NCBI GenBank assembly: GCA_025924495.1
Contig: JAICIG010000023.1
Span: 1 to 31,559, forward strand
Origin: Pirellulales bacterium
Lineage (GTDB): Bacteria > Planctomycetota > Planctomycetia > Pirellulales > JAICIG01
Reading direction: 5' to 3'
DNA: 31,559 nt
The position numbers and the translations under genes are program-made. Of the stretch, positions 1 through 31,559 are shown one piece after another. The notes below the pieces were generated by a model. The model worked only from the letters and a program-made list of their open reading frames with translations, was not told the DNA's origin and made no database searches. Position 1 is the first letter of the stretch. Each line of letters opens with the position of its first letter.

Positions 1-3000
1 GAATCACTTGTCTCACGCGCCCGCCATGACCCGGCGTGCCGCGCGGCGTTGAAGCGGCTTCGAGCCGGTTTGAAAGATCCCGTTGTCCGTGCGGCGTGCC
101 ACATCTTCGGGCAGCTGGAGCCAATGGCGCCAGGGTTTATCGATGACGATGTCGTGATTGATCTGTTTGGCGCCGTGATAGACCTAGCCATCGGTCATGG
201 TTCTATTCCCCTCTTGACCGTTCGAACAGATGCCGTCAATCAGTGCCGGCCTGAAGTACAAGCTTACTTGCTCGCGGAAGCGTGGGCTTATTGGCTATCA
301 GGGGGCAGCGATGCTATCCGTTACGACGCGGCCGTTGTTCTCGATACGCTTGGTCAGAGATTTCAACGCGACCCGCAACAGGTAATTCGGGCAGCAAACG
401 CGTTGCCATTGTCGCGGAACATTCGTTGGTCGCACCATCTCGGCTGGGCTTTCGAGAAGATTCCGGCGGTTTCTCGCGACCCCTTGGACGAGATATTACT
501 CGCGCTCGATACGATCGCAGCGATGCCAGAGGCGCTGGAATTCGTTCGTTATTGGGCAATGGCAGACGTATTGTTGCCTGTAATCGAAGGCGAGTGCGTC
601 GAAGTAATTCCCGAGTGGCAGGTGATCTTAACGACGAGCCAGTTTTCCAGATCCTTCGATCAGGTCGAAAAGCACTGGCCTTCCGCTACCGCAGATATTC
701 GAACGTGGAGCAATGACCAGGTTCACAAAGTCTCAGATCCCTACCTGAAAGCACGGGCTCTGGCGCGCCTCGCCTTACTCCTGCCCGCCGAACAGGAGCA
801 GTTGATAAGCGAGGCGCGGCAGGTGGCGGCACGGATCCCGCTTCAGGTCGAGACGACTAGAGGCGGCGGCTTGGCGATTCGCTGCTTGAACTGGTTCACC
901 CGGCGGCGCCCAAAGTCCGTGCGACGCGAGTTGGCATTGGAGCGGCTGCTACCTTTCGCAAGCCAGGGTCAACAAGCTCTGTTGTCGGAGGCCATTAAGG
1001 CCGCACGCCGCCTTGACCCCAACAATCGCGCTCGGGCCCTTACTCGCTTGGCGCGCTTCGCATCAGAAAGCGAGCGGCCTGGGTTGCTCAGAGCGGCAGC
1101 AGGCTCGCTGGTACGAATCAAGGATGAAAGAATCCGCTCGCAAACGCTTTCATTGCTGCGAGACGAATGGCAATGCCACCCTGAAGGAGCCTCGCAGATT
1201 GCAAACGCTGCGGGGACGTTCCGGAACGCCAGATTTCAGGCCCGGGCCGTGGGCCGGGTGGCCCCCATACTCCAACTCCTGCGTACTGACGCCTCAATCG
1301 CTGTCCACGTTGACCAGCAAGCCGCTGCAATCTTGGAATTGGCGGCACTGATCGAGGACGCACTGGAGAGCGACAAGCGTTCCAACCAGCCAGCGGCTTT
1401 GTGGATCCGTCTGGCCGGTGGCGATGAGACTGCCTTTCGCTCCTTGCAGGAGCTCGCCGCGTTGGAAGAACTTCCCTTGAATTGGCCTGCGACGGTCGCC
1501 GTAAACGCGTTCCTCCAAAAAAATGATGATTGTCGCGCGTTAGAGTTGCTTCGCCTTGTGCGCAACCCGGAGCCTGACACAATTCCTTTGGTTGATGCTT
1601 GGACTCGCAGCGCCAACGTGTCTGAGATGGTCAAGGCTTACGCCGCGCTGCTGCTCGCAGAGACCGGGCTTTTCCGCGCGGATATGATTCCAGGGCTTGC
1701 AGTTTGCCTTCAGGCTCAAGACGACCGCACTCGCTACCGCGCCCACAAAGCTTGTTATCACGGTCTTAATTCCCGCCACGCACGTGGTATGGGACGCGAA
1801 ACGATCGAGGCTGTAGCCCGCGAATTGCTTCGTCGCCGTCTGATGACGCCGCAAGTGAGCCTTGTCTTAAATTGGCTGTTTGAGAGATTGTTGCACAACG
1901 ATGCTCAGGCCGTGAGGGCCTGGATAGCTGAATGTGACCAGGATCCAGAACGCCGAGAGATTTGTTTGTTCATCCTGGGAAGAATCGATCTAGTCACCCC
2001 GGCCGTATGGAGCGTAATTATCGAGGAGCTTGCGCGCGCTTCGATGGTTGTACGGGAGGCTTTGCTGCGTTCCATCGACAGGATGGCACAAATAGCTCTT
2101 CTGTCATCCGAACAGCAAGCGGAGATTCGGCCTCTTCTCCGCCAACTGGCAACCGATAGCCCTGAGCCCATCCGTCTGAGGACGATCCGGATCTTAGGTT
2201 GGATACTCCCCGAAGACGACGAAGCATCGCTGAGATCATTGGCGACTGATGCGGGGCAGCCGCCAGTGATTCGCTCGGCGGCCCTGGGCGCGATCGGACG
2301 GCGCCTGGCTCTGATCATCGACAGGTTCTTTCGGCCAGTTGTCAAGGACAAATCGAATCCGCCGCCGCCGCCCACCCACGTGGAAATTGGCGAGATGGCG
2401 AACCGTCTCAATCGTTACTTGCGACAGTTACAGCAATCGAGTGAGTCATCCTTGGCTGCAAGCGGGGATCAAGTCGGCACGACATGCGCCGCCGCAAACG
2501 GCTTGGCCCATCCTTACCTGGCATGGTGCGATGGAGACGTTCCGGCGGAATTCAGTCTGCTTTTCCCGCGAACTCCGGAGGCATTCTTGGATGCGGCGGG
2601 GGGAGATGCGATGCGGGCTTTTTATGCGCTCCTTGACACGGAGCGTTACGAAAGAGTGTGGGGGCGGTTGGCGAAGAGGATGGTCGCCCGCGCGAGGGAA
2701 TTTGTGGTCCGCTATGATGAGTCGCTGTTCCCGCAACTCATTCAAGAGTTAGCGAAGGAATTAGGTTCTCCTCCCGATCGCGGAGAGGACTTTCGCCTCA
2801 TGTGCCTGCTTGTAGTGACCGCCCACGCTGCTTTGCGAAGACCCGGTTTGTTCGCAAACGAAGCCCGCAAGCACCCGGCTTTAGCCGATCGACTAGCCGT
2901 CGCTGCGATTCGGCACGACGCGTTTCCAGGACGTTGCGCGGCGGTTATCCTTCTCGGATTGTTGCGCCAGCCAATTCGCAGCCGTGCTGCCGAAGCGATC

Positions 3001-3363
3001 GCCGCAGCGTTGCGCGACGTATGGTATGTGCAGCAAGGAGCGCTTTTCGCCTCCGAATGGCTCGTCGAATTGACGGACGAGCTGCGAGCCGTCCTCGTTG
3101 ACGCCTTGACGGGGGATAGCGCCATCGCCGCCTACTCTGCGGCACAGATACTGGTTAATTATTGCGGGGAGAGCGGGACACCGGCCAAGGTGCGTCAAGA
3201 AATCCTTGGCTTTCTAGCCGCTGCGGCGGCCCACCCGGCCTCCGAACGAGAGGTCTTCCGGTTGGATGAGAACACGGACAACGACCGGTGGTGCGTCCAC
3301 CATTTAGGCCGGCTGCGCGACCTGCTGTATGAAGGAATGTTGAAGGTGGCGGGAATTGTATAA
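1..3363 (+). CDS. C-terminal part of a giant helical-repeat (HEAT-like) protein, 5' end outside window
   Basis: The frame is open from base 1, with no stop before the stop codon at 3361-3363, so the first ~16 codons are in-frame coding and the true start lies upstream; the first initiator-like codon (TTG at 49) is probably internal. About 1,120 codons are visible. The protein is almost entirely alpha-helical, with degenerate 35-45 residue units of the form RARALTRLA...LL..A...A..I.DE..R, and later HEAT-like units such as RLRTIRILGWIL. There is no signal peptide, membrane helix or catalytic motif in the visible part. Similar repeat arrays form the sensor C-terminus of bacterial STAND/NACHT NTPases, but the NTPase domain would lie left of the window, so this link is inference. 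No downstream partner gene is evident. Confidence 0.8.
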   Translation, partial: ESLVSRARHDPACRAALKRLRAGLKDPVVRAACHIFGQLEPMAPGFIDDDVVIDLFGAVIDLAIGHGSIPLLTVRTDAVNQCRPEVQAYLLAEAWAYWLSGGSDAIRYDAAVVLDTLGQRFQRDPQQVIRAANALPLSRNIRWSHHLGWAFEKIPAVSRDPLDEILLALDTIAAMPEALEFVRYWAMADVLLPVIEGECVEVIPEWQVILTTSQFSRSFDQVEKHWPSATADIRTWSNDQVHKVSDPYLKARALARLALLLPAEQEQLISEARQVAARIPLQVETTRGGGLAIRCLNWFTRRRPKSVRRELALERLLPFASQGQQALLSEAIKAARRLDPNNRARALTRLARFASESERPGLLRAAAGSLVRIKDERIRSQTLSLLRDEWQCHPEGASQIANAAGTFRNARFQARAVGRVAPILQLLRTDASIAVHVDQQAAAILELAALIEDALESDKRSNQPAALWIRLAGGDETAFRSLQELAALEELPLNWPATVAVNAFLQKNDDCRALELLRLVRNPEPDTIPLVDAWTRSANVSEMVKAYAALLLAETGLFRADMIPGLAVCLQAQDDRTRYRAHKACYHGLNSRHARGMGRETIEAVARELLRRRLMTPQVSLVLNWLFERLLHNDAQAVRAWIAECDQDPERREICLFILGRIDLVTPAVWSVIIEELARASMVVREALLRSIDRMAQIALLSSEQQAEIRPLLRQLATDSPEPIRLRTIRILGWILPEDDEASLRSLATDAGQPPVIRSAALGAIGRRLALIIDRFFRPVVKDKSNPPPPPTHVEIGEMANRLNRYLRQLQQSSESSLAASGDQVGTTCAAANGLAHPYLAWCDGDVPAEFSLLFPRTPEAFLDAAGGDAMRAFYALLDTERYERVWGRLAKRMVARAREFVVRYDESLFPQLIQELAKELGSPPDRGEDFRLMCLLVVTAHAALRRPGLFANEARKHPALADRLAVAAIRHDAFPGRCAAVILLGLLRQPIRSRAAEAIAAALRDVWYVQQGALFASEWLVELTDELRAVLVDALTGDSAIAAYSAAQILVNYCGESGTPAKVRQEILGFLAAAAAHPASEREVFRLDENTDNDRWCVHHLGRLRDLLYEGMLKVAGIV

Positions 3364-3736
3364 GCGACGCTGATCAACAGGGGACCTGCTATGGCTCGGC
3401 ACGGCTTAAGTCGCCGCTAATCTTGAAATCAGGAATATGCGGGCCTCTGTCAAACAGAACGCGAGCCAAGCGTTGGCGCCAGATTTCAATATGTCCTGGC
3501 GGCGTCGCATCAGAAAGTCCAGGGAATGTTTGACATGGTCGCGCTGCCCCCTAAGATGCGGGGGTCGCGAAAGGGCGGCAATTACAAAAAAGCCCGCCGG
3601 AGATTGGGTTTCACGCGCAACTTAAGCGGACGTCAGCTCACCTGGTGCGGAAACGATAACTTACTTTTCGGACGGTGCGCCCAAGCGGCACTGAGTCAAC
3701 CTTCTAACAATCGTCGGAAGCGAATGGGGATGACCT
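3364..3736. other. Intergenic stretch without a convincing gene
   Basis: This 373-base stretch holds only short ORFs with unconvincing composition and no ribosome-binding site. The one element I can point to is a candidate promoter at 3530-3557, listed separately. No repeat, RNA gene or terminator with a T-tract was recognised. Confidence 0.5.
3530..3557 (+). promoter_or_regulatory. Candidate sigma70-type promoter
   Basis: A perfect -35 TTGACA (3530-3535), a 16-base spacer and TAAGAT (3552-3557, 4 of 6 to the -10 consensus). It points toward the small membrane-protein gene at 3737 and the ABC importer. The leader would be about 170 bases. Pattern match only. Confidence 0.3.
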
Positions 3737-3961
3737 ATGACGAAGCAGCAACTCATCGTGGCCAGCATCATTGCGGACGTGCTGGATTTAATTGTTGTGG
3801 GCCAAATACCCGGGCTAAGTTGGTTCATTGATGTGCCTCTGATCGTAATGCACGTGGCATATGCAGGTGCAGGTGGACTCTGGACCGTGCTTGAGCTCGT
3901 CCCCATCGCCGGCACTCTCCCTATGTTCACGATTGCAGCATTTGCACATGAATCGAAATGA
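3737..3961 (+). CDS. Small hydrophobic membrane protein, 74 aa
   Basis: A 74-residue protein preceded by a GGGGA Shine-Dalgarno-like stretch about 7 bases before the ATG. It is strongly hydrophobic, with two or three membrane segments (roughly residues 6-22, 28-46 and 48-68) and a short polar tail (AHESK). Codon composition and the clean hydrophobic pattern support a real gene. It lies 75 bases upstream of the ABC importer and could be co-transcribed with it, but nothing links it to transport. No family is recognised. Confidence 0.65.
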   Translation: MTKQQLIVASIIADVLDLIVVGQIPGLSWFIDVPLIVMHVAYAGAGGLWTVLELVPIAGTLPMFTIAAFAHESK

Positions 3962-4036
3962 CGTTCAGACAAACAGCGACGCGGCACGCTGTCCTCTGCG
4001 ATTTCGCGACAGGGCGAGTGCGTCGTAGGCCGACTG

Positions 4037-6478
4037 ATGTTCAATTATCCACTCGAGATCAACATCGCACACGACAAGTTCTTCTGCCAGCGGTTCCTCG
4101 CGATGGGGCTGCTTTTGGCGCTCGCCGTCGCCATTTTTCTCCTCTGGCCGACCAGGCACGGCGATAACGGTGTGCATGAGATCAGACTCATGTATCCCAG
4201 GGGCAACCTGACCGGAGCCATGGAGCTTGTGGTCGCCGAGTTTGAGGAGGAGAGCCGTCGCCGGCACGCGGCAAACCCCGCCGCACCAATCTATCGAGTC
4301 GTCGCCGGACAGCACGCGGAACGGAGCGGCGTCGCGAGGTTCGTGCTTTCCGTGGCGGGGGACACGCCGCCGGATGTGTATTATAGCGAGCGGGCGACTT
4401 CGGCCGATTGGATCGCCCGCGGCGCATTCATGGCGTTGGACGACTTCATCGCAGAGGACAAAGCGTCGGGCGTCGCCGACAGCCCTTCCCCTGATCGCTT
4501 CTATCCGGGTTGCTGGAAAAGCGTCACGTACGACGGCAAGGTATTCGCCGTCCCGCTCGGGCTCGGCAATACGGCGCTGTTCTACAACAAACGGTTGTTC
4601 GAGCAAGCGGGAATTGTCTACCAGGACGGGCCCCGGAAGGGACGGGCACGTCCTCCTGAGACGTGGGATGAACTGCTCGACGCGGTACGGCGACTGACTC
4701 AATGGGAGGAAGGGGCGGCGCGGCACCCGAAAATCGCAGGGTTCCTTCCCCTACACGGCGCTGGATCGCTCGAGCTATTCACCGCGCTGACCGATGGCGC
4801 ACTGGTCGATCCTCAAGGGCGGGAGTGCCGGCTCGACTCATTGAAGACCATCGACGCTTTGAGCTTCTTGGTGGAGCTTCACAAAGTGCAGGGCGGAGTC
4901 CAAGCGCTGCGCAGTATGGATTTGGGACAGGCTGGCAGCGGCTTCGATCCTTTTGCCCGCGGCCGATTGGCCATGAAGGTCGACTACCAATGGGCGGTGA
5001 ATTGGCAGGCGGCAATTGAGCCGGAAATGAGATTTGGAGTCGCGCCGATGCCGGGGCGAAGCAGGCCTGCGCGCCGGAGTTGGGCCACGGGATGGCAGGC
5101 GTCGATCCCCCTTGGGGCTCGCAATCCGCGCGGCGCGTGGGCCCTGATCCGATTCCTGGCGTCTGACCGGGGACTTGAATTGCTGGCGGAGTCGCAACGG
5201 CAATTGACCGCAGCGAATGGGCGTCTTTATGTGCCTACGCAAACTCCTGTTCCTTATTTGAACGAGCGCTTCGCCCGGCGTTACGTGAACGATAACTTGG
5301 AATTGCCCTCAGACGCGCGAGCTGCCTTTGATGAGTTTCAACGGCTACTGGATGTCGCTGAGTTCGCGCCGCTCACCCCCGTCTATAACCTGCTGGCCGC
5401 GGCGGAGTCGCAGGCCACCGAACGAGCATTATTCGGCGAGGCGCCCGAGCGCGCCCTTGCAGAATCCGCCAGGCTGGTGCGAGCGGAATTGAGACGCGTG
5501 ACGAAATCTGACCGGAGGCAGTTGCCACATCTCGGGTGGTTCGCGCTGGCGTACGCAATTCTGCTAGCGGTCGGCGTCGCGGGCGCAGCGGCGTACGGGG
5601 CTCGGGGTCAGGCAGCCGCCCGGCGAGAAGGCTGGGCCGGCTGGGCTTTCTCGTGCCCTTGGCTCCTGGGATTCGCGGCATTTACCGGGGGGCCGATCTT
5701 CTTTTCGCTGCTATTCAGCTTATGCGATTACGACGTGCTCAGTCGCCCTGAATGGTTGGGCGCGGGCAACTACCGGGAATTGTTCATGGAAGACATGACG
5801 GCCCGCAAGGCGCTGCTGAATACCGCCTCGATGGCGGCGATAATCCCCGTTTTGCTTGCCGCGAGCCTCGCCATCGCCTTGTTGATCCAACAGACCGTCC
5901 GCCTGCAGGCCTTTTGGCAAACGGTCAGCTACTTGCCCGTCATTGTCCCGCTCGTAGCATCCGCGCTCGCCTGGATGTGGTTTCTCAACTCGCGGGGTCC
6001 GCTCAATCAAGCATTGTCAGCGATCGGCCTGTCAGCCCCAGATTGGCTCAACAACCCGAATTGGAGTCGGCCCGCCGTGGCGCTTGTGATGCTCTGGACG
6101 TGCGGCGGCAGCGTACTGGTCTGGCGATCGGGCCTGAAGGCGATTCCTCAGCGCCAGTATGAGGCGGCCGCACTCGACGGCGCCGGACCGCTGCAACGTT
6201 TTTGGCACGTAACGCTGCCCCATTTGACCCCCTACCTCCGTTTCAACCTGTTGGCGAGTTCTATCGCGGTTTTGCAGTTATTCGGCGAGGCGTTCATTAT
6301 GACCGCCGGCGGGCCTGACCAGTCCTCGTTATTCATGAACCACTATCTGTTCAATATCGCCTTTCACTTCGGCCGGATGGGCTATGCTTGCGCCATCGCG
6401 TGGGCGATGTTCGTGCTCGCGGCAGGACTGGCCGCCTTGCAGTACCGTCTCATGCGTCAGAGGTCGACAACGTCATGA
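4037..6478 (+). CDS. ABC importer: solute-binding protein fused to MalF-type permease
   Basis: An 813-residue fusion. A membrane anchor (residues ~22-40) is followed by a family-1-type extracellular solute-binding domain (~50-470; for example VPLGLGNTALFYNKRLF and VDYQWAVNW, typical of sugar-binding proteins). A second helix (~495-518) leads into a MalF-like permease (~525-805). The permease carries the cytoplasmic EAA coupling loop, YEAAALDGAGPLQRFWHVTLP, at ~707. The binding protein is thus tethered on the outer face of the membrane and joined to its own channel. The stop overlaps the next start as ATGA (6475-6478), indicating translational coupling. The start at 4037 has a weak ribosome site; ATG 4103 is an alternative that would shorten the N-terminal cytoplasmic tail. 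The substrate is probably a sugar or oligosaccharide, by family. Confidence 0.9.
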   Translation: MFNYPLEINIAHDKFFCQRFLAMGLLLALAVAIFLLWPTRHGDNGVHEIRLMYPRGNLTGAMELVVAEFEEESRRRHAANPAAPIYRVVAGQHAERSGVARFVLSVAGDTPPDVYYSERATSADWIARGAFMALDDFIAEDKASGVADSPSPDRFYPGCWKSVTYDGKVFAVPLGLGNTALFYNKRLFEQAGIVYQDGPRKGRARPPETWDELLDAVRRLTQWEEGAARHPKIAGFLPLHGAGSLELFTALTDGALVDPQGRECRLDSLKTIDALSFLVELHKVQGGVQALRSMDLGQAGSGFDPFARGRLAMKVDYQWAVNWQAAIEPEMRFGVAPMPGRSRPARRSWATGWQASIPLGARNPRGAWALIRFLASDRGLELLAESQRQLTAANGRLYVPTQTPVPYLNERFARRYVNDNLELPSDARAAFDEFQRLLDVAEFAPLTPVYNLLAAAESQATERALFGEAPERALAESARLVRAELRRVTKSDRRQLPHLGWFALAYAILLAVGVAGAAAYGARGQAAARREGWAGWAFSCPWLLGFAAFTGGPIFFSLLFSLCDYDVLSRPEWLGAGNYRELFMEDMTARKALLNTASMAAIIPVLLAASLAIALLIQQTVRLQAFWQTVSYLPVIVPLVASALAWMWFLNSRGPLNQALSAIGLSAPDWLNNPNWSRPAVALVMLWTCGGSVLVWRSGLKAIPQRQYEAAALDGAGPLQRFWHVTLPHLTPYLRFNLLASSIAVLQLFGEAFIMTAGGPDQSSLFMNHYLFNIAFHFGRMGYACAIAWAMFVLAAGLAALQYRLMRQRSTTS

Positions 6479-7872
6479 ACGCACTCGCCAAAACGCTTTT
6501 CTGCCGCACAATACTGCACGCGACCCTGGCCAGCGTCGCTTTCGCATTCCTGGCGCCGTTGTTGTGGATCGGCTCGACCAGCCTGAAGTCGGAAGACGAG
6601 ATATACGGTGCGCCAAATCAGTGGTTTCCGGCCTTGCCCCGGCCGCCCGTCCGCGGCGATGGCGTCCTCGACGGCCGACCCTTACTGTTAGGAGCCGTCC
6701 GCCTCGTAAGCGATGAGGGTTCCGAGTACGAACCCAGCGCGGGGCAGGTGATTACCGAGCGTCTTGAGCCAGTCGCAGGGCGCGTTCGACTCTCGGATAC
6801 GGAGAAAAACGGCCTGCCCTACGCCACAGTCGAGTACGATTTCGAGCCGGCCGCCGCGTGGAGCGTGGGGATGGTCGTCGATGTGCCGTTTGCCGTCAAC
6901 CGGCTGCGAGCTGTGCAACTGGCGTACCAGCCCGACGACAGCTGGCACGGATTGACGTGTCGCATCGAGCGGGCAGGGGCGCCCACGCTGACGTCGTTGC
7001 GGCCATATCCGTTGGCGGGAACGAGAATCCAGTCGCGCCAGTGGCGACTGGAAGACCCGTATGATGATACTCCGCGCGTTCGCGACTGGATCGAACTCGT
7101 TCCCGAGCCGGCCGCGCCCAAGAGCGACTTGCAGCCCGGCCAGGCTCGCGTCGTGTTTTCGCTCTCGCCCAGCAGTATGTTTGAGGCCGCGAGCATGAAG
7201 AGCCGGTTTCACTACGACCGAGTGTTCGCAGCCATCCCGTTCTGGCGGTATTTGGCGAGTGGCTTGTTCCTGGCACTGATGAACGCCCTGTTGACCACCG
7301 TCTCTAGCGCGATGGCGGCATATGCATTTGGCCGCCTGAAATGGGCCGGGCGCGAAGCCGTTTTCGCTCTGCTGATGGCTTCGGCTCTCTTTCCGCCGCA
7401 GGTCACCTTAGTTCCTCGCTTTTTGATCTGGCAGAAGTTGGGGGCCTGCGACACGCTGCTGCCGTTATGGCTGCCTGCCGCGTTTGGCAGCGCGTTTTTC
7501 GTCATCTTACTGCGCGAGGCGGTCCGCGCGATTCCCCGGGAATTGGAAGACGCCGCGCGAATAGACGGCTGCGGCGCGTGGGGGCTGTTCTGGCATGTGA
7601 CGGTCCCGCAGATCGCTCCCAGCCTGGCTGCCATCGCGTCGTTTGCGTTCCTCGGATCCTGGAACGATTTTCTCGGGCCGCTGCTGTTCCTCTCCGATCA
7701 ACGGCAATATCCGCTGGCGTTCGGCGTCTTCGCGCTATCGGTGTTTTCCGGCGCAGAGCCGGCGATCACGAGCGCCAGCGCCGTGTTGGTTTTGGCGCCT
7801 CCGCTGGCATGTTTCTTTCTGCTGCAGCGTCAGGTGATGAAAGTGTCGCTGGCGCCTGCGATTAAGGGGTAA
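6475..7872 (+). CDS. ABC importer permease, MalG type, with large extracytoplasmic insert
   Basis: A 465-residue permease starting at the ATG that overlaps the upstream stop codon. Helix 1 (~12-32) is followed by an unusual ~200-residue soluble insert (~37-245) rich in beta-strand-like segments, then five further helices. The EAA loop, LEDAARIDGCGAWGLFWHV, is at ~356-374. MalG/UgpE permeases are normally ~280 residues, so the insert accounts for the extra length. It lies after helix 1 and therefore faces the periplasm, where it could contact the binding domain fused to the partner permease. It is followed 6 bases later by the ATPase gene. Confidence 0.9.
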   Translation: MNALAKTLFCRTILHATLASVAFAFLAPLLWIGSTSLKSEDEIYGAPNQWFPALPRPPVRGDGVLDGRPLLLGAVRLVSDEGSEYEPSAGQVITERLEPVAGRVRLSDTEKNGLPYATVEYDFEPAAAWSVGMVVDVPFAVNRLRAVQLAYQPDDSWHGLTCRIERAGAPTLTSLRPYPLAGTRIQSRQWRLEDPYDDTPRVRDWIELVPEPAAPKSDLQPGQARVVFSLSPSSMFEAASMKSRFHYDRVFAAIPFWRYLASGLFLALMNALLTTVSSAMAAYAFGRLKWAGREAVFALLMASALFPPQVTLVPRFLIWQKLGACDTLLPLWLPAAFGSAFFVILLREAVRAIPRELEDAARIDGCGAWGLFWHVTVPQIAPSLAAIASFAFLGSWNDFLGPLLFLSDQRQYPLAFGVFALSVFSGAEPAITSASAVLVLAPPLACFFLLQRQVMKVSLAPAIKG

Positions 7873-7878
7873 GGCGAA

Positions 7879-8973
7879 ATGGGCGATTTGACGTGGGAGG
7901 GAGTATGCAAGACCTATCCGGACGGTACGGAGGCCGTGGCGGCCGTCTCGCTGGCGGTCCCCGCAGGGGAGTTTGTTGTGTTGGTCGGTCCCTCCGGCTG
8001 TGGCAAAACGACCCTGCTGCGGCTCACCGCGGGACTCGACGAACTGACAGCGGGTAGAATCAAGATCGCGGGCCGCGACATGGCAAGGGTCTCCGCGAAA
8101 GACCGCAATGTCGCCATGGTGTTTCAAGATTACGCGCTTTACCCGTTCAAAAGCGTGTATGAGAACTTGGCCTTTAGCCTGCGGATGCGTCGCACGCCTG
8201 CCAAAGAGATCGACGCCCGCGTGAAAAACGTCGCTCAGCGGCTGGAACTTACGGCGTTGCTTAACCGTTTGCCGAAACAGCTTTCCGGCGGCCAGCAGCA
8301 GAGGGTCGGGCTGGGGCGGGCTCTGATTCGCAAGCCGGACGTGTTCCTGTTTGACGAGCCGCTGAGCAACCTTGACGCGAGCTTGCGGCGCGACATGAGA
8401 CGCGACATCAAAGCGATTCATCGGGAGACCCGGACAACCGTCGTGTATGTGACACACGACCAGGAAGAGGCGATGAGCCTAGCCGATCGCCTGGTCGTGA
8501 TGCGAAACGGAAGCGTGCTGCAGACCGGCTCGCCGGCCGAGGTATACGCGCGCCCGACCGATCGATTTGTCGCGAGTATCTTTGGCTCGCCGCCCATGAA
8601 TTTTTTGACGGGCACAGTCTGCGAACGTGAAACGTTCGTTTGGCAAAGCGATGACGGCGCCGCCGTCGTAGAATTCTCTCCCTTGAGCTCTCTACGCGCG
8701 TTTGCCGGCCGGCGGCTTGTGGCGGGATTTCGGGCGGAGCATCTTCGGCCGGGAACCGGTGCCGCCGGCCTGCGCATGAAGGTCCGCGTCGCCATGGTCG
8801 AGTCATTCGGACCGTTTGTCGATGTAACGTTTCGTCTGCCCGGCGGTGCATTCGTGACGGCACGGCTCGCCGGCGCAAGCTCGCTCCAGGAGCCGGATGT
8901 CGTCGATTTGTTCGCGAGCGAACAAGACCTGCGGTGGTTTGCCGACGACGAACAAGGCTCGGCGGTGGCATGA
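7879..8973 (+). CDS. ABC importer ATPase, MalK/UgpC type
   Basis: A 364-residue ATPase with a complete nucleotide-binding domain: Walker A GPSGCGKTT (~37-45), Q-loop VFQDYALYPF, signature LSGGQQQRVGLGRAL (~135), Walker B VFLFDEPLSNLDA (~155) and H-loop VYVTHDQEEAM (~190). A TOBE/MOP-like regulatory domain follows from ~235. This is the layout of carbohydrate importers (MalK, UgpC, MsmX). The ATG sits just after AAGGCG and 6 bases after the permease stop, so the three genes form an operon. It ends only 6 bases from the stop of the convergent RiPP operon, with no room for an intrinsic terminator between them. Confidence 0.93.
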   Translation: MGDLTWEGVCKTYPDGTEAVAAVSLAVPAGEFVVLVGPSGCGKTTLLRLTAGLDELTAGRIKIAGRDMARVSAKDRNVAMVFQDYALYPFKSVYENLAFSLRMRRTPAKEIDARVKNVAQRLELTALLNRLPKQLSGGQQQRVGLGRALIRKPDVFLFDEPLSNLDASLRRDMRRDIKAIHRETRTTVVYVTHDQEEAMSLADRLVVMRNGSVLQTGSPAEVYARPTDRFVASIFGSPPMNFLTGTVCERETFVWQSDDGAAVVEFSPLSSLRAFAGRRLVAGFRAEHLRPGTGAAGLRMKVRVAMVESFGPFVDVTFRLPGGAFVTARLAGASSLQEPDVVDLFASEQDLRWFADDEQGSAVA

Positions 8974-8979
8974 AGCCGT

Positions 8980-10500
8980 TCATCGCGGTGTTTCGGGCGG
9001 CGCGGCGGTCATTGAGCTGCGCCACATCGCGACCGTGGCCAAGGCGAAGCATAAGTCGCGCAATCGAGCCTGCCGCCAAGCTGCCTCAAGCAGCGACGGA
9101 TCGATCAACTCGGAGACGTTCGCCAGGTATGGCTGGACGAACTCGCTGAGGCGAGGGTCGGCATAGATCGCCTGGTCGACAAAGTGCTTCGCATCATGGA
9201 CGCGCGCCGGTCTCCAATAGAAGGTCGGCGGAACGACCGACGTACGCTCCGCCCTCTGCCCGCCAATCGACTCCGGCAGCAACATCAGTTTGGGCGCTAA
9301 TTCATTGATCGCCCAGCGGTGGAACAGGCTGCCCAGTTTCCATTTCCGCGGCAAAGCCCTGACCGTGCGCAACCACTCTGACGCCGACAACGGAACTGCG
9401 CAGCGGCGGAAACGAGAGATCACCGACAGGTCGGCGCCGGTTTTGTTAGCGTGATATTGCTCCAGGAATGCGCGATCGAGGCTCTCCCCGAATCGGGCGC
9501 CGGACGGGAACAAACGCCGCAGCCGGCAATTAACGCCGGCCTCGCTGAATTCCGCCGCCAATTGCGGATGCATCCCTCTCGGTGGAAATCCGGCGGCAGG
9601 AAACCGCGCTCGACTGCGCCAGCGGCGGATCGCCAGATTCTCAGCAGGAAGCCGATCCAATAGCAGCGACAAGACGCCGCGATCGTGATAGTAGCTTCGC
9701 GCATATTCGCCTCCGAACCCTAGAAACAACGTAGCTGGCGACGTTTTTGCTGCCAGCAAGACGCCGGGCCAGTGGCTCATAGGGAGCATGCCGTCGCTGA
9801 TTGTCGAAATCTCGAGCCCGTGCTCCAGAAAATCGTCCGCGCAAACGTCGCCGCGTTCCAGCGGCAAGTCAAACCGCCGTGCAATTTCCGCCGACGTGGT
9901 CACGTCGAAACAATCCGGTTGTCCAGCGACAAACAGCCGCGGCCGGATTCCTTGAGCGAGCATCGCGGCCAAGATGAGCCGCGAGTCGAGTCCGCCGGTG
10001 ATACACAGCAAACCGTCGTCTCGCCACAAACGGGCGACTTCAAAGCGGAGGGCCTCAATTGCAAGCCGAGCTGCCAGCAAGGGCTTGAGGATTTGAGTCT
10101 CGGGGACGGAAACGGTTGTTTCGAGCCGGTTATCTCGCCACAAGATTACCGTGCCTCTGGTCGCCCTGCGGACATCGGCGTGTAGCGTTTCCGCGCCGAC
10201 GACATGACCGAATGAAAGGTAGTCGGCTAGAGCCCGAAAGTTCCATCTCCATGGAATCGCAGCTTTCCGCAGAACGCCGGCGACCGAGTCGTGATGAGCA
10301 AACCGCCCCCCTGCTGCAGTAAAGAAGTAGTGTCCGCAAAAGCCCGCGGAAGCGACAATCTGGGACTCCGCGTCCGATTCCGCCATCACTATGAAATTGC
10401 CGGGTTCGGAAGCCAGCAGGCGAAGCGGCTGCCGTCGCTCGACGCGAGCGCGAATCTCGTCCGCGGAAGGCGCACACGTGCCGACAACGCTGATCTTCAT
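8980..10500 (-). CDS. Asparagine-synthetase-like protein in RiPP cluster
   Basis: A 506-residue protein whose ATG (10498-10500) overlaps the stop of the upstream radical SAM gene as ATGA, so it is translationally coupled; longer readings from 10524 are less likely. The C-terminal half has the adenylating P-loop of the asparagine synthetase/beta-lactam synthetase fold (ITGGLDSR, residues ~167-174) and a later FLGFGGE motif. The N-terminal domain resembles the glutaminase domain in position, but the protein begins MKISVVG, with no Cys2, so it should not use glutamine as nitrogen donor. By family it would activate a carboxylate as acyl-AMP and form an amide or similar bond. As the last gene of the precursor-maturase operon, it probably acts on the modified peptide. 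Lasso cyclases share this fold, but no lasso protease or recognition protein is present. Confidence 0.8.
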   Translation of the reverse strand: MKISVVGTCAPSADEIRARVERRQPLRLLASEPGNFIVMAESDAESQIVASAGFCGHYFFTAAGGRFAHHDSVAGVLRKAAIPWRWNFRALADYLSFGHVVGAETLHADVRRATRGTVILWRDNRLETTVSVPETQILKPLLAARLAIEALRFEVARLWRDDGLLCITGGLDSRLILAAMLAQGIRPRLFVAGQPDCFDVTTSAEIARRFDLPLERGDVCADDFLEHGLEISTISDGMLPMSHWPGVLLAAKTSPATLFLGFGGEYARSYYHDRGVLSLLLDRLPAENLAIRRWRSRARFPAAGFPPRGMHPQLAAEFSEAGVNCRLRRLFPSGARFGESLDRAFLEQYHANKTGADLSVISRFRRCAVPLSASEWLRTVRALPRKWKLGSLFHRWAINELAPKLMLLPESIGGQRAERTSVVPPTFYWRPARVHDAKHFVDQAIYADPRLSEFVQPYLANVSELIDPSLLEAAWRQARLRDLCFALATVAMWRSSMTAAPPETPR

Positions 10501-12461
10501 TGGGCGCTCTGGCCGGCGTCGCAAAGCACGGCCCCGCCGCTTTCCTTCGAGACTGCCGGAATTGCTAGGCTGAGCGCGGCGTCACGGTCGCGGATCATCA
10601 GGCCGAGACGGACGAATTCTTCGACTGCGGCATGCACTTGCTTTGGGGGCGTCGATGAAAACCGGTGCTGAAGCTGCGAGAGCGATGCCGGTTGCTCGCT
10701 GCATTGCAAATAGAGTTCTGCTTCGAGTCCGGCAAACGCGAAGTATACGGGAGTCGTTGGCATACGAAGGTCTGTGACCTGCAATCTGCCGCCCGCCAAT
10801 CCGAACGTCAGCGACGGCCGTTCGTCGCAAGACCATGACTCTTGCCAACGCCTTAACCGTTCTTCCATTGCGGCATAGGTCGCGTCCGGCAACGCGTCGA
10901 CAAGTTCATAGTCGAAAAAGTACGCTACTTCCTCCAGCCGCACCTCGCGCGGGAATAAATACGCATAATGGCGATGGGGAGAGCAACGTAGCGTGACGAA
11001 GGCATCGTGCTCGGTGAACGCCGGGCTGAAGCGCTCCATCCAGAATCGGCCGCCCCAGTTGGCGGGCTGCAGGTGCGATAGCAGCGGCAACAGGTCGGCC
11101 TGCCGACGGTAATCATTCGCGGTCTCGCTCGGAAATCCCCACAGGAGGTTCCAATCGACGTGGATGCCATAATAACGGGCCCACCGCAGCGCGTCGACGT
11201 TCTGGAGGGCGCTCACGCCCTTGCGCATGAGCTTCAGCACTCGGGTGCTGAGCGATTCGATGCCCGGCTGAATCCGAGAGACGCCGGCCTCTCGAAGAAG
11301 GCGAAGGCGCTCGCGCGAGAGGTTCGACTTGACCTCGTAGAAGAGCGTATATGGTTCTCCTCGCTCGGCCAATCGAGGCAGCAACGTCTTGTAATATCGG
11401 TTGTCGATGATGTTGTCGACCGATTCAAAGCGGAAACTGCCGTAGCGCGCGTGCAACTCGTCGAGTTCGGCCAGCACACGGCTGGCCGATTTCGACCGAA
11501 AACTCATCATTTGCCCGTTTAGACCGCAAAACGTGCAGTGCTGTTTCTCGCCCCACCAGCAGCCGCGCGAACTCTCGAAGGGAATGGCGATGCTCGACTT
11601 ACTCTTCGTCGATAACAGACCCTCAGCCGCTGCACGATCAAAGAACTCTCGGTAATCGGGCGTGGGCAGATCGTCCATCGCGGAAAATGGCGTTTGGCGC
11701 GCGACGTGCCGCACGCAGCCGTTGCGCCGCGAAGCAACTCCCGGCGTCGCACCAGGATCCGTCGTGTCTCGCAGGGCGGCCAGCAGTTCGGGAAATGCGA
11801 CGTCCCCTTCGCCGATCACCGCGTAGTCGATCGACGGCACGGCTCGGACCAGCTCGAGGCCCATGGTCGACTCAAAATTGGCGCCGCCGAAAATGGTGAT
11901 CACGCCAGGCCGACGCGTTTTGAGTCGTCGCGCGAGCGCGATCGACGGCAACGTTTGTTGAAAGGTCGCCGTGAAGCCTACCACCGCGTAGCGATCCCAT
12001 GCGATCGACTCGACAACTGCGTCGAGGTAGCGCGGCACGACCTCGTTTCGAATCTCGGGCAACCGCTCGAGCGGGCAATCGAGTCCGTCAAGGCTGGCGG
12101 CCAGTTCAGTTCGGAATGCGCGAAGAAAACGGGCATCGTGATCGGGGGCATCGGCGCCGAATGCCTCAATTGAGAACAGCCATTCGCCCAGCAACCCTCG
12201 CACTTCGCACAGTCGCGAGTATAACGGCAGCCCCAGGACGCGCGCCAGCGGCAGATGCAGGTGCAGCGTGTCGACAATAAAGCCCACTCGTTCCGCGAGC
12301 GGTTTCAGCAACCCAAGTTGAAGCGAGGGTCGCAACGCGGCAGCGAAGGGCATGGAAACGAGCGCAACTCGAAATTCATCATCGGCGCAGCGGGCAGACG
12401 CGGTCCCCGCCGGCGCCGGGTCGGACGGCGAAGCAACAAGTCTCGACGACGCGTCAGCCAT
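10497..12461 (-). CDS. B12-binding radical SAM RiPP maturase (C-methyltransferase-type)
   Basis: A 654-residue enzyme. The N-terminal third is a cobalamin-binding-type domain (VALVSMPF start; IFGGANFESTMGLELV; AVIGEGDVAFPELL). It is followed by a radical SAM core with the variant cluster motif GCWWGEKQHCTFCGLNG (C-x7-C-x2-C, around residue 298). That motif and architecture match the RiPP maturation radical SAM protein 1 family (TIGR03975), annotated as C-methyltransferases. The C-terminus (~560-654) includes a small winged-helix-like segment that may bind the leader peptide. It starts 53 bases after the SPASM maturase. Inferred role: methylation of an unactivated carbon in the glycine-rich core, perhaps on Trp or Val. 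Whether it binds B12 needs experiment. Confidence 0.9.
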   Translation of the reverse strand: MADASSRLVASPSDPAPAGTASARCADDEFRVALVSMPFAAALRPSLQLGLLKPLAERVGFIVDTLHLHLPLARVLGLPLYSRLCEVRGLLGEWLFSIEAFGADAPDHDARFLRAFRTELAASLDGLDCPLERLPEIRNEVVPRYLDAVVESIAWDRYAVVGFTATFQQTLPSIALARRLKTRRPGVITIFGGANFESTMGLELVRAVPSIDYAVIGEGDVAFPELLAALRDTTDPGATPGVASRRNGCVRHVARQTPFSAMDDLPTPDYREFFDRAAAEGLLSTKSKSSIAIPFESSRGCWWGEKQHCTFCGLNGQMMSFRSKSASRVLAELDELHARYGSFRFESVDNIIDNRYYKTLLPRLAERGEPYTLFYEVKSNLSRERLRLLREAGVSRIQPGIESLSTRVLKLMRKGVSALQNVDALRWARYYGIHVDWNLLWGFPSETANDYRRQADLLPLLSHLQPANWGGRFWMERFSPAFTEHDAFVTLRCSPHRHYAYLFPREVRLEEVAYFFDYELVDALPDATYAAMEERLRRWQESWSCDERPSLTFGLAGGRLQVTDLRMPTTPVYFAFAGLEAELYLQCSEQPASLSQLQHRFSSTPPKQVHAAVEEFVRLGLMIRDRDAALSLAIPAVSKESGGAVLCDAGQSAQ

Positions 12462-12514
12462 AACGACTTCGACCTCACACTACCACGCATGGGCGCCGTA
12501 CGAGGGCCGCATGC

Positions 12515-13681
12515 CTATTGGGCGGCTTCGCTTCGGACTGCGCCGCGGCCGCGTTCTTCCAATTCCCATTCCATGCCGCGCAGCACGATTTCGGCCGTGA
12601 TTTGATAGCGAAAAGTGCAATACTGGGTCGCGGTGCTCTCAAAGCGGCCGTTCTCGGCCAATTTATTCGACGGCGCACCGCCGCCGCAAAGCGAAAAGTA
12701 CGGACACTCCGACTGGCAGGCCGCAACTCCAATCGCGATGTCATTCTGCATGCGCGCGAAGGTGGCCGAGCGGAACATCTCACGTAATGACTGCTGGTGC
12801 ACGTTGCCGAACGTAAACGTGCCGTAGCGGGGGTGGTTGTAACCCAGCAGTTCGGGCGAAAAACCGGTCACGGCGCCGTCCCAGCCCACACAAATGATGG
12901 CGCCAGGCGCAACCATCGGATTATTCAGCCGCCCACCCGACGAAATGATCGCGTGTCTGGTTTCTTCGAACTCGCGGCACCGGACGCGTCCGTCGCGCGC
13001 TCGCTCCCAAAATCGTTCCAGGAAGCGCTGCAGGCGTTGCGTCGTTCCCGGCACGCCCAGCGACGACTGTTCGTTCATTCCCTCGGCCTCTTCGATGTTG
13101 AAGCCGACCTGGGCGGGGCGGAGCTCGGCAAAATATTCGTACAATTCGTCGGCGCGGTCCAGCGAGTCGATCGTAAGCACGGCGATGATCGTGAACGGCA
13201 TTTCGTGCTTGTGGAGCAATTCAATGGCGTGGATCGTTTCCGCGTGCGTGAATCGCCCATTCCTCGATCTGCGGTGGCGGTCGTGCAGGTCGGCGGGGCC
13301 ATCGATGCTGACGCCGACTTCGAAGCCCTCGTCCCGGAAAAAGCGGCACCAGGCTGCGTCGACAAGTGTCCCGTTGGTCTGCAACGAGTTGCGGACGCGC
13401 ACTTCGGCGGGCACGACGTCAAGCTGCCTCCGCCGCACTTCACGGTAGAACTCCCGACCGACGATTAGCGGCTCCCCGGCGTGCCAGCGGACTTCCAATT
13501 CACGATCGACCAACCCAGATTCGAACACGCGACGGTGTGCTGCAATTGCAGTCTCGACCGACATCGTTCGGGGGTCCGACCGGTTGGGAAGGTAGCAGTA
13601 GCGGCAGTCGAGATTACAGAATGGAGTGGGCTGCAAAACCAGTTGCCGCACTGGTCCAAACCCGCCGAGGGCGGCTGCCAT
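12515..13681 (-). CDS. Radical SAM/SPASM peptide maturase, GrrM/OscB-like
   Basis: A radical SAM enzyme with CNLDCRYC (CxxxCxxC) near the N-terminus, preceded by LVLQPTPF, and HAGEPL in the core. The SPASM-type C-terminus carries further cysteines (CVGWDG, CQSECPYFSLC, a final C near FESTATQYC) for auxiliary Fe-S clusters. The opening and the length (~390 residues) resemble the GrrM/OscB cyclophane-forming maturases, which act on glycine-rich precursors. I place the start at ATG 13681 because AGGA lies 9 bases upstream; ATG 13690 directly abuts that AGGA. It lies 28-37 bases after the oxygenase-like gene. Likely substrates are the two GGGWGN peptides, on which it would join the Trp ring to the Asn beta carbon. 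Crosslink chemistry is inferred from family and motif. Confidence 0.9.
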   Translation of the reverse strand: MAAALGGFGPVRQLVLQPTPFCNLDCRYCYLPNRSDPRTMSVETAIAAHRRVFESGLVDRELEVRWHAGEPLIVGREFYREVRRRQLDVVPAEVRVRNSLQTNGTLVDAAWCRFFRDEGFEVGVSIDGPADLHDRHRRSRNGRFTHAETIHAIELLHKHEMPFTIIAVLTIDSLDRADELYEYFAELRPAQVGFNIEEAEGMNEQSSLGVPGTTQRLQRFLERFWERARDGRVRCREFEETRHAIISSGGRLNNPMVAPGAIICVGWDGAVTGFSPELLGYNHPRYGTFTFGNVHQQSLREMFRSATFARMQNDIAIGVAACQSECPYFSLCGGGAPSNKLAENGRFESTATQYCTFRYQITAEIVLRGMEWELEERGRGAVRSEAAQ

Positions 13682-13717
13682 GTCGTTCATTCCTGGCGTG
13701 ATGAAAGGATCCTTCGG

Positions 13718-14563
13718 TCAACCCGCGTTGCGCGGCCGGAAGTGTGCACTCGGCGCGTTGAAGCGGCCCGCCAACAGTAAGGCCACATCGGGTTTTCCCG
13801 TCAAGTTGGTCGCCCCGTCGTGAATGAGGCTTTGCGTCACGGCGATGTACCCATGGTCCGGCGGAAGCATGACTCGCACGACTGGATAGTCGGGCCGCCG
13901 TTGAAAAAAATCGGCGGTCAGCCGCCAGGCCTGCCGATACTTTTCCTCGGCATCGTCCGGAGACGTGCCGGTCTGCGCAACGAGATCGGCACTGCGCAAA
14001 TTCACAAACAGAAAATATCGCTCGGCCTCGCCCAGATTGAGGCACAACAACTGAAAGGCCTCCGATCGCTTTGATAGCGGCAGTTTGTCGTGGTTGTCGA
14101 TGTGCAGTCCGATGTACGCGCCCGAAAAATGGTCGAACGCAGTCGATGCGCTGCCCGCCGGCGTGATTTGGATATCACATGACCGGAGAGCCTCGGCTTT
14201 GATTCCCAACGGTGCAACGGCCTTTAGCGTCTCTTCGGCACAGGCCCACAGCGCCGCCTTGCGGGCGGCCGCGTCGATGCTCGGGTCGGGCGAACAGATG
14301 GTCGCGGCGTGTTCAGACCAAAAACTTGCCCGAACCCGAGGATCGACCTGAAAGACCGATACTGTCTCCGCAAGCGTCGCCTCGCCGCAGGCGAGCAACG
14401 CGGCCCGCTCGGACGCGGTTGGCGCCCGCCAGTCCTGGCGGGGAACGTATCTTGCACCCCCTGCCTGCTCGGAGGCCTCGCCAAAGACTCCGCTGTTCAC
14501 TTGCAGTTCAGACTTGTCGTCAAAAGACCCGTCCAGCCACTGCAGCAAGATGCCGTGATCCAT
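13718..14563 (-). CDS. Putative 2OG-Fe(II)-type oxygenase of RiPP cluster
   Basis: A 281-residue protein with a strong ribosome site (AGGAG, 5 bases before the ATG). The N-terminal 140 residues are helical. The C-terminal half looks like a double-stranded beta-helix: GAYIGLHIDNHDKLPL contains an HxD pair (H154, D156), followed by RYFLFVNLR and IHDGATN (H248), with R267 as a candidate 2OG-binding arginine. This pattern fits an iron/2-oxoglutarate oxygenase such as those annotated beside cyclophane peptides (YhhC-like), but overall similarity was not tested. Sitting between the precursors and the SPASM maturase, it may hydroxylate the peptide. The name is an inference from a short motif; the gene itself is secure. 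Confidence 0.75.
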   Translation of the reverse strand: MDHGILLQWLDGSFDDKSELQVNSGVFGEASEQAGGARYVPRQDWRAPTASERAALLACGEATLAETVSVFQVDPRVRASFWSEHAATICSPDPSIDAAARKAALWACAEETLKAVAPLGIKAEALRSCDIQITPAGSASTAFDHFSGAYIGLHIDNHDKLPLSKRSEAFQLLCLNLGEAERYFLFVNLRSADLVAQTGTSPDDAEEKYRQAWRLTADFFQRRPDYPVVRVMLPPDHGYIAVTQSLIHDGATNLTGKPDVALLLAGRFNAPSAHFRPRNAG

Positions 14564-14637
14564 GTAAACTCCTGGCGACGCCTCGTCTTTGCTTGCAGAG
14601 TCTTGTAGCGTTGCAATTCACGGCTGTTCCCAAAAGC

Positions 14638-14847
14638 TTAATTGCCCCATCCGCCGCCGACGCCGCCGCAAGAGCCCTCGGATGCGATCTTCGCCGCTGC
14701 GCGCACGGCCGCCAGCCGTTGTTCCAGCGGTAATTCTTCCGATCTGACGGCGGCATCGGCCGTCGACACTGCAATGGGGCGAGAAACTGCAGATAACGCG
14801 AACCAATGATCAGCGCGAGTCGACGACAAAGTATTTCGTTCGTTCAT
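14638..14847 (-). CDS. RiPP precursor peptide 1, core CGGVGGGWGN
   Basis: A 69-residue peptide with GGAGA-like Shine-Dalgarno GGAGA 7 bases before the ATG. The leader contains a block shared with precursor 2 (AVSTAD, then RSE/L..LEQR..AVRA), and the peptide ends in an identical 10-residue tail, CGGVGGGWGN, directly before the stop. The tail offers one Cys, one Val, one Trp and a terminal Asn. Trp-Gly-Asn is the spacing used by three-residue cyclophane maturases. It lies 74 bases upstream of the oxygenase-like gene, in the same orientation as all the maturation enzymes. Confidence 0.9.
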   Translation of the reverse strand: MNERNTLSSTRADHWFALSAVSRPIAVSTADAAVRSEELPLEQRLAAVRAAAKIASEGSCGGVGGGWGN

Positions 14848-14989
14848 ACCAAGTTCTCCATGTATGTAATGCCCGAAGATCGTATTGCTATGACATCAAA
14901 CAGGAATTGCTGTTGAAGGCAGACAGACCGCCCACGAGAGATGTTGAACGACGGTCAAGCGTTCCCTATTCTCTCCACCTGAGCTATGC

Positions 14990-15004
14990 CGGCTCTTAGA
15001 GCCG
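14990..15004 (-). terminator. Short hairpin after precursor 2 (attenuator or mRNA stabiliser?)
   Basis: A perfect 6-bp stem (CGGCTC/GAGCCG) with a 3-base loop, 4 bases after the stop of precursor 2 on the minus strand. There is no T-run after it, so it is not a classical intrinsic terminator. It may attenuate read-through into the downstream enzymes or protect the precursor mRNA end. Confidence 0.35.
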
Positions 15005-15007
15005 AGG

Positions 15008-15220
15008 TTAGTTGCCCCATCCGCCGCCCACGCCCCCACAGCCGCCCTCGTTCGCCTGCGCGGACATCTCGGCACGAACCGCTGATACGCGCTGCTCCAA
15101 CCGCGACAATTCAGATCGCCTAATGCCGTCCGCCGTTGACACCGCAGTCGGAGCGGAGACAGACGGCATGTTGAAACGCTGGCCGTTCGGAGTGGCAGAT
15201 TGCTTAATGGAATGGTTCAT
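15008..15220 (-). CDS. RiPP precursor peptide 2, core CGGVGGGWGN
   Basis: A 70-residue peptide starting MNHSIKQS. The start is chosen because GAGGA lies 6-7 bases upstream, and because precursor 1 begins similarly with MN; an upstream in-frame reading lacks such a site. It aligns with precursor 1 across its length: F..(L/M)..VS.P.AVSTAD, RSEL, LEQR..AVRA, and the invariant tail CGGVGGGWGN ending at the stop. Two copies with diverged leaders but an identical core indicate selection on the core. It is the first gene of the minus-strand cluster, behind a candidate promoter at 15280-15307. Confidence 0.9.
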   Translation of the reverse strand: MNHSIKQSATPNGQRFNMPSVSAPTAVSTADGIRRSELSRLEQRVSAVRAEMSAQANEGGCGGVGGGWGN

Positions 15221-15279
15221 TGCAACATCCTCATAGTGGAGAAGTAAAACGTTCAAAACCGCAGCCGTCGCGAATTTCC

Positions 15280-15307
15280 TATATACCACAACCGAGGCTC
15301 CGGGCAA
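15280..15307 (-). promoter_or_regulatory. Candidate promoter of the RiPP operon
   Basis: On the minus strand, TTGCCC (15307-15302) and TATATA (15285-15280) are separated by 16 bases, about 60 bases before the precursor 2 start. Each box matches 4 of 6 consensus positions, and the spacing and placement are sensible. Pattern match only. Confidence 0.4.
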
Positions 15308-15367
15308 GCAGACTCGTGCTCGACGCGGAACGATCGAAGGCGGCTAGAGGGACTGAGATGCGGAGCC

Positions 15368-15431
15368 ATTGCTTCGATGACCTGCGTTGGCCCAAATGCT
15401 CTAATGACTAATACGCGGATCGCCGGCAAAA
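15368..15431 (+). repeat. Left arm of 64-bp inverted repeat
   Basis: Pairs with 15635-15698 on the opposite strand at 60 of 64 positions. The inner 45 bases (15387-15431 against 15635-15679) are a perfect match. The arms bracket a 203-base spacer with a decayed TraG fragment. No target duplication was recognised outside the arms. Confidence 0.9.
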
Positions 15432-15481
15432 CCTTCGCCGCGGCCGTGCAAGAAGTTGCCGCCACCGCCCAGGCGGAAAAA

Positions 15482-15598
15482 CGCGAGCGGGAGAAGATGG
15501 TAAGCAACTGCGGCGTAGTTGAGACTTCGGACCTTCTCGCGCAGTTGATGGCTAGAATGTTTCCCCAACCGATCGGCTTTTCGCGTACGAGCTCTTGA
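15482..15598 (+). pseudogene. Fragment of a TraG/VirD4-like gene inside the inverted repeat
   Basis: A short reading (VSNCGVVETSDLLAQLMARM...IGF) aligns with the intact downstream TraG-like protein around VNNCGVIQAF...LMALMISQLIGL, and the similarity is also clear at DNA level (the run from 15500 to 15597 against ~16870-16968). It has no ATPase motifs, ends at TGA 15596-15598, and is only about 35 codons of homology. It is a remnant of a second TraG-type gene, or a partial copy, captured between the inverted-repeat arms. Confidence 0.7.
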
Positions 15599-15634
15599 AG
15601 ACGGCGCGCAAGCAAAACAAGACAACGGCAAAGA

Positions 15635-15698
15635 TTTTGCCGGCGATCCGCGTATTAGTCATTAGAGCATTTGGGCCAAAGCAGGTCGTTCAAGCAAT
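15635..15698 (-). repeat. Right arm of 64-bp inverted repeat
   Basis: The reverse complement of 15368-15431 with four mismatches, all in the outer third of the arm. It lies 120 bases upstream of the TraG-like gene. Transcribed as RNA, the pair could form a very long hairpin with a ~200-base loop. Confidence 0.9.
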
Positions 15699-15818
15699 AA
15701 GGAACGCCCGACTTCATGGGCGCTTGACGCGCCGCGACCGACCATCGGGCAACCTTTCGATTGGCTGACATCGAATTAAGCGTTCGGCATCTCCACCTTT
15801 TATCGCGGCAATCCTCGC

Positions 15819-17120
15819 ATGATTTACAGCGCGCGACAAGCGCCGACGACGGGCGGCATTCTTCTGGGCTACCGGCAACAGCCCAAAGCTCCGACAGGTT
15901 TTGCGGTTCGCGAATCAAGCAATTGCACGTCGGGCGAGCCCATCTTTTACGACGGCGATGGACACTTGCTCACAATTGCGCCAACCGGCGCGGGCAAGGG
16001 GGTGAGCGTCGCTGTGCCGGCACTGCTCGAGTACCCCGGGCCGATCGTGGCAATGGACCTCAAACCAGAACTTGCCGCCATCACGGCTCGCAGGCGCCGC
16101 GCGATGGGCCACCGCGTCGTCTGTATCGCGCCTTTCGTCCCGGGAAGCGACGGCTTGAATCCTTTCGATTTGTGGAAGCTTCCGGGCGCTCAGATCGATG
16201 TCGATTCCGAGGTGCTCGCAGCGGCGCTCTCGGTCGGCCGTCGCTTCGGGACCGACCCCTACTGGAGCGACTCGGCGAACGGCCTTATCGCGGGACTGAT
16301 TGCCCATGTCGCCACCAGTGCTCCGATGGAAAAGCGTAACTTGAATGAAGTCCGCCGATGGCTATTCGCCGACGATCTCGATTACGATCTAGCCGTCTCG
16401 CTCGATAATAAAACGGTCGTAAACAACATGGCGCGAGAAAAATTCGTCGCCTACTTGACGGCCCCTTCTGATCGGACACGCCCGTGCATTCGATCGACTG
16501 CAATGTCGCACCTCGACACGTTGGGCAGCAAATCGATACAGTCGACACTTGAACGTTCAACCTTCGATCTCCAAGACATCGTCGCCGGCGCGGATATCGA
16601 CGTCTTTTTCATGCTGCCTGCAGATCGCCTGGAAAGTCATGCGGCAGTGATGCGACTTTACCTGAGCACGATCTTAACGGCCATCATTCGTCGCCCGTCG
16701 ATCCCTCGCCAACGCACGTTGCTACTAGTCGATGAAGCCGGGCAGTTGGGCGGCCTGGATGCGTTGCGCCAGGCGATAACGCTTTTTCGCGGAGCCGGGC
16801 TGACCGCATGGCTATTTTTTCAGGACGTCAGTCAGATTCGCCGCAATTTCGAGCGTGACTGGGAAACGATTGTGAACAACTGTGGCGTAATTCAGGCGTT
16901 CGGCATTCACTCGCACTTGATGGCTCTCATGATTTCCCAGCTGATCGGTTTGCCTCCGCGCGAGCTTATGAATATGGCGCCCAACCAGCAAGCGTTGTCA
17001 ATTCACCGCCAAGGAGCGTTCGTGTGTCATAAATTAAACTACCGTCGCGACCCGCGGTTCGCAGGTCTCTTTGACGATAACCCGCGATACGCGCAGGTCG
17101 ATGAAACCGGCATCCGTTGA
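15819..17120 (+). CDS. TraG/VirD4-family (type IV coupling-like) ATPase, short, no membrane anchor
   Basis: A 433-residue ATPase with Walker A IAPTGAGKG (~53-61), MDLKPEL shortly after, and Walker B TLLLVDEAGQ (~300) followed by GGLDALRQAITLFRGAGL and WETIVNNCGV, the typical TraG/TraD C-terminal core. VirD4 proteins usually have 550-700 residues and two N-terminal membrane helices; here these are missing. No relaxase, mating-pair genes or origin of transfer were seen nearby, so conjugation is unlikely. Stand-alone members are common in planctomycete-like genomes. The start has no strong ribosome site. It lies upstream of the Ter-type array in the same direction but 111 bases from the next gene. 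Its role here is unknown; DNA pumping or translocation is the family activity. Confidence 0.88.
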   Translation: MIYSARQAPTTGGILLGYRQQPKAPTGFAVRESSNCTSGEPIFYDGDGHLLTIAPTGAGKGVSVAVPALLEYPGPIVAMDLKPELAAITARRRRAMGHRVVCIAPFVPGSDGLNPFDLWKLPGAQIDVDSEVLAAALSVGRRFGTDPYWSDSANGLIAGLIAHVATSAPMEKRNLNEVRRWLFADDLDYDLAVSLDNKTVVNNMAREKFVAYLTAPSDRTRPCIRSTAMSHLDTLGSKSIQSTLERSTFDLQDIVAGADIDVFFMLPADRLESHAAVMRLYLSTILTAIIRRPSIPRQRTLLLVDEAGQLGGLDALRQAITLFRGAGLTAWLFFQDVSQIRRNFERDWETIVNNCGVIQAFGIHSHLMALMISQLIGLPPRELMNMAPNQQALSIHRQGAFVCHKLNYRRDPRFAGLFDDNPRYAQVDETGIR

Positions 17121-17218
17121 GCGAGCCGTTTCGATGGCGGTGTCGGCCGCGAGACGGCAAAGAGGCAAGAAACTCGCAAGTAACTGCGGCCATACCTAAA
17201 CGAGTATCACTGTAAAAC

Positions 17219-17378
17219 AGGAGGCTTCTGAGTGGTACCAAGCAATATATTCTGGATATTTTTACTTGCCTTGTCGGTCGTTTTTTGTGAGCTACCTCCG
17301 AGGTTGCGAGGGATTGATTGCGAATTTGATGAGGCTACAATGGCGCCCAAGCCCTATGGGGGGTGTCGGCTATTTTAG
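17219..17378 (+). CDS. Small secreted or membrane peptide, 48 aa, with strong ribosome site
   Basis: A GTG start at 17232 is preceded by a perfect AGGAGG at 17219-17224 with 7-base spacing; the reading runs to TAG 17376-17378. The 48-residue product begins with a hydrophobic stretch, IFWIFLLALSVVFC (residues ~6-19), like a signal peptide or single membrane helix. A small polar tail with three Cys in total follows. The coordinates given include the ribosome site. No family is recognised. It is the first possible gene ahead of the Ter-type array. The ribosome site is the main support, so moderate confidence. Confidence 0.5.
17314..17341 (+). promoter_or_regulatory. Candidate promoter of the TerY-P array
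   Basis: TTGATT (17314-17319), a 16-base spacer and TACAAT (17336-17341, 5 of 6 to consensus), about 120 bases before the zinc-ribbon gene at 17462. It lies inside the proposed 48-residue peptide gene. Pattern match only. Confidence 0.35.
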
Positions 17379-17461
17379 TATCCGATGGGAAAACCAGCGA
17401 TGCTGACCTAAGAACTTCGCCTGTATTCGAAGCCAATAAATCTGACCCGTGAGAGAATTCC

Positions 17462-17623
17462 ATGTCCTATGGAACAGGAATTGTCGGTTGCCCTCATTGT
17501 GGGACTGTCGGCACCTATAAGATCACGATGCAGAATGGTGGGCAAGTGATATGCTGCGTCAATTGTCGAAAAAACATGACGGCCGAAGTAAAACAGGGCC
17601 AATTCACCGGCCGGGCTCGATAA
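17462..17623 (+). CDS. Tiny zinc-ribbon protein, 53 aa
   Basis: ATG 17462 follows GAGAG with 6-base spacing and the reading ends at TAA 17621-17623. The 53-residue product has two CxxC knuckles (CPHC at 10-13, CVNC at 32-35, preceded by another Cys) separated by a short beta-hairpin-like stretch, the layout of a single zinc ribbon. It heads the TerY-like gene by 124 bases. Its function is unknown; such ribbons commonly act as nucleic-acid or protein-binding adaptors. The other proteins of this array also carry zinc ribbons, which supports membership of the same system. Confidence 0.7.
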   Translation: MSYGTGIVGCPHCGTVGTYKITMQNGGQVICCVNCRKNMTAEVKQGQFTGRAR

Positions 17624-17747
17624 GAATGATCCCCACGAGCCCAAAGCGCTGGGAACAGTTCAAATGCTTGATCGCCTCGCGTTTACAGTAACTTCGTCAA
17701 TCCTTACCTAATTACTGCATTACTGCCGTGGAAAGGAATGCGACCCC

Positions 17748-18449
17748 ATGGGAAACCGCCCGGGTGGTGAGTTGGCCAAACGGCCGCTGCAATTCATTTG
17801 GCTTGTGGATTGTTCGGGCTCGATGCAAGGTAAGAAGATCGAGTCGGTGAACTTCGCGATTCGAGAGGCCATCAAGCCAATGCAGGACGTGGCCAAGGAG
17901 AACCCAAACGCGCAGGTTCTCGTCCGCGCCATGAAGTTTTCGGATGGCGCACAGTGGCATGTGTCTCAGCCTACGGACATTCACGACTTTAAGTGGACTG
18001 ACTTGAGCGCGGATGGCGTGACGGATATGGGGCATGCAATGGTCGACGTAGCCAAAGCGCTCGATGTGAAGAACATGCCGGAGCGAGGACTGCCCCCGGT
18101 ATTGGTTCTGCTTTCTGATGGACAGCCAACGGACGACTTCAATTCCGGATTGAAGGCTTTGATGGACCAGCCGTGGGGCAAAAAGGCAGTTCGAATCGCC
18201 ATCGCTATTGGAGATGATGCCGACGACGACGTGTTGCGAAAATTCATCGGGAACCTGGAGGTCCCTCCTCTCCGAGCGGCGAACGCCCCCGATCTCGTGA
18301 AGAAGATCAAATGGGCGTCTACTGTACCTTTAAAAGCAGCCTCGAATCCTGCTAGCCGAACCAAGGATCAGCCCGATACCGGTCACGTGCCGATTCCTGC
18401 CCCGCCACAAGACACAGCATCGCCGACGACGCCAAACGATTCTTGGTAA
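17748..18449 (+). CDS. TerY-like VWA-domain protein
   Basis: A 233-residue protein, mostly one von Willebrand A domain (~12-195), with a complete metal-binding MIDAS set: D21, S23, S25 (DCSGS), T92 (GVTDMG) and D124 (LLSDGQPTDD). A proline/threonine-rich tail follows. Classical TerY proteins carry a C-terminal zinc domain (TerY-C) on the same chain; here that domain is encoded separately at 21435. VWA plus the following PP2C and kinase genes is the TerY-P (TerY phosphorylation) triad described in Ter-type stress systems and reported as an anti-phage module. The start follows GGAAAGGA. It likely acts as a metal-dependent scaffold whose state is set by phosphorylation. Confidence 0.88.
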   Translation: MGNRPGGELAKRPLQFIWLVDCSGSMQGKKIESVNFAIREAIKPMQDVAKENPNAQVLVRAMKFSDGAQWHVSQPTDIHDFKWTDLSADGVTDMGHAMVDVAKALDVKNMPERGLPPVLVLLSDGQPTDDFNSGLKALMDQPWGKKAVRIAIAIGDDADDDVLRKFIGNLEVPPLRAANAPDLVKKIKWASTVPLKAASNPASRTKDQPDTGHVPIPAPPQDTASPTTPNDSW

Positions 18450-18477
18450 CCGAAAGCCGTGGCGTTAAGGAATTACT

Positions 18478-19986
18478 ATGCCGACGGTACCTAAGGACTA
18501 CAAATGGGGCGTACTTGGCCATAGCCAATTAGGCGCATCTCATGTACGGCAGGGGCTGCCAAATCAAGATGCAATTCGGTATTACAACTTGCCTGACGGC
18601 TCTTGTCCGGTTGTGGTCGCGGTCGCCGACGGTCATGGGAGCGCAAAGAGCTTTCGCAGCCACGTTGGCGCAGCGATTGCTGCAGAGACCGCTGTCCAAG
18701 TGTGCTTAGAGTTCCTCGAAGGAACGGGCGACGCTCCGCCTTCAGCCGTTAAGAATGCTGCCGAGCAGCACATTCCTGCGCGCATCTTCCAGGCTTGGAA
18801 GCGCCGTGTCGCGGAGCATCACGCGAGGAATCCATTTACCACGGAGGAATTAAATCGACTTGCGGAGCAAAGCGGCGCGGCAGATCGGGATCGTATGGCG
18901 CGCGCGGAGCGGCCACAGCTGGCATATGGGTCAACGCTTTTAACTGCCTTCTTGACCAACGAATACCTGATGGCGTTTCAACTTGGCGACGGCGACATAT
19001 TGGCGGTTTCAGACTCCACCGGCGAGGTGGGATATGTGATTCCTAAGGACGAGTCACTCATCGCAAATGAGACAACGTCGTTGTGCCAGGATGATGCCCA
19101 TAAATACGTCCGGTGCAGATTTCAGTTATTTCAAGGCCGCCCGCCAGGGCTCGTGATGCTGTCTACTGACGGCTATGCGAACTCATTTGCGACAGCCCCG
19201 GATTTTCTGAAAGCGGGGACTGATTATCTCGACATGCTTCAAAGTGAAGGCAAGAACTCGCTTCAGAAGAACCTTCCCGAATGGCTAGAAGAAGCATCCC
19301 GCCAGGGAAGTGGGGACGATATCACATTGGGCATGATCTATCGCATTACGCCGCCATTTGCCACGCACACAACTGAGACGCAAAGCGATGTAACATGCTC
19401 TGACGAAAGCAAGACGCCGCCAACAGGCGTATTTGCTGCAAATGAATCTTCTGTGCCTGCGCCCTCGGGTGATTCCGGGAGTTCAACCCTTGAGAGAGCC
19501 ACGGCAGAATCGCAGATATTCCCGCTTACGGCTCCGCAATCGTCGCACAGTTCTTCACACCTAACGGCCGCCCCAGCGCAAAACCCCATTCTCACTGAAC
19601 GTCCCATAGGTCAAGGCGACTGCGGCTCGGCTCTGTCGCAAGGTGCTCCCTCGATCGGTTCCGTGAGCGAATCCGGCGCATTAGGCTCGAGCCTCCCCTC
19701 GGCATTCGAAGATGTGGGGCTTTCTCGCGAACGCTTGCCATTGAAGGATCGGCAATCGGATGCGCCGTTCTGCGAGGTCGAGCCATTTCAAGAAGTCATT
19801 CCGGAGACACCACACGATGCCCCGAGTCTGACCGACTCGCGCATCGAACCAAAGCCAACGGAGTCTGCGGACGATGCGGCATGTTCTAGCCATGTAGGAG
19901 CCTGCGCTCAACTAGATAAAGCGGCGCTTCCAGATCGCAGTACTTGGAAAGACTTCTTGCGAGTTATCACGAGGAGTAAGAAGTAG
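18478..19986 (+). CDS. PP2C-family Ser/Thr phosphatase of the TerY-P triad
   Basis: A 502-residue protein. The PP2C catalytic domain (~10-285) shows the metal-binding motifs NQDA (D31), VADGHGS (D51/G52), a central GSTLLTAFL...FQLGDGD, STDGYANS (~228) and GSGDDITLG (~276-284), so it should be active with Mn/Mg. Residues ~286-502 are a low-complexity Ser/Thr/Pro/Glu-rich tail without domains, a plausible target for the adjacent kinase. AAGGA lies 7-8 bases before the ATG and 28 bases separate it from the VWA gene. Predicted role: reversing the kinase-driven phosphorylation within the triad. Confidence 0.92.
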   Translation: MPTVPKDYKWGVLGHSQLGASHVRQGLPNQDAIRYYNLPDGSCPVVVAVADGHGSAKSFRSHVGAAIAAETAVQVCLEFLEGTGDAPPSAVKNAAEQHIPARIFQAWKRRVAEHHARNPFTTEELNRLAEQSGAADRDRMARAERPQLAYGSTLLTAFLTNEYLMAFQLGDGDILAVSDSTGEVGYVIPKDESLIANETTSLCQDDAHKYVRCRFQLFQGRPPGLVMLSTDGYANSFATAPDFLKAGTDYLDMLQSEGKNSLQKNLPEWLEEASRQGSGDDITLGMIYRITPPFATHTTETQSDVTCSDESKTPPTGVFAANESSVPAPSGDSGSSTLERATAESQIFPLTAPQSSHSSSHLTAAPAQNPILTERPIGQGDCGSALSQGAPSIGSVSESGALGSSLPSAFEDVGLSRERLPLKDRQSDAPFCEVEPFQEVIPETPHDAPSLTDSRIEPKPTESADDAACSSHVGACAQLDKAALPDRSTWKDFLRVITRSKK

Positions 19987-20047
19987 CCGACCAGTATTGC
20001 TGTGAACGCACCGGAGGCGGGTCACACGTTCCCGTGAGGATGGTTCC

Positions 20048-21391
20048 GTGAATGAACTGCTAAAGCCTGGCCAAGTTGTACAGACTAAGTTCTCTGGCCA
20101 GCCCTGCCAGGTTGAGAAGTTTCTCGGTGGCGGTGGCCAGGGGGAAGTCTATGGTGCGAAATGGTCCGGCACTTCTTTTGCGCTGAAGTGGTATTTCCTA
20201 AACACTGCTACCGAAGACCAGCGAGAGGCGCTCGAAGCGCTTGTAAAGGAATCTCCTCCAAGCAATGCATTCCTGTGGCCGCTTGATATGGCGTACGCTA
20301 ACGGCGTGCCTGGGTTCGGTTACATCATGCGGTTGCGAGAGCCGCGTTATAAGGGGTTGCTGGATTTGGTCACTAATCGAATCGATCCTAAATTCCGCGA
20401 ATTAGTAACGGTGGGACTGGCTCTTGCTGACAACTTCTACAAACTGCATGCGAAGGGTTTGTGCTATCGCGACATTTCGTTTGGAAACGCTTTCTTTGAT
20501 CCGAACACCGGAGAAGTGCTGATCTGCGACAACGACAACGTCACGGAAAATCGTTCGCCGAAGGTTAGCGTCCTCGGCACGCCCGACTTCATGGCGCCAG
20601 AAATTGTTCGTCGCGAAGCGCTGCCGAGTAGACAGACGGACTTGTACTCGTTAGCGGTCCTATTGTTTTATATCTTCCACATTCAACATCCTCTGGTCGG
20701 CAAGAGGATCCTGGCGATCAAAAGTTGGGATCTAGCATCACGTACAAAACTGCTCGGTACGGATCCGTTATTCATTTTCGATCCACATGACAAGTCAAAC
20801 GAGGCCGTGAATCGGTCGGTGGATGCACTCGGAGAGGCCGGCGCAAATGCGCTAGTCTACTGGCCCATTTTTCCACAACTCCTTCGCGACACATTCACGC
20901 ATACGTTTACCGTGGGGCTCAGAGATCCTGAGCACGGACGAGTCACAGAGGGTGAGTGGCGTAGGGTACTGTCTCAGCTTCGCGACTCGATCTTTTATTG
21001 TGCATCGTGCGGAGCTGAGAATTTCTACGACCCTATTGTCATCAAGACCTCCAGCGGACAATCGGGGAAATGCTGGTCTTGTAAAAAGGAACTGCGCTTG
21101 CCGTTTCGAATTCGTCTCGGCAAGTCGATCGTTATGTTGACGCATGAGGGCAAGCTTTTCCCACACCACCTCGATCCATCGAAAGACTTTGACTTTACAA
21201 AGCCTTGGGCGGAAGTCACGGCTCATCCTTCAGACCCGAGCATTTGGGGTTTGAAGAACTGTAGCGGAGAGAAGTGGGTGGCCACTATGCCGGATAATAG
21301 CGTGAAGGACATCGAGCCAGGGCGTAGCGTCCGGCTCGCCGATAAGGCGAAAGTCAACTTTGGCAAAGTCGAAGGCGAAATCCGTTACTAA
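20048..21391 (+). CDS. Ser/Thr protein kinase of the TerY-P triad with zinc ribbon and C-terminal FHA-like region
   Basis: A 447-residue kinase starting with GTG after GTGAGGA. N-lobe: glycine loop LGGGGQGEV (~26-34) and lysine in FALKWY (K47). Catalytic loop YRDISFGN (R141-D142, N147; the usual His of HRD is Tyr). The DFG position reads DND (161-163), which keeps the metal-binding Asp, and APE is present (184-186). A zinc ribbon, CASCG...CWSCKKE, follows at ~317-345, and then a ~90-residue beta-rich region resembling a degenerate FHA domain. The visible residues predict an active kinase. Genes for VWA, phosphatase, kinase and TerY-C follow each other with small gaps, so these products probably form one regulatory unit. 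Confidence 0.9.
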   Translation: MNELLKPGQVVQTKFSGQPCQVEKFLGGGGQGEVYGAKWSGTSFALKWYFLNTATEDQREALEALVKESPPSNAFLWPLDMAYANGVPGFGYIMRLREPRYKGLLDLVTNRIDPKFRELVTVGLALADNFYKLHAKGLCYRDISFGNAFFDPNTGEVLICDNDNVTENRSPKVSVLGTPDFMAPEIVRREALPSRQTDLYSLAVLLFYIFHIQHPLVGKRILAIKSWDLASRTKLLGTDPLFIFDPHDKSNEAVNRSVDALGEAGANALVYWPIFPQLLRDTFTHTFTVGLRDPEHGRVTEGEWRRVLSQLRDSIFYCASCGAENFYDPIVIKTSSGQSGKCWSCKKELRLPFRIRLGKSIVMLTHEGKLFPHHLDPSKDFDFTKPWAEVTAHPSDPSIWGLKNCSGEKWVATMPDNSVKDIEPGRSVRLADKAKVNFGKVEGEIRY

Positions 21392-21434
21392 TATGTCGCG
21401 AACGAACAATTGATGAACTGAGAGACCCGTGGTC

Positions 21435-21785
21435 ATGCGGAATATCGTGATCGTAATGGGCCGATGCAGCCAGTCGAAACGACCGTTTGGCATCCGTTTT
21501 GAGCGCCACGGCTCAGACCACTGGGGTGCGACGTGGGCCTTCGCAATAAAAGACGCCGTCGCGAAGAAAGAAGGCTATGAGAAGACGCGCATGGAGGGCC
21601 GGTTTTCGTTCGACGACTGTTTTCCGGGCTGCCCGCATTGTGCGACCCACCACTTCTTCGTTTGTGCGTGCGGGAGACTTTCCTGCATGAAGGCTGAGCG
21701 CGGACAAGTGACGTGCCCTTGGTGCGGCGAATGCGGCGAAGTGAGCGGGCAAGCTACGAGCATGGATGGCGGAGGCGACCGGTAA
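21435..21785 (+). CDS. Stand-alone TerY-C zinc-binding domain protein
   Basis: A protein of about 116 residues. ATG 21435 is favoured because GAGAG lies 10 bases upstream; GTG 21429 is the alternative. Its signature is a cysteine-rich stretch, CPHCATHHFFVCACGRLSC...CPWCG, with paired knuckles and an FFVCxCGxLSC core, as in the TerY-C domain (PF15616). That domain normally sits at the C-terminus of TerY itself. Here it is split off as its own gene, two genes after the VWA protein. It overlaps the following reading frame slightly, or lies 28 bases before the preferred start of the next gene. Likely a zinc-dependent adaptor of the triad. Confidence 0.8.
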   Translation: MRNIVIVMGRCSQSKRPFGIRFERHGSDHWGATWAFAIKDAVAKKEGYEKTRMEGRFSFDDCFPGCPHCATHHFFVCACGRLSCMKAERGQVTCPWCGECGEVSGQATSMDGGGDR

Positions 21786-21813
21786 GAGTAATGTAGGATC
21801 TCGAGAATATGAA

Positions 21814-22992
21814 ATGCAGGACATCCCGCGCCAAAAATTGGTTGAGATCATCGCTCGTTTTGGTCCGCAACTATGCGATGATCCAAAACGCTGCGAGGGG
21901 CTGCTTCGAGACTACTGCGGCGAGCACAACCGGGAAATCACCATCCTCGTGGCTGCCATTCGTGAAGGGGTGACTTTCGAACTCAGGGGGTCGCAAGGCA
22001 CGATTCCCCATGACGTGCTGCTAGAACGCTGCGCGCAGCGGCTGCGAAGCAACGTCGGAGTGGTTCCCCACCTGGCACGTTGGAGCGTCGAAACGTGGGC
22101 CTTGGCCTTAGGCGTGCTTACGCCGAACGAACTGACGAATCTCTTCCGCTGCCCGTCTTGTGGTGCGGCCGGGAACAGCGCTATGCCAATCGCTGGCAAA
22201 TCCATCAAGTGTCCCAAATGCAAAGCGAGGGTGCGGGTCTCTGACGATGGCCGCCAATTCGCCCTGGAAACCAAGAGTATTGCCGACGCAACTTCTGCAG
22301 CCACAGTTATCGGCACGTCGCAGTTGCACGACCCGTTTGCCGAGGCGACCGACCCCCGCGGGCAGCTTCGGCAGGCGCTTCGCCAGATTATGGCCGACGG
22401 GGTGATAACGGAGGTGGAAAAAGTGCAGATTCAGAATCTGCGCGAGTCGCTCGGGATTTCTTCTAAAGAGGCCCAGCAAATCTTCGCTCAGATTAAAGCT
22501 GAATCTGTGCCCAAGAGCGTTCCTGTTGCGACGACAGTTCCCGTACAGAGCCCTTCCCCACAAGCCATTTCCGTTGCGTCACCCGTTTCGACAATTCCCT
22601 TTGCCGTAGTGTCACAGCCACGGACCACGCTGAAGTCGGAAATCCAACAACGTGTTAGCGCTCCGTCGCTTGGACTAATTGTCATCGGAATTCTAGGCGC
22701 TCTTCTCTGCGCGGTGGGAACATTAGGCGCTATGGTCGCCGAGACCCCCAGGTCCACTGCTGGTTCAAGCAAAGCGCCGATCGTCGCTGTTTATTTTTTG
22801 GGAAGCCTTGTTCAGTGCTTCGTTGCCTTCGCTGGGTTCCAGATGAAGAATCTGAGGAATCGCCAAGCCGCATTTGCAGGAAGCATTCTTGCAATGTTGC
22901 CATGCTCTGCCTGCTGCGTATTTGGTCTTCCGATTGGGATCTGGTCGCTTACAGTTCTGAACAATTCAGACGTAAAGCAGGCTTTTCGCTGA
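21814..22992 (+). CDS. Zinc-ribbon membrane protein with TerB/EF-hand-like segment
   Basis: A 392-residue protein. I choose ATG 21814 because the homologous broken copy at 23033 starts at the same point; ATG 21766 is an in-frame alternative that would overlap the previous gene. Order: a helical N-terminal domain (1-105, starting DIPRQKLVEIIARFGPQL) that recurs in the neighbouring gene; a zinc ribbon (C113, C116, C133, C136); a helical acidic segment, LRQIMADGVITEVEK (~189-203), resembling TerB or an EF-hand-type unit; a Pro/Ser/Val linker; and three membrane helices (~285-308, 322-342, 355-381). It is probably a membrane-anchored sensor or adaptor with a cytoplasmic head. The enzyme motifs I know are absent. 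Confidence 0.8.
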   Translation: MQDIPRQKLVEIIARFGPQLCDDPKRCEGLLRDYCGEHNREITILVAAIREGVTFELRGSQGTIPHDVLLERCAQRLRSNVGVVPHLARWSVETWALALGVLTPNELTNLFRCPSCGAAGNSAMPIAGKSIKCPKCKARVRVSDDGRQFALETKSIADATSAATVIGTSQLHDPFAEATDPRGQLRQALRQIMADGVITEVEKVQIQNLRESLGISSKEAQQIFAQIKAESVPKSVPVATTVPVQSPSPQAISVASPVSTIPFAVVSQPRTTLKSEIQQRVSAPSLGLIVIGILGALLCAVGTLGAMVAETPRSTAGSSKAPIVAVYFLGSLVQCFVAFAGFQMKNLRNRQAAFAGSILAMLPCSACCVFGLPIGIWSLTVLNNSDVKQAFR

Positions 22993-23032
22993 AATCGACA
23001 GTTAATTGCACGGGGAAATGAGATGGAAGACA

Positions 23033-23100
23033 TCCCATGCCAGAAAGTGATTGAGATCATCGCTCGCTTCGGGCCGTAACTGTGCGACAAGCCATATCAT
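23033..23100 (+). pseudogene. Broken 5' copy of the zinc-ribbon membrane protein gene
   Basis: From ATG 23033 the reading MEDIPCQKVIEIIARFGP matches the start of the upstream protein (MQDIPRQKLVEIIARFGP), then hits TAA where the parent has CAA (Gln). Similarity resumes as LCDKP and ends near 23100. It is a tandem duplicate truncated after about 23 codons, with a nonsense change. The following ~190 bases up to the next gene hold nothing I recognise. Confidence 0.85.
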
Positions 23101-23290
23101 CGCGATCGCGGCAGTACGGGATTAATCATATCGAGCGTGTAGAGTCAGGGCGTGGGCCAAGCAATGGGACAAGCGGAGCTCTGTCTCATGAGCGGCGCTG
23201 AGGTAAAATAGCGACGCGCTCCGCAAGAAGGTTTTCCAACTGTACGTTCCTCTGGATCCGCTGCACGATGTTCGTCAAGGGCTGCTTAGA

Positions 23291-24424
23291 GTGAAGATCG
23301 ATATGAACGACCAGGCACGGAAGGCGCTCGTTGAAATAGTTGCGACCTACGGCCCACAGTTATTTGGAGAGGAGTGGAGAAAGTGCCAAGGGCTGCTGCA
23401 AGATAAGTGCCGGCGGGCAGGGCGCGAAATCAACGCCTTAGTCACCGCCGCTCGGGAGGCACAAGTCTTAAAATCCGACCCGGCTGTTGCGGTGAAAGGT
23501 CATATCAACCGAGTTGCGGAGTTGCTATTTAAGAAATTCGGTATAGACCACGCGCTTGCGCTGTGGGCGGCCGAGACGTGGGCTCTTGCTTTGGGTGACA
23601 TTAGCGAGTTTGAGCTCTCTTTTCCTTTTTCATGTCCAAAGTGCGCATCAGAAACGCGCGGGGCGTCGCATTGGCGAGGACGGGTAGTGGTGTGTCCCGC
23701 TTGCAAATCACAAATCGCAGTCGCGGAGAATGGTGGCGCGTCGATCCTCAGTGCTCCATCGAGCACGGTCGTTCCATCCCGAGTGAACTGGTGGATGGTA
23801 GTCGATGAGGAGCAACCGGACTCAATCCACGGAATTCGGCTCGCCGAGGCGATCCAACGAGTTCTTGCCAATGACTCCCTCACACCTCACGAAAAGGCGA
23901 ACCAACTTGACTTCCAACGGACGCTAGCGGTACTGCCGGATATTGCAGCCGATCTTTTGGAGATCTCTGGGCCGAAGCTCAGCAATTGTGAGCCGCTGAT
24001 CCTCGGTATCTTGCGCGGCGCCGGGGAAGAAGCTGGTCTTACCATTGAGCCCAATGTGCCAGTTAAGAAAGCCGACCGGCTTCGTCGGATTGTCTCCATG
24101 CCGCTTGCCGAAAACATCTTAGCGGTCATTGATGGACAGCTTTTCGAGCCCGACGAGTCTGGTGTCATTTTCGGCGCCGAACGAGTTTATTTCCGAAATC
24201 CCCCAATCAGTTCGCGACCAGGCTCCGCCAGCGTACCCTACGCGGAGTTTCCGAGGCGCGAGTTCTCCTCACACAGTCTTCAAGAACTACAACTCGGGCG
24301 CGGCGACATTCTTGACTTACGCGGCACGGGCATAAGCAAGCGGGCCATGCTCGGCATTCTGAAGAGCATAAAACATGTACTTGTCAGTATCGGCTGGGAA
24401 GAAACCGACAGTCACAGTTCTTAG
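23291..24424 (+). CDS. Paralogous zinc-ribbon protein with C-terminal PH-like region
   Basis: A 377-residue protein whose first ~145 residues are a paralogue of the 21814 protein: a helical domain (ALVEIVATYGPQLFG...LWAAETWALALGD) and a zinc ribbon (C115, C118, C135, C138). The remainder differs: a helical middle (~170-260), then a beta-rich region (~265-370) containing ILAVIDGQLFEPDESGVIF and a closing helix (AMLGILKSIKHVLV), reminiscent of bacterial PH-like folds. No membrane helices. GTG 23291 follows AAGGG by 9 bases; ATG 23303 is an alternative. It is probably a soluble partner using the shared N-terminal domain for homotypic contact with its membrane-bound sibling (inference). Confidence 0.8.
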   Translation: MKIDMNDQARKALVEIVATYGPQLFGEEWRKCQGLLQDKCRRAGREINALVTAAREAQVLKSDPAVAVKGHINRVAELLFKKFGIDHALALWAAETWALALGDISEFELSFPFSCPKCASETRGASHWRGRVVVCPACKSQIAVAENGGASILSAPSSTVVPSRVNWWMVVDEEQPDSIHGIRLAEAIQRVLANDSLTPHEKANQLDFQRTLAVLPDIAADLLEISGPKLSNCEPLILGILRGAGEEAGLTIEPNVPVKKADRLRRIVSMPLAENILAVIDGQLFEPDESGVIFGAERVYFRNPPISSRPGSASVPYAEFPRREFSSHSLQELQLGRGDILDLRGTGISKRAMLGILKSIKHVLVSIGWEETDSHSS

Positions 24425-24586
24425 GCCGGCGCACGCATTCATTGGGGGAACTGTGCTCCGTGCATGCCCTTTTGCTGATCCCTCTCGCGACAATTTGTGT
24501 TCTCAAGCGAACTGCAGGCAACTAAAATCGTCGACGGTGCGATGTCGCCGCGATAACCGGTTCCAAGAAAGGGCAGCGTTGCTCGC

Positions 24587-26821
24587 ATGTGGATGATCCT
24601 TACCGCAATTTTGAGCCACCCCATCGCGTTAGGGATTGCCGGCTCATTTGCTGGTCTTCAATTTTACACCGCCATAAGGCTGAAGCGTTGCCTCCGCCGG
24701 CAAATTGCCATCGCCGAGTCGCTACGTTGCCGCGGCGCTATTGCTGATGCCGTACTTTACGAGCGTAGTTGGTTTCATTGGGCCTCGCGCAGCTTTCCGC
24801 CGGACCGCGCCCCGGTTCTATCGCGGGAAGACGCGCTGAAGGAATGTGATCGGCGATTAGCGGATGAGTTGGACTACGCACGGCTTCAGCGTCTCGCGGT
24901 TGGCGCACCGCTCATTGGCGTGTTAATCACTGCGTTTGGGTTTCTTAATCCTCCTGCGATCACCCAGACGGAGACGCTCAGTGAGATATTCACCGCGGTG
25001 ACGCCGTTGATTCTGGGCGTCGCATACGGAGCCGTTCTGGCGTTGCTAAATCAATTCTTGCTGTATCGGAGCGAGCGAAGTATCGACGATCTGCGATCGC
25101 AGGCGCGGGCTTGGTTTGACGAAATGGTTTGGCTCCCACACGGGAACGAAGCGGATGAAGACCGCTTGGGCGATTCGATGCGCAACCTCGCCGATGAGTT
25201 GAGCCACCAATTCCGGGCGGTGGAATCCGCGGCAAATATTCTCGCGAAAACGGGCAGCGCGCTCGAACGATGCCTTGCCGACTTTTCGTCCAAAGTCGAG
25301 CCATTGCCGTCGTCGCTGACTCTTTTCAAGAGCGCCAGTGATGCGACTACGGCGGCATTCAAGCAGCTAGTGCCAGCGGGGACTCAGCTCGGCGCACTTT
25401 TCGAACGGGCTGTATTGCAGTTTAAAGAAACCATCGATGCCGGCTTCTCTAACGTGGTGAAGCAACAAGAAGAAGCAAGCAGCCGATTGGTCCATGCAGC
25501 CACGCGAACACATGACGTGATACTCAAGATGGAGCAAGCGGCCTCCGCCATCGAGATCAACAGCCGCTTGCAGCAGGAGGCGGCCCATCAATTCCATCAG
25601 TCGATCGACAACTGCATCATCCCACATCAGCAGCTAGTGCTTGAGGCGCTACAGCGCATCGACTCACTCACGAGCGGATTATTATCCACAATGGAAGCGT
25701 TAGATAGATCGCTAACCCAGTTTGTCGGTCAATCGGCTGGTTTGTTCGCGGCTGCAGACTCCAGCTTCCAGCAGTTTGCTACAGCAGCCGGGAACCTCCA
25801 GGGAGCGGTTGAGACGCAGTTCGAACCGGCCGCCCAACTGCACCGCGCGGTCTTGGCGGGGATTGCCTCAACGGCCGACCGAACAGAGAAGTCAGTGGAA
25901 AAGCTCCTGGATGCCTGCGGCTCGCTTGGCACTGCGGCGCTGGACCAGGCGGCGGCGAGTCGCGAATTGACCAAGTGCGTCGATTCCAACCTTACGCCGG
26001 CGCATGCTTTATTAACTCGCGCCGCGACGCATTTCGACAACATCGCTGAAGAGCTCGCCGAACACGTCGATCGGCTGCGTTCCTCATTGGGCGGCGCCGC
26101 CACGAGCCTCAATGCGTTGCTGCCATTAGCGAAGCAGGCGTTCAATGAAATGCCAAACGCCGTCTCTGACTTTCGCGATGTCGTCACTGGGCAGTTTAAA
26201 CCGGCCGCGCAGCTTCATGCGGAGGTCGTTGAAAGGATTGGCGGCGGCGTAGACGGTTTCAATAATCTGGTAGCTGGGCTACTGGGAGCAACGGCCGAGC
26301 TAACCAGAATCGTTGACGGTCAAGCTAGTGCGGCCAATGCTTTTCAGCCTGCGTGCGATGCCGTGCGGGCTGCAGCAGTCGATTTGACCCAGCTCGTGGA
26401 TTCGTTGCGGGGCGCAGTTGCTGGCGACGTGCTTCCAGCACAAAAAGAAGTGCACGCTGCGGCAAATTCGTTGCACCGCTCGGCTGAAATGTTGGCCGGC
26501 TTCATCGAGAAAGGAGTGTCTCCGGCCACCCAACGACTAAAGCAGTTGGATCAGACGATTGCGTCATTGAATGCTTTGCTCAATGATATCCGTCCATTGG
26601 GTGCCCTGGGAAGAGAGGCGTCACATTTTCTGGACGGAATTTCCAAGGCAGCTGAGGTTGCGTTGGCTCTTAACGCCCTGCCACGAGAAGTAACGCGATG
26701 TATGAGTCCGCCGATTGATGCCCTGACGTTGGCTGTTAGCGAGTTAGAAAAGAGACTGCGCCAGCCAGTCGGTGAGAATGGTAAGTCGCCGTGGTGGAAT
26801 CCATTTCGTAGCAGTCGATAG
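24587..26821 (+). CDS. MotA/TolQ/ZorA-like proton-channel protein with long coiled-coil tail
   Basis: A 744-residue protein. Three membrane helices: ~8-30; ~103-121 (LAVGAPLIGVLITAFGFLNP); and ~137-160 (AVTPLILGVAYGAVLALLNQFLLYR). The second and third match the MotA/ExbB/TolQ channel pattern, an apLlGllgT-like helix then a long helix leading into the cytoplasm. From ~165 to the end it is a long helical tail with repeated segments, for example QFEPAAQLHRAVLAGI (411) and QFKPAAQLHAEVVERI (536), 125 residues apart. ZorA of the Zorya anti-phage systems has this plan: channel domain plus long intracellular tail. The gene for a matching MotB/ZorB-like protein follows after 35 bases. Inferred role: ion-flow-driven stator subunit whose tail transmits a signal into the cell. 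Confidence 0.82.
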   Translation: MWMILTAILSHPIALGIAGSFAGLQFYTAIRLKRCLRRQIAIAESLRCRGAIADAVLYERSWFHWASRSFPPDRAPVLSREDALKECDRRLADELDYARLQRLAVGAPLIGVLITAFGFLNPPAITQTETLSEIFTAVTPLILGVAYGAVLALLNQFLLYRSERSIDDLRSQARAWFDEMVWLPHGNEADEDRLGDSMRNLADELSHQFRAVESAANILAKTGSALERCLADFSSKVEPLPSSLTLFKSASDATTAAFKQLVPAGTQLGALFERAVLQFKETIDAGFSNVVKQQEEASSRLVHAATRTHDVILKMEQAASAIEINSRLQQEAAHQFHQSIDNCIIPHQQLVLEALQRIDSLTSGLLSTMEALDRSLTQFVGQSAGLFAAADSSFQQFATAAGNLQGAVETQFEPAAQLHRAVLAGIASTADRTEKSVEKLLDACGSLGTAALDQAAASRELTKCVDSNLTPAHALLTRAATHFDNIAEELAEHVDRLRSSLGGAATSLNALLPLAKQAFNEMPNAVSDFRDVVTGQFKPAAQLHAEVVERIGGGVDGFNNLVAGLLGATAELTRIVDGQASAANAFQPACDAVRAAAVDLTQLVDSLRGAVAGDVLPAQKEVHAAANSLHRSAEMLAGFIEKGVSPATQRLKQLDQTIASLNALLNDIRPLGALGREASHFLDGISKAAEVALALNALPREVTRCMSPPIDALTLAVSELEKRLRQPVGENGKSPWWNPFRSSR

Positions 26822-26856
26822 CGCAACCTGTCTGTCCATTAGAGAGTGCAATCAAT

Positions 26857-28029
26857 ATGCCGCTCGATCATCCTACACGGCGTTCACAAGATCAGAGTTC
26901 CGTTGGCTGGATCTCAAATACAGATGCCGTGATGTTTGGCATGGTTGTGTTCTTTGTCGTGGCCGTATTCCTTGATGCAAAGCACCGGCTGCGGCCGAGT
27001 GCGGATGCCGAATGGGAAAGACAGTTGGCGGCAATTACGGCTAAGTTAGAAGAGGTGGAAAGGCGCTTGGCGACCGCCGTCAGCGACCTAGAAGCGACGA
27101 GAGCCAGGGGTGCGAATTGGCAACGAGACGCAGAGGCTGCCGCCGAACGTCTTAAGGTGCTGTTAGCGGAACAAGCCCGGCTCGAGACAACGCTTGCAGT
27201 GCTCTGCAGCGAGAACGACGACCTCAAGAAGATAGAGAAAGCGCTCCAGCAACGTCTCTCGAACGGTTCAAAAGGCTATCATGAACTCCAAGAAAAATAC
27301 AAAGCTGAAAAGGAATCGAACAAAGAGCATCTTGCCGAGCTGAAGGCGCTCACCGAACAGGCGGATGACCTTCGGAGGCAAGCCAACCTGTTCGCAGAAG
27401 AGAACGTTGTAATTCTGGCTGCCTATCTCGAAACTGAATCACGACTCCAGCAAGCCGAATCCAGCGAGAATCGAGTCCGGAGGGAACTGATTGGTCTAAA
27501 GGGCCGTGATGGCAAGCTCAACCGGGTGGTAATCGTTTTCGATGCCTCTCTAAGCATGAAGCAAGGAGGCCGATGGGAAAAGGCGCGATTGGTAATGGAA
27601 GAGTGGCTCAAATGGCTCGACATTGGAAGTGGCGCCTTAGTGGTGTTCAGTACGGGCGTCGCAAGTTATCCGTCGGATGGGTCTCTCTTGTCGCTGACGG
27701 GATCCGGTTCAATAAAGAACCGTGACGAGTTATGTCGTTTTTTGGAAGGGGTGGAACCGGAGGGTGGAACCAACACATTGGCCGCGCTCCAAAAGGCATA
27801 TGCCTACGCCGACCTGGATGCTATTTTGCTGTTCACCGACGGCGCGCCGAATGATGGACATGGGTCGGTTTTCGATCCAAAGGTGGCTGAGAGAATCTAT
27901 TCGCTTTGTAAGTCGCGACCTGACATTCCGATAAATGCAGTTGGTCTCGGTGACTACTTTAAACCCGAACTATCGCAGTTCTTGCTCCGAATAGCGGAAA
28001 TGACAGGTGGAACGTTTGTGGGCCGGTAG
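26857..28029 (+). CDS. MotB/ZorB-like membrane protein with coiled coil and VWA domain
   Basis: A 390-residue protein, ATG preceded by GAGAG. A single membrane helix (~24-40) is directly preceded by an Asp (NTDAVMFGMVVFFVVAVFL, D23), the position of the proton-carrying Asp in MotB, ExbD and ZorB. Then a long coiled coil (~48-215) and a C-terminal VWA domain (222-390) with full MIDAS: D229, S231, S233 (DASLS), T305 (GGTNT) and D328 (FTDGAPND). In MotB/ZorB the C-terminal domain is OmpA-like and grips peptidoglycan; here it is VWA. Topology by analogy puts the coiled coil and VWA in the periplasm; the opposite is possible. It pairs with the preceding channel gene. Confidence 0.85.
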   Translation: MPLDHPTRRSQDQSSVGWISNTDAVMFGMVVFFVVAVFLDAKHRLRPSADAEWERQLAAITAKLEEVERRLATAVSDLEATRARGANWQRDAEAAAERLKVLLAEQARLETTLAVLCSENDDLKKIEKALQQRLSNGSKGYHELQEKYKAEKESNKEHLAELKALTEQADDLRRQANLFAEENVVILAAYLETESRLQQAESSENRVRRELIGLKGRDGKLNRVVIVFDASLSMKQGGRWEKARLVMEEWLKWLDIGSGALVVFSTGVASYPSDGSLLSLTGSGSIKNRDELCRFLEGVEPEGGTNTLAALQKAYAYADLDAILLFTDGAPNDGHGSVFDPKVAERIYSLCKSRPDIPINAVGLGDYFKPELSQFLLRIAEMTGGTFVGR

Positions 28030-28052
28030 CGCTGTACAAACAGGAAGACGCG

Positions 28053-28244
28053 ATGGCGTGGCGATTTCGCTAAAGCTTCAAAATCGGACCGATCCGCGCC
28101 TCACTTGGCAAGCGAGGAGTTGGAGTGAATTGGGGCATACCGGGGCTACGGGTCGGGCGCTCCAGTGATGGCCGTCCTTATCTCTCTCTAGGAATACCAG
28201 GCACCGGAATATCATACGTCCAGCACTTCGGGGCACGTAAGTAA
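28053..28244 (+). pseudogene. DUF4236 gene with nonsense codon at position 7
   Basis: ATG 28053 is preceded by AGGA at 8-base spacing, 23 bases after the previous stop. Translation gives MAWRFR, then TAA, then SFKIGPIRASLGKRGVGV...SLGIPGTGISY, ending at TAA 28242-28244. Apart from the stop this is a classic DUF4236 small protein (MGLRFRKSIKIGPG... and IPGTGLSY ends). One base change (AAA to TAA at codon 7) explains the break. The remaining frame is intact, so the lesion is recent, or is a sequencing error or read-through site. It would be the last gene of the TerY-P/motor array. Confidence 0.85.
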
Positions 28245-28510
28245 GCTGTCGGGAGCAATATTTACCGAATAGGGCCTCTGACTCAGAAGGCATGAGCACA
28301 TTACGATAGCTAAACCGCAAACTTGCCAAAAAGTTTGTGGCGCTTTTTATGCCGCGCAGCTCGGAAAAACTGGTCAATTGAGGCAATCATTCGTCGCTTG
28401 ACGAAACGCAGAAACCCCGTAACATCTAGTAGTTGCTGCAACGGGAGCAACGTAGCGGATGAGTAAGCGTTCGATCTAACCGTCCGTGGCGCGGCGTAAG
28501 CTGCGAGGAG
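28245..28510. other. Intergenic stretch with possible weak terminator
   Basis: No gene recognised. At 28318-28337 a 7-bp stem (CAAACTT/AAGTTTG, loop GCCAAA) is followed by a TTTTT run at 28344-28348, a weak candidate terminator for the array. TTGACG and TAACAT with 16-base spacing at 28398-28425 could be a promoter facing right, but nothing intact follows. Confidence 0.35.
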
Positions 28511-28579
28511 GTGTTTCCTTCTCGAGAGCGGAGAGCCGGCAATGGGACGACGACCGTCGCCATCGCTGGATCAGCTCAC

Positions 28580-28798
28580 GCCTTCTCGCAATACGCGTCG
28601 CCAGTTCAAATTCGACTGGGCACTGCGGAAGAATGGCGAGTTAGGGCGATCGCCGACAATCATCCGTTCCACATCCACGTCAACCCGTTTGAGGTCATGA
28701 TGCGCACTGACGCCGATGGGAATAGCACGCCGATGAACGTCTGGCGCGATACTTTGTTTTTGCGCGGGGGAGAGACGTACGTAGTTCGCAGTCGCTTT
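28580..28798 (+). pseudogene. Fragment of a multicopper oxidase C-terminal cupredoxin domain
   Basis: The reading RLGTAEEWRVRAIADN HPFHIHVNPFEV ... NVWRDTLFLRGGETYVVRSRF is typical of the last cupredoxin domain of multicopper oxidases, with the HxxHxH copper ligands. The usual closing HCHILDHE motif and all earlier domains are missing. After codon RSRF (28798) the same frame runs into transposase-like sequence, so the gene was cut by an insertion and then eroded. It is not functional. Confidence 0.75.
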
Positions 28799-28954
28799 CC
28801 CGAACCGACACGGCGAGGTACCCGGCGCTGGACCGACAAGACGCCAGAACAGCGATCCGCCGTGTATGCCAACCGCCGCCGCATGAAGGGCGACCGAGGG
28901 AAACGTCTGCAACGCCTACGCAGCGAGTTTGTAGAGCGTACGCGTCGGGATTGA
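28799..28954 (+). pseudogene. Transposase C-terminal fragment (IS4/IS1182-like)
   Basis: In frame with the oxidase remnant, RRWTDKTPEQRSAVYANRRRMK...RGKRLQRLRSEFVERT resembles the C-terminal region of IS4/IS5/IS1182-like transposases (a YxNRRRxxGxxGKxLxRxRxExVER pattern). It stops at TGA 28952-28954, before the usual FAH...TGG segment. Only ~50 codons remain. Family assignment is from memory of the pattern. Confidence 0.55.
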
Positions 28955-29344
28955 TGGCGCAGTCCTTCAGTGCGGCGCACAGTGCGCAGGTGCGGCGCTG
29001 TCTGATGAGGCCCTCGGAATGTTGGTGCGCATGGTTTCCGAATGGAACACCGCCTACCCTGGCACCGACAGAATGCGGTGATGATTGTCGACGCGCTAGT
29101 GGAGGCGGCGGAGCGGATCGATCCGCAGTTTGTGTACGAGTATTTCTGGCGCGCTGCCGCCTGCCCAAGTTCTCATTCGGCCGCCGAAGCGGACCGGATT
29201 CAGTCGGGCGCCACCGCTGTTACGACGTCTCCGGCCAGTACCACGGTCGATCACTCGCCGGCTGGGTCGAACCAATCGTCGACGAACGAATCTGTGGCCC
29301 GCAATATTGGCCGCCACGCTGGCCTTCAACGTCCATCTGCTTAG
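28955..29344. other. Degenerate stretch, no convincing gene
   Basis: All frames carry long but composition-poor ORFs. A short run (DALVEAAERIDPQFVYEYFWR, ~29087-29152) looks protein-like but is isolated and unplaced. Probably eroded remnants between two insertion-sequence scars. Confidence 0.4.
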
Positions 29345-29907
29345 TCAAACCCCGATGGGCGGCGGGATCGTCGCTCCGAGCATCCGGGGTGGCTTGCCGA
29401 ACTTCGCGCCATAGGCGATCAATTCATCAATCACTTGTTCGGCGCCGTCCTGCCAGATTTTTTCCGCCCAAGCGTCGTACTGTTTCTCCGCGGCCGCCTC
29501 ATCGCTGCTGATCGCCCGCGCTGCAGCCAGGCAATAAGACAACCCGTGCCTGATTCGATTCACGATGCGAGTCCGCGTTTGACCGGCTTCCTTGCGGAGC
29601 GTCGTCAGTCGCCGGTTCTCCTGATCCGTCGTAGAGGCAATTCCGACTTGCCGCAAGCCGCGGATCGCCTTGCCTTCCAGCAGGCGTTTCCGGTTGACCA
29701 CAACAGTTCGCTCAGCGCGGCGGCGTCGCGTCGATCCGTCTTGCGTTTCGTCCTCTGCTCCGGTTGGATCAGGATCACCTTGTGGCAGCGGTAGTCGCGC
29801 AGCATCCGAATCAACCATTCATTGAAGCCGCAGACTTCCAGCATGGCGACGAACTTCTCGCCGGCCTTCAACCGCTCCATTGCCCACGATCGCTCGTCGC
29901 GCGACAT
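29345..29907 (-). pseudogene. Frameshifted IS110-type transposase remnant joined to a second fragment
   Basis: On the minus strand from ~29907, VCGFNEWLIRMLRDYRCHK...QRTKRKTDRRDAAALSELLW matches the DEDD N-terminal region of IS110-family transposases, including the KTDRRDA motif. At ~29698 one G is missing (TTGTGGTCAAC), shifting the frame; the next frame continues as VNRKRLLEGKAIRGLRQVG...RIVNRIRH. After ~29546 the reading becomes unrelated (DAWAEKIWQDGAEQVIDELIAYG), perhaps another element. The extreme N-terminus and the C-terminal Transposase_20 domain are missing. Dead element, inserted just downstream of the glycosyltransferase gene. Confidence 0.75.
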
Positions 29908-29978
29908 TTCTTCGCCTTTCCTAAAGTAAACTCCGGCTTCACCTGCTCGTCCTGGGAATAGGCTTGCTCTAACTGAGT

Positions 29979-31559
29979 TCAACGAGCAAATGTGCTTAAC
30001 GTAACGTGCTTGCCGTTCCAAACTCCCAGCGTCGCACCGGGCAGCTTGTATGGCGACGCCAAGACGTTGACGGGCCGCCAGCCGCCGATCGAGATGTCGC
30101 GTGCTGAATTGTTCTCGATGAAATCGTTGGTGATTAGTGCATAGCGACAACGCATGGCGATGCGCTCTAGGATTTTTTGCACACATGCCGTTGGCAAGTG
30201 CTGAGCGACGTCTTTCATGATAATCAGGTCTGCGTCCGGGATGTCTTCCAGGTATGGGTTGAGCACTTGGAAGCGAATGTTTTCTTTACCAAACCGCCGG
30301 ACGTTCGCGTCGATTACGGAAGCGGCCACGTCCACGCCCAGATACCGCTTCCGGGACAAATCCACGTGACGCATGATTTGCCAATCGCCACAGCCGATGT
30401 CCAGGATCGACTGGATGCTCGGGGTCTGATTGATCAGCCGATTGACGAGCGCGATGTAACCCTTGCTCGCGCCGGGCGCCGAACCGGGACCGCTTCCCTT
30501 GCCGCACCAACCACCGTTGCGATAGAGACGATCAAACACGGCGAACGGATCAGACGCATCGCCGGCAGGTCGATGGCCGTTCGAATTGCCTTCGGCACTC
30601 TCGGGCGCCGGATCGGCAGGATTTTTCACCGCATCATACATTCGATCGCGTGAGTGAGCCGGGTTCTTTGCCCGCTGTTTCGCTCGTAGGATTCTCTCTG
30701 ACAGCACGGCACGAGATGTTTCTTCCGCGGCCCGGTCGGCGGCTTCGTCAATCGCCTGCTTAAGGGCAGTGCGTTCTCGGTTCAGCCGCCGCAGGGATAC
30801 CAGTAGTTCGGCGAGCTGCGGGCTGGAGCCGTCCCCGTCTTCACACTTCTTCACGTCATGTTCACACCGACAAAGTTTCTCATTGATCGCTTTCAGCTCA
30901 GCCTGCAGCCGTTCAAGTTCGCCGTTTTCGGGGACTCGATCGCGGCAGACCCGGCGAAGCTGGCTCAGCTTGAGTTGCACATCTGCTGGCACGTGGCCGT
31001 TAGCGCCATGTTGAAGCTGGCACTCGAGGGCTGCGACCCGATCCAACAATTCGCCCGCAGACATCGCGGTCGGCAATGTTTGTCGCTTATGCCTGGCTTG
31101 TTCCCACACTTGCCAAGCCATGCGTTCAAACACTTCTTCCCAGTTTCCCAGTTCGCGTTGGCGAAACAGCCGCATCGTGGAATACCAAGGGCAGTCTTGG
31201 CGGTTTAAAAGCCAGCGCCAATCGGCCGCTTTGGGCAGCGCCACCCAAACCGGCACGCCCATCCCGCCGGCCAAGTGCACCAGCGACGTGTCGGAAGAGA
31301 TCACCAGGTCCAAGTTCATCAAGATCGCCGCCGTATCCATGAACGAGCCAGCCGCTGTGTCACAGTGAGCCGGGAGCTCGGTCAGCGAAAACTGCTCCAG
31401 TGCTTTGGGAATTTGCTCCGTCCCGAAACCTCTTTGCAGACTGATCAGCCGCACTCCGGCGACTTTGGCCAGCGTGGCGAATTTCTCCAAAGGAATCGAG
31501 CGATGCCGGTCGCCTCGATACCGCGGGTTGCCCTGCCAATTGATACCGATCTTGAATGC
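29979..31559 (-). CDS. Glycosyltransferase-coiled coil-methyltransferase fusion, 5' end outside window
   Basis: The frame is open to the right window edge; upstream of the TTG at 31490 it continues KIGINWQGNPRYRGDRHRSIPLE, so the real start lies beyond 31559. The visible 526 residues comprise three parts. The first is the C-terminal half of a glycosyltransferase of the GT9/TPR-linked type (GINWQGNP, LISLQRG, DLVISSDTSLVHLAGGMGVPVWVALP). The second is a ~130-residue charged coiled coil (LERLQAELKAINEKLCRCEHD). The third is a class I SAM-dependent methyltransferase (ILDIGCGDWQI, YLGVDVAASVI, DLIIMKDVAQHL, ALITNDF). This suggests synthesis and capping or methylation of a surface glycan in one polypeptide. 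It ends at TGA 29979-29981. Confidence 0.88.
   Translation of the reverse strand, partial: AFKIGINWQGNPRYRGDRHRSIPLEKFATLAKVAGVRLISLQRGFGTEQIPKALEQFSLTELPAHCDTAAGSFMDTAAILMNLDLVISSDTSLVHLAGGMGVPVWVALPKAADWRWLLNRQDCPWYSTMRLFRQRELGNWEEVFERMAWQVWEQARHKRQTLPTAMSAGELLDRVAALECQLQHGANGHVPADVQLKLSQLRRVCRDRVPENGELERLQAELKAINEKLCRCEHDVKKCEDGDGSSPQLAELLVSLRRLNRERTALKQAIDEAADRAAEETSRAVLSERILRAKQRAKNPAHSRDRMYDAVKNPADPAPESAEGNSNGHRPAGDASDPFAVFDRLYRNGGWCGKGSGPGSAPGASKGYIALVNRLINQTPSIQSILDIGCGDWQIMRHVDLSRKRYLGVDVAASVIDANVRRFGKENIRFQVLNPYLEDIPDADLIIMKDVAQHLPTACVQKILERIAMRCRYALITNDFIENNSARDISIGGWRPVNVLASPYKLPGATLGVWNGKHVTLSTFAR

What the first reader, a model, noticed from the sequence alone, without database searches (positions are those of the whole stretch)
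17462..28244. TerY-P triad linked to a ZorAB/MotAB-like membrane motor: candidate new defence or stress system
Seen: on one strand with small gaps lie a zinc ribbon, TerY-like VWA (full MIDAS), PP2C phosphatase, kinase, split TerY-C domain, two paralogous zinc-ribbon proteins, a MotA/ZorA-like channel with long tail, a MotB/ZorB-like protein and a DUF4236 gene. Known: VWA/PP2C/kinase is the TerY-P triad, reported with anti-phage activity, and ZorA/ZorB are the motor of Zorya. Inference: this locus merges the two, with phosphorylation gating a proton-driven stator. I am not aware of a described system with this composition.
Basis: partly seen in the sequence, partly recalled or inferred. Interest (0 to 1): 0.9.

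Follow-up and report, generated by a model that had tools for sequence, protein, structure and literature searches.

The report
Kinase triad beside membrane motor
A planctomycete-like gene cluster places a phosphorylation switch of a kind known from anti-phage systems beside an ion-driven type of membrane motor, with a shared and probably docking domain on both sides, and a Prevotella plasmid carries a related switch directly in front of a true Zorya anti-phage motor, so the pairing is probably real and can be tested.

Summary
The genes are there. Window 17462-28029 (+) encodes a TerY-P triad (VWA, PP2C, kinase with zinc ribbon), a stand-alone TerY_C, two proteins sharing a new helical 'adaptor' domain plus zinc ribbon, and a motor pair: a TolQ/ZorA-fold protein with a long tail and a one-TM protein with an invariant MotB-type Asp but a C-terminal VWA domain, not OmpA. 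So it is not Zorya; the motor half fits a TolQ + TM-vWA class described in 2025.

The adaptor domain joins the halves. Close relatives of this triad, in a planctomycete genome and a Methylomonas plasmid, are followed by adaptor proteins (five in Methylomonas). In a Prevotella plasmid a related TerY_C-kinase-VWA-PP2C set, clients with an adaptor-like domain, and Zorya II (zorABE) lie on one strand with gaps of 28 nt or less. A second contig, matched by length only, holds relatives of adaptor 2 and the motor pair.

Against: in 396 genomes the triad marker TerY_C and the motor never adjoin, motors there usually stand alone, and a 298-nt gap may separate two units. Best reading: a reusable phospho-switch with exchangeable adaptor-docked outputs, here a stator. 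Docking, gating and defence role are inferred.

The parts
17462..17623 (+). small zinc-ribbon protein, 53 aa, two CxxC; may be first gene of the unit
17748..18449 (+). TerY-like VWA protein with MIDAS DxSxS; 60% identical to the VWA of L184 (G432), 62% to the Methylomonas one
   Evidence: PF00092 5e-8; PADLOC TerY 1.9e-4
18478..19986 (+). PP2C phosphatase (DGHG, GDGD) with long C-terminal extension
   Evidence: PF13672 2.2e-40
20048..21391 (+). Ser/Thr kinase with C-terminal zinc ribbon (CASC, CWSC); K47, D142, N147, D161 identical in the 4 of 4 kinases aligned
   Evidence: PF00069 2e-15
21429..21785 (+). stand-alone TerY_C metal-binding protein
   Evidence: PF15616 5.6e-14; 33% to the stand-alone TerY_C of the Prevotella plasmid
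21766..22992 (+). adaptor protein 1: helical adaptor domain, zinc ribbon, helical stretch, three predicted TM segments; overlaps TerY_C by 20 nt
23291..24424 (+). adaptor protein 2: helical adaptor domain, LysW-like zinc ribbon, unresolved C-terminal part; 51% relative P0041 on a 10,454-base contig
24587..26821 (+). ZorA/TolQ-fold motor protein: three predicted TM segments, long helical tail
26857..28029 (+). TM-tethered vWA motor partner: one TM, invariant Asp23, coiled coil, C-terminal VWA with MIDAS
   Evidence: PF13519 2.6e-8
28053..28247 (+). DUF4236-like ORF (label recalled) with in-frame stop at codon 7; probably decayed, not a working part
15819..17120 (+). VirD4/TraG-type coupling protein upstream (mobile-element context, not part of the system)
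   Evidence: PF02534 9.7e-47

Best explanation
The locus is a phosphorylation-controlled membrane system. A TerY-P type switch (kinase with zinc ribbon, PP2C phosphatase, TerY-like VWA protein, TerY_C protein) uses a family of small adaptor domains to dock exchangeable output proteins. Here the output is an ion-driven motor made of a ZorA/TolQ-like pentamer subunit with a long cytoplasmic tail and a TM-tethered vWA partner carrying the motor Asp. Proposed working: the first adaptor protein, anchored by three TM segments, holds the triad at the membrane; the second bridges it to the motor; the kinase and the phosphatase set the phosphorylation of the ZorA tail or the adaptors; this opens or locks the motor in response to infection or envelope stress, and the periplasmic vWA domain grips an envelope partner, as the peptidoglycan-binding domain does in ZorB. 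Shown: gene content, predicted fold of the motor core, invariant motor and MIDAS residues, shared adaptor domain, recurrence of triad with adaptors in two other lineages, one gene run of a related triad, adaptor-like clients and Zorya II. Inferred: docking, phosphorylation target, stoichiometry, ion flow, topology, defence role.
For: Triad and TerY_C by Pfam, active-site motifs kept. Adaptor domain shared by 21766-22992 and 23291-24424. The same domain follows closely related triads: G432 contig (kinase 54%, VWA 60%, PP2C 47%, then adaptor 33-44%) and Methylomonas plasmid CP157007.1 (kinase 46%, VWA 62%, PP2C 36%, then five adaptor proteins, fused to Sel1, Tim44, Clp_N, ClpX zinc finger, or no known domain). 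Among 72,556 plasmid records adaptor protein 1 matches only that plasmid (E up to 0.01). Adaptor 2-motor linkage: P0041 (51%), P0002 (58%) and P0004 (57%) are each on a contig of exactly 10,454 bases from one source. Motor: W[IV][SA]xxD in 37 of 37 vWA partners put on a tree; the best Foldseek hit of the ZorA-like model is TolQ, with ZorA at rank 5; profile comparison with TolQ is reached by 0 of 60 shuffles. Precedent: Prevotella plasmid, TerY_C-kinase-VWA-PP2C, clients with adaptor-like domain, zorA2-zorB2-zorE2, gaps 28 nt or less; PADLOC ZorA2 5.5e-157, ZorB2 1.8e-80, ZorE2 8.6e-68. TerY-P protects P. aeruginosa from phages (PMC10889362, passages).
Against: Triad marker and motor are not neighbours in the reference genomes examined: TerY_C in 19 of 396, motor vWA in 17 of 396, one genome in common, different contigs. 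In the 16 of 17 genomes whose motor surroundings were fetched (stretches of 3.9 to about 46 kb), blastp with the window proteins found no PP2C, triad VWA or TerY_C at E 0.01, only one weak kinase hit (3e-4) in a 4.9-kb contig. In G432, which has the triad, no motor or TerY_C match was found (the genome may be incomplete and its triad contig ends inside the adaptor gene). Gaps of 298 and 162 nt precede adaptor gene 2 and the ZorA-like gene, so the motor may be its own transcription unit. Whether the 10,454-base contig also holds the triad could not be read. The link between the Prevotella and window adaptor domains is weak (hhalign P 0.007, probability 5%). The Prevotella zor genes may be a neighbouring defence system, and two viral-class records with related triads gave no zorB match (0 of 2). 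The motor fold rests on a low-confidence model without a Foldseek hit at E 0.001.
Confidence: 0.56

Rival explanations
1. Two neighbouring but independent modules in a mobile island: a TerY-P type stress or defence triad with its adaptor proteins, and a self-standing TolQ/vWA envelope motor that moved in beside it.
For: In nine genomes a ZorA-like and vWA pair occurs without a detected triad, with neighbours that differ from locus to locus (in L058 the neighbours tested have no Pfam match). No joint occurrence of TerY_C and motor on one contig in 396 genomes; 298-nt gap between the halves; VirD4 upstream.
Against: The adaptor domain sits in both halves; relatives of adaptor 2 and of the motor pair share a contig length; the window motor clade (3 rows, 100/99) is separate from the clade that holds 8 of the 10 stand-alone rows (100/100; the other two, L001 and the long-branched L058, fall elsewhere, L058 near the window clade with weak support); the eight genes measured share a GC of 0.52-0.60, below the genes from 4037 to 14563 (0.61-0.63), though other flanking genes (0.58-0.61) are not distinct; Prevotella precedent.
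Confidence: 0.29
2. An envelope-stress or surface-force machine rather than a phage-defence system: the triad senses metal or envelope state and tunes a TolQ/vWA force transducer acting on the outer membrane or cell surface. (This concerns the function and is not exclusive of the best explanation's anatomy.)
For: The closest motor class is proposed as force transducers (PMC12204202, passages); TerY-P is hypothesised as a metal-sensing switch (PMC11090510, passages); a related genome has MotA_ExbB, two vWA, FHA and MoxR genes together.
Against: A related triad lies in one gene run with Zorya II; TerY-P has anti-phage activity; mobile context: VirD4 in the window, a recombinase-like ORF upstream in G432 (label recalled), a plasmid in Methylomonas.
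Confidence: 0.3
3. A new Zorya type: ZorA/ZorB motor with the triad in place of ZorC/D/E effectors.
For: ZorA-like fold and long tail; weak ZorA model hits in the tail (PADLOC 0.0041, NCBIfam 0.0031).
Against: No OmpA domain; NCBIfam ZorA score 15.9 bits against a cut-off of 190; the model hits cover the coiled tail only; the motor core is no nearer to ZorA than to TolQ/ExbB.
Confidence: 0.07

Closest known systems
TerY-P triad (original papers recalled: Anantharaman 2012, Gao 2020; read as passages in PMC11090510 and PMC10889362)
   Same: TerY-like VWA, PP2C, kinase with C-terminal zinc ribbon; partner genes differ between loci
   Different: TerY_C is a separate gene; partners are adaptor-domain proteins and a membrane motor, not CoCoNuT nucleases or a stand-alone triad
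TolQ-like motor with TM-tethered vWA partner ('TPH-vWA'; PMC12204202, passages)
   Same: TolQ-like subunit next to a vWA protein with a TM helix and conserved Asp; no TolR/ExbD-like gene found beside it
   Different: single vWA motor gene instead of heterologous pairs; long ZorA-like tail; planctomycete-like; linked to a kinase triad
Zorya I/II (PMC11890865, passages)
   Same: ZorA-like predicted fold, long tail, Asp at the start of the partner's TM
   Different: vWA instead of peptidoglycan-binding domain; no ZorC/D/E; triad present
Effector-associated domains in conflict systems (PMC7159879, passages)
   Same: small helical domain repeated on several different client proteins of one system
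   Different: no copy detected on the kinase, VWA or PP2C core; no Pfam match; different core

Membership tests
TerY-P triad | TerY-like VWA with MIDAS | tested here: met
TerY-P triad | PP2C phosphatase with metal-binding motifs | tested here: met
TerY-P triad | kinase fused to C-terminal zinc ribbon | tested here: met
TerY-P triad | anti-phage or tellurite activity | not testable with these tools
   needs an assay
Zorya | ZorA by curated model | tested here: not met
   PADLOC ZorA1 E 0.0041, tail only; NCBIfam 15.9 bits against 190
Zorya | ZorA-like motor fold | tested here: inconclusive
Zorya | ZorB with peptidoglycan-binding OmpA domain | tested here: not met
   VWA instead
Zorya | ZorC/ZorD, ZorE or other Zorya effector gene | tested here: not met
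   no model hit among the nine proteins scanned (eight of the unit and VirD4), E up to 0.1
TolQ-like + TPH-vWA motor | TM-tethered vWA with conserved Asp | tested here: met
   28 of 28 aligned and 37 of 37 on the tree
TolQ-like + TPH-vWA motor | adjacent TolQ-like gene, no TolR/ExbD | tested here: met
   TolQ relation by profile, 0 of 60 shuffles reach it
TolQ-like + TPH-vWA motor | vWA genes mostly in heterologous pairs | tested here: not met
   one vWA motor gene here; a usual, not a strict, feature in the passages read
Effector-associated domain (EAD) | one copy fused to a core component, others to effectors | tested here: not met
   no significant adaptor match in a kinase, VWA or PP2C of the loci searched
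Effector-associated domain (EAD) | match to a described EAD family | tested here: inconclusive
   no Pfam match for 8 of 8 members at E 0.1; not all EADs need be in Pfam

The most novel reading that the evidence does not exclude
TerY-P triads of this branch are general-purpose phospho-switches whose output is chosen by plug-in proteins carrying one adaptor domain: Clp-related and Sel1/Tim44 fusions in Methylomonas; sulfatase-modifying-factor-like, FtsK-like and TM fusions plus Zorya II in Prevotella; and a new vWA-tipped stator here. Kinase/phosphatase control of an ion-driven motor would be a new way to arm Zorya-like defence.
Probability: 0.42. Interest if true: 0.86.

Novelty: new variant of a known kind. 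Interest (0 to 1): 0.72.

Why it matters
What switches Zorya-type motors on, and what TerY-P kinases act on, are open questions as far as I know (recalled). A locus that carries both, and a plasmid that carries a related triad in one gene run with Zorya II, make a direct hypothesis testable: a kinase/phosphatase pair gates a stator, with one adaptor domain as the plug. The adaptor domain also gives a search handle for further unknown outputs of TerY-P systems.

Tried and rejected
Zorya membership: rejected on the OmpA and ZorA model tests.

Pfam MotA_ExbB on the ZorA-like family: no match. PDB sequence search with the ZorA-like and vWA alignments: mostly coiled-coil or designed helical chains; apart from an inter-alpha-trypsin inhibitor chain (E 7e-6) over the VWA part, not informative.

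Alignment A3 of the vWA partner used 26 of the 36 non-self proteins, with the window and L001; ten (P0013, P0018, P0021, P0022, P0024, P0026, P0028, P0031-P0033) were left out by eye as short or near-duplicate. The counts 28 of 28 and 37 of 37 are of these chosen rows; nine rows of the tree came from loci picked for a match.

Profile comparison with TolQ: 16 of 31 candidate loci were kept, those in which a regular expression for a TolQ-type motif found an ORF; 15 were dropped. hhalign probability is only 39%, P 3.1e-4; neither the reversed alignment nor any of 60 local column shuffles reaches the score. AlphaFold of the ZorA-like protein: mean pLDDT 60.2, most blocks of residues 11-180 at 70-88. 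AlphaFold of adaptor protein 2, from three sequences: mean 51.2, adaptor helices mostly 79-89, last 174 residues under 50 and not interpreted; no clear fold match for the adaptor helices in the rows shown (LysW for the zinc ribbon).

L110/L111 (stand-alone TerY_C loci) gave weak ZorB hits (2e-3, 3e-3); these are multi-TM VWA proteins; the L110 one, read whole, lacks the W..D motif, so I do not count them as motors. Adaptor search of 386 genomes: 18 at 1e-6, of which 17 ring over the zinc-ribbon half of the model; the other (G432) was real. Three weak hits in TerY-P loci (two copies of one gene among them) cover the zinc ribbon. No adaptor relative in viral contigs; no motor or adaptor-2 relative in plasmids at 1e-5. 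The kinase matches 2,334 plasmid records; only three are covered over 80% or more, Methylomonas, Prevotella and Nostoc; the Nostoc locus has VWA and kinase genes and no annotated motor, and was not followed; one phage record (26%) was not followed. Spirosoma plasmid: Zorya II-like genes without an annotated triad in 33 kb. The Prevotella TM adaptor protein matches only its own plasmid; its ZorB gave no locus in viral contigs. Notes say six Methylomonas adaptor genes; there are five. P0043 starts at the annotated TTG and lacks the true N-terminus; it was the query. In some searches only four or five candidates per genome were scored, so misses are possible. TerY_C as marker misses triads without it (G432).

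Literature: no paper linking TerY-P with a Zorya or TolQ motor was seen among searches (listings; passages of five papers read); the library lacks most subscription papers, and the 2012 Ter-systems paper is not held.

Full report
Observation. The window (31,559 bases, no whole genome held) looks planctomycete-like: the relatives of the motor protein that bear organism names are Planctomycetota. On the + strand from 17462 to 28029 lie nine ORFs: a 53-aa zinc ribbon, a VWA protein, a PP2C phosphatase, a kinase with a C-terminal zinc ribbon, a stand-alone TerY_C protein, two paralogous zinc-ribbon proteins, a long helical membrane protein and a one-TM VWA protein. Pfam supports VWA, PP2C, kinase, TerY_C and the second VWA. 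Motifs of an active kinase and phosphatase are kept. Gaps are 124, 28, 61, 37, -20, 298, 162 and 35 nt; promoter and terminator patterns do not exceed shuffles. A DUF4236-like ORF (label recalled) follows but has a stop at codon 7.

Distribution of the motor. The vWA profile rings in 87 of 392 genomes of the phylum of the first relative (G001) at 1e-15, most matches over the VWA part only, in 17 of 396 of its order (Pirellulales by recall) at 1e-25 and in 24 of 397 of its class at 1e-30. Of the 17, surroundings of 16 were fetched; in nine a ZorA-like gene adjoins. The 35 neighbours scanned in one call match 64 Pfam families, at most two neighbours per family, and no kinase, PP2C or VWA is among the 25 families shown. 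One genome has a different set: MotA_ExbB, FHA, two vWA genes and MoxR in a row. In a maximum-likelihood tree the window protein, P0004 and P0005 form a clade (100/99); eight of ten stand-alone rows lie in another clade of 19 rows (100/100); L001 and the long-branched L058 fall elsewhere, L058 beside the window clade with weak support. So the motor pair is an independent module elsewhere, and the window belongs to a separate branch of it.

What ties the halves. The protein overlapping TerY_C (21766-22992) and the protein before ZorA (23291-24424) share about 215 residues: a helical domain of about 100 residues, a zinc ribbon and a short helical stretch (31%). I call the helical part the adaptor domain. 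It has no Pfam match at E 0.1. Adaptor protein 2 has a 51% relative, P0041, on a contig of 10,454 bases; the best relatives of the ZorA-like (P0002, 58%) and vWA (P0004, 57%) proteins are also on a 10,454-base contig of the same source. Equal length is strong but indirect evidence for one contig; gene order there, and whether the triad is on it, are unknown.

The adaptor domain belongs to this kind of triad. A search of 386 genomes found one real adaptor relative, in G432: there a kinase (54%), VWA (60%) and PP2C (47%) closely related to the window's are followed by an adaptor protein cut by the contig end. No motor or TerY_C match was found in G432. Among 72,556 plasmid records the window kinase's best hit is Methylomonas CP157007.1 (46%), and adaptor protein 1 matches only that plasmid. 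There kinase, VWA and PP2C are followed by five adaptor proteins, fused to Sel1 repeats, Tim44, Clp_N, a ClpX zinc finger, or no known domain. A 94% copy of the PP2C end (48 aa) before one of them points to tandem duplication.

A parallel merger. The second-best plasmid, Prevotella NZ_CP091789.1, has a stand-alone TerY_C, kinase (32%), VWA and PP2C, then a run of genes on the same strand: a 299-aa protein, two unknown ones, a sulfatase-modifying-factor protein, UvrD/exonuclease, FtsK, a 566-aa TM protein, and then zorA2, zorB2, zorE2 (PADLOC 5.5e-157, 1.8e-80, 8.6e-68) and another FtsK. The annotated zorA start seems too late; an ATG in the same frame lies 3 nt after the stop of the 566-aa gene. 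With that, every gap from TerY_C to the last FtsK is 28 nt or less (the annotated start would leave 141). The 299-aa, sulfatase-factor, FtsK and 566-aa proteins share a domain near the N-terminus (E 1e-49 to 3e-10 to a profile built from the first two and four viral-record relatives). The 566-aa protein, directly before zorA2, matches the window adaptor profile weakly (E 0.0068 among 5,731 ORFs), and the two domain profiles align with P 0.007, 0 of 60 shuffles reaching it: suggestive, not proof, of one domain. Of five viral-class records found with the kinase profile, three show kinase, VWA and PP2C together (L192, L193, L195), two of these with adaptor-like clients (L192, L193; their proteins helped to build the profile); one shows TerY_C and kinase at its end, one the kinase alone. 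A search of the records of L193 and L195 found no zorB (0 of 2; further stretches read). So a motor is at most an optional output.

Negative co-occurrence. TerY_C rings in 19 of 396 genomes of the order, the motor vWA in 17 of 396; one genome (G122) has both, on different contigs. By independence 0.8 shared genomes would be expected (17 x 19 / 396). The window arrangement is thus rare, and reference genomes give no support for linkage. The test has limits: TerY_C misses triads such as that of G432, and only some candidates per genome were scored for the motor.

Comparison with what is known. TerY-P triads are described as VWA, PP2C and kinase-zinc ribbon, linked to CoCoNuT systems, with TerY-P-like modules shown to act as stand-alone anti-phage systems (PMC11090510, passages); kinase, PP2C and vWA sets are also described with GTPase systems (PMC7159879, passages); in P. 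aeruginosa TerY-P protects cells (PMC10889362, passages). A 2025 paper describes TolQ-like genes with TM-tethered vWA partners carrying the proton Asp and no TolR/ExbD (PMC12204202, passages): the motor half is of that kind. Zorya needs the ZorB Asp, the ZorA tail and peptidoglycan binding (PMC11890865, passages); the window lacks the domain for the last. The adaptor resembles effector-associated domains in logic (PMC7159879, passages), not in the tested feature of a copy on the core. I saw no paper joining TerY-P with a Zorya or TolQ motor.

Verdict. New variant of a known kind. The composition is real; that it is one system is somewhat more likely than not, resting on the adaptor domain, one indirect second locus and one parallel gene run. 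Function remains inferred.

Noticed in passing
L189 (NZ_CP091789.1 18000-42000): Prevotella plasmid: TerY_C-kinase-VWA-PP2C, adaptor-like clients and Zorya II (zorABE) on one strand with gaps of 28 nt or less; the annotated zorA start seems too late.
   Followed up: yes
L187 22894-27430 (CP157007.1): Five adaptor-domain genes in a row behind a TerY-P triad, fused to Sel1, Tim44, Clp_N, ClpX zinc finger or nothing known; a 48-aa copy of the PP2C end points to tandem duplication.
   Followed up: partly
window 15819-17120 and L187 29906-33802: VirD4/TraG-type coupling proteins lie near the triad in both the window and the Methylomonas plasmid (32% identical); the Methylomonas one also matches MORN repeats.
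   Followed up: no
L060 (G651) 7381-12947: Another motor set: FHA protein, MotA_ExbB protein, two vWA proteins and MoxR ATPase in a row; the FHA domain hints at phospho-control of such motors.
   Followed up: partly
L109, L110, L111: Stand-alone TerY_C genes; L110 and L111 also have multi-TM VWA proteins, and L110 Hsp70-like proteins (label recalled); probably a different system.
   Followed up: partly
L103 9553-11310: Protein between two TerY_C genes with a zinc ribbon, what look like ankyrin repeats (recalled) and a hydrophobic C-terminus.
   Followed up: no
window 28053-28247: DUF4236-like ORF (label recalled) with an in-frame stop at its 7th codon, just behind the motor genes.
   Followed up: partly
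window 29345-30186 (-) and 28511-28954 (+): Two overlapping ORFs that look like pieces of an IS110-type transposase, and a copper-oxidase-like fragment (both recalled by eye, not tested): the right side looks like mobile debris.
   Followed up: no
window 4037-6478: Solute-binding protein and ABC permease domains in one 813-aa ORF, followed by a second permease and an ATPase.
   Followed up: no
L001 (Thermoguttaceae MAG): Stand-alone motor pair on a contig that also carries a sigma-70 region 4 protein and what look like a radical-SAM and a coiled-coil protein (recalled by eye).
   Followed up: no
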